Assembly (NCBI RefSeq): GCF_026157035.1
Contig: NZ_JANJZA010000001.1
Coordinates: forward strand, 1,467,001 to 1,531,000
Direction of reading: 5' to 3'
DNA length: 64,000 bases
From: Sphingomicrobium nitratireducens
GTDB taxonomy: Bacteria > Pseudomonadota > Alphaproteobacteria > Sphingomonadales > Sphingomonadaceae
The position numbers and the translations under genes are program-made. The notes beneath the pieces are model-generated. The model was not told the DNA's origin. It searched no databases and saw nothing but the letters and a program-made list of their open reading frames with translations. Positions within the stretch are counted from its first letter, which is position 1; every line of letters starts with the position of its first letter. Below are positions 1-64,000 of the stretch, one piece after another.

Positions 1-1
1 G

Positions 2-1459
2 CTGAATTGCATCGGCCCCGACGGAAACGGCGGCCCGACCATCGATCCGTGCGGCGTGTGCGAGCCCTGCCGCGCGATCGCCGAAGGGCGCCACATCGAC
101 GTGGTCGAGATGGACGCCGCCAGCCACACCGGTGTCGACGACGTACGCGAGATCATCGAGGCGGTGCGCTACGCCTCGGTCTCGGCGCGCTACAAGATCT
201 ACATCATCGACGAAGTGCACATGCTCTCGAAAAGCGCGTTTAACGCGCTGTTGAAAACGCTCGAGGAGCCGCCCGCACACGTCAAATTCATCTTCGCGAC
301 GACCGAGGTCGACAAGGTCCCGGTCACCGTCCTCTCGCGCACCCAACGCTTCGATCTGAAGCGCATCCCGGCCGAGATGCTCGCCGACCATTTCGGAAAG
401 GTCGCGGCCAAGGAAGGGGTCGAAGTCGAACCCGAAGCGCTCGCCATCATCGCGCGCGTCTCCGAAGGCTCAGCGCGCGACGGCCTGTCGCTGCTCGACC
501 AGGCGATCGCGCACGGCGAGGACAAGGTCAGCGCCGATGCGGTGCGCGGGATGCTCGGGCTCGCCGACCGGCGCCGGGTCGCGGCGATCCTCGACACGCT
601 GCTGGCGGGCGATGCCGGCGCGATGCTCGACAAGCTCGACGAAGCGCACGTGCTCGGGCTCGAACCCGCCGCGATCGTGCGCGGGCTGCTCGACCAGCTC
701 CACGGCCTCAGCCGCGCCAAGGCCGGGGGCGAGGGCGACGTCATGCGTTCGGCCGAAGAGCGCGAAGCGGCGTCCGAACTGGCCGGAAAGCTCGGCTGGC
801 CGCAGCTTCACGCGCTGTGGCAACTTCTGTTGAAGGCGCTCGAGGACGTGCGAACCGCGCCCGATCCGCGCGAGGCCGCCGATATGGCGCTGCTGCGCTG
901 TATCCACGCCGCGGGCATGCCCGATCCCGGTGCGGTGATCGACGCGCTCGCCAGCGGCAAGGCGGCGCCGCAGCCGATGGGTGGCGCTGCCCCTTCGCCC
1001 GCGCCCGCGCCTGCGCCGAGCAAGGCACCGGAGGCCTCCGCGCCTGTGGAAACGCCGCCTGCCGCCCCGGCCGAACCAGAAAGCCCTGCAACCTCTGCGC
1101 CCCCGTCCGACTTCGCTGCCTTCATCAAGGCGCTCGAAGATTCCGGCCATGCGCTCGTTGCGGTGCAGCTCCACGACCATGTCGGCGTCGTCGATTACGC
1201 GCCTCCGCTGCTCAAGCTCCAGCCGCATGGGCCGCTCGGCTCGGACTTCGCGCGCGACCTCGCGACCCGCGCCAAGAACGCCACCGGCATCGCCTGGCAG
1301 GTCGAACTGGTCGACGAAGGGGGGGCGCCCTCCTTGCGCACGCAGGAGAAAATGGCGCAAGAGAAGGATGAGGCGGCCGTGATGGCCGACCCGATGGTGA
1401 AGGCCGTCACCGACGCTTTCCCCGAAACGACACTCGAGAAGATCCAGGAGCAACGCTGA
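2..1459 (+). CDS. dnaX: DNA polymerase III subunit gamma/tau (5' partial)
   Basis: Clamp-loader ATPase of the replicative polymerase. The frame is open from base 2, so the start and the Walker A loop lie upstream of the window; 485 codons are visible. Seen: the zinc-finger cysteines (LNC, then PCGVCEPC), Walker B/DExx box IIDEVHML, and the sensor-1 region ATTEVDKVPVTVLSRTQRF. Then come a Pro/Ala-rich linker (about residues 315-360 of the visible part) and a C-terminal tau domain, so this looks like full-length tau. The stop overlaps the ybaB start by one base (TGATG), indicating translational coupling. Internal ATG at 56 is not the true start because conserved zinc-finger sequence lies before it. 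Confidence 0.96.
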   Translation: MNCIGPDGNGGPTIDPCGVCEPCRAIAEGRHIDVVEMDAASHTGVDDVREIIEAVRYASVSARYKIYIIDEVHMLSKSAFNALLKTLEEPPAHVKFIFATTEVDKVPVTVLSRTQRFDLKRIPAEMLADHFGKVAAKEGVEVEPEALAIIARVSEGSARDGLSLLDQAIAHGEDKVSADAVRGMLGLADRRRVAAILDTLLAGDAGAMLDKLDEAHVLGLEPAAIVRGLLDQLHGLSRAKAGGEGDVMRSAEEREAASELAGKLGWPQLHALWQLLLKALEDVRTAPDPREAADMALLRCIHAAGMPDPGAVIDALASGKAAPQPMGGAAPSPAPAPAPSKAPEASAPVETPPAAPAEPESPATSAPPSDFAAFIKALEDSGHALVAVQLHDHVGVVDYAPPLLKLQPHGPLGSDFARDLATRAKNATGIAWQVELVDEGGAPSLRTQEKMAQEKDEAAVMADPMVKAVTDAFPETTLEKIQEQR

Positions 1460-1788
1460 TGGCAGGCCCCAGCATCGAAGACATCATGGCGATGGCGCAG
1501 AAGGCGCAGGAAGACCTCGCCAAGGCACAGGACGAACTCGGCAAGATCGAGGTCGAAGGCGTCGCGGGCGGCGGTCTCGTCAAGGTCCGCGCCACTGCCA
1601 AAGGCCAGATCAACGGCATCGAGATCGACGACAGCCTGATGAACCCCGACGAGAAGGGCATGCTCGAGGATCTCATCGCCGCGGCGATCAACGACGCGCG
1701 GATGAAGGCCGACCACGCCGCCGCCGAGGAAATGAAGAAGGCGACCGCCGGCATGCCGATGCCACCCGGGATGAAATTGCCCTTCTAA
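1459..1788 (+). CDS. ybaB: YbaB/EbfC nucleoid-associated protein
   Basis: Small dimeric DNA-binding protein of the YbaB/EbfC family, 109 residues, the usual size. The charged N-terminal helix (EDIMAMAQKAQEDLAKAQ), the central VRATAKGQINGIEIDDSLM strand region and the Met/Pro-rich tail (MPMPPGMKLPF) are typical. It overlaps dnaX by one base, the classic dnaX-ybaB pairing. The usual third partner recR does not follow; an acyl-CoA ligase gene does. Confidence 0.95.
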   Translation: MAGPSIEDIMAMAQKAQEDLAKAQDELGKIEVEGVAGGGLVKVRATAKGQINGIEIDDSLMNPDEKGMLEDLIAAAINDARMKADHAAAEEMKKATAGMPMPPGMKLPF

Positions 1789-1817
1789 GGATCCGATCTA
1801 TCGAGGAGACGCGCCCC

Positions 1818-3449
1818 ATGAGTATCGTCGGCGGCATGCAGGACTGGCCCATGAACGTGATGCGGCTGGTCGACCATGCCGAACGCGAACATGGGGACCG
1901 CGAGATCGTTTCCGCCTGGGCCGACGGCTCCACCACCCGCACCGACTGGGCGGGCGTTGCGCGCAAAGCCCGTCAGATGAGCCGCGCGCTTCGCAAGTTG
2001 GGGATCGGCAAGGGCGACCGCGTCGCGACGCTCGCGATGAACCACGAGCGACACCTCATCTCCTGGTACGGCGCGATCGGGGTGGGGGCGATCCTCCACA
2101 CGATCAATCCGCGCCTGTTTCCCGAGCAGCTCGCCTATATCGTCAACCATGCCGAGGACCGCGTCCTGTTTTACGACGCCGTCTTCGCGCCGCTGATCGA
2201 CGCGATGAAGAGCCAGTGGCCGACAATCGAGCATTTTGTCTGCTTCGATCCTCCCACAGGATGGGGAGGGGATCCGGGTTTCGAGCAGTGGATCGGTGGC
2301 GAGAGTGACGATTTCGCGTGGGTCGAGGCGGACGAACGCGATCCCATCGGGCTGTGTTACACGTCGGGCACGACGGGCAATCCCAAGGGCGTCCTCTACG
2401 AACATCGTGGCATGATGCTTCATGCCATGACGGGCGCGCAGCCCGACTGCTTCGACATGACGCGGCGCTCGTGCATGTTGCCGATCGTCCCGATGTTCCA
2501 CGCCAACGCCTGGGGGCTTCCGTGGGGAGGGCCGATGATCGGGTGCAAGATGGTGCTGTCGGCGGACTACTCGCCGGCACGGATGGTCGAACTCTTCCGC
2601 ACCGAAAGCGTCACCCATAGCGCGGGCGTCCCCACGATCTGGATCGGCATGATCCAGCATATCGAGGCGACGGGAGAAGATCTCGGCCCGCTGCGCAGGG
2701 TGGTGATCGGGGGTTCGGCGGCGCCGCGCGCGATGATCCAATGGCTGCGCCAACGCGGCATCGATGTCACCCATGCATGGGGCATGACCGAACTCGCCCC
2801 GATCGGCACGATCGGCGCCAAGCCGCCCGAGTGGGACGCGATGAGCGAGGAGCAGAAAGTCGACTGGACCACGCGACAGGGCTGTCCGCCGTTCGGGATC
2901 GAGATGCGGATCGTCGATGATGACGGTCACGAACTGGCGCGCGACGGCAAGGCCACCGGCGAATTGCAGGTGCGCGGCCCGTGGACCATCAAACGCTACT
3001 TCAAGGACGATGCGTCCGCGCTTACCCCCGATGGCTGGTTTGCCACCGGAGACGTCGCCGCGCTTCATCCCGACGGCACCATGCAGATCACCGACCGCTC
3101 CAAGGACGTGATCAAGTCAGGCGGCGAGTGGATCAGCTCGATCGAGCTGGAGAATGCCGCGGTCGGAATCGACGGCATCGCCGAGGCGGCATGCATCGGC
3201 ATCTTCCATCCCAAATGGGACGAGCGCCCGCTACTGGTGTGCGTGCGCCGCGAGGGCTGCGAGATTTCCGCCGATGACGTCATCGAGGGACTGAAGGGCA
3301 AAGTCGCCAAGTGGTGGCTGCCGGACGCGGTCGAATTCGTCGACGAACTTCCCCACACGGCGGTCGGAAAGCTGTCCAAGAAGACGCTGCGAGAGCAGTT
3401 CGCGGACTATCGCTTCGAGGGCGTCGAGGAGCTTGCAGGGCGCGACTAG
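1818..3449 (+). CDS. Long/medium-chain fatty-acid--CoA ligase (AMP-forming)
   Basis: Acyl-adenylating enzyme (ANL superfamily) that activates a fatty acid with ATP and CoA. 543 residues, normal length. Motifs seen: P-loop [16 protein letters not shown], the aromatic/adenine-binding segment [24 protein letters not shown], the hinge [15 protein letters not shown] and the C-terminal catalytic lysine in [13 protein letters not shown]. The ATG follows a GAGGAGA-type ribosome site (about 1804). Exact chain length cannot be read from sequence; the overall pattern resembles FadD-type medium/long-chain ligases. It is 29 bases from ybaB and may be co-transcribed. Confidence 0.9.
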
Positions 3450-3531
3450 ATTCTCAGTGCTGGAATTCCCGTCCCCGATAGGCTAACCGCCACTCGAAAT
3501 TTCCATTCCAGCCCAAGGACATTCGCGACCC

Positions 3532-5211
3532 ATGGCCGCCCAATACGCTTTCGTCATGAAGGACATGACCAAGTCCTTCCCCGGCGCGCAGAAGCCGGTT
3601 CTCGCCAATATCAACCTGCAGTTCTACCAGGGTGCCAAGATCGGCATCGTGGGTCCGAACGGCGCGGGCAAGTCGACCCTGATGAAGATCATGGCGGGGA
3701 TCGACACCGAGTTTCAGGGCGAGGCCTGGCCGGGCGAGAACATCACCGTCGGTTACCTTGCGCAGGAGCCGCAACTCGACGAGAGCAAGACCGTGCTCGA
3801 GAACGTCAAGGACGGCGCGCGCGAGGTGGCCGACATGGTCGACCGCTTCAACGCGATCTCGGCTGAGATGGGCGATCCCAAGGACGACACCGACTTCGAC
3901 GCGCTGATGGCCGAGATGGGCGAACTGCAGGAAAAGATCGACGCAGTCGACGGGTGGACGCTCGACAACCAGCTCGAGATCGCGATGGAAGCGCTCCGCT
4001 GCCCGCCCTCGGACAGCCCGGTGACCAACCTGTCGGGCGGTGAAAAGCGCCGCGTGGCGCTGACCCGCCTGCTCATCCAGAAGCCCGACATCCTGTTGCT
4101 CGACGAGCCGACCAACCACCTCGATGCCGAGAGCGTCGAATGGCTCGAGAACCATCTCAAGGAATATGCGGGCGCGGTGCTGATGATCACCCACGATCGC
4201 TACTTCCTCGACAATGTCGTCGGCTGGATTCTCGAACTCGATCGCGGTCGCTATTTCCCCTACGAGGGCAACTATTCGACTTATCTCGAGAAGAAGGCCA
4301 AGCGCCTCGAGCAGGAAGCGCGCGAGGAAAGCGGGCGCCAGAAGTCGCTCAGCCGCGAGCTTGAGTGGATCCGCCAGTCGCCCAAGGCGCGCCAGACCAA
4401 GTCGAAGGCGCGTATCCGCAAGTTCGAGGAGCTCCAGGACGCGCAGGCCGATCGCAAGCCCGGCAAGGCACAGATCGTCATCCAGGTCCCCGAACGCCTC
4501 GGCGGCAAGGTGATCGAGGTCGAAGGCATCTCGAAGGCTTATGGCGACAAGCTGCTGTTCGAGGACCTGTCGTTCACGCTGCCCCCGGGCGGCATCGTCG
4601 GGGTGATCGGCCCCAACGGCGCGGGCAAGTCGACCCTGTTCAAGCTGCTGACCGGCAAGGAACAACCCGACAGCGGGTCGATCTCGGTCGGCGAGACGGT
4701 GCGCCTCGGCTATGTCGACCAGTCGCGCGATGATCTCGACCCGACCAAGAATGTGTGGGAGGAGATCTCCGACGGGCTCGACTACATGCAGGTCAACGGC
4801 CACGACACGTCGACGCGCGCCTATGTCGGCGCCTTCAACTTCAAGGGGCAGGACCAGCAGAAGAATGTCGGCAAGCTGTCGGGCGGTGAGCGCAACCGCG
4901 TTCACATGGCCAAGATGCTCAAGCAGGGCGGCAACGTGCTGCTGCTCGACGAGCCGACCAACGATCTCGACGTCGAAACGCTAGGCGCGCTCGAGGACGC
5001 GATCGAGAATTTCGCTGGCTGCGCCGTGGTCATCAGCCACGACCGCTTCTTCCTCGACCGTCTCGCCACGCACATCCTCGCCTTCGAGGGCGACAGCCAC
5101 GTCGAATGGTTCGAAGGCAATTTCGAGGCCTACGAGGAAGACAAGCGCCGCCGCCTCGGCGATGCGGCCGACCGTCCGACGCGTCTGGCCTACAAGAAGC
5201 TAACGCGCTGA
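3532..5211 (+). CDS. ettA: Energy-dependent translational throttle protein EttA (ABC-F)
   Basis: Soluble ABC-F ATPase that binds the ribosomal E site and gates the first elongation steps according to ATP/ADP. 559 residues, close to E. coli EttA. Two nucleotide-binding domains are seen: Walker A GPNGAGKST near residues 43 and 362, signatures LSGGEKRR and LSGGERNR, Walker B LLDEPTNHLDAESVEW and LLDEPTNDLDVETL. Between them is the charged interdomain (P-site tRNA-interacting) linker rich in Lys/Arg. No transmembrane segment. The strong match at both ABC signatures makes the EttA assignment firm; other ABC-F members are less likely because of the length and arm pattern. Confidence 0.94.
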   Translation: MAAQYAFVMKDMTKSFPGAQKPVLANINLQFYQGAKIGIVGPNGAGKSTLMKIMAGIDTEFQGEAWPGENITVGYLAQEPQLDESKTVLENVKDGAREVADMVDRFNAISAEMGDPKDDTDFDALMAEMGELQEKIDAVDGWTLDNQLEIAMEALRCPPSDSPVTNLSGGEKRRVALTRLLIQKPDILLLDEPTNHLDAESVEWLENHLKEYAGAVLMITHDRYFLDNVVGWILELDRGRYFPYEGNYSTYLEKKAKRLEQEAREESGRQKSLSRELEWIRQSPKARQTKSKARIRKFEELQDAQADRKPGKAQIVIQVPERLGGKVIEVEGISKAYGDKLLFEDLSFTLPPGGIVGVIGPNGAGKSTLFKLLTGKEQPDSGSISVGETVRLGYVDQSRDDLDPTKNVWEEISDGLDYMQVNGHDTSTRAYVGAFNFKGQDQQKNVGKLSGGERNRVHMAKMLKQGGNVLLLDEPTNDLDVETLGALEDAIENFAGCAVVISHDRFFLDRLATHILAFEGDSHVEWFEGNFEAYEEDKRRRLGDAADRPTRLAYKKLTR

Positions 5212-5222
5212 TCCGACCGGGG

Positions 5223-5247
5223 GCCGGGCGCTTCTTCGGCGCCCGGC
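5223..5247. terminator. Convergent GC-rich stem-loop between ettA and the opposing gene
   Basis: A perfect 9-bp inverted repeat (GCCGGGCGC / GCGCCCGGC) with a 7-base loop TTCTTCG lies just after the ettA stop and just before the stop of the opposing gene. There is no clear T-run on either side, so it may be a weak bidirectional terminator or an mRNA 3' end stabiliser. Confidence 0.5.
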
Positions 5248-5248
5248 G

Positions 5249-5785
5249 CTACCCGTCGCCGCGATCGCGTTCTTCGGATATCCGGTCGGACGCCTCGTCA
5301 ATCCGGTAAAAAAGCCGGTCATGGACCGACCGTTCGATCCGCCCCGCCTCGAGCAGGGCATCGACGTCCTCGTGCGCCTGTTCGAGCTGCGCATCCGCTT
5401 CGTCGAGAAAATGCGTGCGCAGCGTATCGTCGAGCGTCGTCTTCATGTCGGGTGCGCGCTCCATCGCCGCCTCGAGCGCGCGCGTGATCGCTTCCTGGCG
5501 CGTCAGCGTCCCCGCCTCGATCTCGGGCTCGAAGGCTTCCATCTGCGCGGCGAAGACCGGGTCGGGCGAGGAGAGTGCATTGTCGAGGATGAGGTTCACG
5601 CGCGCCGTCGCATCGTCGACCGCGTCCTCGGCCTCCTGCACATATTGCTTGCTCTCGGCCGTGCTCGGGACAGGCTGTGGCCGCTCGTCATCGGAGAGCG
5701 CAAGTTCGATGCCGCCCGAATACATGGCGAGCCCCATGATGGCCGCGATCCCCGCGGCACCCATCCATCCCAGACTTTTCAGCAC
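5249..5785 (-). CDS. Uncharacterised single-pass membrane protein, helical
   Basis: I do not recognise a named family. 178 residues from a GTG start that shares one base with the stop of the upstream gene (TAG/GTG). An N-terminal membrane anchor (LKSLGWMGAAGIAAIMGLAMYS) is followed by about 150 acidic, Ala/Glu-rich residues predicted to be helical. The first 25 residues closely resemble the N-terminus of the gene at 6550-7029 (MLKGLLWAGATGVAAIAGF), and both have the same acidic helical body, suggesting paralogues. Probably in an operon with the coiled-coil gene at 5785-6159. Confidence 0.7.
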   Translation of the reverse strand: MLKSLGWMGAAGIAAIMGLAMYSGGIELALSDDERPQPVPSTAESKQYVQEAEDAVDDATARVNLILDNALSSPDPVFAAQMEAFEPEIEAGTLTRQEAITRALEAAMERAPDMKTTLDDTLRTHFLDEADAQLEQAHEDVDALLEAGRIERSVHDRLFYRIDEASDRISEERDRGDG

Positions 5786-6159
5786 TATGTCCTGCCCTTG
5801 CCCTTCTTCTTTTTCTTCTTCGGCTCGGCATCCTCGACGACCTTGAGTTCGATTTCAACGATCTCGTCGCCTTCCTTCGCCGCTTCGCGCGCACGCTGGG
5901 CGGCGCGCTCGGCCGCCGCCGCCGCCTGTTCGGCCGCTTCCAGGATCGCGATCCGGACACGCTCGGCAATGCTCGAGGCGTCCTGCCGCAGGCGCGCCGC
6001 TTCGCTTCTCGCCTGATCGACCGCCTCCAGCGCTTCCTCGAGCGCGACCGCGCGCGCTTCGGCCATCGCCGCGAGCGCCTCGTCGCGCGCTTCCGCAGCG
6101 GCGGCACGGGCCTTTTCGAAATGCGACCTTGCCCGGTTCCGGGCTTCTTGCTTGTCCAT
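5785..6159 (-). CDS. Ala/Glu/Arg-rich coiled-coil protein with polylysine tail
   Basis: Unrecognised 124-residue protein. Almost all of it is a long Ala/Glu/Arg helix (for example ARAAAAEARDEALAAMAEAR) likely to form a coiled coil, then a short acidic strand (EIVEIELKVVEDAEP) and a basic end with six lysines in a row. The ATG at 6159 is chosen over an upstream TTG (6165) because GGAGG sits 7 bases before it. No signal peptide or membrane segment. Its coupling with the downstream anchored protein suggests a partner role, but function is unknown. Low-complexity composition makes homology claims unsafe. Confidence 0.65.
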   Translation of the reverse strand: MDKQEARNRARSHFEKARAAAAEARDEALAAMAEARAVALEEALEAVDQARSEAARLRQDASSIAERVRIAILEAAEQAAAAAERAAQRAREAAKEGDEIVEIELKVVEDAEPKKKKKKGKGRT

Positions 6160-6265
6160 CTTCAAACCTCCGGTTACCGCCTTACTGTATCAGTATGGCA
6201 ATACACCCGCAAGTCGGAAGTGCGGCTCTTGCCTCGACGCGCGCGAGGGAAGACAAGGGACGACC

Positions 6266-6553
6266 ATGATCGCATTCGTCGCACCCCTCTTCAAATGGCC
6301 TGGCGGGAACTGGTACTTCGTGCGCCTGCCCGAGGAGGCGGCGATCGAAGCGCGTTTCGAGTCGGGCGGGTTGCGTGGCGGGTTCGGCTCGATCAAAGTC
6401 GCCGCGCGCGTCGGCCTGACCGAATGGCGCACCTCGATCTTCCCCGAAAAGGAAAGCGGGAGTTTCCTGCTCCCGATGAAGGCCGCGGTCCGCCATGCCG
6501 AAAGCCTGACCGAAGGGGAGGCGGTCGACGTCCGCCTGGACGTCGCAGGCTAG
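6266..6553 (+). CDS. DUF1905 domain protein
   Basis: 95 residues matching the small beta-barrel DUF1905 fold: an N-terminal FKWPGGNWYFVRLPEEAA segment, the KVAARVGLTEWRTSIFPEK middle and the end VRHAESLTEGEAVDVRLDV. The family pattern (F..g.W.fv.lP, kV...i....w.tsi.p, vR...gi..Gd.V.v.l) is well preserved. Function is not established for the family. The ATG at 6266 follows AAGGGACGACC. Divergent from the coiled-coil gene at 5785-6159, with about 100 bases between, and convergent with the next gene; its stop overlaps that gene's stop by four bases. Confidence 0.8.
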   Translation: MIAFVAPLFKWPGGNWYFVRLPEEAAIEARFESGGLRGGFGSIKVAARVGLTEWRTSIFPEKESGSFLLPMKAAVRHAESLTEGEAVDVRLDVAG

Positions 6554-7029
6554 TCGGCGACGACTCGCATGTCGGCAAGCGCGGTCTCGGCCGCGGCAAT
6601 GGCCTCCAGCGCCTCTTCGTAATCCTCGTCGCTCAAGTCGCCCGACTCGTGCTCCCGACGCAGGTCCTCCTGCGCCTGTTCGAGCTTGCGCCTTGCGCCG
6701 CTCACCGCCGGGCCGACTTCGCGCAAGGCAATGCCGGCGTCGCCGCCGACCATGATGCGGATGCGCTCGTTCTCGCCTTGGACATCGATCCTCTCGAGCC
6801 GGCTGACTGCACGTTCGATCGCCTGCTCGTAGGCATCCTCGGCGCGGATCTCGCCGCGGCGCGTGCGATCCTCGGCGCGGTCGAATTCCTCCTCGAACGC
6901 CGCCGATATGGCCGGACCGTGCTGCGCGATCTCATGCGATACGCGCGCGATTTCCTCATGGTTGTAGAGGACGAAACCCGCGATCGCGGCCACTCCGGTC
7001 GCCCCGGCCCACAGCAATCCCTTCAACAT
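6550..7029 (-). CDS. Uncharacterised single-pass membrane protein, helical (paralogue of 5249-5785)
   Basis: 159 residues. N-terminal anchor MLKGLLWAGATGVAAIAGFV, then an acidic/basic helical region (residues about 40-155) with heptad-like spacing. Start chosen at 7029 because TGGAGG lies 7 bases upstream; an in-frame start at 7083 is less likely. The N-terminus repeats that of the gene at 5249-5785, so the two are probably paralogues flanking the DUF1905 gene. Function unknown; the topology suggests a short N-terminal anchor with a long helical domain on one side of the inner membrane. Confidence 0.7.
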   Translation of the reverse strand: MLKGLLWAGATGVAAIAGFVLYNHEEIARVSHEIAQHGPAISAAFEEEFDRAEDRTRRGEIRAEDAYEQAIERAVSRLERIDVQGENERIRIMVGGDAGIALREVGPAVSGARRKLEQAQEDLRREHESGDLSDEDYEEALEAIAAAETALADMRVVAD

Positions 7030-7105
7030 CGCGCGCCTCCATTCGTGCGCACGACTATCGCGCTGCCCGGCGGGAAGGGTCAAGCATCGTCCTACGAACG
7101 GAGGC

Positions 7106-7258
7106 TCAACGGGGAAGCGTGTCTCCGGTCATCGCGGCGGTCGTGCGGGCGGCCAGGCGTTCATCGGCCTTGGGCACGCCCATCATCAGGGCCATTGCCG
7201 CACTGAACCCGGCCAACAGCGCCATGCCGCCGACCCAAGCCCGATCGTTCATGCTCAT
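7106..7258 (-). CDS. Small single-pass membrane protein
   Basis: A 50-residue reading frame with one hydrophobic stretch (VGGMALLAGFSAAMALMMG, about residues 9-27) and a basic/polar tail. GGGGAG sits 6 bases before the ATG at 7258; a second ATG at 7252 is possible. No family recognised. It lies upstream of the anchored helical gene on the same strand with a 76-base gap. Short length and lack of known homology keep confidence modest. Confidence 0.45.
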   Translation of the reverse strand: MSMNDRAWVGGMALLAGFSAAMALMMGVPKADERLAARTTAAMTGDTLPR

Positions 7259-7369
7259 TACCCGCTCCCCGCAACACTCGATCCGGAAGCGATGGCCAGG
7301 ACGGTTCCGGCTGGAAAGGGGACGGATAAGCACGGGTGAACGATTATCGTCCAGCCGAGTGCATACGAA

Positions 7370-7401
7370 GACGGGCCGCCCCGGCTAGAGGGCAGCCCGT
7401 C
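7370..7401. terminator. Stem-loop after the PPOX-fold gene
   Basis: Inverted repeat GACGGGC / GCCCGTC extended inward by GCCC / GGGC after one mismatch, with an 8-base loop. It lies downstream of the minus-strand gene that ends at 7421. No strong T-run follows, so termination is probable rather than certain. Confidence 0.45.
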
Positions 7402-7420
7402 GAGATGCTCGGATAACAAA

Positions 7421-7948
7421 TCAGTCGAGCGTCGTCGTGGTGCGATTATCTTCCTTGAATTCGTCACCCGGCTCCTTGCCGAGCATCGAAAGGGCGGCCG
7501 CCTTTAGCGTCGCGCCGGTATCGGCCTCCCAGATATCCGCCTTCTCTGTATCGAAGCGCAGCAGGACGAGGTTCGGATCGTCCTTGCCGCCTTCGAACCA
7601 GGCACCGATGATGGGATTCCACAACCGATCGATCACGGCCCGATCGTTGTCGCGCACGAGATTCCCATGGATATTGGCGAAGATGTCGTGTCCCTTCGAC
7701 GCGAAGGCGGCGACCGCGCGATGCCGCTGGCCCATGCCCTGGACGAGATGCTCGCGATCGTCGGCGAAGAAATAGATTGTGCGATTGCCTTCCTCTCCGT
7801 CGACCTGTGCGGTCATCGGACGGGTGCGGCTATCCTCGACGCCTTGCAGGCCGAGCATGATGAAAGGGCTCGAACCGAGCTCCTTCCAGAATTTTTTCTC
7901 AAGTTCCCGAGCGACTTCGGCGTCGCTTTTCTCATTCTTGAAGAACAT
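7421..7948 (-). CDS. Pyridoxamine 5'-phosphate oxidase-fold protein (general stress protein 26-like)
   Basis: 175 residues with the split-barrel flavin/F420-binding fold pattern of the COG3871 group: LEKKFWKELGSSPFIMLGLQ at the start, RPMTAQVDGEEGNRTIYFFA, then WNPIIGAWFEGGKDDPNLVLLRF near residues 110-132. Cytoplasmic and likely stress-related; the ligand (FMN or other) is not decided by sequence. AAGGAG is 8 bases before the ATG. Single-gene unit flanked by a stem-loop downstream. Confidence 0.85.
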   Translation of the reverse strand: MFFKNEKSDAEVARELEKKFWKELGSSPFIMLGLQGVEDSRTRPMTAQVDGEEGNRTIYFFADDREHLVQGMGQRHRAVAAFASKGHDIFANIHGNLVRDNDRAVIDRLWNPIIGAWFEGGKDDPNLVLLRFDTEKADIWEADTGATLKAAALSMLGKEPGDEFKEDNRTTTTLD

Positions 7949-8028
7949 GAACGCGTCTCCTTCCTTTGGCCCATCAACGGGCGGGGAAGGAGCAACGTTG
8001 CTCGCTCCGTCGACGCGGGAGCGGCAAT

Positions 8029-8745
8029 TCAGCGCAAACGGCGCACTTTCACGACATTGTCGCCGTTCGCCTTTACCTCGTACTGGTCGAGCGCCTTGAT
8101 CATGTCCTTGAGGCTGCGAAACCCGTAGTTGCGCACCGAGAAACTCGAGATCTGCGTCGCGCGCTGGCCAAGTTCGGACAATGTCGTGAAATTGTCCTCG
8201 TCGCGGGTCGAGGCGCGGAAGGCATCGCCGAGCACCTTGAGCAATTCCTCGTCGACCTTCTTGCCGCCGGTCTTGTCGTCGCTCGACCGCTCGGAAAGTT
8301 TCGAGACGTCGAAGAAGCGATTGCAGGCAGTCTTGAAGCTGATCGGCGCCTTGGCCGTGCCGAACCCGTAGACGGGCAGGCCCTGCTGACGGATGCGAAG
8401 GACGAGCGGCTGGAAGTCGCTGTCGCTCGACATGATGCCGAACCCGTCGACATTGCCGGCGTGCAGCAGGTCCATCGCCTCGATCACCATCAGCATGTCG
8501 GTCACCGACTTGCCCTTCACGATATCGAATTGCTGGACGGGAAAGATCGAGTAGTCGCCGCGCCGGTCGACCCAGCCCTTGAGCGCGGGCTTGCGCCAGT
8601 TGGCGTAGGCGCGGCGAATGTTGATCGTGCCGAGCTCGCCGAGCACCAGCAGCACCTCGTCGAGATGGTCGGGGCTGGCATTGTCCGCATCGATCAGGAG
8701 CGCGATGTTGCGCGCTTGCGGGTCAGGGTCGTTACGGCTGCTCAT
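8029..8745 (-). CDS. NYN-domain (PIN-like) RNase candidate with C-terminal OST-HTH/LOTUS domain
   Basis: 238 residues. The N-terminal NYN domain (residues about 12-150) shows ALLIDADNAS with its metal-binding aspartates, GKSVTDMLMVIEAMDLL and GIMSSDSDFQPLVLRIRQQG. The C-terminal part (about 165-235: VDEELLKVLGDAF, LGQRATQISSFSVRNYGFRSLKDMI) fits an OST-HTH/LOTUS RNA-binding module. Known family role: PIN-like nucleases acting on RNA; the specific target here is unknown. Divergent from the lipoprotein gene at 8854. Confidence 0.87.
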   Translation of the reverse strand: MSSRNDPDPQARNIALLIDADNASPDHLDEVLLVLGELGTINIRRAYANWRKPALKGWVDRRGDYSIFPVQQFDIVKGKSVTDMLMVIEAMDLLHAGNVDGFGIMSSDSDFQPLVLRIRQQGLPVYGFGTAKAPISFKTACNRFFDVSKLSERSSDDKTGGKKVDEELLKVLGDAFRASTRDEDNFTTLSELGQRATQISSFSVRNYGFRSLKDMIKALDQYEVKANGDNVVKVRRLR

Positions 8746-8853
8746 CGTTCATTCATTCCCATTCGTCTCACATAGCGAATGGGCGCGGGAACGAAACCGC
8801 TTTCTCGCACGTCCCTCCATTCGCACCACCCAACCCCTATGGGAGAAGTAAGC

Positions 8854-9183
8854 ATGAAGAAACTGGCACTGACCGCGGTCCTGGCGACCGGACTTTCGCT
8901 GACGGCCTGCGCGAGCGACCGTTATGGCTATGGCGACCCCTATCGCAGCACGCAGACCGAGCGCGCAGCCAAGGGCGCGGCGATCGGCGCGGCTGCCGGC
9001 GCGGTGGCCGGTGCGGTGATCCCGGGCGTGTCGACCGTCGAAGGCGCTGTCGCTGGCGCCGTGCTCGGCGGCGTCGCGGGCGCGGTCATCAAGGGCAAGC
9101 AATATTATCGCGATACGCGCGGCTACTGCTACTATGTCGATAGCAACGGCAATCCGGTCTACGACTACGAAGTGACCTGCTAA
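8854..9183 (+). CDS. Glycine-zipper outer-membrane lipoprotein
   Basis: 109 residues. Lipoprotein signal MKKLALTAVLATGLSLTAC with lipobox LTAC (Cys19). The body has a double glycine zipper (GAAIGAAAGAVAGAV and GAVAGAVLGGVAGAV), which in this family forms a membrane-embedded hairpin, then an aromatic tail (YCYYVDSNGNPVYDYEV). Start chosen at 8854, preceded by GGGAGAAG. Similar small lipoproteins are linked to envelope stress, but the exact role is unknown. Convergent with the carbonic anhydrase gene, 15 bases apart. Confidence 0.8.
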   Translation: MKKLALTAVLATGLSLTACASDRYGYGDPYRSTQTERAAKGAAIGAAAGAVAGAVIPGVSTVEGAVAGAVLGGVAGAVIKGKQYYRDTRGYCYYVDSNGNPVYDYEVTC

Positions 9184-9198
9184 GCGCAGGCGCCATGC

Positions 9199-9831
9199 TC
9201 AGACGGGGCGGAAGGTGTCTTCCGCCTCGTCGAGCAGATAAAGCTGTCCCTCGCTGATCGAGAAGTGACAGCCCAGCACCTTCAACGTTCCCGCTTCCTC
9301 GCGTTCGCGCACGAACGGGAAACTCCTCAGATTCTCGACCGACTTGCGGATCGCCGCTTCCTCGAGCAGGCGCGCAGCCTCCTCGTCGCGTCCGTGCTGC
9401 TCGGCAATATCGCCGGCGAGCGCGTCGACCTGTTCCATCCAGCGATGCACGAACCCGCCTTCGCCAGGCGCCGCATCGTGGAAGCAGCCCGTCAACGCGG
9501 CCATGATCCCGCCGCACTTCTCGTGCCCCATGACGATGATCTCGGGCACCTTGAGCTGGGTCACGGCGAATTCCAGCGCGGCCGAGACGCCATGACGTCC
9601 GCCATTGGCCTCGAACGGCGGCACGAGGTTGGCGACGTTGCGCACGACGAACATCTCGCCCGGATCGGTATCGAAGATGGTCGCAGGGTCGACCCGGCTG
9701 TCCGAGCAGGCGATAATGATCGCGCGCGGCGCCTGGCCTTCCGCGAGCCGCTTCCAGCTCTGTTCGGCGCCTGCGACCTTCTTGTCGCGAAAGCGGCGAT
9801 ACCCCTCGAGCAGATTGCCGAAACCCTTCAT
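9199..9831 (-). CDS. Beta-class carbonic anhydrase
   Basis: Zinc enzyme interconverting CO2 and bicarbonate in the cytoplasm; 210 residues. Zinc ligands Cys42 (ACSDSRVDP), His103 and Cys106 (GHEKCGGI) and the Asp44/Arg46 dyad are all present. The conserved gate region VRNVANLVPPFE follows. Start chosen at the ATG at 9831 (MKGFGNLLEGYRRF), not the long upstream in-frame extension, which crosses the neighbouring gene on the other strand. Monocistronic. Confidence 0.93.
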   Translation of the reverse strand: MKGFGNLLEGYRRFRDKKVAGAEQSWKRLAEGQAPRAIIIACSDSRVDPATIFDTDPGEMFVVRNVANLVPPFEANGGRHGVSAALEFAVTQLKVPEIIVMGHEKCGGIMAALTGCFHDAAPGEGGFVHRWMEQVDALAGDIAEQHGRDEEAARLLEEAAIRKSVENLRSFPFVREREEAGTLKVLGCHFSISEGQLYLLDEAEDTFRPV

Positions 9832-9969
9832 TCGACGTCTCCCTGTTTGTCGCCGCGCTAGGCAGGCGCACTGCAAATGGCAAGCGCAACCGTCTCCGCC
9901 GTTCGTCGAGCGTACCTTGACGCCCCTCATGGGGAGGCAGACAATCTGCGCCACGAAGGAGGAATTGCC

Positions 9970-10410
9970 ATGTCCAACTTTCGTTTCCTGCTGGTCACCG
10001 CGCCGTTCGCGCTGACTGCCGCCTGCGCGACTACCGAGACCCAGACCGCCTCGACGGGCCCAAACCTCGAGACCGTGTTCGTCGAGACAGTGCCCGCGGG
10101 CGTCACCGCGACGAGCTACTGGGGCGATCGGTGCGTCACGCCCTGCAATCTCAGGCTGTCCTCGTCGAAGGGCGGGGTGATCACGCTCGAGAAACAGGGC
10201 TATGCGGTCGAACAGCGCTTCGTGACGAGCGGGCTCGGCCATTATTCGCGCCCGCCGCGCATGTTCGGAAGCTACGGACCGCTGGTCGTCGAACCGCAAC
10301 CCGATCCCGGCGATGCGATGATCCAGTATCGCTACTGGCTGGGCCAGCCCGAAGGACCGTTCAGCTCGCTCGACGTGCATCGCGTGCTGGTCGAGATGAC
10401 ACCCGCCTGA
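9970..10410 (+). CDS. Putative lipoprotein of unknown function
   Basis: 146 residues. Hydrophobic N-terminus ending in a cysteine ([10 protein letters not shown]) suggests a lipoprotein, although the lipobox is not ideal. The rest contains [19 protein letters not shown] and [11 protein letters not shown], a short beta-rich domain reminiscent of PEGA-like or carboxypeptidase-regulatory-like lipoprotein folds; the two close cysteines (CVTPC) may form a disulphide. A strong AAGGAGG site precedes the ATG. No named family is claimed. Confidence 0.7.
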
Positions 10411-10462
10411 CGCGGGGGTCACAAGCCTTGAGAAGACGCATGCGCCCCGCTATGGCGCGCGC

Positions 10463-11398
10463 ATGAACGCACCCGTTACCCCGCCGACCGGCACGCCCAA
10501 GCAGCGCAAGCCGGACTGGATCCGCGTCAAGGCGCCCGTCTCGAAGGGCTATTCCGAAACGCGCAAGCTGATGCGCGACCTGGGCCTCGCGACGGTGTGC
10601 GAGGAAGCGGCCTGTCCCAATATCGGCGAGTGCTGGACCAAGAAGCACGCGACGGTGATGATCCTGGGCGATACGTGCACGCGTGCCTGCGCCTTCTGCA
10701 ACGTCAAGACGGGCATGCCGCGCGCGGTCGACCCCAAGGAGCCCGAGCATGTCGCGACCGCGGCGGCCGAGATGGGGCTTGAACACATCGTCATCACCAG
10801 CGTCGATCGCGACGACCTGCCCGATGGCGGCGCGGACCAGTTCGTCAAGGTGATCGAGCAGCTGCGCGACAAGACGCCCGACACGACGATCGAGATTCTC
10901 ACCCCCGATTTCCGCAACAAGCACGAGGCGGCGATCGAGAAGATCGTCGCCGCGCGACCCGACGTGTTCAATCACAACCTCGAAACCGTCCCGCGCCTCT
11001 ACCCGACGGTGCGCCCGGGCGCGCGCTATTACGCCTCGCTGCGCCTGCTCGAGACGGTCAAGAAGCTCGATCCCACCATCTTCACAAAGTCGGGAATCAT
11101 GGTCGGGCTGGGCGAGGAGCGGCTCGAAGTCCACCAGGTGATGGACGACATGCGCTCGGCCGACATCGATTTCCTGACCATGGGCCAGTATCTCCAGCCC
11201 ACGCCCAAGCATCACGTGGTCAAGGATTTCGTCACTCCCAAGGCGTTCGACGCCTACGCCTCGATCGCGCGGGCCAAGGGCTTCCTGCTGGTCGCCGCCT
11301 CGCCATTGACGCGCTCGAGCTATCACGCCGGCGACGACTTCAAGAAGATGCAGGACGCGCGCGCCAAGAAGGTGGCGCGGGCCGGGGGCGCTCGCTGA
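10463..11398 (+). CDS. lipA: Lipoyl synthase
   Basis: Radical-SAM enzyme inserting two sulphurs into protein-bound octanoyl groups to make lipoyl cofactors. 311 residues. Both clusters are visible: the auxiliary cluster cysteines in [13 protein letters not shown] and the SAM cluster CX3CX2C in [10 protein letters not shown]; the C-terminal RSSYHAGD motif supplies the auxiliary serine ligand. Translationally coupled to the next gene (TGATG). The lipA/COQ10-like pairing is common in alphaproteobacteria. Confidence 0.97.
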
Positions 11399-11856
11399 TG
11401 CCGCGTCACAGCGAGACGAAGCATCTTCCCTACACGCCTGAACAATTGTTCGACCTCGTCGCGGACGTCGCCCGCTACGACGAGTTCCTGCCCTGGGTGA
11501 GCGCGGTGCGCGTGCGTTCGAACAGCGAGACCGAGATGCTTGCCGACCTCGTCGTCGGCTTCAACGCCTTCAAGGAGCGCTTCACCAGCCGCGTAACCAA
11601 GAAGCGGCCGCACGAGATCACGGTCGAATATGTCGAAGGGCCCTTGAAGTATTTGAAAAACGACTGGAAGTTCGAGCCTGCCGAGGGCGGGACCGACGTC
11701 CATTTCTGCGTCGACTTCGCGTTCAAGAGCCGGATTTTCGAAAGTCTTGCAGGCTCGATGTTCGATCGTGCGCTCCGCCGAATGACCAACGCCTTCGAAC
11801 AGCGCGCTGCCGAGCTTTACGGCAGCAGCAAGTCGAGCGCCGCCAGCGCGGCCTGA
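11398..11856 (+). CDS. COQ10/START-domain protein (RatA-like)
   Basis: 152 residues of the START-like lipid-binding fold: TKHLPYTPEQLFDLVADVARYDEFLPWV at the start, VEGPLKYLKNDW in the middle, VDFAFKSRIFESL near the end. In this family the pocket binds ubiquinone (Coq10) and the E. coli relative RatA has been reported as a ribosome-association toxin; the respiratory role is more plausible here next to lipA. Its 3' end overlaps the convergent cinA-type gene by 40 bases. Confidence 0.88.
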   Translation: MPRHSETKHLPYTPEQLFDLVADVARYDEFLPWVSAVRVRSNSETEMLADLVVGFNAFKERFTSRVTKKRPHEITVEYVEGPLKYLKNDWKFEPAEGGTDVHFCVDFAFKSRIFESLAGSMFDRALRRMTNAFEQRAAELYGSSKSSAASAA

Positions 11857-12308
11857 AGCCGCACCGAGGCGCGGCCCGCCGACGCATCGAACAGTTCGCG
11901 CCGCGACGTCACGCCGCGAGCATCGGCACATGCGAACCACACCGTCCCGACCGGCTTTTCCGCGCTTCCGCCGCTGGGACCCGCAATTCCCGTGATGGAC
12001 ACCGCCACATCGGCGCCCGAGCGCTCGCGCGCTCCTGACGCCATCGCTTCGGCGACCTCGCTGCTGACCGCGCCATGGCTCTCGAGGAGGGCAGGGGGGA
12101 CACCCAGCATCGCCACCTTGGCGTCGTTGGAATAGGTCACCGCGCCCGACAGCAGTACGTCGGACGAGCCCGGGATCTCGGTGAGCGCAGCGGCGACCAG
12201 CCCACCCGTACAGCTTTCCGCGGTGGCGACGGTTCGCTCCGCCTCGCGGTTGGTCGCCACGACTGCCGCCGCCTTGTCGGCGAGGATCGGGGGAAGGAGC
12301 TGGCTCAT
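11817..12308 (-). CDS. CinA C-terminal domain protein (nicotinamide-nucleotide amidase type)
   Basis: 163 residues forming the stand-alone CinA C-terminal domain: [54 protein letters not shown] and [11 protein letters not shown], the full PncC-type active-site pattern. Known family activity is deamidation of NMN in NAD recycling. The start overlaps the ispDF stop by four bases (ATGA). The N-terminal MoCF-like domain of full-length CinA is absent, as in PncC. Confidence 0.9.
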
Positions 12309-13450
12309 GCGGGCATCCGTACGTTGGCGACCGCCTGGCAGGCGATGCCCTCGCGCCGTCCGGTAAAGCCGAGTTTCTCGGTCGTGGTCGCCTTGACGCT
12401 GACCTCTCCCGCCGACAGCCCGAGGATGCGTGCGATATTGGCCTGCATGGCCTCGCGATGCGGTCCGACCTTGGGCGCCTCGCAGATCAGCGTCGCATCG
12501 ACATGATCGACCATGCCACCCTTGTTGCGTACGAGGCTCGCGGCATGGGCGAGGAAGGTCTCGCTATCCGCGCCCTTCCATTTGGGATCGGACGGCGGAA
12601 AATGCTGGCCGATGTCGCCGAGCGCCGCCGCGCCCAGCAAGGCATCGGTGATGGCGTGCAAGAGAACGTCCGCATCGCTATGACCCGAAAGGCCTTTTTC
12701 GTGCGGCACCGCCACCCCGCCGAGCATCACGGGCCCGTCGCCCGCGAAGCCGTGGACGTCGAAGCCCATGCCGGTGCGAGGGATCATCGTCGCGGCCAGC
12801 CGCTGCTGCGCCGCCGCGAAATCCTCCGCGCTCGTCAATTTGTCGAGCATCCTGTCTCCCTCGACCAGTGTCACCTCGCCGCCGAACGCGCGTACCACCT
12901 GCGCCTCGTCGGTCGGCTCTTCGCCCGTCCAGGCGTCGTAGGCGCGGCGCAGCACGTCCGCGCGAAAGGCCTGCGGCGTCTGGATGCGCACGATCTCGCT
13001 TCGATCGACCGTGCCGCCCAACGTTTCGCCATGACGTCGGGCGAGCGTGTCGACCGAGACAAGGGCAGGGGTCGCGCCCGCCGCTTCGTCGAGCGCCGCG
13101 ACCAGTGCATCCACGACGTGCGACGGGCAAAAGGGGCGCGCCGCGTCGTGGATCATCACGTGCTCGGCCGAGACCGCAGCCAACCCGTTGCGAACGCTCT
13201 GCGATCGGGTCGCGCCGCCGACAATGAAATCGCCGACATCGCGGTCGCCCAGCGCGTCGCGCGCCATGACCTCTTGCCCCGCACCGATCACCACGCGCAC
13301 GGCCTCCACCAGCGGATGTGACGCCAATACGTCGACCGCGTGCGCGAGCACCGCCTTTCCGGCGAGCGAGCGATACTGTTTGGGGGTCTCGCCGCCCATG
13401 CGCGAGCCTTGGCCGGCAGCGACGATCAGGGCGGTCACGGGGCGTGTCAT
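12305..13450 (-). CDS. ispDF: Bifunctional IspD/IspF, MEP isoprenoid pathway
   Basis: 381 residues. The N-terminal IspD cytidylyltransferase (residues 1-220) has the CTP-binding loop [16 protein letters not shown] and the [10 protein letters not shown] segment. The C-terminal IspF MECDP synthase (225-381) has [40 protein letters not shown] and the end [19 protein letters not shown]. The two enzymes catalyse non-consecutive steps of the MEP pathway; the fusion is common in alphaproteobacteria. Divergent from dusB and coupled to the downstream cinA-type gene. Confidence 0.96.
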
Positions 13451-13514
13451 CGCCCTTGCCTCTAGCCTGCCTATTCATTGCACTGAAAGCGCTTTTTCCC
13501 TAAGGGCGCGGCCC

Positions 13515-14513
13515 ATGAGCCGCATCAAGCCCATCAAGATCGGTCCGATCACGATCGAGGACCCCGTCATCCTTGCCCCGATGACGGGCGTGACCGACGT
13601 GCCGTTCCGCAAGATCGTCAAGCGCTACGGCTGCGGTCTCACGGTCAGCGAAATGATCGCGAGCGAGGCGATGATCCGCGAGACCAAGCAGTCGATCCAG
13701 AAGGCGACTTGGGACCCGAGCGAGGAGCCGGTGTCGCTCCAGCTGGCCGGGTGCGAGCCCGAGCGCATGGCCGAGGCCGCCAAGCTCAACGAGGACAAGG
13801 GCGCCGCGATCATCGACATCAACATGGGCTGCCCCGTAAAGAAGGTCGTCAACGGCTATGCCGGTAGCTCGCTGATGCGCGACCTGCCGCTCGCGGCCAG
13901 CCTGATCGAGGCGACGGTCAAGGCGGTCAGCGTGCCGGTCACGGTCAAGATGCGCATGGGCTGGTGCCACGACAGCCTGAACGCTCCCGAACTTGCGCGC
14001 ATCGCCGAGGACCTGGGCGCGCAGATGATCACCGTCCACGGTCGCACCCGCAACCAGATGTACAAGGGCAGCGCCGACTGGGCGTTCATCGCGAAGGTCA
14101 AGGAAGCGACCTCGCTGCCGGTCATCGCCAATGGCGACATCAACAGCGTCGAGGACGCGCATGCAGCGCTCGACCAGTCGGGCGCGGACGGGGTGATGGT
14201 CGGACGCGGCGCCTATGGCAAGCCGTGGCTGCTCGGCCAGGTCATCGCCAATCTCAAAGGCGAGGGCGACAGGCCCGACCCGTCGATGGACGAGCAGCTC
14301 GACGTCATCCTCGAACAATATGACGCCATGCAGGCGCTCTACGGGCGGATGACGGGGGTCAATCTCGCGCGCAAGCATATCGGCTGGTACACCAAGGGGC
14401 TCGATGGCTCTGCCGACTTCCGCAACCGCGTAAATCAGGAAGACGACCCCGAGACGGTCAGGGCGATGCTGCGCGACTTCTATCGCCCATGGCTGGCCCG
14501 GGACGCAGCCTGA
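13515..14513 (+). CDS. dusB: tRNA-dihydrouridine synthase DusB
   Basis: FMN enzyme reducing uridines in the tRNA D-loop; 332 residues. Seen: FMN-binding [14 protein letters not shown], catalytic-cysteine motif [44 protein letters not shown] and [11 protein letters not shown]. Start taken at the ATG at 13515, where the conserved N-terminus begins; the longer frame upstream lies inside ispDF. It precedes ntrYX, as in many alphaproteobacteria, but the usual intervening ntrB and ntrC are missing. Confidence 0.95.
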
Positions 14514-14584
14514 GCCGCGGCGTCGGCGCGCACCGCAACAGGTGTGTTTTTTGTGCAACGCTTCCGTGCTAGGGCATTTGCCGC

Positions 14585-16849
14585 ATGGACGCTTCCTCGA
14601 CCGATTCTGACGCTCTCGTCGCTGTCGCGAACGAAGACGATGCGCGCCTCGACAAACGGTTGAGAATCGCAACCTGGGTTGCCGGGCTGCTGCTCGCGGT
14701 GACCCTGGCCTATTCGGCCGACCTTCTCCTTCACGAACACGAACCCGGCCAGCTCGTGACGCCGCCGATGATCGCGTTGCTGATGGTTGCCAACCTGCTG
14801 CCGGCGATCGCGTTGATGGTGCTGTTGTCGCGCAAGATCGCCCACGCGAGGGCACGCCGCGAAGGGGTGGGGACGGGCAAGCTCCACACGCGCCTCGTCG
14901 CCTTGTTCTCGGTGATCGCGGCGGTCCCGACCGTGGTAGTCGCGATCTTCGCCTCGCTGCTGATCCAGTCGGGGCTCGAATTCTGGTTCTCCGAACGCGC
15001 GCGCTCGATGCTCGAAAATTCGGTCGAGCTGGCCGAGAGCACCTATCGCAACGAGCTGTTCCTCGTGTCGGACGAAGTCACGACGATGGCGGGCGACCTG
15101 TCGGGTTACCTCCAGGAAATCCCTGTCGACAGCCCGCAATTCGGCGAAGGCCTGTCGTTCCAGACCTACCAGCGCGCGCTCAACGAGACGGCGGTCCTCA
15201 CCATCGACGAAGAGGGGGAAATCCGTACTTTCGCGGCCGCCAACATCTATGACGGCATGCTATCGCCCGAAGCGATTCTTCCCGCGGCCAAGGACCTCGA
15301 AGGCGGCGATGCAGTCGGCGTCGAGGCGGAAGGGCGCATTGCGGTGCTCACCCAGCTGCCCGGGGTCGAGAACGGCTATGTCTATGGCGCGCGGATCATC
15401 GACAGCGAAATCCAGGCGCAGATCGACCGCGCCGACGACGTGCTCGCGACCTACCGCTCGCTGCTCGCCAAGTCGCGCACCAACCAGCTCCAGTTCAATG
15501 CCGCCCTGTTCTTCGGGGCGATCCTGATCGTCGCGCTCGCCATCGCCGCTGCGCTCAAGCTCGCCGATCGTCTCGCCCGGCCCGTCGGCGAACTGGTCGA
15601 GGCGGCGGGCCGCGTGGAGGAAGGCGACTTCTCCGCGCGCGTGGCCGAATTGGGCGGGACGGACGAAATCGCCACGCTCGCCACCGCCTTCAACCGGATG
15701 ACAGGACGGATCGAGGAACAGACGGGGGCGCTGCTGGCCGCGAACAGCCAGCTCGATACCCGCCGCGCCTTCATCGAGGCGGTTCTGTCCTCGGTCACCG
15801 CAGGAGTCATCGCGCTCGACGCGGAAGATCGCATCCTCCTCACCAACCGCTCTGCGGCCACCCTCCTCGGCGGCAGCGCGGAAGAGCTAGAAGGGCGCGA
15901 CCTGACCGCGACCAGCCCCGAGCTCGACGAGTTCATGGAAGGCGATGCGCAGGAGGCCAACGTGACGCTGCCGTCGGAGACCGGGCCGCGCACGCTGGCG
16001 GTCAAGCGAGTGCGCTATGCCGACGGCGCCGTGCTGACCTTCGACGACATCACCGACCAGCTGTCCGACCAGCGCCGCGCGGCCTGGTCCGACATCGCGC
16101 GCCGCATCGCGCACGAGATCAAGAATCCGCTGACCCCGATCCAGCTCGCCGCCGAGCGGCTTCAACGCCGCTATGGCGACCAGGTGGGGGACGAAACGTT
16201 CGGGAGACTGACCGACACGATCGTGCGCCAGGTCGGCGACCTGCGGCGCATGGTCGACGAATTCTCCAACTTCGCGCGCATGCCCAAGCCGGTGTTCCGC
16301 GAGGAGAATATCCAGGACATCGCGCGCGCCGCGCTTTTCCTCCACGAGGTCGCGCATCCCGGCGTCACCTTCACGATCGATCCCGCGCACGGCGACATCC
16401 GCCTCGTATGCGATCGCCGCCAGATGGCGCAGGCGCTGACCAACATCGTCAAGAACGCGGTCGAGGCGATCGAGGGGCGTCGCAAGAAAGGCGAGGCGCA
16501 TCCCGACGGGGATCGTGTCGACATCGCGATCGAGCGGCCGGAAGGCGATGTGGTCATCAACGTGATGGATACCGGCGTCGGCCTACCCGAGGATCGCCAG
16601 CGGCTGACCGAGCCCTACATGACCACGCGTGTGCGCGGTACGGGGCTCGGATTGGCGATCGTCAAGAAGATCGTCGAGGAACATCTGGGCGACATCGCCT
16701 TTTTGGACAGGGCAGGGGGCGGCACGCACGTCCGCATCCACCTGCCCGCAGACCGGCTGGCAGAACTCGCCACCGAATCCCCGCAGGCCCCCGCCGCACG
16801 CCGCGGCGAGGACGATGAATATGACGAGATAGACGAGGATCCTGCCTGA
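14585..16849 (+). CDS. ntrY: NtrY-type membrane sensor histidine kinase
   Basis: 754 residues. Several N-terminal membrane helices (about 33-50, 60-80, 105-130) and another near 305-328 bracket an extracytoplasmic sensor part; then HAMP (about 330-380), PAS (about 390-480), HisKA with phospho-acceptor His in HEIKNPLTPIQLAAERL, and a HATPase domain with NIVKNAVEAIEG, DTGVGLPED and GTGLGLAIVKKI. Overlaps ntrX by one base (TGATG). Family roles include nitrogen and redox/respiratory regulation. Partner is NtrX immediately downstream. Confidence 0.94.
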   Translation: MDASSTDSDALVAVANEDDARLDKRLRIATWVAGLLLAVTLAYSADLLLHEHEPGQLVTPPMIALLMVANLLPAIALMVLLSRKIAHARARREGVGTGKLHTRLVALFSVIAAVPTVVVAIFASLLIQSGLEFWFSERARSMLENSVELAESTYRNELFLVSDEVTTMAGDLSGYLQEIPVDSPQFGEGLSFQTYQRALNETAVLTIDEEGEIRTFAAANIYDGMLSPEAILPAAKDLEGGDAVGVEAEGRIAVLTQLPGVENGYVYGARIIDSEIQAQIDRADDVLATYRSLLAKSRTNQLQFNAALFFGAILIVALAIAAALKLADRLARPVGELVEAAGRVEEGDFSARVAELGGTDEIATLATAFNRMTGRIEEQTGALLAANSQLDTRRAFIEAVLSSVTAGVIALDAEDRILLTNRSAATLLGGSAEELEGRDLTATSPELDEFMEGDAQEANVTLPSETGPRTLAVKRVRYADGAVLTFDDITDQLSDQRRAAWSDIARRIAHEIKNPLTPIQLAAERLQRRYGDQVGDETFGRLTDTIVRQVGDLRRMVDEFSNFARMPKPVFREENIQDIARAALFLHEVAHPGVTFTIDPAHGDIRLVCDRRQMAQALTNIVKNAVEAIEGRRKKGEAHPDGDRVDIAIERPEGDVVINVMDTGVGLPEDRQRLTEPYMTTRVRGTGLGLAIVKKIVEEHLGDIAFLDRAGGGTHVRIHLPADRLAELATESPQAPAARRGEDDEYDEIDEDPA

Positions 16850-18228
16850 TGCCCCTTGAAGTGCTGGTCGTCGACGACGAAGCCGATATTCGCGAACTGG
16901 TCTCGGGCGTGCTCGAGGACGAAGGCTATAGCGTGCGCACGGCCGGCGACAGCAGCGGGGCCCTCGACGCGATCGAACAGCGTCGCCCGCAACTCGCCCT
17001 GCTCGACGTATGGTTGCAGGGCTCGAAGCTCGACGGGCTCCAGCTGCTCGAGGAGATCAAGCGGCGCGACGCGACGCTGCCGTGCATCATGATCTCGGGT
17101 CACGGCAATCTCGATACCGCGGTAGCGGCCGTGCGCGCCGGTGCGGTCGATTTCATCGAAAAGCCGTTCGAGGCCGAGAAATTGCTCCACCTCGTGGCGC
17201 GCGCGACCGAAACCGACCGGTTGCGGCGAGAGAACGAGAAATTGAAGGCCCAGGCGGGCCACGAGGAACAGCTCGAGGGCACGTCCGCGGCAATCAACCA
17301 GGTGCGCGCCACGCTCAAGCGGGTCGCGCCGACCGGAAGCCGAGTGATGATCACCGGTCCCGCCGGTGTCGGCAAGGAAATCGCGGCCCGCATGATCCAC
17401 CAGTGGAGCCCGCGCGCACAGGCCCCGTTCGTCACCGTCTCCTCGGCGATGATGGAACCCGAACGGGTCGAGGAGGAACTGTTCGGAATCGAGGCGGACG
17501 GCGTGGCACGGCCGGGCCTGCTCGAGCAGGCGCATGGCGGGACACTGTTCCTCGACGAGATCGCGGACATGCCGCAGACCACGCAGGCCAAGATCCTGCG
17601 CGTGCTGACCGACCAGAGCTATACGCGCGTCGGCGGGCAGCGCCCGGTCAAGGTCGACGTGCGCGTCCTTTCGGCCACCTCTCGCGACCTAGCCGAAGAG
17701 ATCGAGGCAGGCCGCTTTCGCGAAGACCTGTTCTACCGCCTCAACGTCGTGCCGGTGAACATCCCGCCGCTGGCCGAACGGCGCGAGGACATCCCCGTGC
17801 TGGTCGACCATTTCCTCGCCCGCTACGCCGCCGATCGCCGCATCGGGGTTCCTTCGATCAGCGACGAGGCGCTTGCCGCGCTGCAGGCGCACGAATGGCC
17901 GGGCAACGTGCGCCAGCTGAGGAACATCATCGAGCGGACCATGATCCTGACGCCAGGCGACCGCGCCAGCTGCATCGAAATCGACCTCCTGCCGCCCGAA
18001 ATCACGGAATCGGGTGGGTCGAGCAGCGCCACCAGTCAGGTCGCGATGATGGGCAGTCCGCTGCGCGAGGCCCGCGAGAATTTCGAACGCGAGTATCTCA
18101 AAATCCAGATCCGGCGCTTCTCCGGCAATATCAGCCGTACCGCCGCCTTCATCGGGATGGAGCGCTCTGCACTACACCGCAAGCTGAAGGCGCTCGGGAT
18201 CACCGACAAACGCGCCGACGAGAATTAA
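16849..18228 (+). CDS. ntrX: NtrX-type response regulator lacking the GAFTGA motif
   Basis: 459 residues: receiver domain with phospho-acceptor Asp53 (LALLDVWLQG), an AAA+ domain (about 140-370) and a Fis-type helix-turn-helix near 425-455 (NISRTAAFIGMERSALHRKL). The AAA+ Walker A-like loop GPAGVGKE and GGTLFLDEIADMP are present, but where sigma-54 activators carry GAFTGA this protein reads ELFGIEADGVARPGLLEQ. Known biology: GAFTGA contacts sigma-54, so this NtrX probably regulates without it. Confidence 0.93.
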   Translation: MPLEVLVVDDEADIRELVSGVLEDEGYSVRTAGDSSGALDAIEQRRPQLALLDVWLQGSKLDGLQLLEEIKRRDATLPCIMISGHGNLDTAVAAVRAGAVDFIEKPFEAEKLLHLVARATETDRLRRENEKLKAQAGHEEQLEGTSAAINQVRATLKRVAPTGSRVMITGPAGVGKEIAARMIHQWSPRAQAPFVTVSSAMMEPERVEEELFGIEADGVARPGLLEQAHGGTLFLDEIADMPQTTQAKILRVLTDQSYTRVGGQRPVKVDVRVLSATSRDLAEEIEAGRFREDLFYRLNVVPVNIPPLAERREDIPVLVDHFLARYAADRRIGVPSISDEALAALQAHEWPGNVRQLRNIIERTMILTPGDRASCIEIDLLPPEITESGGSSSATSQVAMMGSPLREARENFEREYLKIQIRRFSGNISRTAAFIGMERSALHRKLKALGITDKRADEN

Positions 18229-18240
18229 GACTTCCTTGCA

Positions 18241-18666
18241 ATGCCGAGCGACAAGCCTCTAGATATCCAGAATATTTTCCTGAATGAGTGTCGGAAAGAA
18301 GGAACTTCCGTCACGCTTTTCCTGCTCAAGGGCATCAGGCTGCAGGGGCGCATTGCGGGGTTCGACCCGTTCGCCGTGCTCGTCAAGCGGCAGGGCGAGG
18401 AGCAACTCGTCTACAAACACGCCATCTCGACGATCCAAGGGCGACTGGACGGCCCCATCCCCGAGCCATCCGGGGAGGGGGAGGGACTGCAGGACAGTTT
18501 CCTTTCGCGGCTCGACGGCGGTGCCGTCTCGCTGTTTCTCACCAACGGGGTGCGGCTCCACGGCAGGATGATGGCCCATGACCGATACTGCCTGCTGATC
18601 GAGGAAGCGCCGGGTCGCATCCAGCTGGTCTACAAGCACGCCATGTCGACGCTCGAAGGCGCCTGA
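18241..18666 (+). CDS. hfq: RNA chaperone Hfq with two tandem Sm domains
   Basis: 141 residues instead of about 75-90. The first Sm domain (residues 5-67) has the typical start LDIQNIFLNECRKEG, LFLLKGIRLQGRIAGFD and YKHAISTI; the second (about 80-140) has LFLTNGVRLHGRMMAHD and YKHAMSTL. Hfq pairs small RNAs with mRNAs as a hexameric ring; a double protein could build the ring from three chains. Such tandem Hfq is known in some sphingomonads. The order hfq-hflX after ntrYX is standard. Confidence 0.95.
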   Translation: MPSDKPLDIQNIFLNECRKEGTSVTLFLLKGIRLQGRIAGFDPFAVLVKRQGEEQLVYKHAISTIQGRLDGPIPEPSGEGEGLQDSFLSRLDGGAVSLFLTNGVRLHGRMMAHDRYCLLIEEAPGRIQLVYKHAMSTLEGA

Positions 18667-18670
18667 GACG

Positions 18671-19963
18671 ATGGCAGTGTTCAACCGCGACGACGAGGGC
18701 GCAGGTGGATCGCGCGCGCTGATCGTGGTGCCGGACATCGCGGGGAGCGCGCAATCGCGGTCGAACGAGGCTCGGATCGAGGAAGCCGTCGGGCTGGCGG
18801 CGGCGATCGGGATCGAGGTGTCAGCAACGATGACGTTTCGCGTTCGCCAGGTGCGTCCGGCGACCCTGCTGGGCGGCGGCCAGGTCGACGAAGTGGCGCA
18901 GACCGCCGACGCCGAAGACGTCGAGCTGGTCATCGTCGATGCGGGACTGACGCCGGTCCAGCAGAAGACGCTCGAGGAACGCACCGGTCGCAAGGTGATC
19001 GACCGGACGGGGCTGATCCTCGAGATTTTCGGCGAGCGTGCCGCGACGGCGGAAGGGCGCCTGCAGGTCGAGCTCGCGCATCTGGACTACCAGGCCGGGC
19101 GACTGGTGCGCAGCTGGACCCACCTCGAGCGCCAGCGCGGCGGGTTCGGCTTTCTCGGCGGTCCGGGCGAAACGCAGATCGAGGCCGATCGCCGCATGAT
19201 CCGAGACCGCATGGCCAAGATCCGCCGCGAGCTCGAGCAGGTGAAGAAGACCCGCGCGCTCCACCGCGACCGTCGCCAGCGCGCGCCGTGGCCGGTGGTG
19301 GCACTGGTAGGGTATACCAATGCGGGAAAGTCGACCCTGTTCAACCGGCTCGCGGGTGCGGGCGTGATGGCCGAGGACCTTTTGTTCGCGACGCTCGACC
19401 CGACCATGCGCCAGATCCGCATTCCGGGGCACGACAAGGTGATCCTGTCCGACACGGTCGGCTTCGTCTCCGACCTTCCGACCCAGCTGGTGGCCGCCTT
19501 CCGTGCGACGCTGGAAGAAGTCGAGAGCGCCGATCTCATCCTTCACGTCCGCGACATCGCGCACGAGGACTCCGAGGCGCAGCGCGAGGACGTCGGGGAC
19601 GTGCTTGCCGAGTTGGGACTCGACGCCGAGAACGGGCCGCCACAGCTCGAAGTGTGGAACAAGATCGACCTCCTCCACGGCGACGAGCGCCGCGCCGTAC
19701 TGGGCGAGGCGGCGCGGCGCGACGACGTCGCCGTGGTCAGCGCGATCAGCGGGGAGGGGGTCGACGAGTTGAAGGCGGCCATCGGCGACTGGCTCGCGCC
19801 CGAAACCAACGTCCACGAGATCGACCTCGATGCGGGCGACGGCGCGCGGTTGAGCTGGCTTCACCAGCGCGGCAAGGTGATGGAGCAGGTGGTCGACGGC
19901 GACAGGCTGCGCCTGAAGGTCGAGCTCAGCCCCGACAATTGGGCGCGCTATCAAGCGCTATGA
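18671..19963 (+). CDS. hflX: Ribosome-splitting GTPase HflX
   Basis: 430 residues. N-terminal HflX domain with LLGGGQVDEVAQ and the glycine-rich FGFLGGPGETQIEADRR, then the G domain: G1 GYTNAGKSTLFNRL, G3 DTVGFVSDLP, G4 WNKIDL. Known role: GTPase that rescues stalled or heat-damaged ribosomes. Starts four bases after the hfq stop, so co-transcribed. Its last 13 bases overlap the opposing mazG. Confidence 0.96.
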   Translation: MAVFNRDDEGAGGSRALIVVPDIAGSAQSRSNEARIEEAVGLAAAIGIEVSATMTFRVRQVRPATLLGGGQVDEVAQTADAEDVELVIVDAGLTPVQQKTLEERTGRKVIDRTGLILEIFGERAATAEGRLQVELAHLDYQAGRLVRSWTHLERQRGGFGFLGGPGETQIEADRRMIRDRMAKIRRELEQVKKTRALHRDRRQRAPWPVVALVGYTNAGKSTLFNRLAGAGVMAEDLLFATLDPTMRQIRIPGHDKVILSDTVGFVSDLPTQLVAAFRATLEEVESADLILHVRDIAHEDSEAQREDVGDVLAELGLDAENGPPQLEVWNKIDLLHGDERRAVLGEAARRDDVAVVSAISGEGVDELKAAIGDWLAPETNVHEIDLDAGDGARLSWLHQRGKVMEQVVDGDRLRLKVELSPDNWARYQAL

Positions 19964-20706
19964 GTGGCTTTCTCGCGCTGCCAGAGTTCTTCCTGTTGCT
20001 CGAGGCTCATGTCGGTGAAGCCCGGCGCCTGCTCGATGGCGCGAAAGCGCGCCTCGAACTTGCGATTGGCCTTGCGTAGCGCCTCTTCCGCATCGACCTT
20101 GAGAAAGCGTGCGAAGTTGACGACTGCGAACAGCAGGTCGCCGACCTCTTCCTCGCGCTCGTCGTGGGTGGCGGCGCGGTCGATCTCGTCCAGTTCCTCG
20201 GCGATCTTGTCCTTGGGGCCATCGATGGTCGGCCAGTCGAACCCGGTGCGCGCGGCGCGTTTCTGCAGTTTCTGCGCGCGTTCGAGTGCGGGCAGGGCAA
20301 GCGCGACACCTGAAAGGGCGCTGGGATCGGGGTCCGCGGCCCGCTCGGCTGCCTTGATCTCTTCCCACAGGTAATGCCCGCCATGCTCCGCGTCGCCGAA
20401 GATATGCGGGTGACGGCGCTCCATCTTGTCGCAGATACGCGCGAACACGTCGTCGAGCGTGAAATGGCCCGCTTCCTCGGCCATCGTCGCGTGAAACACG
20501 ACCTGGAGCTGGAGATCGCCCAGCTCGTCGGCGAGGCCCGCCATGTCCTTGCGATGGATGGCGTCGGCAACCTCGTAGGCTTCCTCGATCGTGTAAGGCG
20601 CGATGGTCTCGAACGACTGGACGCTGTCCCATTCGCACCCGGTTTCGGGGTCGCGCAGGCGGCGCATGATCTCGACAAGGCGATTGAGGCTCACTGACGT
20701 CTCCAT
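19951..20706 (-). CDS. mazG: Nucleoside triphosphate pyrophosphohydrolase MazG
   Basis: 251 residues with two MazG domains. The first carries YTIEEAYEVADAI and LADELGDLQLQVVFHA (metal-binding Glu/Asp), the second IAEELDEIDRAA and EEEVGDLLFAVVNFARFL. The family hydrolyses (d)NTPs, cleansing non-canonical nucleotides and limiting the (p)ppGpp response. ATG at 20706 is preferred over a TTG four codons upstream. Tail-to-tail with hflX. Confidence 0.94.
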   Translation of the reverse strand: METSVSLNRLVEIMRRLRDPETGCEWDSVQSFETIAPYTIEEAYEVADAIHRKDMAGLADELGDLQLQVVFHATMAEEAGHFTLDDVFARICDKMERRHPHIFGDAEHGGHYLWEEIKAAERAADPDPSALSGVALALPALERAQKLQKRAARTGFDWPTIDGPKDKIAEELDEIDRAATHDEREEEVGDLLFAVVNFARFLKVDAEEALRKANRKFEARFRAIEQAPGFTDMSLEQQEELWQREKATHSA

Positions 20707-20753
20707 GGCTGGCAGCAACGCGATGCCATGATCTGCGCGAGCCTGCCAAGCCT

Positions 20754-21011
20754 TCAGTCCGTGCCGCGCTCCAGATTTCGTTCGATCGCGCGCAAAGCGT
20801 CATAGGAGCGAAAGGCGATGATCAGGCGCTCGAAAAACAGGCGCACGATCAATGGCCCCAGCAAAAGCGGGAAGGGCCACGTCCAGTTGCCGAGCTTGTA
20901 CAGCACCCAGGCGCCATAAAGACAGCCTGCAATGCCAGCCCAGAGAAGGATTTGCGTGACCGCGGGTGCGATCATCCGCCTGAAGGTGAGATATTCGAGC
21001 AAGGGCGCCAT
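20754..21011 (-). CDS. DUF4282 small membrane protein
   Basis: 85 residues starting MAPLLEYLTFRRMIAPAV. Two membrane helices (about 12-32 and 40-60) and the family segment LLGPLIVRLFFERLIIAFRS, which fits DUF4282. GGAGAAG precedes the ATG at 21011. Function unknown. Its promoter region is the AT-rich segment that holds the candidate dif site. Confidence 0.75.
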   Translation of the reverse strand: MAPLLEYLTFRRMIAPAVTQILLWAGIAGCLYGAWVLYKLGNWTWPFPLLLGPLIVRLFFERLIIAFRSYDALRAIERNLERGTD

Positions 21012-21136
21012 GGACTTCTCCCGTGTCGTGAGCCGGAGAAAACGCAACGCGTGCCTATCCTAACGAGAGGACCGATTCACCGGGAGGGGAGCCCGTCATT
21101 TTCGCTAGAAATAACCGGCGGAATTGCCCATTCCAT

Positions 21137-21164
21137 AAGTCTGATAATATGTATTATGTAAAGT
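21137..21164 (+). other. Candidate dif site (XerC/XerD chromosome-dimer resolution)
   Basis: A 28-base element with the dif layout: 11-base arm AAGTCTGATAA, 6-base centre TATGTA, 11-base arm TTATGTAAAGT. The right arm matches the E. coli XerD arm (TTATGTTAAAT) at 9 of 11 positions and the inner ends ATAA/TTAT are inverted as in known sites; the left (XerC) arm is more diverged (5 of 11), as is usual. It sits in the only clearly AT-rich intergenic stretch of the region (21012-21245), which otherwise holds only the promoter area of the DUF4282 gene. Whole-chromosome uniqueness cannot be tested here. Confidence 0.72.
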
Positions 21165-21245
21165 GATGTCACGTAGAAAATTGAACGTGCATCTTAATTT
21201 TTACTCATATTGACAGCGGCTTAGCCAATGAAAGTCAGAGAAAGT

Positions 21246-21833
21246 CTAAGGCTGCAAGACCAGCCATCGACCTTCAACGCCCCAGCGCTCCAGCGACGAC
21301 AGATAATTCATGCCCAGCACGTTGATGTCCTTCTGCTGCGTCACGTGCACGAGCACGTTGTCGCGGCTGATCGGGCCGACGCTCAGATTGTCCGCGCGCC
21401 CGCGCGCGACCTCGACAAGACCGTTGCCGGTGCGCACGGCCTGGCGGCCATGCTCTGACACGGCCACGCCCGCCACGGCGGCAGTCGCGCTGTCGATCGT
21501 CGTGATCGTCGCACCGCTGTCGACGAGGAACTCGACGGGAACGCCGTTGACGCGGCCTTCGACCCAGAAATGTCCGTCAATGGCCATCGGGATGCGGATT
21601 TCGGCTTCCTCGACGACCGGCGCGCCGGTCGCTTCGGACTTGAGACGCTGTGCGAGGTAGCCGAGATCGTCGCGGAAGCTGAACAGGATGAAGCCGGCAC
21701 CGAAGATCGCGATCCATGCCAGCGCCATTTTCGCCATCTTCGCAAGCGGTTCGCGCCGCGCCATGAGCGAGCCGACGACGAGCATCATCGCCATCAGGAT
21801 GTAGACGCTGCCGAGCATCCAGTCGTTGCTCAA
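21246..21833 (-). CDS. Membrane-anchored retropepsin-like aspartic protease (TIGR02281 type)
   Basis: 195 residues. Two N-terminal membrane helices (about 8-25 and 35-52), then a clan AA protease domain (about 80-195) with the active-site motif FLVDSGATITTID and a conserved tail NVLGMNYLSSLERWGVEG. Known family: single-motif aspartic proteases acting as dimers in the envelope; substrate unknown. TTG start overlapping the upstream stop by four bases (TTGA), with GGAGGTGGAG in front. Last gene of the dac-tmk-holB-metG-tatD operon. Confidence 0.86.
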   Translation of the reverse strand: MSNDWMLGSVYILMAMMLVVGSLMARREPLAKMAKMALAWIAIFGAGFILFSFRDDLGYLAQRLKSEATGAPVVEEAEIRIPMAIDGHFWVEGRVNGVPVEFLVDSGATITTIDSATAAVAGVAVSEHGRQAVRTGNGLVEVARGRADNLSVGPISRDNVLVHVTQQKDINVLGMNYLSSLERWGVEGRWLVLQP

Positions 21834-22594
21834 AACTCCACCTCCAACCCGTCATGCGCCGGCGCTGCCCAATCCGGCAGACGTGCTTTGAGCGTCGCAT
21901 AGTCCATGCCATTGCCCATATGGGTCAACAGCAATTGACCCACGCTGAACTCGCGCGCGGCATCCAGCACCATGTCGAGATGCGCATGCGTGGGATGCGG
22001 GTCGAGCATCAGGCAGTCGGCGACCCACACGTCGACGCCGTTGTAAAGCGTTGCCATCGTGTCCGTGATTTCATTAAAATCAATGGCATAGGCGATACTC
22101 TTGCCACCCTTGTCGAAGCGCAATCCCAGGCTGGTGATCCCGCCATGCGGCTGATCGACCACCCGCACGCGCGCGTCGCCGACCATGAACTCATTCTCGA
22201 TGGCCTTCGGATCGTAGAGCGCCGCATAATAGCGAAGGTCGACAAAGGCGTAGGCGAAACGGCGCTTCATCTGCTCGATGACATCCGGCCGGGCGAGGAA
22301 CGGCAGAGGTTCGCCCCTCGTCTGCACGATGGGGCGCAGTTCGTCGATCCCGTGGCTGTGATCGGCGTGATCGTGGGTCAGGAGCAGCGCATCGACCATC
22401 GGCGAGCCCGCATCGAGCAATTGTTGGCGCAAGTCGGGACCGCAATCGACCAGCAGGCGCTCGCCCGCGCTCTCGAACAGCACCGAGGAGCGCATGCGGC
22501 GGTTTTTCGGCTCGTCAGGATCGCAGCGCCCCCATCCGGAGCGTAAGTTGGGGACGCCCGAGGACGTCCCGCAGCCCAAGATCCTGAGTTTCAC
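21830..22594 (-). CDS. Metallo-beta-lactamase-fold hydrolase (PhnP-like)
   Basis: 254 residues from a GTG that overlaps the tatD stop (GTGA). MBL metal site LLTHDHADHSHGID, N-terminal LRILGCGTSSGVPNL, the VDCGPDLRQQLLDAG segment and a later THAHLDMVLD. This is the cyclic phosphodiesterase/PhnP-like subgroup that commonly follows tatD and metG. Exact substrate unknown, perhaps cyclic nucleotides or phosphoesters. The in-frame extension upstream lies inside tatD and is rejected. Confidence 0.88.
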   Translation of the reverse strand: MKLRILGCGTSSGVPNLRSGWGRCDPDEPKNRRMRSSVLFESAGERLLVDCGPDLRQQLLDAGSPMVDALLLTHDHADHSHGIDELRPIVQTRGEPLPFLARPDVIEQMKRRFAYAFVDLRYYAALYDPKAIENEFMVGDARVRVVDQPHGGITSLGLRFDKGGKSIAYAIDFNEITDTMATLYNGVDVWVADCLMLDPHPTHAHLDMVLDAAREFSVGQLLLTHMGNGMDYATLKARLPDWAAPAHDGLEVEF

Positions 22595-23376
22595 CGCCTG
22601 GCTTTGCCGAACAGGGCGTAGAAATTGTCGGTTGTCGCGCGCGCCAGCTCGGCCGGATCCTCGCCGCGCAGCTCGGACAGGAAGGCGGCGGTATCGGCGA
22701 CAAAGGCCGGTTCGCACGTCTTGCCGCGATTGGGCACGGGCGCGAGGAACGGGCTGTCGGTCTCGACCAGCAGCCGATCGATCGGCAGGGCCTTGGCGGT
22801 TTCCTGCAGGTCCCTAGCGTTCTTGAAGGTCACGATGCCGCTCATCGAGACGTAGCAGCCCAGTTCCATGCCCTTTTCGGCAAGCGCACGACTGCCCGTG
22901 AAGCAATGGAGCACCGCGCGCACCTGCCCGCCATTGCGCTTGGCGGCCGCCTCGAGGATCTGAGCCGTATCCTCCTCGGCATCACGCGTGTGGATGATGA
23001 GCGGCAGGCCGGTCTCGCGGCTTGCCTCGATATGCGCCTCGAAGCGCGCCTTCTGCGCGCCGCGGTCGGACTTGTCGTAATAATAGTCGAGCCCGCACTC
23101 GCCGATCCCGATCACCTTGGGATGTGCCGAGGCCTCGATCAGCGCGGCTGCGCCGAGGTCGGGATGCTGGTCGGCTTCGTGCGGGTGCACGCCGACCGTC
23201 GCCCAGACGTCGTCATTGCGCTCGGCCGTCGCGATAATCGCGTCCCATTCGCGCTGCCGGGTGGAAATATTGAGGAACGCGCCGACCCCGCGCCCTCGCG
23301 CGGCGGCCAGCACCTCGTCCTGGCGTTCGACAAGGCCTTCGTAATTGAGGTGGCAATGACTGTCGACGAGGGTCAC
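22591..23376 (-). CDS. tatD: TatD-family metal-dependent DNase/hydrolase
   Basis: 261 residues, TIM-barrel amidohydrolase. Metal ligands and active-site motifs: DSHCHLN, GIGECGLDYYYD, IHTRDAEEDT, LHCFTGSRA and VETDSPFLAPVP. Known activities are 3'-exonuclease/D-aminoacyl-type hydrolase; YcfH subgroup by its metG context. GTG start overlapping the metG stop (GTGA). Confidence 0.94.
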   Translation of the reverse strand: MTLVDSHCHLNYEGLVERQDEVLAAARGRGVGAFLNISTRQREWDAIIATAERNDDVWATVGVHPHEADQHPDLGAAALIEASAHPKVIGIGECGLDYYYDKSDRGAQKARFEAHIEASRETGLPLIIHTRDAEEDTAQILEAAAKRNGGQVRAVLHCFTGSRALAEKGMELGCYVSMSGIVTFKNARDLQETAKALPIDRLLVETDSPFLAPVPNRGKTCEPAFVADTAAFLSELRGEDPAELARATTDNFYALFGKARR

Positions 23377-24884
23377 GCGGCGCTCTCCTCGCTCGCCAGC
23401 TCGAGCCGCGGAAAGGCCGGCGTCGGCTTGTCGATGGGATTGCCCCCCTCTCCCGTCGCCAGCAGGGCGAGGATCCGCTCGGACGCGCCCGGCACAATCG
23501 GCGCAACCGCCTTCGTCAGCGGCGCGATGGTCGCGACCAGCGTGCCGAGCACGTCGGCCATGCGGTCGGGATCAGTTTTCTTGAGCGTCCAGGGCGCCTC
23601 GGCATCGATATAGGCATTGCACGCGTAGACCGCGCCCAGCCACGCTTCGATCCCGGCAGTAAATCCGAATGTTTCGAACGCGTTGGGAAGCTCTTCCTCG
23701 CATGCCTTGCGAACCGCCTCGAGCAGCGCCTTGTCCTGGTCCGCACTCCCGGCAGCGGGCAGGATGCCATCGAGATTCTTGTGCACCATCGACAGGCTGC
23801 GCTGGACGAGATTGCCGAAACTGTTGGCGAGCTCGGCGTTGACGCGGGTGACGAGCCCTTCCTCGCTGACGCTGCCGTCACTGCTCATTTTCACTTCGCG
23901 CAGCAGGTAATAGCGGAACGCCTCGACGCCGTAGCGGTCGAGCATCAACTGCGGGTCGACCACGTTGCCGAGGCTCTTCGACATCTTCACCCCGCCCGGC
24001 GCGAGCAGGTGGCCGTGGCCATAGATTTGCCTAGGCAGTTCGACGCCCGCGGACATCAGGAAAGCGGGCCAATAGACGGCGTGGAAGCGCACGATGTCCT
24101 TGCCGACGAGATGGACGTCACACGGCCAGTATCTGTCCCAGTTCTCGCCGCCATCGGGATAGCCGACGCCGGTGACGTAATTGGTGAGCGCGTCGAGCCA
24201 GACATACATGACGTGATTGTTGCTGCCCGGGACCGGCACGCCCCAGTCAAAGCTGGTACGGCTGACGGAGAGGTCCTTGAGTCCGCCTTCGAGGAAGCGC
24301 ACCACCTCGTTGCGGCGGCTTTCGGGCTGGATGAAGTCGGGATTGGCCTCGATATGGGCGAGAAGCCTGTCGCCATAGGCCGACAGCTTGAAGAACCAGC
24401 TCTCCTCGACTGTCCACTCGACCGGCGTGCCCTGGGGCGAGAGTTTCTGTCCCCCTTCCCCCTCGGTGAGCTCGTCCTCGTCATAATAGGCTTCATCGCG
24501 GACCGAATACCAACCTTCGTAGCGACCGAGATAGAGGTCGCCCCGTTCCTCCATCTTCTTCCACATGTGCTGGACCGCCGCCTTGTGATCGGGGTCGGTG
24601 GTGCGGATAAAGCGATCGTACGACACCTGAAGATTGTCGCACATGACTTTGAACATGCTCGACATTTCTGCCGCCAGTTCGGCGGGCTCCATGCCCTTGT
24701 CGCGCGCGGCCTGCGCCATCTTGAGCCCATGTTCGTCGGTGCCGGTCATGAAGAAGACGTCGCGGCCCTGCGCGCGGCGGAAACGCGCCATCGCGTCGGC
24801 AGCGACCGCCTCGTAGGCGTGGCCTATGTGCGGCGCGCCGTTGGGATAGCTGATCGCGGTGGTGATGTAATAAGGGTCGGCCAT
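23373..24884 (-). CDS. metG: Methionyl-tRNA synthetase
   Basis: 503 residues, class I synthetase. HIGH motif in ISYPNGAPHIGHAYEA and KMSKS in APGGVKMSKSLGNVVDP. The connective region (about 125-165) has no zinc cysteine knots, and there is no C-terminal tRNA-binding EMAP domain, so this is the short zinc-less form. ATG at 24884 is chosen because the conserved sequence begins at MADPYYITTAIS; the in-frame extension is not conserved-looking. Confidence 0.96.
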   Translation of the reverse strand: MADPYYITTAISYPNGAPHIGHAYEAVAADAMARFRRAQGRDVFFMTGTDEHGLKMAQAARDKGMEPAELAAEMSSMFKVMCDNLQVSYDRFIRTTDPDHKAAVQHMWKKMEERGDLYLGRYEGWYSVRDEAYYDEDELTEGEGGQKLSPQGTPVEWTVEESWFFKLSAYGDRLLAHIEANPDFIQPESRRNEVVRFLEGGLKDLSVSRTSFDWGVPVPGSNNHVMYVWLDALTNYVTGVGYPDGGENWDRYWPCDVHLVGKDIVRFHAVYWPAFLMSAGVELPRQIYGHGHLLAPGGVKMSKSLGNVVDPQLMLDRYGVEAFRYYLLREVKMSSDGSVSEEGLVTRVNAELANSFGNLVQRSLSMVHKNLDGILPAAGSADQDKALLEAVRKACEEELPNAFETFGFTAGIEAWLGAVYACNAYIDAEAPWTLKKTDPDRMADVLGTLVATIAPLTKAVAPIVPGASERILALLATGEGGNPIDKPTPAFPRLELASEESAA

Positions 24885-24916
24885 GCCGATGGCCCTAGCC
24901 CCCTCTTGGCGGCGCT

Positions 24917-25897
24917 TCAAGCGAGCGTGTCGGCGACTTTCGCGAGGACCCCGCCGAGACGGTAGACAGTCGCGCCCGGATCGAGGCTGAGGCGCGGGGC
25001 GCGCTGGGCAATGCCGCGCGCTTCCTCGTAGGCGGCAAGCGCGCGGACCTGGCGCTCGCCTTCGCTGGCGCGAGCCTCGGCGGCGATCAGCCCGGGAACG
25101 GTCGCGAGGAACGCGGCATACCGCTCGCTCGCCGCCTTGAGCGCGAGCGTCTTCGCCAGCTTGGCACGGGCGGCACCGGTGGGATCGCCCTCGCGCATCA
25201 TGCGCCGCGCTTCCTCGGCGAGCGGCGCGAGATCCTGTTCGGCGATCGCCACCGAGCGGCCTGCCGACCCCTGCCCGAGCCGGACCAGCGCCGAGCGCTC
25301 CGCGGGCGAACTCTTCGGAAGCGCCTGCGCGAGGATCGACGCCATGACGTCATCCGAAAGTGGCGAAAAATCGAGCTTCCTGCACCGCGACCGGATCGTC
25401 GGCAGCAGTCGGCCCGGGGCATGGGCGACGAGGAAGAACAGCGTCTTCGCCGGGGGCTCCTCGAGCATCTTGAGTAGCGCGTTGGCCGCGGGACCTTCGA
25501 GATCGTCGGCGGCGTCGATGATCACCACCCGCCAGTCGCCGAGCGAGGGCGTTACCTCGAACAGGTGACCGAGCGAGCGGACCTGGTCGACCGAGATGCT
25601 GCGCGCGAGCGCGGTCCCGGTCTTGTTGGGAAGCCGTTCGAGCAGGCGCAGGTCGGGATGGCTTCCGGCCGCAATCAGTTTGGCGGTCGGATGATCCTCG
25701 CCAAGCGCAATTCCGTCGTCGGAAACGCGATGGCCCGACGCTTCGGCGAGCACCCTTGCAGCGGCGGCGCGCGCGAACAGGCCCTTCCCGACGCCGCGCG
25801 GGCCTGCGAGCAGCCAGGCGTGATGCGGCGTTCCCTTGCGCCACGCGGCGAGAAAGGCATCGACCGCCTTGTCCTGGCCGATCGGCGCCGCGTTCAC
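24917..25897 (-). CDS. holB: DNA polymerase III subunit delta'
   Basis: 326 residues. AAA+ clamp-loader subunit with a P-loop-like LLAGPRGVGKGLFARAAA, the stretch VVIIDAADDLEGPAANALLKMLEEPP (DExx-like plus conserved NALLK-LEEPP) and the sensor region IRSRCRKLDF. GTG start overlapping the tmk stop by four bases, the standard tmk-holB order. Works with dnaX product (window start) in the clamp loader. Confidence 0.94.
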   Translation of the reverse strand: MNAAPIGQDKAVDAFLAAWRKGTPHHAWLLAGPRGVGKGLFARAAAARVLAEASGHRVSDDGIALGEDHPTAKLIAAGSHPDLRLLERLPNKTGTALARSISVDQVRSLGHLFEVTPSLGDWRVVIIDAADDLEGPAANALLKMLEEPPAKTLFFLVAHAPGRLLPTIRSRCRKLDFSPLSDDVMASILAQALPKSSPAERSALVRLGQGSAGRSVAIAEQDLAPLAEEARRMMREGDPTGAARAKLAKTLALKAASERYAAFLATVPGLIAAEARASEGERQVRALAAYEEARGIAQRAPRLSLDPGATVYRLGGVLAKVADTLA

Positions 25898-26523
25898 TGG
25901 AGCAGGTCCCCGAGCGCCGCGATCAGCCGCGCGGTCACCGTCTCGGCATTGCCCGACGCGTCGACCAGCTTGACCCGCTCGGGCTCGGCGTCCGCCATCA
26001 GGCGAAAGCCGCGCTCGACGGCAGCGTGGTAGCTGGGTGGACGCCCGCCGATGCGGTCACCCTCGTCACCGTCGCGGTGCCGGGCGCGCGCCCTCCCCTC
26101 GCCTGCGTCGAGCGACAGGACGAGCGTGCGGTCGGGGAGAAAGTCCTCGCTGCCGAAGCGGTGAAGGTCGCGGACCGCCTCGATGCCGAGCCCGCCGGCT
26201 TCGCCCTGGTAGGCGAGCGAACTGTCGAGGAAGCGGTCGGACAACACCCAGCGACCGGCGGCCAATGCGGGCTTGATCGTCTTGGCGACATGGTCGGAGC
26301 GGGCGGCGGCGAACAGCAGGGCCTCGGCGCGCGCGTTCCAGCGGCCCTCCTCGCCTTCCAGCAGGAGGCGACGGATCGCCTCGGCGCCCTCGCTGCCACC
26401 CGGCTCGCGGGTGACGAGGACGTCGAAGCCGCGCCGCCTCAGCGCTTCCTCGAGGGCGGCGAGCTGGGTCGATTTTCCAACACCCTCGCCGCCTTCCAGC
26501 GAAATGAACCGCCCCCGCGCCAT
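25894..26523 (-). CDS. tmk: Thymidylate kinase
   Basis: 209 residues, dTMP to dTDP. P-loop FISLEGGEGVGKSTQ, the TREPGGSEGAEAIR motif, DRFLDSSLAYQGEAGG and the lid RARARHRDGDEGDRI. It lies four bases after the dac stop and overlaps holB, so one operon. Confidence 0.96.
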   Translation of the reverse strand: MARGRFISLEGGEGVGKSTQLAALEEALRRRGFDVLVTREPGGSEGAEAIRRLLLEGEEGRWNARAEALLFAAARSDHVAKTIKPALAAGRWVLSDRFLDSSLAYQGEAGGLGIEAVRDLHRFGSEDFLPDRTLVLSLDAGEGRARARHRDGDEGDRIGGRPPSYHAAVERGFRLMADAEPERVKLVDASGNAETVTARLIAALGDLLQ

Positions 26524-26527
26524 CGCG

Positions 26528-27685
26528 TCAGGCCATGCCGAGCAGCTGCTGGAGCCCGATCCAGGCGCGGCGGAAGAATCCGGCTTCCTCGACCGCCTCT
26601 CCCGCGACCAACGGAAGTGCGGCCTCGGTGCCGTCGGAGGTGACGATCAGCTGGGCGACTTCCTGCCCTTTGGCGATCGGTGCCTCGAGCGGGCCCATGT
26701 AGCGGATTTTGACGGTCGGTTCGTTGAGGATGCCGGCCGGGTGGGTGACGGCGAGGTCACGCGGGGCCACAAGCGGCACGCTATCGGCGGAACCGAGCTG
26801 GACCTTCGCCGCACCGATCGTCGTGCCCTTGGCGAACAGCTGGCGCGCCTGCCATGCGTTGAAACCCCATTCGACCAGGCGCACGCTCTCCGACGTGCGA
26901 GCCGACTGGCTCGGCAGCCCGGTGACGACCATCACGAGGCGACGCCCGTCGCGCTCGGCCGAGCCGGTGAAGCCGTAGCCTGCTTCCTCGGTATGGCCGG
27001 TCTTGAGGCCGTCGGCGCCGTTGACGCGGCCGAACAGCGGATTGCGGTTGGGCTGGGTGATGGGATTACCGCCCATCGTCTCGCCCCAGGTGAAGCTCGG
27101 CTGCCCGTAGAATTGCTTGTAGAGAGTCGGGTGGTTTTCGATGGTGGCCTTGGCGAGGGTCGCGAGGTCGCGCGCGGTCACTTTGGTCACGCCCTCGTCG
27201 GGCCAGCCATTGGCATTGCCGAAATGACTGTTCTTGAGCCCGATCTTCTTGGCGGACCGGTTCATCTGCTCCGCGAAGGCCTGCTCGGTGCCCGCGATGC
27301 ACTCGGCGAGGACGACCGAGGCGTCATTGCCCGACACGGTGACGATGCCGTGGAGGAGATTCTCCACGCTGACCATCTCGCCCACCTTGAGGAACATGGT
27401 CGAGCCCTGGTTGGACCATTTCTGCCACGTCTCGGGTCGCACCGCGCACGTCTTCTTGAGGTCGAGCTTACCCGCATCGATCAATTCGAAGGCGACATGG
27501 GTCGTCATCATCTTGGCCATCGAGGCGGGCGGGATCTGCTGGTCGGCATTCTTGGCGAGCAGCACCGCGCCCGACGACAGGTCGACGAGATAGGCGCTGA
27601 CCGCCTCGGTCTCGAACTCGGGACTGGCGCTGGCCGGGGCGACGGCAAGAGCGAAGGCGGCGGGAATCAGGAGGGTTTTTTTCAT
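26528..27685 (-). CDS. dacC: D-alanyl-D-alanine carboxypeptidase (PBP5/6 type)
   Basis: 385 residues, peptidase S11. N-terminal export signal KKTLLIPAAFALAVAPASAS. Active-site motifs: SxxK in PPASMAKMMTTH, SxN in TVSGNDASV, KTG in GLKTGHTEEAGYG. The C-terminal PBP5-like beta domain and an amphipathic end (WIGLQQLLGMA) that likely anchors it to the inner membrane are visible. Trims peptidoglycan stem peptides in the periplasm. First gene of the operon leading to tmk and holB. The symbol is a family label; dacA would be equally fair. Confidence 0.93.
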   Translation of the reverse strand: MKKTLLIPAAFALAVAPASASPEFETEAVSAYLVDLSSGAVLLAKNADQQIPPASMAKMMTTHVAFELIDAGKLDLKKTCAVRPETWQKWSNQGSTMFLKVGEMVSVENLLHGIVTVSGNDASVVLAECIAGTEQAFAEQMNRSAKKIGLKNSHFGNANGWPDEGVTKVTARDLATLAKATIENHPTLYKQFYGQPSFTWGETMGGNPITQPNRNPLFGRVNGADGLKTGHTEEAGYGFTGSAERDGRRLVMVVTGLPSQSARTSESVRLVEWGFNAWQARQLFAKGTTIGAAKVQLGSADSVPLVAPRDLAVTHPAGILNEPTVKIRYMGPLEAPIAKGQEVAQLIVTSDGTEAALPLVAGEAVEEAGFFRRAWIGLQQLLGMA

Positions 27686-27769
27686 CGAAACGCTTCCGGG
27701 TGGGACAGGATGGGTGGAGTCTTAACGCGCACCGACGCGCTTCGCCACGGCAAAGACGTGCGTGAAGGC

Positions 27770-28849
27770 CTAGCGGCGCGCGATACCGTCCGCGACGAGG
27801 CCGATGGTGAGCGCGTAGAAGTTGGAGCAGTTGTAATCGAGGATGGCGCGGTAGTTTTGCGTCGTCAGGTAAGCGGTGCGCCCCGGCCCGTCGGGCTCGA
27901 TCAGCGTAGCGAGCGTGTCGTCGGACAGCGAGCGGCCCTGCGGCGTCACGCCGAGCCGGCGCCATTCGCTCATCGGCAACCAGCGGCTGTGGCGCTTGAA
28001 CACGGCCTCGCAGCGCGGCGGCACCAGCGGGCTGGCGATCGAGGCGCGGTCGAGGCGGGCGGGCACATTCACCGCGATCCCCCACGGCACGTCGGGCTGC
28101 CATCCGGCATCGACGAGATAGTTGGCGATCGATGCGAAGGCGTCGGGCTCGCTGTTCCAGATGTCGGCGAACCCGTCCCCGTCGCCGTCCCTGGCGAGAC
28201 GCAGGATGTTGGAAGGCATGAACTGCACCTTGCCCGCCGCGCCCGCGTAGCTGCCCTTCAGGTGGCGGCGGGTATAGCCGCGGTCCATCAGCTTGAGCGC
28301 GGCCATGAACTCGCCTTCGAACAGCTCGCGGCGGCGGCCTTCCCAGGCCAGCGTCGAGAGCGCTTCGAGCAGGTCGAAATTGCCGGTCACCGCGCCATAG
28401 CTGGTTTCCTTGCCGTAGATGGCGAGGATGACGTGCGGGTCGACGCCAGTCGAGCGCTCGAGCGCGGATAGAGTGTAGGCGTGATCCGCCTTCTCGCGGA
28501 TGCCGCGATTGACGATGTCGGTGGTGACATGGCGCGCCCGGTACGGCGCGTAGGCGGGCGTTCCGGTCCCGGGACCGCCGCCGGGCTGGCTGCGGTCGAG
28601 ATCGATCGAGCGCTGGTTGAGCCTGAGGCCCGGGATGACCGCGACCGTCGCCTCGCTGATCCCGGCAGCCCGCGCCTTGGCGACGAGTTCCCGCTTGTAG
28701 CCTTCGAACGTCATCGCGCCGGGCGCGATGGCGGCACGCGTGCTGTCGCTGTTGTCGAGCGGGGCCAGCGGGTCGGCTTCCTGCGCGCAGGCGGGGCTGG
28801 CGCCCAGAATGGCCGCCACCGCGATCGTCAGTCCGACTTTGCCCACCAT
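27770..28849 (-). CDS. Lytic murein transglycosylase, MltB-like
   Basis: 359 residues. Signal peptide (VGLTIAVAAILGASPACAQ), transglycosylase domain of the MltB (SLT_2) family with catalytic Glu in ILAIYGKETSYGAVTGNFD and the conserved YAGAAGKVQFMPSNI and DGDGDGFADIWN segments. The C-terminal part (about 290-355) contains LGVTPQGRSLSDDTLATLIEPDG and resembles a peptidoglycan-binding-type end. Cleaves glycan strands in the periplasm. 84 bases upstream of dac on the same strand, probably its own promoter or a joint unit. Confidence 0.9.
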   Translation of the reverse strand: MVGKVGLTIAVAAILGASPACAQEADPLAPLDNSDSTRAAIAPGAMTFEGYKRELVAKARAAGISEATVAVIPGLRLNQRSIDLDRSQPGGGPGTGTPAYAPYRARHVTTDIVNRGIREKADHAYTLSALERSTGVDPHVILAIYGKETSYGAVTGNFDLLEALSTLAWEGRRRELFEGEFMAALKLMDRGYTRRHLKGSYAGAAGKVQFMPSNILRLARDGDGDGFADIWNSEPDAFASIANYLVDAGWQPDVPWGIAVNVPARLDRASIASPLVPPRCEAVFKRHSRWLPMSEWRRLGVTPQGRSLSDDTLATLIEPDGPGRTAYLTTQNYRAILDYNCSNFYALTIGLVADGIARR

Positions 28850-29064
28850 ACGCTCACTCCTTCGGCCCCGAGGCTAGGCGAGACCGCGAGTCCATGCACC
28901 TGCCTTCGTCGCAGACGATGCACAAGACGACCCTTCGCGCCGATGAACGGGCCGTCGTTCCCGAAAATCACCCCTGCATCACTGCAAAATCACCTTTACG
29001 TCATGCGGCGCCTGCCCGGCGGGGTCATGCTCGCAGCACCGACGAACATCAGGGGAGCACGACA

Positions 29065-29772
29065 ATGCGTATGTCGAAATCAATCCTATTCGGGGCAGCC
29101 GCGGCCGCGCTGGTCGCAACGCAGGCAACGGCCTCGCCGCTCGCGAAGGTCAAGAAGGTCATCGAGGCGGATCATCACCAGTCGTACAAGAGCGACCAGG
29201 GTCACGAATTCATGATCAAGAACGTGAAGTTCGAAAAGCACGCCAGCGACCCCAACCTCGTCTATGTCGACGGTCGCATCACCCATCATCTGACGGCGAG
29301 GCCCGACGACAAGTATCATTACTGCATGACCATGACGCGCGACGGCGACCTGGTGGACATGGCCGAAAGCATCAATCGCGGCGGGTTCACCAAGGTGGTC
29401 ACCAAGGCGCAGAGCGTCGCGAACAACAAGGTCACGCGCGGGATGGCTTCGGGCATCGCCGGGGCGATCGGGCGCACCATGCCGGGCGGCGAACTGACGG
29501 GTAAGGCTGCATCCAAAGCCGCCCCCGTCTTGCTGGACATCCACGCGATGACGGGCAAGACCGCTGCGCAGAAGATCGGCGGGACGATCGGGGGTTGGAT
29601 CGACGGCGACTGGACCGGCGATGCCCGCGAGATCGCGATGGAGGTCGCGGTGCAGTCGGCCAAGGCCCTCAAAACCGGCGAGCCGTCGGTCTCGATCAAG
29701 CCCTACGGCACGAACCTCGATCCCAAGATCATCAGCCAGTGCCCGCGGCGAAAGGACAAGTCGCTTCACTAG
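29065..29772 (+). CDS. Secreted protein of unknown function
   Basis: 235 residues; no family recognised. Clear signal peptide (SKSILFGAAAAALVATQATAS, cleavage near 24). The mature part is rich in Lys and His (for example IEADHHQSYKSDQGHEFMI, VDGRITHHLTARPDDKYHY), then a Gly/Ala segment (RGMASGIAGAIGRTMPGG, and GGTIGGWIDGDWTGDARE). GGGGAG lies 7 bases before the ATG at 29065. The bases between 28850 and this gene (about 215) hold no other coding signal I can see. His-rich composition could mean metal binding, but that is a guess. Confidence 0.75.
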   Translation: MRMSKSILFGAAAAALVATQATASPLAKVKKVIEADHHQSYKSDQGHEFMIKNVKFEKHASDPNLVYVDGRITHHLTARPDDKYHYCMTMTRDGDLVDMAESINRGGFTKVVTKAQSVANNKVTRGMASGIAGAIGRTMPGGELTGKAASKAAPVLLDIHAMTGKTAAQKIGGTIGGWIDGDWTGDAREIAMEVAVQSAKALKTGEPSVSIKPYGTNLDPKIISQCPRRKDKSLH

Positions 29773-29834
29773 GCGAGAGTCTCATGCCGCCTCTTGCGCC
29801 GTGCCCCCATCTGTCTCTAGGCGGGGACGCACGC

Positions 29835-29924
29835 GGAGAGGTGGCAGAGTGGTCGAATGCTCCGGTCTTGAAAACCGGTGACCGGGCAACCGGTCCGTGG
29901 GTTCGAATCCCACCCTCTCCGCCA
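29835..29924 (+). tRNA. tRNA-Ser (anticodon UGA)
   Basis: 90 bases with a full cloverleaf: acceptor GGAGAGG pairs with CCTCTCC, anticodon stem CCGGT/ACCGG around the loop CTTGAAA with anticodon TGA at 29869-29871, a long class-II variable arm (GACCGGGCAACCGGTC) and T-loop GGTTCGAATCC. Discriminator G and encoded CCA at the end. Long variable arm fits serine. Confidence 0.97.
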
Positions 29925-29964
29925 TCGCAGAAGGGGCGTCCCGAAAGGGGCGCCCCTTCTGCGA
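29925..29964 (+). terminator. Long hairpin directly after tRNA-Ser
   Basis: A 14-bp perfect inverted repeat (TCGCAGAAGGGGCG / CGCCCCTTCTGCGA) starts at the base after CCA. The loop TCCCGAAAGGGG can itself pair (CCC GAAA GGG), giving a near-continuous 18-bp stem with a GAAA tetraloop and one T.G step. No T-run follows, so it may terminate weakly or define the tRNA 3' end. Confidence 0.65.
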
Positions 29965-30186
29965 TGATGGAGATGCGTGGAGCGGACGACCCCACCGGTT
30001 CGGAAGGCGTAGCCAAGCGACGACGTTCGAGCGCAGCTAGAACAATCCCGCCATTTCCCTTACGGCACGAGGGCGTCCGCGCACGCGCCCGTCGATCCCT
30101 TCCCCTCATTGGTCGATTGGAAATGTCGGATAGCCGACAACGCTGCGAAAGGCTCGGGCATCTTCAAGCATTCGGGGGCCTCCGCC

Positions 30187-30714
30187 ATGCGTGCCATACT
30201 GTTCGCCATCGCCATTCTCTTTGCTCTTGCGCCTACGGGTGCCCTCGCGCAGCAGAGCGATTTCGACGTCGCGACCGAGACCTCGATGCGCATCGGACAA
30301 TCATATTTCGAGGCATATATCGAACGCGACTGGGACCGCCTCGAACCCATGCTGGCGGACGATGTCGTGTTTCAGGACACGACCGCGAAGTATCTTTTTG
30401 GCGGCCAACCACAGGAGGGCAAGGCGACGCTCGCGGCCTTCTTCCGCACCGCCTATGCGGGGATCTCGCGGATGGAGTTCACCCCTTCGCGTTCCTTTGC
30501 CTCGAGCGACACGGCGGTGTTCGAAGGCATGCTCGACTGGGACGTCGACATGGGTGGAGGACGGATCGTATCAACGTCGATGCCGTTCGTCGTGATCCTA
30601 GCCTTGCGCGATGGGAAAATCGTCTCCCACCGCGATTTTGCGGACTATCGTCCATTTCTCGACGCCAATGCGGCCAGCCTTGCCAAGGTCGGCTCGACAA
30701 AGGCGGCCGATTAG
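30187..30714 (+). CDS. NTF2/SnoaL-like exported protein
   Basis: 175 residues. Signal peptide (MRAILFAIAILFALAPTGALAQ) and an NTF2-like cone fold: SYFEAYIERDWDRLEPMLADDVVFQD near 40-65, then YAGISRMEFTPSRSF and KIVSHRDFADYRPFLD. SnoaL-like proteins are small binding or isomerase domains; the ligand here is unknown. Start at 30187, where the signal peptide begins. The 222 bases from the tRNA hairpin to this gene show no other gene. Confidence 0.78.
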   Translation: MRAILFAIAILFALAPTGALAQQSDFDVATETSMRIGQSYFEAYIERDWDRLEPMLADDVVFQDTTAKYLFGGQPQEGKATLAAFFRTAYAGISRMEFTPSRSFASSDTAVFEGMLDWDVDMGGGRIVSTSMPFVVILALRDGKIVSHRDFADYRPFLDANAASLAKVGSTKAAD

Positions 30715-30758
30715 TAACGGCGTCAGGCAGGCAATACGGAATGCGGGAGGGGCCTGGG

Positions 30759-32219
30759 ATGAACCGAGCAAAAATGGCGATTGTCGCGAGCGCGATCGTT
30801 GCGGGGGCTTCGTCGCCGGCACTGGCGGTCGAGGAATGCAGGGAACCCGTAGCGCGATACGACGTACGCTACGCCGGTGACGATCGTTTCGAGGTCGCCG
30901 CCCGTTTCTCAAGCCCGTCATCACGCTGGGATCTCGCCCACTTCCCGACACCCGACCGTCCTGAAGCTCAATCGGCCTCGATCCGTTCACTAAGGGCGTT
31001 CGATAAGGCCGGTACGCCGATCCCGCTCGCTTACGTGGGCGAAGGGACCTTCGAAACCAATGACAAGGCGGGCGCAAGCGCGATCCGGTACGAGGTGATT
31101 GCCGATCACGATCTCGCCGACTGGAACATAGGCGCTCCGGGCAAGGACGAGGTCGCCGCGCACTTCGACACCAGTTACCTGTTTGCGGGTCATGCCTTTT
31201 TCCTGCTCGACTGGGACATGAAGCGTTGCGCAGTCGAGATCCATTTCGACCTGCCCCCCGATTGGCACGTCACGACGCCCTGGCGGGAGGTCGACGGGCA
31301 TTACCTCGTCGAGGACAGCTGGGCGCTCGGCCAGAACATGTTCGCGATGGGCCGAGATCGCGCCGAGCAGGTTGATGTCGGTGGGCTGCGCCTCAACTGG
31401 CTGATGGACAGCGCGCTTGCCCCCGTGACCGGCGAGGTTCGCGACCTGCTTTCCATCCTGCCCGAACGCTACACTGCGTTGTGGGGCGCTTCGCCGGGGT
31501 CAAAATTCTCGGTCTTCCTGATGAGCGACACCATGTCCGACGGAGGCGCGTTCTGGAACAGCTTCGCGCTCCGGTTCGCGGTGCCGCTGAGCGAGGCAGA
31601 CAGGATCAGCTGGCGTCACACGCTGGGCCACGAGGTCATGCACCTATGGAACGGACTCGGGAAAGCGAAGGGCGAGAACGTCCCCGAACTCGAATGGGTC
31701 AACGAGGGCTTCACGGACTATCTGACGCTGCGCGAAATGAGTCGGGCCGGCCTGATCGACCCCGACATGACCGAGCAACGGCTCGCCAACATCGTCCGGC
31801 GTTACATGCTGGCCGGGCGGCTGACACCAGGCGTGACGTTGAAGAGTTCGGGTGCCGACAAGGGAGCCAACTGGCACGCCGTCTACGGAGGCGGCGCAAT
31901 GGTCGCGCTATTGCTCGATGCCGAACTGTCGCGCGAGGACGACGAGGCGTTCGCGCGGATGCTGCGTGCGCTTTCGTCTCAGCAGGGCGAAGGTTACGAT
32001 TACGACCGCTTCGTCGACGTTCTAGACCGCGAATCCGGCGGGAAGGCCCGCAACATCATCACATGGATCGATCGGCGCCCCTCGGGAGGGGAAATCGTGC
32101 AAAGATTCGCCGCGCTCGGGCTCGACGTCTCCATTTTCGGAGTGGACGAAGCCTATGTCCGCTTCGCGCAATGTCCCTCAGGACGATGCCCTCCCCCCTT
32201 TCTGCGTAGGGAGCCTTAA
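30759..32219 (+). CDS. Secreted gluzincin-like metallopeptidase (M1/M61-related)
   Basis: 486 residues. Signal peptide (MAIVASAIVAGASSPALA). Zinc-binding HEVMH (His291, Glu292, His295) followed 21 residues later by Glu316 in WVNEGFTDYL, the gluzincin arrangement. The WN after HEVMHL and the GFTDYL tail resemble M61 glycyl aminopeptidases, but the N- and C-terminal parts are not clearly M61. Start at 30759 has GGGAGGGG just upstream; longer in-frame starts overlap the NTF2 gene. Shares its stop region (TTAA) with the convergent phosphatase gene. Confidence 0.8.
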   Translation: MNRAKMAIVASAIVAGASSPALAVEECREPVARYDVRYAGDDRFEVAARFSSPSSRWDLAHFPTPDRPEAQSASIRSLRAFDKAGTPIPLAYVGEGTFETNDKAGASAIRYEVIADHDLADWNIGAPGKDEVAAHFDTSYLFAGHAFFLLDWDMKRCAVEIHFDLPPDWHVTTPWREVDGHYLVEDSWALGQNMFAMGRDRAEQVDVGGLRLNWLMDSALAPVTGEVRDLLSILPERYTALWGASPGSKFSVFLMSDTMSDGGAFWNSFALRFAVPLSEADRISWRHTLGHEVMHLWNGLGKAKGENVPELEWVNEGFTDYLTLREMSRAGLIDPDMTEQRLANIVRRYMLAGRLTPGVTLKSSGADKGANWHAVYGGGAMVALLLDAELSREDDEAFARMLRALSSQQGEGYDYDRFVDVLDRESGGKARNIITWIDRRPSGGEIVQRFAALGLDVSIFGVDEAYVRFAQCPSGRCPPPFLRREP

Positions 32220-32992
32220 CCCACCCGCACGATGATCAGCGTGACGTTGTCGGGCGCGCCGCGGTCGAGGACTTTCTCGATGAAGCCGTCGGCGGCCTGC
32301 ATCGGGTTCTTGCGAATGAGATCCTCTTCGAGCTCGGCATCGGGCACGACGCGGGTCAGCCCGTCGCTGGCCAAGAGGAACAGGTCGCCCTGGTGTGCCT
32401 CGCCCATCACGCGCTCGACCTTGAGCGTCTCGGCCGCGCCCACCGCGCGAGTGATGACGTTGGCGTCGGGATGATGCTCGGCCTCCTCGGGCTTGAGCAT
32501 GCCGGCTGAGACGAGATCGTTGACGAGGCTGTGGTCGCGGCTGATCTGGGTGAGCTTGCGGTCGTGAAGCCGGTAGGCGCGACTGTCGCCGGCCCAGAAA
32601 CACTCGAACGCGCCCTGCCCGAAGGCGAGCCCGACGACGGTGCTTCCGATGGTGTGCTTGCCCTCCTTCTGGTGGGCGAGATCGATGAGGTCGGCGTTGA
32701 CGTCACCCAGCGCGGCGACCGCGCGGTCGACCCGCGCCGAGAGCCCGCTGTCGGCCTCGATGGAGCCCAGGCGCTCGACGATCATCCGGCTGGCAACCTC
32801 GCCCGCCTCGTGCCCGCCCATGCCGTCGGCGACGACGAACAGGCCCGCCTCGGACCGTTCCAGATACGAGTCCTCGTTGAGCTTGCGACGCAGGCCCACG
32901 TCGGTGCGGCTGGCGCATAGGAAGCGGATAGCGCGACTCCTGAAATTGCCCCTCGTTGCGTGAAGACTAGAAATTTCGCGGAGATCGTGCAA
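32216..32992 (-). CDS. PP2C-family protein Ser/Thr phosphatase
   Basis: 258 residues counted from a TTG at 32992. PPM metal site: LRRKLNEDSYL (Asp41), VVADGMGGHEAGE (Asp56), then GSTVVGLAF, FWAGDSRAYRL, ISRDHSLV, LLASDGLTRV and APDNVTLIIVRV. Soluble, cytoplasmic. It would oppose the kinase transcribed divergently 25-41 bases away. The start is uncertain: no in-frame ATG precedes the catalytic motifs and the TTG has no good ribosome site, so translation may begin at a rare codon up to 30 residues further in. Confidence 0.92.
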   Translation of the reverse strand: MHDLREISSLHATRGNFRSRAIRFLCASRTDVGLRRKLNEDSYLERSEAGLFVVADGMGGHEAGEVASRMIVERLGSIEADSGLSARVDRAVAALGDVNADLIDLAHQKEGKHTIGSTVVGLAFGQGAFECFWAGDSRAYRLHDRKLTQISRDHSLVNDLVSAGMLKPEEAEHHPDANVITRAVGAAETLKVERVMGEAHQGDLFLLASDGLTRVVPDAELEEDLIRKNPMQAADGFIEKVLDRGAPDNVTLIIVRVG

Positions 32993-33032
32993 TTTCTTAT
33001 ATTATTGCAGGATTGCATTGGGGGCATCGGCA
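32993..33032. promoter_or_regulatory. Very short bidirectional promoter region, PP2C / kinase
   Basis: The only non-coding DNA between two divergent genes is about 40 bases, unusually AT-rich (TTTCTTATATTATTGC). A TATTAT hexamer (33000-33005) could serve as -10 for the kinase, but no good -35 is visible at the right distance. Promoter elements for each gene must overlap the other gene's 5' end, so expression of kinase and phosphatase is probably linked. Confidence 0.4.
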
Positions 33033-35318
33033 GTGAACAAGGCCTATAGTAACAAGGCGTTACCGTCCGGGACGGTCCTGCGCGAATGGCGCCTGGAGCA
33101 GGTGCTGGGCGTCGGCGGTTTCGGAATCGTGTACAAGGGTCGCGGCATTTATTTCGACGAACTCGTCGCCATCAAAGAATATTTCCCCAGCTCGATCAGC
33201 GAGCGCGACGAGGACGATACGGTCGTCCCGATCGACAGCGATGCCGAAGAAGTGCACGCGCTGGGCCTCAAGAAATTCGTCGAGGAAGCCAAGCTCCTCT
33301 GGAACCTCTCCACCCCGACACGTCACCCCAATATCGTGTCGGTCCGCTCGCTGTTCGAGATCCACGGCACCGCCTACATGGTGATGGACTTCGAGGACGG
33401 CATGTCGCTCTCGAAGATGATCAAGGACGGCAAGAAGTTCGACGAGGCGACCTTGCGCGCGCTCGTTCTGCCGATCGCCGAGGGGCTCGAACGTGCGCAC
33501 CGCGTGGGCGTCCTCCACCGCGACATCAAGCCGCCCAACATCCTCGTCAACGACGACGGGCGCCCGGTGCTGATCGATTTCGGCTCGGCGCGCTTCGAAA
33601 GCGGCCAGGCGACGAGCACCAAGGTCACCTTCCACACCCCGCCCTACGCGGCGATCGAGCAATATGTGAAGACCTACGAGCAGGGCCCATGGACCGACGT
33701 CTACGCGCTCGGCGTGGTGCTGTACGAATGCGTGATGGGCGAGAAGCCGCCCGAGGTGCTCGAGCGCATGCACGGCGATGCGGGCGAGCCGCTCGCCAAG
33801 CGCAAGATCAAGGGATATTCGCCGGCCTTCCTCGCCGCGATCGATGCTGCGATGGCGATCAAGCCGTCCGATCGCCCGCAGTCGATCAAGCAGTGGCTGC
33901 CGATGTTCGATGGCGCGGCGACCGCGCCCGAGCCCGAGGACGACGAGGCAACCCGCATCGCGCCGATGGCTTCCGATGCGGACGAGATCGTCCATGTCGC
34001 AACCCCAGCGCCGACCCCCACTCCTTCCTCCAAGGTGCCCGACAAGCCCGAGGAAGTGGAGTTCAAGGGCGCGGGCCAGCAGACCAAGGGCGAGAAGAAG
34101 GAAGAAACGCAAAAGAAGGTTGCCGAGGCGGCTGCCAAGGCCAGCGCTGCGGCGGCCGCGAGCGCGGCGGCGGCGGCAACGACGGCCAAGGCGCAAGAGC
34201 CTCCCAAGCCTGCCGAACCGGCGCCCAAGCCTGAGAAGAAGCCCAAGAAGAAGAAAGCCAAGACCGGCGAGAAGTCGAAAGTGCCGTTGATCGCGGGCGG
34301 CGCCATCGGCGCGCTGGCGATCGCGGGGATCGGCTATGCGGTCCTCGGCGGTGGCGGCGACAAGGATGCGGCTCCGATCGAGATTGCGGACGCGGCGAAC
34401 GACCTTGAGGTCCCGCTCGAGATCGAGGGCGCCGACGCGCTCGCCCCTGCCCTTGCCGCGCTGGTCGAGGACGCCGAGGCGGCCAACGTCGCCGAGGACG
34501 TGGTGACGCCGGTTGCCGAGGCGGCCGAACGGCTCCAGGCGCAAGCCGAACGGCTCGAAGGTCTCGAAGCGGAAGCCGCCAACAAGATGGCCGACGACAT
34601 GATGGAACTCGCGCGCAAGACGAGCGCCGACTTCGCCTCCGCGCTGGGCGAAAGCGCCGACGGAAGTGCGGCCCGCTACGCACGAAGCGCCGCCTGGCTG
34701 CGCAATCGCCGCGGCCTGACGGCCGAACAACGGACCATCGCAGGACGCATCGACGCGGCCGTCGAAGCCGTGAAGGCCGCAGCCACGACCGCCACCGAAG
34801 CCGACAACGCCGCCGACGCGATCAACGCGGCGCGCCAGGCCCTTGCCCAGACGCGCAACCTTGCCGCAGCGGGCGCCGCCGCGGGCCGCCTACGCGATAC
34901 CAAGAAGGAAGAGACGACCCGCGACGCGACGCCGGCCGCCAACACCACTGCCGCGCCGACGACAACGACCACGACGGCTGCCCCTGTGGCCGCCCCGGTC
35001 GAAGTGGGCATCTCGGCGGCCAAGCGCCAGCAGTTCGCAGGCGTCATCTCGCAGGCCCGTGCGATCGCCAACGACGTCAAGCGCATGGCCAAGGGCAAGA
35101 AGCCTGGCGGCAGCGCCACGCCGCAGGAGCAGGCCGCCTACGACCTGCGCCAGTCCAACGTGGTCACCGCGAAGGAATACGAGACCTATCTCAACACGCT
35201 CGAGAACAGCTTCCGCGGCATCAGCACGGCGGCAGACGCCGACCGGCTGATCGCGCAGGCCAACCAGACCAAGACCTACCTGCAGTTCCTGCAGCGGCGT
35301 TCCGCCCAGGCGCAGTAG
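33033..35318 (+). CDS. Membrane-anchored Ser/Thr protein kinase
   Basis: 761 residues from a GTG at 33033 (GGGGG upstream); a TTG at 33018 would add five. Kinase domain (about 20-290): glycine loop GVGGFGIVYKG, VAIKEYF (Lys48), HRDIKPPNIL (Asp164), DFG at 182-184, then APE-like PYAAIEQY and DVYALGVVLYECVMGEKPP. An Ala/Lys/Pro-rich linker ends in a basic run before one membrane helix (about 416-440, LIAGGAIGALAIAGIGYAVLG). The remaining 320 residues, outside the cytoplasm by the positive-inside rule, are Ala-rich and helical with no recognised sensor. Hanks-type kinase; likely partner of the adjacent PP2C and FHA proteins. Confidence 0.93.
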   Translation: MNKAYSNKALPSGTVLREWRLEQVLGVGGFGIVYKGRGIYFDELVAIKEYFPSSISERDEDDTVVPIDSDAEEVHALGLKKFVEEAKLLWNLSTPTRHPNIVSVRSLFEIHGTAYMVMDFEDGMSLSKMIKDGKKFDEATLRALVLPIAEGLERAHRVGVLHRDIKPPNILVNDDGRPVLIDFGSARFESGQATSTKVTFHTPPYAAIEQYVKTYEQGPWTDVYALGVVLYECVMGEKPPEVLERMHGDAGEPLAKRKIKGYSPAFLAAIDAAMAIKPSDRPQSIKQWLPMFDGAATAPEPEDDEATRIAPMASDADEIVHVATPAPTPTPSSKVPDKPEEVEFKGAGQQTKGEKKEETQKKVAEAAAKASAAAAASAAAAATTAKAQEPPKPAEPAPKPEKKPKKKKAKTGEKSKVPLIAGGAIGALAIAGIGYAVLGGGGDKDAAPIEIADAANDLEVPLEIEGADALAPALAALVEDAEAANVAEDVVTPVAEAAERLQAQAERLEGLEAEAANKMADDMMELARKTSADFASALGESADGSAARYARSAAWLRNRRGLTAEQRTIAGRIDAAVEAVKAAATTATEADNAADAINAARQALAQTRNLAAAGAAAGRLRDTKKEETTRDATPAANTTAAPTTTTTTAAPVAAPVEVGISAAKRQQFAGVISQARAIANDVKRMAKGKKPGGSATPQEQAAYDLRQSNVVTAKEYETYLNTLENSFRGISTAADADRLIAQANQTKTYLQFLQRRSAQAQ

Positions 35319-35328
35319 GAGGATTCAC

Positions 35329-35775
35329 GTGGAGACGTTCGTTGCGCTGGCCATGTCGACGCTGCTCGTCACGGTCTGTTTCTTCGTCCATTTCGTCGCC
35401 CTGCGCCGGCTCGCGCACATCACGAGCAAGCCGTTCGCGAAGATCCACCACCCGTTGCTGATCGTGTTGTTCGCGCTGTTCGCGCTGCATCTGGTCGAGG
35501 CGATGCTGTACGTCGCCGGCTTCGTCTACATGCATTATAGCGGTTTCGGCCACCTCACCGGGATCGAAGGCACCGAGATGAACCTCCTGAGCGACTGGTT
35601 CTATTTCTCGATGTCGGCCTATACGACGCTCGGCATCGGCGACATCCTGCCGCACGGGCCGATCCGCATCGTGGCGGGCGTCGAGGCGCTGAACGGCCTC
35701 GTCCTCATCGCGTGGAGCGCCTCGTTCACCTACCTGATGATGGAACGTTTCTGGACCGAGCTCAGCGACGACTGA
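35329..35775 (+). CDS. Small two-pore-helix ion-channel-like membrane protein
   Basis: 148 residues, GTG start with AGGAGG 7 bases upstream and 10 bases after the kinase stop. Three hydrophobic segments (about 4-24, 42-68, 113-139). Between the last two lies a pore-loop candidate YTTLGIGDILP, which resembles the K+ channel filter TVGYGD (Ion_trans_2). No cytoplasmic nucleotide-binding domain. Likely a potassium-type channel in the inner membrane; gating by the adjacent kinase is an inference. Its TGA directly abuts the TCA of the convergent gene. Confidence 0.8.
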   Translation: METFVALAMSTLLVTVCFFVHFVALRRLAHITSKPFAKIHHPLLIVLFALFALHLVEAMLYVAGFVYMHYSGFGHLTGIEGTEMNLLSDWFYFSMSAYTTLGIGDILPHGPIRIVAGVEALNGLVLIAWSASFTYLMMERFWTELSDD

Positions 35776-37563
35776 TCAGGCCGGGACCTCTAGCGATTTC
35801 TCGCGGTAGCTCGTCGTCCATTCGTTGAGATCCGACAGCATGATCGCGGCGGTGCGCTCGAGTTCGCGCGCCAGCTTGTCGATCTCGTCCAGTTCGGCGA
35901 GCCGCCGCGCGTTGCGGTCGAGCGCGTTGGCGCTGTTGGCCGATCGGCTCGACGCGAGAAGGTGTTCGCCGTGCCCGCGAAGGCCAAATACCGCGGCGCC
36001 CGCCGCCGGCAGGCCCGCGGTGATCAGCACGAAATAGTTGGTGACCTTCTTCACCGCGTGCGCGTCGATGAAATAGCCGACGATGAACAGGAAACAGGCC
36101 GCGATCACTGCGCCCATCAGGAAGTTGCCGACTTCGTGCAGCTTGTGGTCGAGGTGATGCATCCGCTCCGCATTGACGCGGTGATAGGCGGCCTGCGGCT
36201 TGACCTGTTCCTCGATGACGTGGTCGGCGAGCTTGCGGATCGTCTCCGGCCCGGTCTCGCCGGTCGGGCTCGTCATCTCGCGCCAGATCGCGGAGGCGTA
36301 CCAGCGGGTCCAGTCGGCCCCCGCCTCGCGGTGCAGCGGGCCCTTGATGTAGTCGGACCGGAACGGCGGCCCCGCAACACCCGTGCGCTTGAGATAGACG
36401 AGCGGGCGCAGTGTCTCGGCAAGGTGGCGATACTGCAGCCAGCGCCGGTGCCAGTCCCCGTCCTTGCCCGAACCCGTGTTGAGATAGATCAGTCCGATCG
36501 TGCTCAGTTCCGCCACGACGAGATAGAGCTTGGCGGCGGGAAAGATCAGCCCCGTCAGCGCGATGAACACCGCCAGCGCCGACAGCGCGTAGTTGGTGAC
36601 GTGCCCCGAGCGGAAGAATTGGGCGTAGCGGATGGCGAGGAAGTTCGACCAGCCATAGGCGCGTTCGAGCGGCATCCGGGCCGAGGCGGGAAAGCTCTCG
36701 CGAACCGCCGACCATTCATAGTCGATGTCGTCCTGGATCGAGCTCTGCCGCCACGGCTTGCCGAGTTTCTTGACGCGAAGAAGCGCGAGCATGAGCGGAT
36801 ATTCGATCCGCCAGTTGGTGCGCTTTTCCGTCTCCGAATAGAAGGTCGCGATCTCCTGCCGACCGATCTCGGAATGCGGCGCCAGCGTGGTCCGGACCAG
36901 CTTGTCGTAGTCGGCCTGTCCGTCGAGCGGCACCTCGATCGGTTCGATCGCGTCGCCGCCGACCATCAGCCGCCGTCCCGTCACCGTGTCGCCTTCGTGA
37001 TCGACGATCAGCTGGAGCACGGGGGCTCCTGCCCTCAATGCGAGGTCGACGACGTGCGCCGTGCCGCCCGGCCCGTTCCCTTCTCCGCCGTCCCAGATGG
37101 CGACGAGGATATCAGCCGCCGCGATCACCGCCTTGCCGACCCGAACATAGGCCTCGTCGCCCATCTCGCGCGTGCCGGGCAGCGCGAAGCGTTCGTCGGT
37201 CGCCTCGAGCTGGCTGCGAAATTCGGCCAGCTCCGCGGGGTCGGCGAAATCCTTCTCGTATTCGGCAATGGCGAAGGGCAGCATCGCGCGCACGCGGTAG
37301 CCGTTGACGCGCGCCGCCATCGCCGCGATCTGGTCCGCGCCGGTCGCCAACGGGGTGTGCAGCCGGAGCACGGGATCCTCGGGCGCGAAGATTTCCGCCT
37401 CGTCGCGGTGGACGTTGAGAGTCGCGGTCTTCAGTCGCGCGAACACGTCGCGCGCATGATGTTCGAGCTCGGAAATGAGCTTCGGGCTCAACAGGTGGGC
37501 CCGATGTCCGGTGATCCCGACATTGAGCGTGAGCAACGGTCGGGGGGGATGCTTGCCGATCAA
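35776..37563 (-). CDS. SLOG-like Rossmann domain fused to SLATT-like transmembrane region
   Basis: 595 residues from a TTG at 37563 that overlaps the TIR-FHA stop (TTGA). N-terminal Rossmann domain (about 10-220): LNVGITGHR, TPLATGADQIAAMAA, VRAMLPFAIAEYEKDF, AADILVAIWDGG and GTAHVVDLALRAGAP, the pattern of the SLOG/DprA-like nucleotide-binding superfamily. C-terminal part has two membrane hairpins (about 322-365 and 480-528) flanking WHRRWLQYRHLAETLRPL, the W..yR..AE.LR motif typical of SLATT effector domains. Both families are known from predicted nucleotide-signal systems in which SLATT forms a pore. Function of this protein is inferred only. Confidence 0.72.
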   Translation of the reverse strand: MIGKHPPRPLLTLNVGITGHRAHLLSPKLISELEHHARDVFARLKTATLNVHRDEAEIFAPEDPVLRLHTPLATGADQIAAMAARVNGYRVRAMLPFAIAEYEKDFADPAELAEFRSQLEATDERFALPGTREMGDEAYVRVGKAVIAAADILVAIWDGGEGNGPGGTAHVVDLALRAGAPVLQLIVDHEGDTVTGRRLMVGGDAIEPIEVPLDGQADYDKLVRTTLAPHSEIGRQEIATFYSETEKRTNWRIEYPLMLALLRVKKLGKPWRQSSIQDDIDYEWSAVRESFPASARMPLERAYGWSNFLAIRYAQFFRSGHVTNYALSALAVFIALTGLIFPAAKLYLVVAELSTIGLIYLNTGSGKDGDWHRRWLQYRHLAETLRPLVYLKRTGVAGPPFRSDYIKGPLHREAGADWTRWYASAIWREMTSPTGETGPETIRKLADHVIEEQVKPQAAYHRVNAERMHHLDHKLHEVGNFLMGAVIAACFLFIVGYFIDAHAVKKVTNYFVLITAGLPAAGAAVFGLRGHGEHLLASSRSANSANALDRNARRLAELDEIDKLARELERTAAIMLSDLNEWTTSYREKSLEVPA

Positions 37564-38597
37564 GAGGCGGCTTGGCCCGATTGGTCCGCGCTCGACCGGA
37601 CGGAATAGACGAGCAGGCAATTGCCGATAAGCACCCTCGCACCGTCTTCGAGCGCGACCGGCGCCTCGACGCGTTCGCCGTCGACGAACGTGCCATTGGT
37701 CGACTGGAGATCGGTGAGTACCATCTTCCCGTCTTCGAACGACAAGGTGCAATGGGTGCGCGACACGCGCCGGTCCTTGAGGACGATCTCCGCCGGTGGC
37801 GAGCGCCCGATCTTGGCGCCGAGCGGGCCGACGGTGAATTCCATCAGCATCTCGTCACCTTCCATCAGCGCGAGGACGTGCCGGTCCTCGTTGGCGAAGG
37901 GGTCCTCGCCGTCGCCGCGCGTATAGAATTGCGTCGCCTCATATTCCTCTTCCGGCTCGGGTTCCGGCATGGGCGGAGGCGGCGCGGCGGTCGGTGCGGG
38001 TGCCGGCTCGGGATCGCGCTGCGGGGGCGTAAAACCCCGGTACGGAATGTCTTCGGGCGGCGGTGCGGCATGGCGACGCGCATATTCGCCTTCGGGCGCA
38101 GGCGGGCGCGGATAGTCCTCGTCGGGCGCGGGGCGCGACGGCGCGGGTGGTACGCGCATGTCGGGCTCTCTCGGCCCACCGCCACCGCCCGACGCCTCGC
38201 GGCTTCGGATCTGGCGGTGGAGATCCTTGACGAACATGTTCCACGCACCGTCGGTCGTGTCCCCGTCCCAGTGCGACAGGTCGGACGTGTGGGTCAGCTC
38301 GAAGATGATCGGCCGGTCGCACGCCTCGATGATGACCGGGGCCAGCTTGTTCGAACGGTCGGCGAGAGTCGCTTCCGCGCGCACCCAGCGCGAGATGACC
38401 GAACGTGGCGACCAGAGGACGACGATCGCCTTGGCTGCGCGCAGCTTGGCTTCGATCACCTCGTCGAAGGTCTCGCCGCTATGGAGCGCGGCGTCCCACC
38501 AGACGCTGAACCCTTCCTGCGCGAGGGCGCCCGCGAACCGGCTCGCGAACTTGCGATCGGCACGCGCGTAGGAAATGAAGATATCCGGTCCCGACAA
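37560..38597 (-). CDS. TIR-domain and FHA-domain fusion protein
   Basis: 345 residues, TTG start with GGGGA about five bases upstream. TIR domain (about 4-135): DIFISYARADRKFASRF, the WWDAAL strand, and SRWVRAEATLA, where Glu75 sits at the position of the catalytic Glu of NAD-cleaving TIRs. A long Pro-rich linker (about 140-225) follows. The C-terminal FHA domain (about 245-335) keeps the phosphothreonine-binding residues: IGRSP, SRTHCTL and STNGTFVDG. FHA domains bind phosphothreonine, so the nearby kinase is the natural regulator. Whether the TIR is an NADase or only a signalling adaptor is open. Confidence 0.9.
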   Translation of the reverse strand: MSGPDIFISYARADRKFASRFAGALAQEGFSVWWDAALHSGETFDEVIEAKLRAAKAIVVLWSPRSVISRWVRAEATLADRSNKLAPVIIEACDRPIIFELTHTSDLSHWDGDTTDGAWNMFVKDLHRQIRSREASGGGGGPREPDMRVPPAPSRPAPDEDYPRPPAPEGEYARRHAAPPPEDIPYRGFTPPQRDPEPAPAPTAAPPPPMPEPEPEEEYEATQFYTRGDGEDPFANEDRHVLALMEGDEMLMEFTVGPLGAKIGRSPPAEIVLKDRRVSRTHCTLSFEDGKMVLTDLQSTNGTFVDGERVEAPVALEDGARVLIGNCLLVYSVRSSADQSGQAAS

Positions 38598-38739
38598 TTG
38601 GTCCCCAAGCCTAGCCGACGACGATCCAGCCCTTCGAAGAAAGACAGGGTGCGGAGCCGTCGGCAGGCCCGCCCCGCTGCCGTTCGATGGAAACCTTAAC
38701 GTCCATCAAGTTTCGGCGCAATACAGGGAATCTCGCGGA

Positions 38740-41190
38740 TCAGAAGACGCAGGCGACCCCCTTCTCGGATGACGACAGGCGCATGCCCGAGATAGTGATG
38801 TCGGCCTTGCCGGTCGCGCGCAGGGCGAGCGTGTCGCTGCCGTTGAGCCCGGCCAGACAGGCTTCCGAGAGGAACAGGCCGCGCGAACCCTTCTGCGCTG
38901 CGTTGGCGACAGAGGAGGTGATGTCATACTCCCGCTCGCATGCGGCCCCATCGCAATTCACCCCGATCAGCACGCGTCCCTCGGGCCGCTCGTCGACCAG
39001 ATAGTTGATGCTAAGCACGAGCTCGTTTCCTTCGCTGGCGCTGGGCACCGGGTCCATGGTGAATAACACGGCACCTTCGCCTTCGAACGTGATGCGACGA
39101 GCATCTTCCTGGGCGTTGGCGTCGACGGCGATCGAACGCACTGCGCCTGCATCGCCCTTCAACTCGCGAAACGGCGACGAGCCGGCCGGCGAATAGCCGA
39201 TCACCGAGACGCTTTCCCCAAGCTTGCCGTTGGTCAGGATCGCAAGATCGCCCGCACCGCTTTCGGCCAGGAGCGAACAGGTTTCATCGAGCGTGCCGGG
39301 TCCGCCTGTGCCCGAGAGGCCATAGCCATAAGGGAAGAGGATGCCCTCGTCGCCCGCATTGATTGCGGTGGCGCGGCAGTCGCCGGGCCAAGAGAAAGAG
39401 AGTCGCCCGCTGAATGGTTTGGCGCCGAACAGCGTGTCTGCCACCCCTGCACCCTCGCTCCCCGGCAGCCAGGCCGAGACGAATGCATCGGCGAGGTTGA
39501 GCTCCCGATTGACCCACAGCGGGCGCCCCGTGATGAACACGGCCACCGTGGGGATGCCGGCTTCGCGGTAAGTGCGCAGCAGGGCGAGGCCTTCTTCGTC
39601 GCGGAAGACGAGATCCTTCCGGTCTCCGACAAATTCGGCATAGGGCTTTTCCCCGAACACCACGATCGCGGCGTCGGGACGAGTGTCGTAGCTGCCGTCG
39701 ACCGACAGGGTCGCGCTGCCACCCGACTGGGCCGCGGCCGCGGCGATGCCGGCGTAGAGGCTCGTCGACCCCGGGAAGTTGGCATTGGTGAGGTCGCCCC
39801 CGCCCTGCCAGCTCAGCGTCCAACCCCCCGAAACGCGCGCGACGTCGTCGGCGGCTTCACCCGCGACCAGCAGGTTCGCGCCCGCCTTGAACGGCAATAC
39901 GCCGTCATTCTTGAGGAGCACCATCGACTTGGCCACGGCCTCGCGCGCGAGGGCGCGGCTTTCGGGCGAACCGAGCCGCCCCCATTCGCCAGCCAACGGG
40001 CGCTTCGACGGAGCGACCTGATCGAAATGGCCGGCCAGCATCTTGACGGTCAGCACGCGGCGCACCGCCTCGTCGACGCGCGCCATCGGCAACGTGCCGT
40101 CGTGCACATCCGCAACGAGATTGTCGACCATCGCCGGAGCGTCTTCGGGCGTCATGTAGACGTCGAGTCCAGCCATCAGCGACGCCGGGCAGTCGGCATT
40201 GGTACAACCGAGGCGTTGGCCGTGACCGTTCCAGTCGCCGACGACCAATCCGCCAAAACCGAGGTCGCCGCGCAGATAGTCGGTCAGCAGTTCCTTGGAG
40301 TGATGCAGCTTCTCGCCATTGATGCTCGAGAAGCTCGACATGATCGACAGAACGCCGGCATCGATCGCCGAGGGATAAGGCGCTGCGTGGATCGCCTTGA
40401 GTTCATCCAGATCGCCGACCGTATCGCCCTGGTCGATGCCACCGGTGCCGCCGTCGCCGAAGAAATGCTTGGCGGTCGAGATGACGTGGTTGGGCCCGAG
40501 CCACGCATCGCTTCCGCGCGGGCCTTGCAGGCCGACCACCATCGCGGTCCCCAACTCGGTAACGAGCGTGGGATTTTCCGAATAGCTCTCGTAGGCGCGG
40601 CCCCAGCGGTCGTCGCGTGCGACCGCGACGGTGGGCGCGAAGGTCCAGTCCTGCCCGGTCACGCGGATCGCCTCGGCGGTCGTCTCGCCGATGCGGCGCA
40701 ACAGGTCGGGATCGCGCGTCGCGCCGAGCCCAACATTGTGCGGGAAGATGGTCGCGCCGACGATGTTCGAATGGCCGTGCATGGCGTCGGCCGCCCACAG
40801 GATCGGGATGGACGGTTCGCCATCGGGAAGCGGCTTAGTGGTCGCTTCCCAGAATTCGTCGGCCAGCTGCAACCACTTGGGCGCGGGTGCAAGGTCGTCC
40901 TTGTAGGGGCCGCTATTGCCGCCGTTGAGGATCGTCCCGAACCGGTAACGCTCGACATCGGCGGGCGTGACGCTGCTGATATCGGGCATGACCAGCTGGG
41001 CGACCTTGCGCTCGAGCGTCATGCGCGACAGCAGGTCCTCGACCCGCGCCGCCTGCTCGGCCGTCAGCGTAGGAGACCCCGTGTTGTCGTCTGCGGCGGG
41101 CGGAGCGAGCGGTTCGAGCACCGGCTCGCTGGTCGCGGCGCACGCGGTCAGCGCGAGGAGGGAAGCGGCTGCGAGCAGCTTGCGCATCAT
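38740..41190 (-). CDS. Glycoside hydrolase family 3 beta-glucosidase, lipoprotein
   Basis: 816 residues. Lipoprotein signal MMRKLLAAASLLALTAC (lipobox LTAC). GH3 N-terminal TIM barrel with VGDWNGHGQRL (the nucleophile Asp), the IMSSFSSINGEKLHHSKELL segment and a C-terminal GH3 domain, then an extra beta domain as in ExoP-type exo-beta-glucanases (residues about 650-816). Acts in the periplasm or at the outer membrane, releasing glucose from beta-glucans. ATG at 41190 overlaps the transporter stop by four bases (ATGA). The 142 bases between this gene and the TIR gene hold no gene. Confidence 0.92.
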   Translation of the reverse strand: MMRKLLAAASLLALTACAATSEPVLEPLAPPAADDNTGSPTLTAEQAARVEDLLSRMTLERKVAQLVMPDISSVTPADVERYRFGTILNGGNSGPYKDDLAPAPKWLQLADEFWEATTKPLPDGEPSIPILWAADAMHGHSNIVGATIFPHNVGLGATRDPDLLRRIGETTAEAIRVTGQDWTFAPTVAVARDDRWGRAYESYSENPTLVTELGTAMVVGLQGPRGSDAWLGPNHVISTAKHFFGDGGTGGIDQGDTVGDLDELKAIHAAPYPSAIDAGVLSIMSSFSSINGEKLHHSKELLTDYLRGDLGFGGLVVGDWNGHGQRLGCTNADCPASLMAGLDVYMTPEDAPAMVDNLVADVHDGTLPMARVDEAVRRVLTVKMLAGHFDQVAPSKRPLAGEWGRLGSPESRALAREAVAKSMVLLKNDGVLPFKAGANLLVAGEAADDVARVSGGWTLSWQGGGDLTNANFPGSTSLYAGIAAAAAQSGGSATLSVDGSYDTRPDAAIVVFGEKPYAEFVGDRKDLVFRDEEGLALLRTYREAGIPTVAVFITGRPLWVNRELNLADAFVSAWLPGSEGAGVADTLFGAKPFSGRLSFSWPGDCRATAINAGDEGILFPYGYGLSGTGGPGTLDETCSLLAESGAGDLAILTNGKLGESVSVIGYSPAGSSPFRELKGDAGAVRSIAVDANAQEDARRITFEGEGAVLFTMDPVPSASEGNELVLSINYLVDERPEGRVLIGVNCDGAACEREYDITSSVANAAQKGSRGLFLSEACLAGLNGSDTLALRATGKADITISGMRLSSSEKGVACVF

Positions 41191-42464
41191 TCGCTCTCTC
41201 CGGCCACGCGGTGTCCCGCCAGCCAGCGACCGTAGAAAACGATCCAGCTGTAGCCGATGATCGGCACGATGAGTGCAGTGGCCAGGCCCGCCGCGTCGGC
41301 GACGAGCCCGGTCGCAACCGGCAGCAACGCGCCGCCGACAATCGCCATGCACAAGAGCGCGCCGCCCTGGCTGGCGCGTTTGCCGAGCCCGATCACCGCC
41401 TGGCTGAAGATGGTCGGGAACATGATCGAATTGAATAGTCCGATGGCGAGGATGAAGCCGGCCGCCAGCATGCCGGTGCTCATGCCCGACAGGATGGCAA
41501 GCCCGATCGCGGTCAGCGCGAACAGCGACAGCAAGGTGCCGGCATGGATGCGCGACAACAGTCCCGCGCCGATGAAACGACCGACCATCGCGCCGCCCCA
41601 GTAGAGCATGACGAGCTTGCCCGCCGTCGCCTCGGTGGTGCCGAGCACGGCGTCCTGCGACAAATAGCTGACCAGGATCGATCCGATCGATACTTCTGCG
41701 CCGACATAGGTGAAGATGGCGATGACGCCGAATAGGAGGCGGCGGTCGGCCAAGAGGTCGAGACCAAGCCCCTCGGGCGGTGTCGGACGCAGGCTCTCGT
41801 CGAGCATGTTGCGCTTGATGAAGAAGATCGCGGCCAGCACCAGCAGCACCGAGCCGATCGCGAGATAGGTCCCCTGGAGCGGGGCCAGTTCGGCCGCGCG
41901 TCCCGCCGCGTCGAGCGTGCCGGGCGCTTCATGGGCGCCTTCGAGGATCAGGCGCGCGCCGACGTACGGGCCGATGAAGGTGCCGAGGCTGTTGAATGCC
42001 TGCGCAAGCGTCAGGCGCGCCGAACTGGTGTCGGCCGCGCCCGCGATCGAGATGACCGCGTTGGCGGCGACCTGCAGGATAGTGATGCCCGCCGCCATCA
42101 CGAACAAGGCCGCGAGGAAGCCCGGATAGAGGGCCGCGGAGCCTGCCGGGATGAAGAGAAGCGCGCCCCCCGCCATCACCAGCAGACCCGTCACGATGCC
42201 GCGCATGTAACCGAGCTTGGCGACGATGTAGCCGGCGGGCAGCGAGAAGACGAAGTAGCCCAGGAAGAAAGCGAACTGGGTAAGCATCGCCTCGGCGTAG
42301 GAAAGGGCGAACAGCCCCTTGAACTTGGGAATGAGGATATCGATCAGGACCGTGGCGAAGCCCCACGCGAAAAACAGGAACAGGGACAGGAGAAACAGCG
42401 CGCGATGGCTCGTGCCTGCCCCCTCTCCGACCGCGGCGTCACCGAGCGTCGCATTACCGACCAT
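41187..42464 (-). CDS. FHS-type sugar/H+ symporter (MFS)
   Basis: 425 residues with 12 predicted membrane helices. The glucose/galactose/fucose permease pattern is present: FFAWGFATVLIDILIPKFK, FFLGYFVFSLPAGYIVAKLGY, and AFNSLGTFIGPYVGARL. Start at the ATG at 42464, with GAGGAG 6 bases upstream; adjacent ATG (42467) also possible. Imports monosaccharide, most likely glucose, released by the coupled GH3 enzyme. Divergent from the lacI-type regulator. Confidence 0.9.
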   Translation of the reverse strand: MVGNATLGDAAVGEGAGTSHRALFLLSLFLFFAWGFATVLIDILIPKFKGLFALSYAEAMLTQFAFFLGYFVFSLPAGYIVAKLGYMRGIVTGLLVMAGGALLFIPAGSAALYPGFLAALFVMAAGITILQVAANAVISIAGAADTSSARLTLAQAFNSLGTFIGPYVGARLILEGAHEAPGTLDAAGRAAELAPLQGTYLAIGSVLLVLAAIFFIKRNMLDESLRPTPPEGLGLDLLADRRLLFGVIAIFTYVGAEVSIGSILVSYLSQDAVLGTTEATAGKLVMLYWGGAMVGRFIGAGLLSRIHAGTLLSLFALTAIGLAILSGMSTGMLAAGFILAIGLFNSIMFPTIFSQAVIGLGKRASQGGALLCMAIVGGALLPVATGLVADAAGLATALIVPIIGYSWIVFYGRWLAGHRVAGESE

Positions 42465-42592
42465 CATTCTCTCCTCAATGTCTCGCATCCCTTCAGGAAA
42501 TGCGTGCCCGGCGGGCCGAACGGCGCTGCGCGAATCACTCGCGCGGCGCCTTTTCGTCCCTAGGGCTCCCCCGACCTGTCCGATAGAAATCT

Positions 42593-42619
42593 TTGACAGG
42601 ACAATATTGTCGTCATAAT
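42593..42619 (+). promoter_or_regulatory. lacI-type gene promoter with palindromic operator
   Basis: A consensus -35 TTGACA (42593-42598) and a CATAAT -10 (42614-42619) are 15 bases apart, a little short. A perfect 12-base palindrome GACAATATTGTC (42600-42611) lies in the spacer, a typical place for a LacI-family repressor to block transcription. It could act on both the regulator and the divergent permease. Half-site-like ATTGTC/GGACAA repeats occur nearby. Confidence 0.55.
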
Positions 42620-42721
42620 TGTCTCGTAAAGGACAAAGTCAAGCGCCAATTCGGTCTTGCCCGGGACAAGGCCGGGCCATAGCGAGACATCCGGAGCTCA
42701 GGCGCAAGAGGGAGACGGGGC

Positions 42722-43723
42722 GTGCCGACCATCAATGACGTGGCCAAGCAGGCGGGGGTTTCGGCCAAGACGGTATCGCGCGTCATCAACGATTTTCCGC
42801 ACATCAGCCCGGCGACGCGGGAAAAGGTCGAGCGCGCGATGAACGCGGTAGGCTACGGCCCGGCAGTCCCGCGGCGCGGCGCGATCGCCCGTTCGATCGG
42901 CATGCTGTATTCGGATCCCTCGAGCGGCTACCAGGCGCGTCTCAACCACGCGATGCTGGCCGCCTGCTCGCAGGCGCAGCGTTACCTCGCGGTGGAACTG
43001 TTCGACGAGTGTCGCTCGGGCTGGCGCGAGCAGATGGAGGCCTATCTCGATCGCACGCAGGTACGCGACCTCGTGCTGGTCCCGCCGATGTGCGATTCGC
43101 CCGAATTGCACGACCTGCTGCGCCAGCGCGGCGTCAACACGGTGCTGATCTCCCCCTCCAGCCCGGTCGAGGGAGCCAGCTCGATCTATATCGACGACCG
43201 TGCCGCGGCGATGGAAGTCACCCAGCACCTGATCGATCTCGGCCATCGCCGCATCGGCCACATCGCCGGCGACCAGGGCCATGTCGCCACCGTCCTGCGC
43301 CAGCAGGGCTATCGCGCCGCGCTCGACCGAACCCCGGGCGCCAGCTTCGACGAGTCGCTGGTGAAGACGGGCAAGTTCCACTTCAAGGACGCGCTCGATG
43401 TCGCCGAGGAAATGCTGTCGGCCCCCAACCGCCCGACCGCCATCTTCGCGGCCAACGACGATATGGCGGCCGCCGTCGTGATGGTCGCCAACAAGCTCGG
43501 GCTCGAGGTGCCGCGCGACCTGTCCGTGGCCGGGTTCGACAATGCCCCGATCTCGCAGACGATGTGGCCCGCACTGACCACCGTGTCACAGCCGTTCAAC
43601 CGGATGGCCGAATCGGCCGTGCGCCTGGCGAGCCGCGGCCGCGAGGCGAGTGGTCAGTCGGTGATCCTCCCGCACGAGCTCGTTGTGCGCGCGTCGACGG
43701 GACCTGCCCCCAAGTCCGTGTAA
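42722..43723 (+). CDS. LacI-family transcriptional regulator
   Basis: 333 residues, GTG start with AGGGAG upstream. N-terminal LacI helix-turn-helix TINDVAKQAGVSAKTVSRVIND and hinge, then a periplasmic-binding-protein-like effector domain (about 60-330) with DDRAAAMEVTQHLIDLGHRRIGHIAG and RPTAIFAANDDMAAA. Probably senses a sugar and controls the divergent permease/GH3 pair and the downstream TonB receptor operon. Binding site candidates are the palindromes at 42600 and 43776. Confidence 0.93.
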   Translation: MPTINDVAKQAGVSAKTVSRVINDFPHISPATREKVERAMNAVGYGPAVPRRGAIARSIGMLYSDPSSGYQARLNHAMLAACSQAQRYLAVELFDECRSGWREQMEAYLDRTQVRDLVLVPPMCDSPELHDLLRQRGVNTVLISPSSPVEGASSIYIDDRAAAMEVTQHLIDLGHRRIGHIAGDQGHVATVLRQQGYRAALDRTPGASFDESLVKTGKFHFKDALDVAEEMLSAPNRPTAIFAANDDMAAAVVMVANKLGLEVPRDLSVAGFDNAPISQTMWPALTTVSQPFNRMAESAVRLASRGREASGQSVILPHELVVRASTGPAPKSV

Positions 43724-43775
43724 CATTTCGGACACATGACGCGTAAGAATCCGGACATCCGCAATTGTCCTATAG

Positions 43776-43790
43776 GTCAATCTGATTGAC
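43776..43790. promoter_or_regulatory. Palindrome in the TonB-receptor promoter
   Basis: GTCAATC-T-GATTGAC is a perfect 7+1+7 inverted repeat about 97 bases before the receptor start. Its right end overlaps a TTGACA hexamer (43786-43791), a possible -35 box; the matching -10 is weak. Possible operator for the adjacent LacI protein or another regulator. Confidence 0.45.
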
Positions 43791-43887
43791 ACGGCGGGAC
43801 AATGATGCATTTGTAGCGTCGCACAACCGCATGCTCGGGGGTTTCGCGCATGCATGACGAATTGCTCTTGGAGAGGGGGCTTTCCTG

Positions 43888-46887
43888 ATGAAGACTTTGG
43901 TTTCTCGCCGTTCCACGAAATTTCTGATCGGCGCTTCGATCGCGGCGCTCGCCGCCATGCCGGCAACCGCCTACGCCCAGGACCCGGGCGGCGACTATCT
44001 TTCGGAAGATGCTGCCCAGGAAGCCAATGACGATGTGATCGTCGTCACGGGTATCCGCCAGTCGCTCAAGGACGCGATGGATCTCAAGCGCGAGGCGCAG
44101 GGTATCGTCGACGCGATCACCGCCGAAGACGTCGGCAAGTTCCCCGACACCAACCTCGCCGAGTCGCTCCAGCGCATCACCGGCGTCTCGATCGACCGCG
44201 CCAACGGCGAAGGTCAGTTCGTCACGGTCCGCGGCTTCGGCCCCGAATTCAACCTGGTGACCCTCAACGGTCGCCAGATGCCGACCTCGACGCTCGGCGA
44301 CTGCTGCACCCCGCCCTCGAGCCGCTCGTTCGACTTCGCCAACCTCGCGGCCGAATCGATCGCGCGCGTCGAGGTCTACAAATCGGGTCGCGCCAGCGTC
44401 CCGTCGGGCGGCATCGGCTCGCTCATCAACATCCACACCGGCCGTCCGCTCGACGCGCCGGGCTTCCGCGGTTCGGTCGGCGTCAAGGGCGTCTACGACA
44501 CGTCGCGCAACGACGGAAATCCGATCACGCCGGAAATCTCGGCGATCTTCAGCGACACGTTCGCCGACGACAAGGTCGGCATCATGCTCTCGGGCACCTA
44601 TCAGGACCGCAAGGCCAGCGTGAACAGTGCCACCGTCGGCGAATGGCGTGGGCCCTATTACGGTTGGGAAAACGACTGGGGCACGCTCAACCAGGCGGGC
44701 GTGGGCATCACCAACGATCCGGGCGATGGCGATCTCTACTCGGTCCCGCAAAACGGCAATTACGACTTCCTCGACATCGACCGCGAGCGCCTGAATGGCC
44801 AGGCCGTGCTGCAGTTCCGCCCGATCGACGGGTTGACCGCGACCGCCGACTACACCTTCGCCCGCACGCGCGTCGAAGCCGCTCTCGCCCGGACCAGCAT
44901 CTGGTTCAACCACGGTAACACGACGAGCAGCTGGACCGACGGTCCGCTCGCGGGTCCGCTGTTCTACTCGGAAACGTTCGATTCGCCGTCGGACTTCTCG
45001 TACCAGGCGCAGTACGCCAAGAACGAGACCGAGCTGAACTCGCTCGGCCTCAACCTCGAATATGAAATCTTCAACGGCCTGACGCTATTCGCCGATTTCC
45101 ACGATTCTTCGTCGGAGACCGGCCCGCGTAGCCCCTACGGCACCGACGCCATCGTCAGCACCGCGATCCTCGGGATCGACCAGCAGACGATCAATTTCGA
45201 AGGCGAGGTCCCGATCATCTCGGTCGTCGAGAATGCCGGGTCCGATCCCTACGATCCCTCGGGCGTGTTCGCGACGGGCAACAGCTTCCGCAACGGCCTG
45301 CAGCGTACCGATATCCAGCAGTATCAGGCCGGCGGCACCTGGGAGTTCGACAGCAACTTCCTCGACTCGGTCGATTTCGGCTTCAGCAAGGTCGAAAATG
45401 AAGTTCGTTCGGCCTACGGCTTTATCCAGCAGGACAGCTGGGGCGGCGCGGGTCCGCCCAGCGACCTTCCCGACGACCTGTTCACGGTCGGAACCGTGAC
45501 CGACAAGTTCAGCGGTCTCGACGAGTCCAGCGACGTCGTGCCGATCTATCTCAAGTACGACTTCGCCGAATATGTCGACCTGATCAAAGGCCTCTACAAC
45601 ACGTGCGGCGGACCCAGTGGCTCCTGCCTTGCGCCCTACCAGTATGACAGTCGCGTCAAGGAAGACACGACGGCCGCCTATATCGAGGCCAACCTCGAAT
45701 TCTACGCAGGCACCGTGCCGGTCAACGTCCACGCAGGTGTTCGCTACGAAGAAACCAAGATCACCAGCAACGCCTTGTCGCCCATCCCCACGGGCGAAGC
45801 AGCCTGGGTCGGCACCAACGAATTTGCCATCTATTTCGAGGACGAGGCCGATTTCACCGAGCTGACGGGCGAGTATGACTACTGGCTTCCGGCGATCGAT
45901 TTCGACATCGAACCGGTCGATGACGTCAAGTTGCGCGCCAGCTGGTCGAAGACGCTCGCGCGTCCCAACTACGCCAACCTGCAGGGCGGCATTTCGGTCG
46001 CGTCGAACTTCAACCAGGCTGGCGGCATCGGTGCGCGCGGTGCGCCCGACCTCCTCCCCTACCTCTCGAAGAACATCGATCTTTCGGCAGAGTGGTATTA
46101 TGACGACGCGAGCTATCTCGCAGTCGGCTTCTTCCACAAGAACGTCTCGAACTTTATCACCACTACGACGGTGTTCGAAAACTATGCCAACCTGCCCCAC
46201 CCGCTGTTCGGCCCGCGTGCCGATGCGGCGCGTGCAGCGGTTGCCGACCCGACCGATGTCGCGGAAGTCCGCGAGTGGATTTTCCAGAACGCCTGTACGC
46301 CCGACACGTGCGAGATCACCGGCACGAATATCGAAGGCTTCACGACGGGTCGGATTTTCGGCATTCCGGGTGAAGACCAGCCGATCAGCTTCGCATTGGG
46401 CGTGCCGGTCAACTCCGACCAGACCGCCAAGATCCACGGTTGGGAATTCGCGCTTCAGCACAACTTCTGGGACACGGGCTTCGGCGTCATCCTCAACTAC
46501 ACCATTGTCAAGGGCGATGCCGAGTATGACGACCTCGTGCCGGATTCGGAGAGCCAGTTCGCGCTCACCGGCCTGTCGGACAGCGCCAACGTGGTCGCTT
46601 TCTACGACAAGAACGGCTTCCAGGCCCGTCTCGCCTACAACTGGCGCGACAAGTTCTTCGGGGGTATCGGCAGCACCTATGCCGGCAACTTCCCCTATTA
46701 CATCGAGGACTATGGCCAGCTCGACGCGAGCATGAGCTACGAGGTGACCAGCCACATCACCGTGTTCGGCGAAGCCATCAACCTGCTCGGCGACGACCGT
46801 CGCGGCCACCGCCGCAACGATCGCACGCTCAACTTCTATCAGGAAGGCAAGCCGCGCTTCGCGCTCGGAGCCCGCTACAAGTTCTAG
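43888..46887 (+). CDS. TonB-dependent receptor (carbohydrate type)
   Basis: 999 residues. Signal peptide ending AMPATAYAQ, a TonB-box-like start of the mature region (DVIVVTGIRQSLKDAM), plug domain with GKFPDTNLAESLQRITGVS and VRGFGPEFNLVTLNGRQMP, then a 22-strand barrel ending in an aromatic-terminated FALGARYKF. Long extracellular loops are typical for oligosaccharide import. TAG stop is followed by a strong terminator, yet sapC and others lie 130 bases further on. Confidence 0.94.
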   Translation: MKTLVSRRSTKFLIGASIAALAAMPATAYAQDPGGDYLSEDAAQEANDDVIVVTGIRQSLKDAMDLKREAQGIVDAITAEDVGKFPDTNLAESLQRITGVSIDRANGEGQFVTVRGFGPEFNLVTLNGRQMPTSTLGDCCTPPSSRSFDFANLAAESIARVEVYKSGRASVPSGGIGSLINIHTGRPLDAPGFRGSVGVKGVYDTSRNDGNPITPEISAIFSDTFADDKVGIMLSGTYQDRKASVNSATVGEWRGPYYGWENDWGTLNQAGVGITNDPGDGDLYSVPQNGNYDFLDIDRERLNGQAVLQFRPIDGLTATADYTFARTRVEAALARTSIWFNHGNTTSSWTDGPLAGPLFYSETFDSPSDFSYQAQYAKNETELNSLGLNLEYEIFNGLTLFADFHDSSSETGPRSPYGTDAIVSTAILGIDQQTINFEGEVPIISVVENAGSDPYDPSGVFATGNSFRNGLQRTDIQQYQAGGTWEFDSNFLDSVDFGFSKVENEVRSAYGFIQQDSWGGAGPPSDLPDDLFTVGTVTDKFSGLDESSDVVPIYLKYDFAEYVDLIKGLYNTCGGPSGSCLAPYQYDSRVKEDTTAAYIEANLEFYAGTVPVNVHAGVRYEETKITSNALSPIPTGEAAWVGTNEFAIYFEDEADFTELTGEYDYWLPAIDFDIEPVDDVKLRASWSKTLARPNYANLQGGISVASNFNQAGGIGARGAPDLLPYLSKNIDLSAEWYYDDASYLAVGFFHKNVSNFITTTTVFENYANLPHPLFGPRADAARAAVADPTDVAEVREWIFQNACTPDTCEITGTNIEGFTTGRIFGIPGEDQPISFALGVPVNSDQTAKIHGWEFALQHNFWDTGFGVILNYTIVKGDAEYDDLVPDSESQFALTGLSDSANVVAFYDKNGFQARLAYNWRDKFFGGIGSTYAGNFPYYIEDYGQLDASMSYEVTSHITVFGEAINLLGDDRRGHRRNDRTLNFYQEGKPRFALGARYKF

Positions 46888-46906
46888 GAACGATGTAGCG
46901 CCAGAC

Positions 46907-46952
46907 AAAAGATCGGGCAGTTCCGCAATCGCGCGGAACTGCCCATCTTTTT
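46907..46952 (+). terminator. Rho-independent terminator after the TonB receptor
   Basis: GGGCAGTTCCGC and GCGGAACTGCCC form a perfect 12-bp stem around AATCGC, followed by ATCTTTTT. The stem can be extended by AAAGAT/ATCTTT across a single bulged C. A classical terminator that would limit read-through from the receptor to sapC. Confidence 0.9.
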
Positions 46953-47017
46953 GCCCGGCTTCCAAGATGCTAGGCCAGCGCGCGAACCCACGATCATCGA
47001 GGAATCATTCTCCACCC

Positions 47018-47728
47018 ATGGCCAACCACCAGCCCGTCAATCCGCAACAGCACGGCAAGCTGCGCGTGAACCGGACCCGCAGTGCTGAATTCGGCGATGC
47101 GCAAATGGCCGCGCTCGTCATCCCGGAGGAGTTTCGCAAGCTCCAGGCGCATTATCCGATCGTCTTCCAGAAGAGCGCGGAACGCGACGCCATCCGCTGC
47201 ATCGCGCTGTTGGGTTTCGAAAAGGACGAAAACCTGTTCCTCACCGACGACGGATGGGACGCGCCCTATGTCCCGCTGACGATGGATATTCCGCCGTTTC
47301 TCGTCGGCCTGTCGCGCGACAAGGACAAGCCCGCCCATGTCCATCTCGACATGGACCATCCGCGCCTCGGCGAGAAGGAGGGCGAGCCCCTCTTCGACGA
47401 GCATGAAAAGCCCACGCCCCTACTCGGACAGATGGCGGCCAAGCTCGGCGCGCTTCATGGCGGGGTCGCGACCTCGGAGGCTTTCACGAAGATGCTGGAC
47501 GAGATGGGGCTGATTGAAAGCTTCGTGTTCGACGTCGAGTTGGCCGACGGCACGGCCGCGCGCCTCGCTGGCTTTCACACGATCAACGAGGACAAGCTCG
47601 CCAAGCTCTCAACCGAGCAGCTTGGACGCTTGCAGGAAGCCGGCTTTCTGATGCCCGCCTTCATGGTCGTCGCGTCGACCGGCCGCTTCTCGGACCTCGT
47701 CCGGCGCAAGAATGCCCGGCTCGGCTAA
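47018..47728 (+). CDS. SapC-family protein
   Basis: 236 residues of the SapC superfamily: AALVIPEEFRKLQAHYPIVF, GFEKDENLFLTDDGWDAPYVP and PLFDEHEKPTPLL are characteristic. Cytoplasmic, no signal peptide. The family was named from an S-layer cluster but its function is not established; it regularly sits between TonB receptors and cupin/halogenase genes, as here. Start at 47018, where the conserved N-terminus begins. Overlaps the cupin gene by 17 bases. Confidence 0.88.
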   Translation: MANHQPVNPQQHGKLRVNRTRSAEFGDAQMAALVIPEEFRKLQAHYPIVFQKSAERDAIRCIALLGFEKDENLFLTDDGWDAPYVPLTMDIPPFLVGLSRDKDKPAHVHLDMDHPRLGEKEGEPLFDEHEKPTPLLGQMAAKLGALHGGVATSEAFTKMLDEMGLIESFVFDVELADGTAARLAGFHTINEDKLAKLSTEQLGRLQEAGFLMPAFMVVASTGRFSDLVRRKNARLG

Positions 47729-48746
47729 CCAGCCTCCCTTCGACGATTTGCCACCGCTCGACGAGGTCGCGGCGGGGGAGCGACCGCTGGACGAGATCGT
47801 GGCGGGCGAGACGCCGCTCGTCATTCGCGGGTTGTTCGATGAATGGCCGCTGGTTGCGGCCGGCAGGGCATCCAGCGAGGCGGCGCGGACTTTCGTTCTC
47901 GATCACGCTCGGGGCGACCGCCCCTTCGTCCTGACGAGCGGTGCCCCACGCCCGCGCGGCCGCATCTTCTACGACGACGCGATGCACGTCGATGCCGAGA
48001 CAGAACGGCTGCCGCTTTCCGATGCCATCGCGCGGATGAGAGACCATGAAGGGGATGATACCCCTCCCCTCCTCTATCTCACCTCGACCGATATCGACGG
48101 CTTCTTCGAAGGGTTGGCCGAGACGCTGCCGAGCGGGCTCGGCGAGCGTCACCAGATGTTGCGCAGCATCTGGATCGGCCTTCGTTCGGAAGTTCCCGCG
48201 CACAATGACGTGCCGCGCAATCTGGCAGGTGTCGCGGTGGGTCGCCGCCGCTTTACCCTGTTCCCGCCCGAGGCGATGACGCACCTCTATCCGGGCCCGA
48301 TCGACAACAGCCCGGCCGGACGTCCCGTTTCCATGGTCGACTTTACTGCGATCGATTCCGACCGCTTCCCCGAAGCCGACAAAGCACTCGCGCAAGGACG
48401 TACCGCGCTGCTCGAGCCCGGCGATGCGATCTACATCCCGAGCCTGTGGTGGCACCAGGTCGAGGCGCTCGATCCATTCAATGTCCTCGTCAATTTCTGG
48501 TGGCGCGATGTGCCCTTGTCGTGGGGCGACCCGCAGGACGCGCTCTACCATGCGATCTGGACCATCCGCTCGCTGCCTGAAGAGCAGCGCAAGCGGTGGC
48601 GCGACCAGTTCGACCATTATGTCTTCGGCGATCCCGGGCGGGCCGCCGGACACCTCCCCGATGAAGCGCGCGGCATCCTCGGGCCGATGGACACCAACCT
48701 CGGCCAACGCCTGCGCACTTACCTGATAAGGGTCCTCAACCGATGA
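47712..48746 (+). CDS. Cupin-like (JmjC/Cupin_8) domain protein
   Basis: 344 residues of the cupin_8 family. Iron-site pattern HxD...H: PAHNDVPRNL (His, Asp) and SLWWHQVEAL (second His), consistent with a 2-oxoglutarate/Fe(II) dioxygenase core. Other marks: VIRGLFDEWPLV and DAIYIPSLWWH. Substrate unknown; proteins of this type hydroxylate proteins or tRNA in other systems. Overlaps sapC upstream and the halogenase gene downstream (ATGA). Confidence 0.86.
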   Translation: MPGSANQPPFDDLPPLDEVAAGERPLDEIVAGETPLVIRGLFDEWPLVAAGRASSEAARTFVLDHARGDRPFVLTSGAPRPRGRIFYDDAMHVDAETERLPLSDAIARMRDHEGDDTPPLLYLTSTDIDGFFEGLAETLPSGLGERHQMLRSIWIGLRSEVPAHNDVPRNLAGVAVGRRRFTLFPPEAMTHLYPGPIDNSPAGRPVSMVDFTAIDSDRFPEADKALAQGRTALLEPGDAIYIPSLWWHQVEALDPFNVLVNFWWRDVPLSWGDPQDALYHAIWTIRSLPEEQRKRWRDQFDHYVFGDPGRAAGHLPDEARGILGPMDTNLGQRLRTYLIRVLNR

Positions 48747-50227
48747 ACGAAATGAAGAAACAGCGCGTCGTGATCGCGGGCGGCGGGACGGCCGGTTGGA
48801 TGACCGCAGCAGCCCTCGCCAAGACGTTCGGGCCGACAATCGACGTCACCTTGGTCGAAAGCGATGCGATCGGCACGATCGGGGTGGGCGAAGCGACCAT
48901 CCCGCCGATCGTGACCTACAATCGCCTGCTCGAGATCGACGAGGCCGAATTCATGGCCGCGACCCAGGCAACCTTCAAACTCGGCATCAACTTCGAAGGC
49001 TGGAAGGGCGAGGACGACGCCTATTTCCACAGCTTCGGGACGACCGGCAAGGACCATTGGTCATGCGGTTTCCAGCATTTCTGGCGCCGTGCGGCCGAGC
49101 AGGGCGATATTCCGCCTTACGCCGAATATTGCCCCGAAACCGTGGCCGCGCTCGCGGGCAAGTTCGCCCACACCCCCAAGAAGGCGGTCAACTACGCGTT
49201 CCACCTCGATGCGGGACTCTACGCCAAGTTCCTGCGTGCACTCGCCGAGAAAAACGGTGCGGTGCGCCGCGAAGGCAAGATCGCCAAGGTCAATCTCGAT
49301 GCCGAAAACGGCCATATTGCCTCGCTCGACCTCGAAGGCGGCGAGACGATCGAAGGCGACCTGTTCGTCGATTGCACCGGCTTTCGCGCGCTGCTGATCG
49401 GCGAAGCGCTTGGCATCGGGTTCGACGATTGGACGCATTACCTGCCGTGCGACCGCGCCATCGCGGTGCAGACCAAGTCTGTGCGCAAATCCGTCCCCTA
49501 CACCCGCTCGATCGCGCACGACGCAGGCTGGCAGTGGCGCATTCCGCTCCAGCATCGCATGGGCAACGGCATCGTCTATTGCAGCCGCTTCATGGAGCAG
49601 GACGACGCGCTCAAGCTGCTGTTCGACACGGTCGAGGGCGAGCGGCTGGTCGAGCCCAACTTCATTCGCTTCAAGACCGGCGCACGCGAAAAGCAGTGGG
49701 AGAAGAATTGCATCGCGGTCGGGCTGTCGAGCGGGTTCATGGAGCCGCTGGAATCGACCAGTATCCACATGATCCAGCGCAACGTGCTGCGCCTCGTCCG
49801 GCTGATGCCTCAGCATGGAATCAACCCGGCGAATATCGACGAATTCAACAAGGAATCGTCGCTCGACATGCACCAGATCCGCGACTTCCTGATCCTCCAT
49901 TACCATGTCACCGAGCGCAAATCGGATTTCTGGCAAATGTGCCGCGACATGGCGATTCCGGACAGCCTGCGCCACAAGATCGACCTGTTCACACAGTCGG
50001 GTCGCGTGTTCCGCCGCTCGGATGAATTGTTCGCCGAGAACAGCTGGATACAGGTGATGATCGGACAGGGCCTGATGCCCGAGAGCTGGCATCCGATCGT
50101 GGGCAAGATGAACGACAAGCAGCTGGCCGGATTCCTCACCAAGGTCCACGATCACGCGAAACAGGTGGCCGACAGCCTGCCCGAACATGCGGCCTACGTG
50201 CAGAATTATTGCGGGACGAAGGGCTGA
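48743..50227 (+). CDS. Flavin-dependent tryptophan-halogenase family protein
   Basis: 494 residues. FAD-binding GGGTAGWMTAAAL, the halogenase WQWRIPLQ (WxWxIP) motif, a lysine in the position of the catalytic Lys79 (TFKLGINFEGW) and a conserved GFMEPLEST near the substrate pocket, matching the PrnA/RebH family pattern. Needs reduced FAD from a partner reductase; none is seen nearby. Context with receptor/SapC/cupin suggests modification of something other than free tryptophan, but the substrate is unknown. Confidence 0.9.
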   Translation: MNEMKKQRVVIAGGGTAGWMTAAALAKTFGPTIDVTLVESDAIGTIGVGEATIPPIVTYNRLLEIDEAEFMAATQATFKLGINFEGWKGEDDAYFHSFGTTGKDHWSCGFQHFWRRAAEQGDIPPYAEYCPETVAALAGKFAHTPKKAVNYAFHLDAGLYAKFLRALAEKNGAVRREGKIAKVNLDAENGHIASLDLEGGETIEGDLFVDCTGFRALLIGEALGIGFDDWTHYLPCDRAIAVQTKSVRKSVPYTRSIAHDAGWQWRIPLQHRMGNGIVYCSRFMEQDDALKLLFDTVEGERLVEPNFIRFKTGAREKQWEKNCIAVGLSSGFMEPLESTSIHMIQRNVLRLVRLMPQHGINPANIDEFNKESSLDMHQIRDFLILHYHVTERKSDFWQMCRDMAIPDSLRHKIDLFTQSGRVFRRSDELFAENSWIQVMIGQGLMPESWHPIVGKMNDKQLAGFLTKVHDHAKQVADSLPEHAAYVQNYCGTKG

Positions 50228-50229
50228 GC

Positions 50230-51447
50230 GTGGGGGCCGTCGATCGCCTCGCGCGTCCTCCCCGGCTCCCGCTCCCTTATTTCGTCAGCGCCATTTTCGG
50301 CGCGCATCTCGCCTTCATCCCGCTGTTCGGGGTGTTGCTCCCCGCGAAGGTCGAGCGGCTGTCGCCGGACAGCGCGCTGGTCGACTTCAGCTGGCTGCTG
50401 CTCGTGGGGGCGCTCACGGCAAGCGTCGCCAATATCCTGGCAGGCGCGCTCTCGGATCGGCTGGTTGCGCGTGGAGGCACGAGGCGACCGCTCGTCGTTG
50501 CCGGTCTGATGGGCCTCTTCGCGAGCGGGGCCGGCTTCCTGATGGCGACCAGCTTTGGCGGCCTGTTGTTCGCCATGATCCTCTTCCAGTTCGCGCTCAA
50601 CGCGATGTTCGCGCCCATCGTCGCCTTGCTCGCCGACGCCATTCCCCACGCACGCAAGGGTTGGACGGCGGGATGGCTCAATCTCGCCTTGCCCTTCGGC
50701 AGTTTCGCGATGGGGGTCGCGGGCCTCCTGCTCGGCAGTCTCGACTTCGCGGCCTTCCTGACCTTGCCGATCATCGTCGTGTTCATGTGCGCGCCCCTGC
50801 TTGCCCGCTGGCCCGCCATGCCCAGCAGCGGTACGCACGAGAAATTGCGCTATGCTCCCGCACCCAAGGGCCGCCGCACCGATTTCGTCCTCGCGTGGAT
50901 CGCGCGCTTTGCGATGCAGTTGGGGGGCGCGGTCATGTTCGGCTATTTCTTCTTCGTCGTGCGCGACCTCTTAGGAAGCGAGGCGACGACTGCCAGCGAC
51001 GCGACCCGTCTTACCTTCCTCGCCGCGCCGCCAGCGGCAGTCGCGACGCTCGTCCTGGGCCGCCTCTCCGACCGTCGATGGGGCCGCCGTCCACCGCTCG
51101 TTTTCGCGGCGTTGGTCGCCGCCGTCGCGCTCGGGATGATCGCCAGCGGCCCCGGCCCGGGCCTCGCGGTCGCGGGCTACACGCTATTCCTGACCTCGCT
51201 GACGCTGTTCCTTGCGCTCGACCAGGCGCTGGTCGCCGAGCTGGTCACCGGCATGGAGGATCGCGGCAAGCGGCTGGGCTGGATGAACCTCACGAACACG
51301 CTCCCGGCGATCCTCGTCCCTGCGACGAGCCTCGTACTGCTGACGGGTGAGCCAGGCTCTACCCTTCTGACGCAGTTGCTGGTCGGCTGCGCCCTGGCAG
51401 CGGTCGTCGCGGCCCTCACCATCGCGCGGATCCGCACGGTCCGCTAA
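50230..51447 (+). CDS. MFS transporter
   Basis: 405 residues, GTG start two bases after the halogenase stop, with AAGG upstream. Twelve predicted membrane helices; loop motif ALSDRLVARGGTRRPLV between helices 2 and 3, the MFS signature. GPH/MelB-like or related subgroup is possible. By position between the receptor cluster and glucokinase, likely a sugar or glucoside importer. Confidence 0.86.
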   Translation: MGAVDRLARPPRLPLPYFVSAIFGAHLAFIPLFGVLLPAKVERLSPDSALVDFSWLLLVGALTASVANILAGALSDRLVARGGTRRPLVVAGLMGLFASGAGFLMATSFGGLLFAMILFQFALNAMFAPIVALLADAIPHARKGWTAGWLNLALPFGSFAMGVAGLLLGSLDFAAFLTLPIIVVFMCAPLLARWPAMPSSGTHEKLRYAPAPKGRRTDFVLAWIARFAMQLGGAVMFGYFFFVVRDLLGSEATTASDATRLTFLAAPPAAVATLVLGRLSDRRWGRRPPLVFAALVAAVALGMIASGPGPGLAVAGYTLFLTSLTLFLALDQALVAELVTGMEDRGKRLGWMNLTNTLPAILVPATSLVLLTGEPGSTLLTQLLVGCALAAVVAALTIARIRTVR

Positions 51448-51475
51448 AGCCATCGAAGAGAAGGAGCCCGACAAG

Positions 51476-52450
51476 ATGACACAGATGGTCGCCGTCGATC
51501 TGGGAGGCACCCACGCCCGCTTCGCCATCGCCACGTTGGATGAGGGCGGCGCGCCGAGCATCGAAGAAGCACTGACGCTCAAGACCGCCGACCATGCCGA
51601 TTTCCTGAGCGCGTGGAAGGCCTATGGCGCGCATCTCGGGCGCGAGCTGCCGCCGCGCGCCGCGATTGCGGCCGCCGGGCCGGTGTTCGACGACGAGATC
51701 AAGCTGACCAACAATCCCTGGACCTTGCGCCCGAGCCGGATCGAGGCCGCGTGCGAACTCGACCAGCTCGTGGTGGTCAATGATTTCGAGGCGGTCGGCC
51801 ATGCCATCGCTCGGCTTCCCGAGGACGCGTTCGAGCACCTGACGGGTCCCAAGAGGCCGATGGCCGAAGCCCGTTCGATCAGCATCGTCGGTCCGGGAAC
51901 GGGGCTCGGGGTCGCCTTCGTCATGCGCCTCGAGGACGGCCGCTACCATGTCCAGCCGACCGAGGGCGGCCATGTCGATTTCGCCCCGCGCGACAGTTTC
52001 GAGGACCGGCTCGTCCAGCGCGTGCGCGCCCGCCACCTTCGTGTCTCGGCCGAGCGCGTCGTCTCGGGTCCCGCCATCGTCGATATCTACGAAACGCTCG
52101 CCGTGGTCGAAGGCAAGCCGGTCGCGCTCCACGACGATCGCGCCATCTGGACTGCGGCGCTCGAGGGCAAGGACGCGCTTGCCGTTGCGGCGATGGATCG
52201 CTTCTGCCAGTCGCTCGGCAGCGTGGCGGGCGACATGGCGCTTGCCCAAGGCGCCGACGCCGTCGTCATCGCGGGCGGCCTTGGCGCGCGGATCCGCGAT
52301 CACCTGCCCAAGACCGGCTTTGCCAACCGCTTCCGCGCCAAGGGCCGGTTCGAACATATGATGGCCGGCATCCCGGTCCGCCTGGTCGTGGCAGACGAGC
52401 CCGGCCTCTACGGGGCAGCCGCCGCATTCGCCTGTCACGCGAGCGCCTGA
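51476..52450 (+). CDS. glk: Glucokinase
   Basis: 324 residues of the E. coli-type glucokinase family. ATP-binding MVAVDLGGTHARFAIAT, sugar-binding KLTNNPWTL and LVVVNDFEAVGHAI, then IVGPGTGLGVAFV and PTEGGHVDFAPRD. Phosphorylates glucose delivered by the neighbouring transporters and GH3 enzyme, feeding the Entner-Doudoroff or glycolytic route. AAGGAG lies about 9 bases upstream. Ends the sugar locus. Confidence 0.93.
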   Translation: MTQMVAVDLGGTHARFAIATLDEGGAPSIEEALTLKTADHADFLSAWKAYGAHLGRELPPRAAIAAAGPVFDDEIKLTNNPWTLRPSRIEAACELDQLVVVNDFEAVGHAIARLPEDAFEHLTGPKRPMAEARSISIVGPGTGLGVAFVMRLEDGRYHVQPTEGGHVDFAPRDSFEDRLVQRVRARHLRVSAERVVSGPAIVDIYETLAVVEGKPVALHDDRAIWTAALEGKDALAVAAMDRFCQSLGSVAGDMALAQGADAVVIAGGLGARIRDHLPKTGFANRFRAKGRFEHMMAGIPVRLVVADEPGLYGAAAAFACHASA

Positions 52451-52512
52451 CCCCTTGCCATCGCTGTCAGGCTCGTTACGCGGGGGCACTCCATCGTCGA
52501 AAGAGGCGACAT

Positions 52513-52980
52513 ATGCTCAAGCGGCTGCGCCGTAAGCCCCGCGTGGGGTGGCGCGAATGGGTCGCCCTCCCCGATCTCGGGGTCGAGGCGGTCAAGGCCA
52601 AGATCGATACCGGCGCGCGCACGTCCGCGATCCATGCCTTCGGGGTGACCGAGCACGAGGACGAAGACGGCGCGCTGGTCCGGTTCGCGCTCCACCCGGT
52701 CCAGCGGCGGCGCCTGCCCGAAGTGAAATGCCAGGCCCGCCTGCGCGACAAGCGCGCGGTGAGGAGCTCGAACGGGAAGAGCGAGATGCGCTATGTGATC
52801 GAGACGACGGCGCGGATCGGCAACGAAGAATTCCCGATCGAGTTGACGCTCACGAACCGTGACGAAATGGGGTTCCGGATGTTGCTCGGACGCGAGGCCT
52901 TGAAACGCCGCTTCCTGGTCGATCCCGGCAGGAGCTATCTCGCCGGCAAGAAACCGGCCAGTGCAGGAGACAATTCGTGA
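52513..52980 (+). CDS. RimB-like retropepsin-fold protease (ATP-dependent Zn protease family)
   Basis: 155 residues. The single aspartate motif [14 protein letters not shown] and the [21 protein letters not shown] end are characteristic of the COG4067/RimB family. Known from Pseudomonas rimABK, where RimB modulates RimK-driven glutamylation of ribosomal protein S6. Overlaps rimK (GTGA), which strongly supports that role. Confidence 0.88.
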
Positions 52981-53882
52981 AACTCGCTTTGATGTGCCGT
53001 AACCCCGACCTTTATTCGCACCGGCGGCTTGTCGAGGCGGCGAAGACGCGCGGACACGACATCGACATCATCGATCACCTGCGCTGCTACATCAACATCA
53101 CCTCGAACCGGCCGAGCATCCGCTACCAGGGCCACGACTTGCCCAAGTACGACGCGGTCATCCCGCGCATCGGGGCGAGCGTGACGTTCTACGGGACCGC
53201 AGTCCTCAGGCAGTTCGAGATGATGGGCGTCTATCCCCTGAACGAAAGCGTCGCGATCAGCCGCAGCCGCGACAAGCTGCGCTCGATGCAGTTGCTCGCG
53301 CGCAAGGGCGTCGGCCTTCCGGTCACCGTGTTCGCGCACAAGACCAGCCGCGCCGAGGAAATCATCGAGATGGCCGGCGGTGCGCCGGTCGTGATCAAGC
53401 TGCTCGAGGGAACGCAGGGTATCGGCGTGGTGCTCGGCGAGACCCAGAAGGCCGCCGAATCGATCATTCAGGCGTTCGGCGGGGTCGGCTCGAACATCCT
53501 CACCCAGCAATTCATCAAGGAAGCCGGCGGCTCGGATATTCGCTGCTTCGTCATCGGCGACAAGGTCGTCGCGGCGATGAAGCGCACCGGCAAGGATGGG
53601 GACTTCCGCTCCAACCTCCACCGCGGCGGCACCGCGGAAGTGGTCAAGATCACCGCGCTCGAGCGCAAGACCGCGACCATGGCGGCGCGCGCGATGGGCC
53701 TCCGCGTGTGCGGCGTCGACCTCCTTCGCGCCAATCACGGCCCGGTGGTGATGGAGGTCAACTCCTCGCCCGGCCTCGAGGGTCTCGAGGGCGCGACCGG
53801 CAAGGACGTCGCCGGGATGATCATCGAATTTCTCGAAAAATCCGCCAAGGAAGGCAACACCCGCACGACCGGGAAAGGCTGA
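52977..53882 (+). CDS. rimK: Ribosomal protein S6--L-glutamate ligase RimK
   Basis: 301 residues, ATP-grasp enzyme adding Glu residues to the C-terminus of S6. Conserved stretches: [76 protein letters not shown] and [16 protein letters not shown] start overlapping the rimB-like stop. Three bases from the stop of the convergent glutamate synthase-like gene. Confidence 0.94.
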
Positions 53883-53884
53883 CC

Positions 53885-55369
53885 CTAACCGTTGGATTGG
53901 CGGGTTGGGGCGGGGTAGAGTTCGTCCATCGGGCGCGAGCGGCCATCCGGGCACACAATGCGCACGTGGTGCCGCTTGAGCGCGCGCGGACAGGCGACGC
54001 CGCAGCTGTGGGCGATGATTCCGACTTCCTGGCGCATATTGGACACGAAGTTGGCGACCTTGTCCGCCTTGTCCTCGGGCACGAGGCCGCGCTGGAGGCG
54101 CGGATCGTGGGTCGTCACCCCCGTCGGGCAGCGATTGGTGTGGCACTTCATCGCCTGGATGCAGCCGATCGAGAACATGAAGGCGCGCGCCGAATTGATG
54201 AAGTCCGCGCCCGTCGCCAGTGCCCAGGCGACGTCGCTGGGATTGACCAGCTTGCCCGACGCGACGATGCGGATCCGGTCCTTGAGCCCGTAGCGTTCGC
54301 GCAGGTCGACGAGGATCGGAAGTCCCTCGCGCACGGTCAGCCCGACATTGTCCATCAGCGGCATCGGCGCCGCGCCGGTTCCCCCGTCCCCGCCGTCTAC
54401 AGTAATGAAGTCGGGCGCATCGGCAGGATCGGCGCCCTCGAGCCGCGCGAACAATTCCTCGATCCAGCGGGCGTCGCCGATCACGATCTTGATACCGACC
54501 GGCTTGCCCGAGACGTCGCGCAGGCGCCGGATCATGCGGATCAGCTCCTCCTGATTGCCGACCTCGGGATGGCGGTTGGGCGAGATCGAGGCGGTGTGCG
54601 CGGGGATGCCGCGGATGTCGGCGATTTCCTCGGTCACCTTGTCCGCGGGCAGGATGCCGCCCTTGCCGGGCTTGGCACCCTGCGCGAGCTTCAGTTCGAT
54701 CATCCTGACCTGTTCGTGGGCGGCGACCTCGCGCAGCTTGTCGTCGTCGAGATTGCCATGCTCGTCGCGCACACCGTAATTGGCGGTGCCGATCTGGAAA
54801 ACGACGTCGCAACCGCCTTCGAGGTGATAGGGCGACAGCCCCCCTTCCCCCGTATTGAGCCAGCAGCCCGCTTTCTTCGCGCCCATCGAGAGCGCGCGGA
54901 TCGCGGGCCTGGAAAGCGAGCCGTAGCTCATTGCGGACACATTGAAGAAGCTGGTCGCGACATAGGGCGTCCGCGCGCCCTCCCCGATCGTCACGGGCGA
55001 GGCTTCGAGCGCCTGTTCGTCGAGCGGAGGCCACGGCGCGTTGATGAAGATCGGCGTGCCGACCGGCTGGAGGTTCTTGGTCGACCCGAACGGCAGCACG
55101 TTCCCCTTCCCCTTCGCGGATCGGTAGATCCAGTCGCGCTGGGCACGGTTGAAGGGCATTTCCTCGCGGTCCATCGCGAAGAAATACTGGCGGAAAAACT
55201 CGCCCAGCCGGGAGAACCAGTCGCGAAAGCGCCCGATTACCGGATAGTTTCGCCGGACCGCGTCCGACGTCTGCACCCGGTCGATGACGAACATCGCCGC
55301 GACCGCCACGACAAGCAGCCCGATCGCCCAGATGAAAGCGTAGACCAGCCAGATTGCGACCTTGAGCAT
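53885..55369 (-). CDS. Membrane-anchored FMN-binding glutamate synthase-like protein
   Basis: 494 residues. One N-terminal membrane helix (VAIWLVYAFIWAIGLLVVAVAAMFV) precedes a GltB-like FMN barrel: NTGEGGLSPYHLEGGCDVVF, GAKPGKGGILPADKVTEEIA, VDGGDGGTGAAPMPLMD and the cysteine group MKCHTNRCPTGV for an iron-sulphur cluster. No glutaminase domain, so not a complete glutamate synthase; the reaction is unknown. ATG at 55369 overlaps the M61 peptidase stop by one base. Confidence 0.87.
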   Translation of the reverse strand: MLKVAIWLVYAFIWAIGLLVVAVAAMFVIDRVQTSDAVRRNYPVIGRFRDWFSRLGEFFRQYFFAMDREEMPFNRAQRDWIYRSAKGKGNVLPFGSTKNLQPVGTPIFINAPWPPLDEQALEASPVTIGEGARTPYVATSFFNVSAMSYGSLSRPAIRALSMGAKKAGCWLNTGEGGLSPYHLEGGCDVVFQIGTANYGVRDEHGNLDDDKLREVAAHEQVRMIELKLAQGAKPGKGGILPADKVTEEIADIRGIPAHTASISPNRHPEVGNQEELIRMIRRLRDVSGKPVGIKIVIGDARWIEELFARLEGADPADAPDFITVDGGDGGTGAAPMPLMDNVGLTVREGLPILVDLRERYGLKDRIRIVASGKLVNPSDVAWALATGADFINSARAFMFSIGCIQAMKCHTNRCPTGVTTHDPRLQRGLVPEDKADKVANFVSNMRQEVGIIAHSCGVACPRALKRHHVRIVCPDGRSRPMDELYPAPTRQSNG

Positions 55370-57183
55370 CAATCGTCCTTCTTCTCGACGTCGGGTCCGA
55401 GCCAGGCAGCTCGCGCCTTGACCTGGGCCGCAGTGGAGTCCTTTCGAACGGACAAGCTCGTCGTCGGGTCCACTGCTGCCGTCAGCGTGGTCGAACGCTC
55501 GACCCCGCGCGAGATCCAGTCGATGCGCACGCGCTCGCCCGGATCGATCCGCCCGAGGGCGCGGTCCCAGTCCGCCTGGTCATCGATCGCCGTGCGCCCC
55601 AGCCTCACGATCTCGTCGTCGCGGTCGATCCCCGCGTCGTAGAGCGGACTGCCGCGCCGGGTCGCCTGGGACAGGATCGCCTGCTTGCCTTCGAACGCGA
55701 ACGAGACCGGGCCCAGCCATCCTTTCGCGTCCGCCTTGGGTTCGAGGTCGACCCCGAACCGCGCGAGCATCGGCGCGATGTCGGGAAGCACGTCGCCGCG
55801 CACGGTTTCGGCGAAGAACTGCTTCGCGAAGGCGTCGTCGCCGGTCAGTTCGGCAAGCAGGACTTGCAGATCGTCCAGCGTGTAGGGCGTCTCGGTGCGC
55901 CCGAACCGTTCCCACGCCAATTTCATGTAGCGGTCGAGGTCCGTCCTGAATCGGGTCCGCAATTGCAGATCGAGCGCCAGCGCGACCGCGTTGCCGTAGA
56001 CGTAGTAGGTCAGCTTGCTGTTGGTGCCGTTGGTGCGGTCGATTTGCACGGCCGCATCGAGAAAGGCGGCGTTGAGGCTCATTTCCGCCGCACTGCTGCC
56101 GGGACGCGCGGGCGTGCGCACGGTCGTATCCCAGGCACTGCCCCAGTTCTTCAGGAGCGTCTTCGTGCTCATCAGCCCGGCGCGATGCAGGACGAGATCG
56201 TCGTAATAGTTGGTGAACCCTTCGGCGAACCACAGCGCGTCGGACGGGTCGACCTTGGTGAAGTCGAACGGTTGCAGCATGGCAGGGCGAAGCCGCTCGA
56301 CGTTCCAGCCGTGGAAATATTCGTGCGAGAAGGCGCCCAGCATCTCCTCCGGCCCGACCTCGTGGATCGGCTCGTCGTAGCTGATGAAGGTCGAGGCGCG
56401 GTGTTCCATCGCGTCCGCGGACGCCCATGGCACGTTGTCGAAGATGAAGGTGTAGCGGTTGCCCTCATAGTCCGGAATGTCGTCGAAAATCGCGATTTCC
56501 TGGTCGACCAGCGCCTTGACGCCTGCGGCCAGCCGGTCGACGTCGTCCTCCTCGCCCAAATGGTGCACCGCGAGGCGAATGGTGGCGCGTTCGCCCTTGT
56601 GCTCGACCGTCCATTCGCGGATCGACAAGGGCGCGATTTCGACCGGACTGTCCATCAGGGCATCGAGATTGGCGGCGACGAAGCTGTTGGGCGCTGCGCC
56701 CGGCTGCAGCTGGGTCGCGATGGTCCACGACGGATCCAGCGGCGTGAAATGCAGCGTGACGGGGCGATCCTCGAGCCCCTCCGCCCACAGCACGGTGGAC
56801 GGCATGTTGAGATGAGCGTGCGAGGTATCGACCTGCGAATAGGTGCCGTCGGCATGGTCGGCGAAAAGCGTGTAGCGGACCTTCACGGTGCCGCCATGCG
56901 CGGGGACGACCCAGTGATAGGGGTCCGGACGCTCGACCCGCAGCGCCCTGCCCTGTTCGTCGAACGCGACGAGGTCGTCGACATTCTTGCCGAACTCGTG
57001 AAGCGCGTAGCGCCCGGGAGAGGAACGCGCCATGCGCAGCACCAGCGGCGACCCGTCAAGGGCGGCAAAGTCGACTTCGATCGTCGCCTCGCGGTGGGCG
57101 GCATTGTCGAAGCGGAACCGGTAGTCGACGGGAGGCGGAAGAGGCGCGGCCTGGGCGATAGCGGCCAGCATCACGATCGACAT
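55369..57183 (-). CDS. M61-family glycyl aminopeptidase with PDZ domain
   Basis: 604 residues. Probable signal peptide (SIVMLAAIAQAAPL). Zinc site SHEYFHGWNVERL with the third ligand in FAEGFTNYYDDL, and a C-terminal PDZ-like region (about 515-580) with GSPLYDAGIDRDDEIVRLG. Known M61 enzymes release N-terminal glycine/alanine. Start at 57183, with AAGGAG 8 bases upstream. A second gluzincin-type enzyme lies at 30759-32219. Confidence 0.92.
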   Translation of the reverse strand: MSIVMLAAIAQAAPLPPPVDYRFRFDNAAHREATIEVDFAALDGSPLVLRMARSSPGRYALHEFGKNVDDLVAFDEQGRALRVERPDPYHWVVPAHGGTVKVRYTLFADHADGTYSQVDTSHAHLNMPSTVLWAEGLEDRPVTLHFTPLDPSWTIATQLQPGAAPNSFVAANLDALMDSPVEIAPLSIREWTVEHKGERATIRLAVHHLGEEDDVDRLAAGVKALVDQEIAIFDDIPDYEGNRYTFIFDNVPWASADAMEHRASTFISYDEPIHEVGPEEMLGAFSHEYFHGWNVERLRPAMLQPFDFTKVDPSDALWFAEGFTNYYDDLVLHRAGLMSTKTLLKNWGSAWDTTVRTPARPGSSAAEMSLNAAFLDAAVQIDRTNGTNSKLTYYVYGNAVALALDLQLRTRFRTDLDRYMKLAWERFGRTETPYTLDDLQVLLAELTGDDAFAKQFFAETVRGDVLPDIAPMLARFGVDLEPKADAKGWLGPVSFAFEGKQAILSQATRRGSPLYDAGIDRDDEIVRLGRTAIDDQADWDRALGRIDPGERVRIDWISRGVERSTTLTAAVDPTTSLSVRKDSTAAQVKARAAWLGPDVEKKDD

Positions 57184-57256
57184 GGGGTCTTCTCCTTGCG
57201 CAGCGTAGTGCAACGCTAGCGAGCAAGGCCGTGCTGGCAAGGCGAAAGCGAAGGCC

Positions 57257-57919
57257 CTAGCGGGCGAGGTCCGGGAACAACTTGGCGAAGGCGCGTACCT
57301 TGGGCAGGTCGTGCGCGACGATATAGGGGTGGCGCGGGTTCTTCTTCATGAAATCCTGGTGGTAGGGCTCGGCCGGATAGAAGCGCCCGCTTTCCAGCGT
57401 GGTGACGATCGGACGGGAATAGGTTCCGGCCTTGTCGAGCTGGGCGATATAGGCGCGCGCGACCTTGCGCTGCGTCGCGTCGAGCGGAAACAGCGCGGTG
57501 CGGTACTGGGGGCCGACGTCGGGACCCTGCCGGTTCTTGAGCGTGGGATCGGCGATCACGGAGAAATAGACGCGCAGAAGATCGCCGTAGCTGACGACGC
57601 GCGGATCGTAGGTGACGCGCACCACTTCGGCATGGCCGCTGCGGCCCGAGGAGACGCTGCCATAGGTCGGGCGCGCTTCCTTGCCGCCGGCATAGCCCGA
57701 GACGGCGGACTTGACGCCGTCGACCCGCTCGAACACCGCCTCGACGCCCCAGAAACAGCCGCCCGCGATGACGGCGACGGCGTTCGAAGCGCTCACGTCG
57801 GGATCGAAGCGCGCGGCGGGCACGCGCTCATAGCTCGAGGCAATGGCTGGCGCGCCTTGCAAGGAGACGAGGCCGAGGACGGCCGCGAGACCCAGAAGCG
57901 GGGCGAGAATGCGTGTCAT
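57257..57919 (-). CDS. msrA: Exported peptide methionine sulfoxide reductase MsrA
   Basis: 220 residues. Catalytic Cys in [18 protein letters not shown], plus [21 protein letters not shown] and [12 protein letters not shown]. An N-terminal signal-like hydrophobic stretch ([22 protein letters not shown]) suggests periplasmic localisation, unlike most cytoplasmic MsrA. Repairs oxidised methionine. No MsrB is fused. Confidence 0.92.
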
Positions 57920-57992
57920 GCCTTGTTATACGCGCAGCCGCCCGCGAAGGTTACGCTGGCATCGGCAAACGCCCTTCGCTAAAGCCCGCGCC

Positions 57993-59189
57993 ATGAGCGC
58001 ACACCATCCCAAGATTTCGCCCTTCGACGCCAATGATCCGTTCGATCTCGACGGCCAGCTGACCGACGAGGAACGCATGGTCCGCGACACCGCGCGCGCC
58101 TATGCGCAGGAGAAGCTCCTGCCGCGCGTGAAGGACGCCTTCCTCGAAGACCAGTTCGACCGCGATATCATGTCGGAAATGGGCGAACTCGGCCTGCTCG
58201 GCGCGACCGTTCCGGAAGAATATGGCGGCGCGGGCCTCGGCTATGTCAGCTACGGGCTGATCGCGCGCGAGGTCGAGCGCGTCGACAGCGGTTATCGCAG
58301 CGCCTGCTCGGTCCAGTCCAGCCTCGTGATGTTCCCGATCCATGCCTACGGCACCGAGGAGCAGAAGCAGAAGTGGCTGCCCAAGCTGGCGCGCGGCGAG
58401 GCGATCGGCTGCTTCGGCCTCACCGAACCCGACGCGGGCTCGGACCCGGGCGGAATGCGCACCCGCGCCAAGAAGATCGATGGCGGCTACCTGCTGTCGG
58501 GCGCCAAGATGTGGATCACCAATTCGCCGATCGCCGACGTGTTCGTGGTGTGGGCGAAGTCGGACGCCCATGGCGGCGCGATCCGCGGCTTCCTGCTCGA
58601 GAAGGGCATGAAGGGCCTCTCCGCGCCCAAGGTGAAGGAGAAGCTTTCCCTGCGCGCCTCGATCACCGGCGAGATCGTGATGGACGAGGTCGAGGTGCCC
58701 GAAAGCGCCCTGTTCCCCGAGATCGAGGGCCTCAAGGGCCCGTTCGGCTGCTTGAACCGCGCGCGCTACGGCATCGGCTGGGGCGCGATGGGCGCGGCGG
58801 AAGCCTGCTACGAGGCAGCGCGCGACTACATGCTTGAGCGCAAGCAGTTCGGCGTTCCCCTCGCCTCCAAGCAGATCCCACAACTCAAACTCGCCAACAT
58901 GGTCACCGAGATCGCGCTCGGTCTCCAGGCCGCGCTGCGCGTGGGTCGCCGCCTCGACGAGGGCGTGCTGATCCCCGAGACGATCAGCCTCATCAAGCGC
59001 AACAATTGCGGCAAGGCGCTCGAGATCGCCCGCATCGCGCGCGACATGCATGGCGGCAACGGCATCTCGGCCGAATATGCGCCGATGCGTCACGCGATGA
59101 ACCTCGAGACGGTCAACACGTACGAGGGCACGCACGACGTGCACGCGCTGATCCTCGGCCGCGCGATTACCGGCATTCCGGCTTTTTAA
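57993..59189 (+). CDS. gcdH: Glutaryl-CoA dehydrogenase
   Basis: 398 residues, acyl-CoA dehydrogenase fold. Subfamily-specific features: catalytic Glu in [20 protein letters not shown], the Arg in [20 protein letters not shown] that binds the glutarate carboxylate, and [17 protein letters not shown]. Decarboxylating oxidation of glutaryl-CoA to crotonyl-CoA in lysine/tryptophan degradation. Start at the ATG at 57993; the upstream extension crosses the msrA promoter area. Confidence 0.93.
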
Positions 59190-59241
59190 GCGACCCAAAC
59201 CGCGTTAGGCTCCCCCTCGAAGTCACAGGGGGAGCCAGCGC

Positions 59242-59799
59242 GTGATCACAACCATCGTCATCCTGGGCGTCATCGCCCTCATCGTCCTGTGGGCGATCGG
59301 CATCTATAACGGGCTCGTTCGCCTGCGCGCACTGGTACGCGAGGCCTTCTCGGGCATCACGGTGCAGCTGCGCCGCCGCGCCGACCTCATCCCCAACCTC
59401 GTCGAGACGGTGAAGGGCTATGCGAGCCACGAGAAAGAGACGCTCGAAAAGGTGATCGCGCAGCGCGGCGCCGCCGTCGCCGCCAAGGGCGTCGAGGCGA
59501 CCGCCGCCGCCGACGCCGCGATGACCGGCCTGCTCGGCAAATTGCTCGCGATTTCGGAAGCCTATCCGGACCTCAAGGCGGACCAGAATTTCCGCAAGCT
59601 GCAGGACGAATTGTCCTCGATCGAGCACGATCTGCAGGCGGCGCGGCGCTATTACAATGCCACCGCGCGCGATCTCAACACCAAGGTCCAGTCCTTCCCC
59701 GACATGGTCGTGGCGGGCCCGACCGGCTTTTCGACCGAGCCCTATTACGAGGATGCGGACGAGACCATCCAGACCGCGCCGCAGATCGATTTCTCGTAG
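59242..59799 (+). CDS. lemA: LemA-family protein
   Basis: 185 residues, GTG start with GGGGGAG upstream. One N-terminal membrane helix (VILGVIALIVLWAIGIYNGLV), then the LemA helical core: REAFSGITVQLRRRADLIPNLV, GYASHEKETLEKV, KLQDELSSIEHDLQAARRYYN. Function of LemA is unknown; linked to membrane stress in several genomes. Followed five bases later by the DUF2207 gene. Confidence 0.93.
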   Translation: MITTIVILGVIALIVLWAIGIYNGLVRLRALVREAFSGITVQLRRRADLIPNLVETVKGYASHEKETLEKVIAQRGAAVAAKGVEATAAADAAMTGLLGKLLAISEAYPDLKADQNFRKLQDELSSIEHDLQAARRYYNATARDLNTKVQSFPDMVVAGPTGFSTEPYYEDADETIQTAPQIDFS

Positions 59800-59803
59800 A
59801 CCC

Positions 59804-61726
59804 GTGCGCGCCTTCGTCGTCGCCCTCGCCGCCTTCGCGGCGCTGCTCCTCGGCGCGGCGCCCGCGCTGGCGGACGAGCGGATCGAGAGCTTCCATTCGC
59901 GGCTCGAACTTGCGCCCGACGGCCAGCTGACCGTTACCGAGACGATCCGCGTCCAGGCCGAAGGGATCCAGATCCGGCGCGGCATCTACCGCGACCTGCC
60001 GACCCGCTATCGCGGCAAGGCCGGCGAGAACGTCAAGGTCGGCTTCACGCTGCTCGGCACCGAGCGCGACGGGCAGGTCGAGCCCTCGAAGATCGAGCGC
60101 ATGGCGAACGGCGTGCGCATCCGCATCGGCGATGCCGACCGCTATGTCAGCCGTGGCAGCCATGTCTATCGCATCCGCTACTCGGTACGGCGCGCGGTCG
60201 GCTTCTTCGACGAATTCGACGAACTCTACTGGAACGTGACCGGCACTGGCTGGGGATTTGCCATCGACCAAGCCTCGGCGACCCTGGTGCTGCCCGAGCC
60301 GGTCAAATTCGGGCAGGTCGCGATGTATACGGGCGTGCAGGGCTCGACCGCTAACGATGCCCGCATTGTCCGCAACGACCCGGGCGAGCTGAAGGTCGAG
60401 ACGACCCGTCCGCTTGGCCCGCGCGAAGGACTGACGGTCGCCGCAGCCTTCCCCAAGGGCGTAATTGCCCCGCCGAGCAGCGAGGAACGGGCGATGCGGC
60501 GGCTCGCCGACTTCGCGCCGCCCATCGCGGCCGTCCTCGGGCTGGTGCTGGTCGTCGCTTATTATCTGTGGGCCTATTTCAATGTCGGTCGCGATCCGCG
60601 CCCCGGCACCATCGTGCCGCTGTTCGCCCCTCCCGACGGGCTCAGCCCGGCCGCCATCCGCTACGTCGTCAAGCAGTCGATGGACAATCGCGGCTTCGCC
60701 GCGGCGATGGTCGAGGCGGGCGTGAAAGGCCACGTCAGGCTCGAGGATGAGGGCGGCGGCTTCTTCAAGTCGAAGTCAATGACCATCCATCGGTCCGAGC
60801 GGGGCGTCGGACAGGAATTGGCGGACGGCGAAGAGAGGATGCTCATCGAATTGCTGTCCCCCGGCACGTCGCTCGAGGTGAAACAGGAACATCACGCGAA
60901 ATTCTCCAGCGCGCGCAAGGCGCTCGACCGCGCCTATGCGAAGCAGTTCGAGGGCAAGGCCTTCCACCGCAATCTCGGCTGGGCATTCGCGGGGCTGCTT
61001 GCCTTGTTCGCGGCGCTCGGACTGGTCGCCGCGGCGATCGTCTGGTCCGAGGACCTGTCGAGCCCGCTCGTTCCGATGCTGACCGTCGCCACGCTGCTGA
61101 TAGCGATGCTGCTGCTGCTCGGCGCGCCCGACAAGGGGCAGCCGGGACGCACGCTCGTACTGGTACTGGGGGGGGTCGTCGCGCTGGTCGCGGGGGCGAT
61201 GTCGGTCGCACTCCTACCCCTCGCCTTCACCGGCGGCGGCGCGCCGCTCATCATGCTGATGCTGGTTCCGGCCAGCCTGATCGCGATCAGCGGCTTCTTC
61301 TGGATGTCGGCACCGACGATGGAAGGCCGCGCGCTGCTCGACCGCATCGCGGGCTTCAAGCGCTACCTCTCCACGACCGAGCGCGAACGCTTCAACCGGA
61401 TGCAGCCCGCGGGCGAGGATCTGAAGCTGTTCGAACGCTTCCTGCCCTATGCGATCGCGCTCGGTGTCGAGCATGAATGGGCCGAGCATTTCGAGGGCCA
61501 GATTGCCGCGGCTTCGCTCGACCCGGGCCAGCGAGACAACGGCTTCGTCTGGTATTCGGGCCATCGCAGCGTGTGGGACAATCCGGGCGGCTTCGCCAAG
61601 GCGATCGGCGGCGGCCTGTCGGCCAGCATCGCATCGGCCGCGACCGCGCCCGGCTCGTCTAGCGGATCGGGGGGCGGCGGGTTTTCCGGCGGCGGCGGTG
61701 GCGGCGGAGGTGGCGGCGGCTGGTAG
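59804..61726 (+). CDS. DUF2207 membrane protein with glycine-rich tail
   Basis: 640 residues, GTG start. Signal peptide (AFVVALAAFAALLLGAAPALA), DUF2207 beta domain (about 25-220: RGIYRDLPTRYRGKAGENV, YWNVTGTGWGFAI), a membrane helix near 240-260, a cytoplasmic part, two or more helices near 390-500 and a Gly-rich end (GGGGGGGGGGGW). Always found with LemA; function unknown. Confidence 0.88.
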   Translation: MRAFVVALAAFAALLLGAAPALADERIESFHSRLELAPDGQLTVTETIRVQAEGIQIRRGIYRDLPTRYRGKAGENVKVGFTLLGTERDGQVEPSKIERMANGVRIRIGDADRYVSRGSHVYRIRYSVRRAVGFFDEFDELYWNVTGTGWGFAIDQASATLVLPEPVKFGQVAMYTGVQGSTANDARIVRNDPGELKVETTRPLGPREGLTVAAAFPKGVIAPPSSEERAMRRLADFAPPIAAVLGLVLVVAYYLWAYFNVGRDPRPGTIVPLFAPPDGLSPAAIRYVVKQSMDNRGFAAAMVEAGVKGHVRLEDEGGGFFKSKSMTIHRSERGVGQELADGEERMLIELLSPGTSLEVKQEHHAKFSSARKALDRAYAKQFEGKAFHRNLGWAFAGLLALFAALGLVAAAIVWSEDLSSPLVPMLTVATLLIAMLLLLGAPDKGQPGRTLVLVLGGVVALVAGAMSVALLPLAFTGGGAPLIMLMLVPASLIAISGFFWMSAPTMEGRALLDRIAGFKRYLSTTERERFNRMQPAGEDLKLFERFLPYAIALGVEHEWAEHFEGQIAAASLDPGQRDNGFVWYSGHRSVWDNPGGFAKAIGGGLSASIASAATAPGSSSGSGGGGFSGGGGGGGGGGGW

Positions 61727-61729
61727 CCG

Positions 61730-62269
61730 CTAGCGCGGGAACGTCCGCTTCAGCACCACGATCGGCTCGTCGTGATACTGGTTGGTCTCGACCTGTTCGA
61801 AGCCGAGCCGGTCGGCAAGCTTGAGCGAGGGCGCATTACCGGGCGCGATAATCGCCCAGATTTCGCGGGCGAGATTGGCGTCGGCCCATTCGAGCACCGC
61901 GTCGCAGGCCTCGCGCGCTAGGCCCTGCCCGTGCATGTCGGGATCGAAGATCCACCCCATTTCTGGCTGCCCGTCGAAGCCGGCCGCAAGCTGGCGCTGC
62001 CCGTCGAACAGGCCGACATTGCCGATCACGCGGCCATCGGCCTTCAAGGTGACCATCCAGCCGCCAAAGCCCATCACGATCCACTGGCCGACCGACGAGA
62101 CGGTGCGGCGCCACAGGTTTTCGTGGGTCTCGGGCTGGTTGCCGAGGTGGCGATAGACGTCGGGCTTGTCGAGGATCGCCTTGTGCGCGGCAAAATCCTC
62201 CGCGACAAAGCCGCGAAGGATCAACCGTTCGGTGTGTAGAACGGGCGCGGGATGGTTCGCCGCGCCCAC
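61730..62269 (-). CDS. GNAT-family N-acetyltransferase (RimJ/RimL-like)
   Basis: 179 residues, GTG start. RimJ-like GNAT pattern: ERLILRGFVAEDFAAHKAIL, GWIFDPDMHGQGLAREACDAVL (acetyl-CoA binding) and GNAPSLKLADRLGF. Substrate unknown. It begins four bases after the rpmE stop on the same strand, so it is probably co-transcribed with L31. Confidence 0.9.
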   Translation of the reverse strand: MGAANHPAPVLHTERLILRGFVAEDFAAHKAILDKPDVYRHLGNQPETHENLWRRTVSSVGQWIVMGFGGWMVTLKADGRVIGNVGLFDGQRQLAAGFDGQPEMGWIFDPDMHGQGLAREACDAVLEWADANLAREIWAIIAPGNAPSLKLADRLGFEQVETNQYHDEPIVVLKRTFPR

Positions 62270-62273
62270 CCGA

Positions 62274-62501
62274 TTACTTGGTCTTGAGCGTCAGGCCGCC
62301 GAAACGCTTGTTGAAGCGCTCGACCTGGCCACCCTGCGCCGCCTGGCGGGTGCCGCCAGTCCAGGCCGGGTGCGACTTGGGATCGATGTCGAGGTGCATC
62401 GTGTCACCTTCCTTGCCCCAGGTCGACTTGGTCTGGAACTTGGTCCCGTCGGTCATTTCGACGGTGATCAGGTGGTACTCGGGATGCGTGTCTTTTTTCA
62501 T
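62274..62501 (-). CDS. rpmE: 50S ribosomal protein L31
   Basis: 75 residues: [19 protein letters not shown] and [20 protein letters not shown] with HPAWTGG and VERFNKRFG near the end. Alphaproteobacterial L31 without zinc cysteines. GGAAAAG just upstream. Its promoter shares the 340-base gap with the B12 riboswitch of the divergent receptor. Confidence 0.95.
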
Positions 62502-62619
62502 TGTCTTTTCCTGTGCTTGGACTGGTTTCCGACCAGCCCTGGAAATGGTCGAAGCGCGCCCTAGCGAAGCCTCGACTGCTTGACAAGCAAAAGCTGCCCC
62601 GCCACCGAGCCCAAAGGAC

Positions 62620-62740
62620 CCAGGTTCCGGCCGTGTAATGCGGCCGGCGAAGAGGGAAGCCGGTGGAAAACCGGCGCTGTGCCCGCAACTGTGACCCGAA
62701 GCAACGCGCCTTCGGGGAGCCAGATACCGGCCAGGGTCCG
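62620..62740 (+). ncRNA. Cobalamin (adenosylcobalamin-type) riboswitch
   Basis: The conserved core is present: GAAGAGGGAAGCCGGTGGAA, then AACCGGCGCTGTGCCCGCAACTGTGACCC in two pieces around 62670-62700 (B12 box GCCCGCAACTGT) and the closing GGGGAGCCAGATACCGGCC. It lies about 100 bases before a BtuB-like receptor and would switch it off when B12 is plentiful. The 62502-62841 gap holds this element plus the rpmE promoter area. Confidence 0.9.
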
Positions 62741-62841
62741 TCGTCCGTCTTCGTTGCCGGGACCAGCGGCGGGGCGTGGATCGGTTCGCCCACACCGGGC
62801 GGCCTTCCGCCGTGACGACGTGTCACGACAGAAGGAAACCG

Positions 62842-64000
62842 ATGGAACTGCCTCCTCCACCGCCTGCGATCGAACAGCCGATCCTCGTTACCGCGAGCCG
62901 CGCGCCCGTCACTGCCGACGAGACGAGCGATGCCGTCTCGCTGCTCGAGGCAGACCTTGTCGAAGCGCTTGGCGAACCGCGCATCGCGCCCCTGCTCGCC
63001 TTGTTGCCCTCGGTCGCACTGGCCGAGGCCGGTCCCGCCGGCTCGCAGGCGCAGATGCGCATTCGCGGCGCGGAGGCCAATCACAGCCTCCTTTTCATCG
63101 ATGGCATCAAGGCCAATGATCCCGCCGCTGGCAACGAAGCTCGGTTCGAACTCCTGTCCGCTGCACTCGGCGACACGGTTGAGCTGGTGCGCGGACCGCA
63201 GTCGGCCTTGTGGGGTTCCGAAGCAATCGGCGGCGTCGTCGCGCTGAGGAGCGATCCGGGCCGCACCGGCCTGTCGGCGATCGCCGAGTGGGGCAGTGAC
63301 GACGATCGCCGCCTGGGCGCACGCCTGGCCGTGCACGGCCTCGTGGCCGAGGTCGGCGTGCAGGGGTCGAACGGCATCGACAGTTTCGGCGCGGATGGCG
63401 AGCGCGACGGCTACGACCTCGCCAGCGCGCGGCTGGCGGGGCGCTGGAGCTTGGCACCGGGCTGGACGCTCGATGCCGCGGGCTTCGCCGTCTCGGGCAC
63501 GAGCGAATATGACGGCTTCGACCCTGTCACCTTTTTGCGCGCCGACACGCTCGACGAGACCGACAACAAGCTCGCGGCGGGCAGGCTCGGCGTCATGTGG
63601 AAGGGCGAGCGCGTGACGTTCAGCACCGGCGCCGGGCATCTCGCCTCGCGCAACGTCAACCGCCTCGCCGACGCCGAAATCAATCGCACCAGGGCTTCGC
63701 GCAGCTTCGCCGACCTGCAGGCGGGTATCGATCTTGGCGCCCACAGCTTGACGCTGGCCGCCGACTACGAAGCCGAGACGTTCAAGGCGCGCGATGTCGC
63801 CTATGGCGGGTTCACCGATCAGAAGCAGCAGCGCGACCGGCTCGGGCTGGTCGCAGAATGGCGATTCTCTGCGGGCAAGTTGTCAGGCGATGCGGCGATC
63901 CGCCACGACCTGTTCGAGGACTTCGCCGATGCGACCAGCCTGTCGGCCGGGCTCCTCTGGAAAGCGAGCGAACGGGTGGCGCTGTTCGCCAATGCCGGCG
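62842..64000 (+). CDS. btuB: BtuB-like TonB-dependent cobalamin receptor (3' partial, no visible signal peptide)
   Basis: At least 386 codons, running off the window. Plug domain seen: PILVTASRAPV (TonB box region), RIRGAEANHSLLFIDGIKAND, VELVRGPQSALWGSEAIGGVV, then beta-barrel repeats. The B12 riboswitch upstream supports cobalamin transport. Start at ATG 62842 with AAGGA six bases upstream. Odd: the protein starts MELPPPPPAIEQP without any hydrophobic export signal, and no in-frame signal sequence is found upstream. Confidence 0.88.
   Translation, partial: MELPPPPPAIEQPILVTASRAPVTADETSDAVSLLEADLVEALGEPRIAPLLALLPSVALAEAGPAGSQAQMRIRGAEANHSLLFIDGIKANDPAAGNEARFELLSAALGDTVELVRGPQSALWGSEAIGGVVALRSDPGRTGLSAIAEWGSDDDRRLGARLAVHGLVAEVGVQGSNGIDSFGADGERDGYDLASARLAGRWSLAPGWTLDAAGFAVSGTSEYDGFDPVTFLRADTLDETDNKLAAGRLGVMWKGERVTFSTGAGHLASRNVNRLADAEINRTRASRSFADLQAGIDLGAHSLTLAADYEAETFKARDVAYGGFTDQKQQRDRLGLVAEWRFSAGKLSGDAAIRHDLFEDFADATSLSAGLLWKASERVALFANAG

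Follow-up and report, generated by a model that had tools for sequence, protein, structure and literature searches.

Chromosomal dif sites lie near the end of replication, where XerC and XerD separate joined daughter chromosomes. The locus considered here raises the question of whether a 28-bp sequence in a 64,000-nucleotide stretch of the Sphingomicrobium nitratireducens chromosome (the window; C1:1467001-1531000) is such a site, as the original prediction proposed from its 11-6-11 layout, and whether the window therefore spans the terminus. The sequence is present on the plus strand exactly as it had been written, in that layout, and lies in a gap of approximately 200 bp between a small DUF4282-like open reading frame and a gene for a TIGR02281 aspartic protease, both on the minus strand. 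This gap is AT-rich amid DNA of about 65% GC, as had been described, and only 6 of the 28 bases of the site are G or C. The site, its parts and its neighbours are as follows.

21137-21164, plus strand: dif, 28 bp, AAGTCTGATAA-TATGTA-TTATGTAAAGT (exact sequence check)
21137-21147, plus strand: XerC arm of dif, AAGTCTGATAA (sequence and 41-site consensus)
21148-21153, plus strand: central hexamer of dif, TATGTA (sequence)
21154-21164, plus strand: XerD arm of dif, TTATGTAAAGT (sequence and identity to published arms)
19951-20718, minus strand: mazG, left neighbour of dif, context (NF007113, 302 bits versus a cut-off of 208)
20754-21047, minus strand: DUF4282-like small open reading frame, context (Pfam PF14110, 25.9 bits, just below the cut-off of 27)
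21246-21833, minus strand: TIGR02281 clan AA aspartic protease, right neighbour of dif, context (84.6 bits versus a cut-off of 57.95)

With its 28 bp, 11-6-11 arrangement and conserved XerD arm, the site resembles known dif sites of the XerCD type. The XerD arms of the Caulobacter, Bordetella and Geobacter sites are identical to TTATGTAAAGT (Carnoy and Roten 2009, PMC2731167 Table 1), and that of Escherichia coli, TTATGTTAAAT, differs from it at 2 of 11 positions, which bears out the 9/11 identity claimed beforehand. The dif of Caulobacter crescentus (AAGATCGACTTTGTAATTTATGTAAAGT) has this same 11-nt arm, the same 28-bp layout and an intergenic position at the terminus (PMC2731167 Table 1), but its XerC arm and centre differ from those of the window site, the Caulobacter XerC arm being the more divergent. 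The E. coli dif (GGTGCGCATAATGTATATTATGTTAAAT) shares the inner arms ATAA and TTATGT and is likewise the point of convergence of GGGNAGGG KOPS, whereas its outer XerC arm and centre are unlike ours. In the same order as our organism, the predicted site of Novosphingobium aromaticivorans (AGGATTGATAATAATCATTATGTAAATA) is intergenic, has the 11-6-11 layout and shares a GATAATA...ATTATGTAAA core (PMC2731167), but departs from the window site in its outer arm positions and centre. The predicted dif of Brucella melitensis chromosome II (AAATCAGATAATATGTATTATGGAACAT) has an identical GATAATATGTATTATG core, running from the inner XerC arm through the inner XerD arm (PMC2731167), and differs in the outer XerD arm (GAACAT versus TAAAGT in the window site). 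Carnoy and Roten 2009 give only one Sphingomonadales site in their representative table (PMC2731167), dif sites have been predicted in 641 organisms by Kono et al. 2011 (PMC3025954), and our literature search for a sphingomonad dif found nothing. A search of named genomes for an exact 22-mer also matched contigs of Ignavibacteria, Neomarinimicrobiota and Gemmatimonadota.

A genome-wide search had been expected to return one site, and one close match was found with both patterns that we used. When the 2,266,505 bases of the genome (3 contigs) were searched with NNTNCGNATAANNNNNNTTATGTTAANT, allowing up to 3 mismatches, the only match was the sequence at 21137-21164, and the reversed control of this pattern gave 0 matches across the whole genome under the same threshold. 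Since there was a single match genome-wide and none for the reversed control, the match is more than chance. With the pattern GATAA-N6-TTATGTAAA, the site was the sole match without mismatches; the runner-up had 2 mismatches and the remainder 3. This pattern gave 15 matches in total versus 15 for its control, so the mismatched ones occur at the control rate. The site is thus single-copy in its own genome, and it is single-copy in the relatives too.

The genome also encodes the proteins that would act at such a site: candidates for XerC and XerD, and an FtsK with a gamma domain.

C1:1928345-1929184: XerD-like protein (260 bits to TIGR02225; best solved relative the XerD structure 1a0p)
C1:1100339-1101214: XerC-like protein (best model TIGR02224, 277 bits)
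C1:298599-298775: gamma domain of an FtsK with alpha, motor and gamma domains

Because neither Xer protein reaches the strict XerC or XerD equivalog cut-off, the two names, taken from the best-scoring models, are best assignments; the XerD-like protein passes the Xer subfamily model NF001399. About 81 kb from dif lies the gene for a third tyrosine recombinase, a more distant one (49 bits to TIGR02225; G000:C1:1569497-1570228, L065).

The best independent evidence for the dif call is the polarity flip of the FtsK-orienting polar sequences (KOPS), which we scored as the E. coli-type octamer GGGNAGGG.

2263-20876, plus strand: 11 left KOPS-like octamers GGGNAGGG, all toward dif (starts 2263, 2524, 7072, 12089, 13063, 16710, 18472, 18478, 19751, 20290, 20869)
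24453-61930, minus strand: 15 right KOPS-like octamers, all toward dif (low ends 24453, 25269, 25782, 26091, 30097, 32189, 32613, 34445, 48062, 52565, 54842, 54978, 55104, 56946, 61923)

In the window, the ratio of forward to reverse octamers is 11:0 to the left of dif and 0:15 to its right, and the best change point, determined from KOPS alone, falls between 20869 and 24453, an interval that contains dif. No comparable flip was found for letter permutations of the motif. We also sampled KOPS and GC skew in the window and in 20 stretches of 20 kb spread across the genome. The sampled stretches from C1:324 kb to 1424 kb, from the origin side toward dif, gave a ratio of 40:4, and those of the other arm 1:29. 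Across 41 loci, from our genome and 40 relatives, the ratios were 139:4 to the left of dif and 4:165 to its right. KOPS thus converge on the site, and the flip in polarity foreseen at this point was found both in the window and across the genus.

The position of the site relative to the origin points the same way. In our genome parB lies at C1:288 kb, and in all 14 relatives assembled as a single contig the distance from dif to parB was 0.469-0.497 of the chromosome; the chance that random placement would put all 14 that far away is approximately 1e-17 if the genomes are independent, an independence that is only partial. In 6 of these 14 genomes dif and the parB gene are on the same strand and in 8 on opposite strands, a mixture that suggests inversions around the origin or terminus. 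An inflection in GC skew had also been anticipated, and this check, like the other computable ones that had been proposed, was favourable genome-wide: the mean skew of the sampled stretches changes sign between the replichores (+0.014 on the first arm, -0.020 on the second; Mann-Whitney p = 0.007), but within the window the skew is noisy, with no clean inflection at 21.15 kb. Location at the terminus is therefore indicated by the origin-opposite position and the arm-to-arm change in skew sign, and the exact shift point is not placed by the skew in the window. The claim that the window spans the terminus holds insofar as dif sits at the KOPS junction and on the far side of the chromosome from the origin; that forks physically meet at dif is something Kono et al. 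2011 argue against in general (PMC3025954).

One near-exact copy of dif was found in 58 of 60 same-genus genomes, and a match was missing from two, G012 and G038, one of them a draft in 290 contigs and the other 75% complete. Matches to this particular pattern were near the control level in distant families of the order. Comparison of the loci of 40 relatives (41 sites with our own) revealed that information content averages 1.70 bits per position inside the 28-mer versus 0.23 to its left and 0.16 to its right, the borders coinciding with the edges of dif. The consensus of the XerC arm is A A G T (A/C) T G A T A A, with positions 3, 4 and 7-11 invariant, and TTATGT of the XerD arm is invariant across the 41 genomes, while the inner positions of the hexamer vary (TATGTA, TATGCA, TATATA). 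Variation within the genus is found at the centre and at the outer bases of the arms, as in dif generally; the centre of published dif sites is also variable (PMC2731167).

These data bear on whether the site instead serves as promoter or operator of the minus-strand DUF4282-like open reading frame and mazG, its likeness to dif being incidental. A sigma-70-like match (GTGACA-17-TATTAT, minus strand, 21172-21144) does overlap dif, and mazG lies on the XerC side at all 41 sites, a conserved synteny that would suit such a role. However, the 28-mer does not include the -35 box, which is unconserved, information content drops to background right from the 28-bp edges, and a DUF4282-like open reading frame near dif was detected only in the window's own genome among those checked. 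In the relatives the mazG match starts anywhere from 0.74 to 4.5 kb from dif, and a promoter would explain neither the KOPS flip nor the origin-opposite position. As conservation is limited to the 28-mer, we rejected the promoter-like match; this reading is largely refuted and most improbable. Separately, a hairpin and T-rich stretch to the right of dif (~21165-21200) was considered as a terminator and rejected: it folds no better than shuffled sequences (z = -0.16), and its sequence is unconserved in relatives.

On the XerD side, the aspartic-protease gene is present in 38 of 40 relatives, with phnP-like, tatD, metG, holB and tmk genes usually coming next. Of the two exceptions, G023 lacks the protease only; G044 (L084) lacks the protease, phnP, tatD, metG, holB and tmk within the 10 kb taken, with its left side intact, which suggests a rearrangement or large insertion near dif. 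In several relatives the protease gene beside dif is duplicated in tandem (L023, L025, L027, L031). Around a quarter of the relatives carry 1-4 kb of extra DNA between dif and mazG (L071, L074, L080, L083, L084, L090, L097, L103, L105), and L088 has approximately 2.7 kb extra to the right of dif instead. It seems unlikely that the mazG/dif/aspartic-protease gap is a genus-wide fixed address of the terminus, possibly kept by constraint from KOPS-dense flanks or neighbouring genes, that would accept inserted genes mainly on the XerC side.

Integration at dif is known for elements that exploit the Xer system, and together with the extra genes found between mazG and dif in several relatives this would fit an attachment site of a mobile element, or a relic of a plasmid-type cer/psi site, in place of the chromosome's own dif. 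Against this, no second convincing dif-like copy was found within the 20-kb loci of the relatives, both pattern searches gave no other dif in the genome, and the site is single-copy, at one locus genus-wide, and at the KOPS junction. We consider the chance that the site belongs to such an element to be very small.

Taken together, the uniqueness of the site, the KOPS flip, its conservation in the genus and its origin-opposite position uphold the original prediction, and the 28-mer at 21137-21164 is almost certainly the chromosomal dif of a sphingomonad, with a function that we infer. By analogy with the Xer/dif systems of E. coli and Caulobacter, XerC and XerD would be expected to bind the site and catalyse recombination there, with activation by FtsK. 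Sister chromosomes that had undergone an odd number of crossovers would be left joined as a dimer needing resolution. FtsK at the division septum, oriented by GGGNAGGG, would pump DNA toward the KOPS polarity flip, and its gamma domain would activate XerD bound to TTATGTAAAGT. Strand exchange across TATGTA by XerD, together with XerC on AAGTCTGATAA, could then convert the dimer into monomers.

Although clear, the site is an ordinary new example of a textbook element and is not surprising. For the genus, the comparison provides a clean dif consensus, about AAGTMTGATAATATRYATTATGTWAARY, and reveals that the E. coli-type KOPS GGGNAGGG is strongly polarised in these sphingomonads. For this chromosome, the position of dif is fixed to the base, marking the terminus region, which is useful for annotation.
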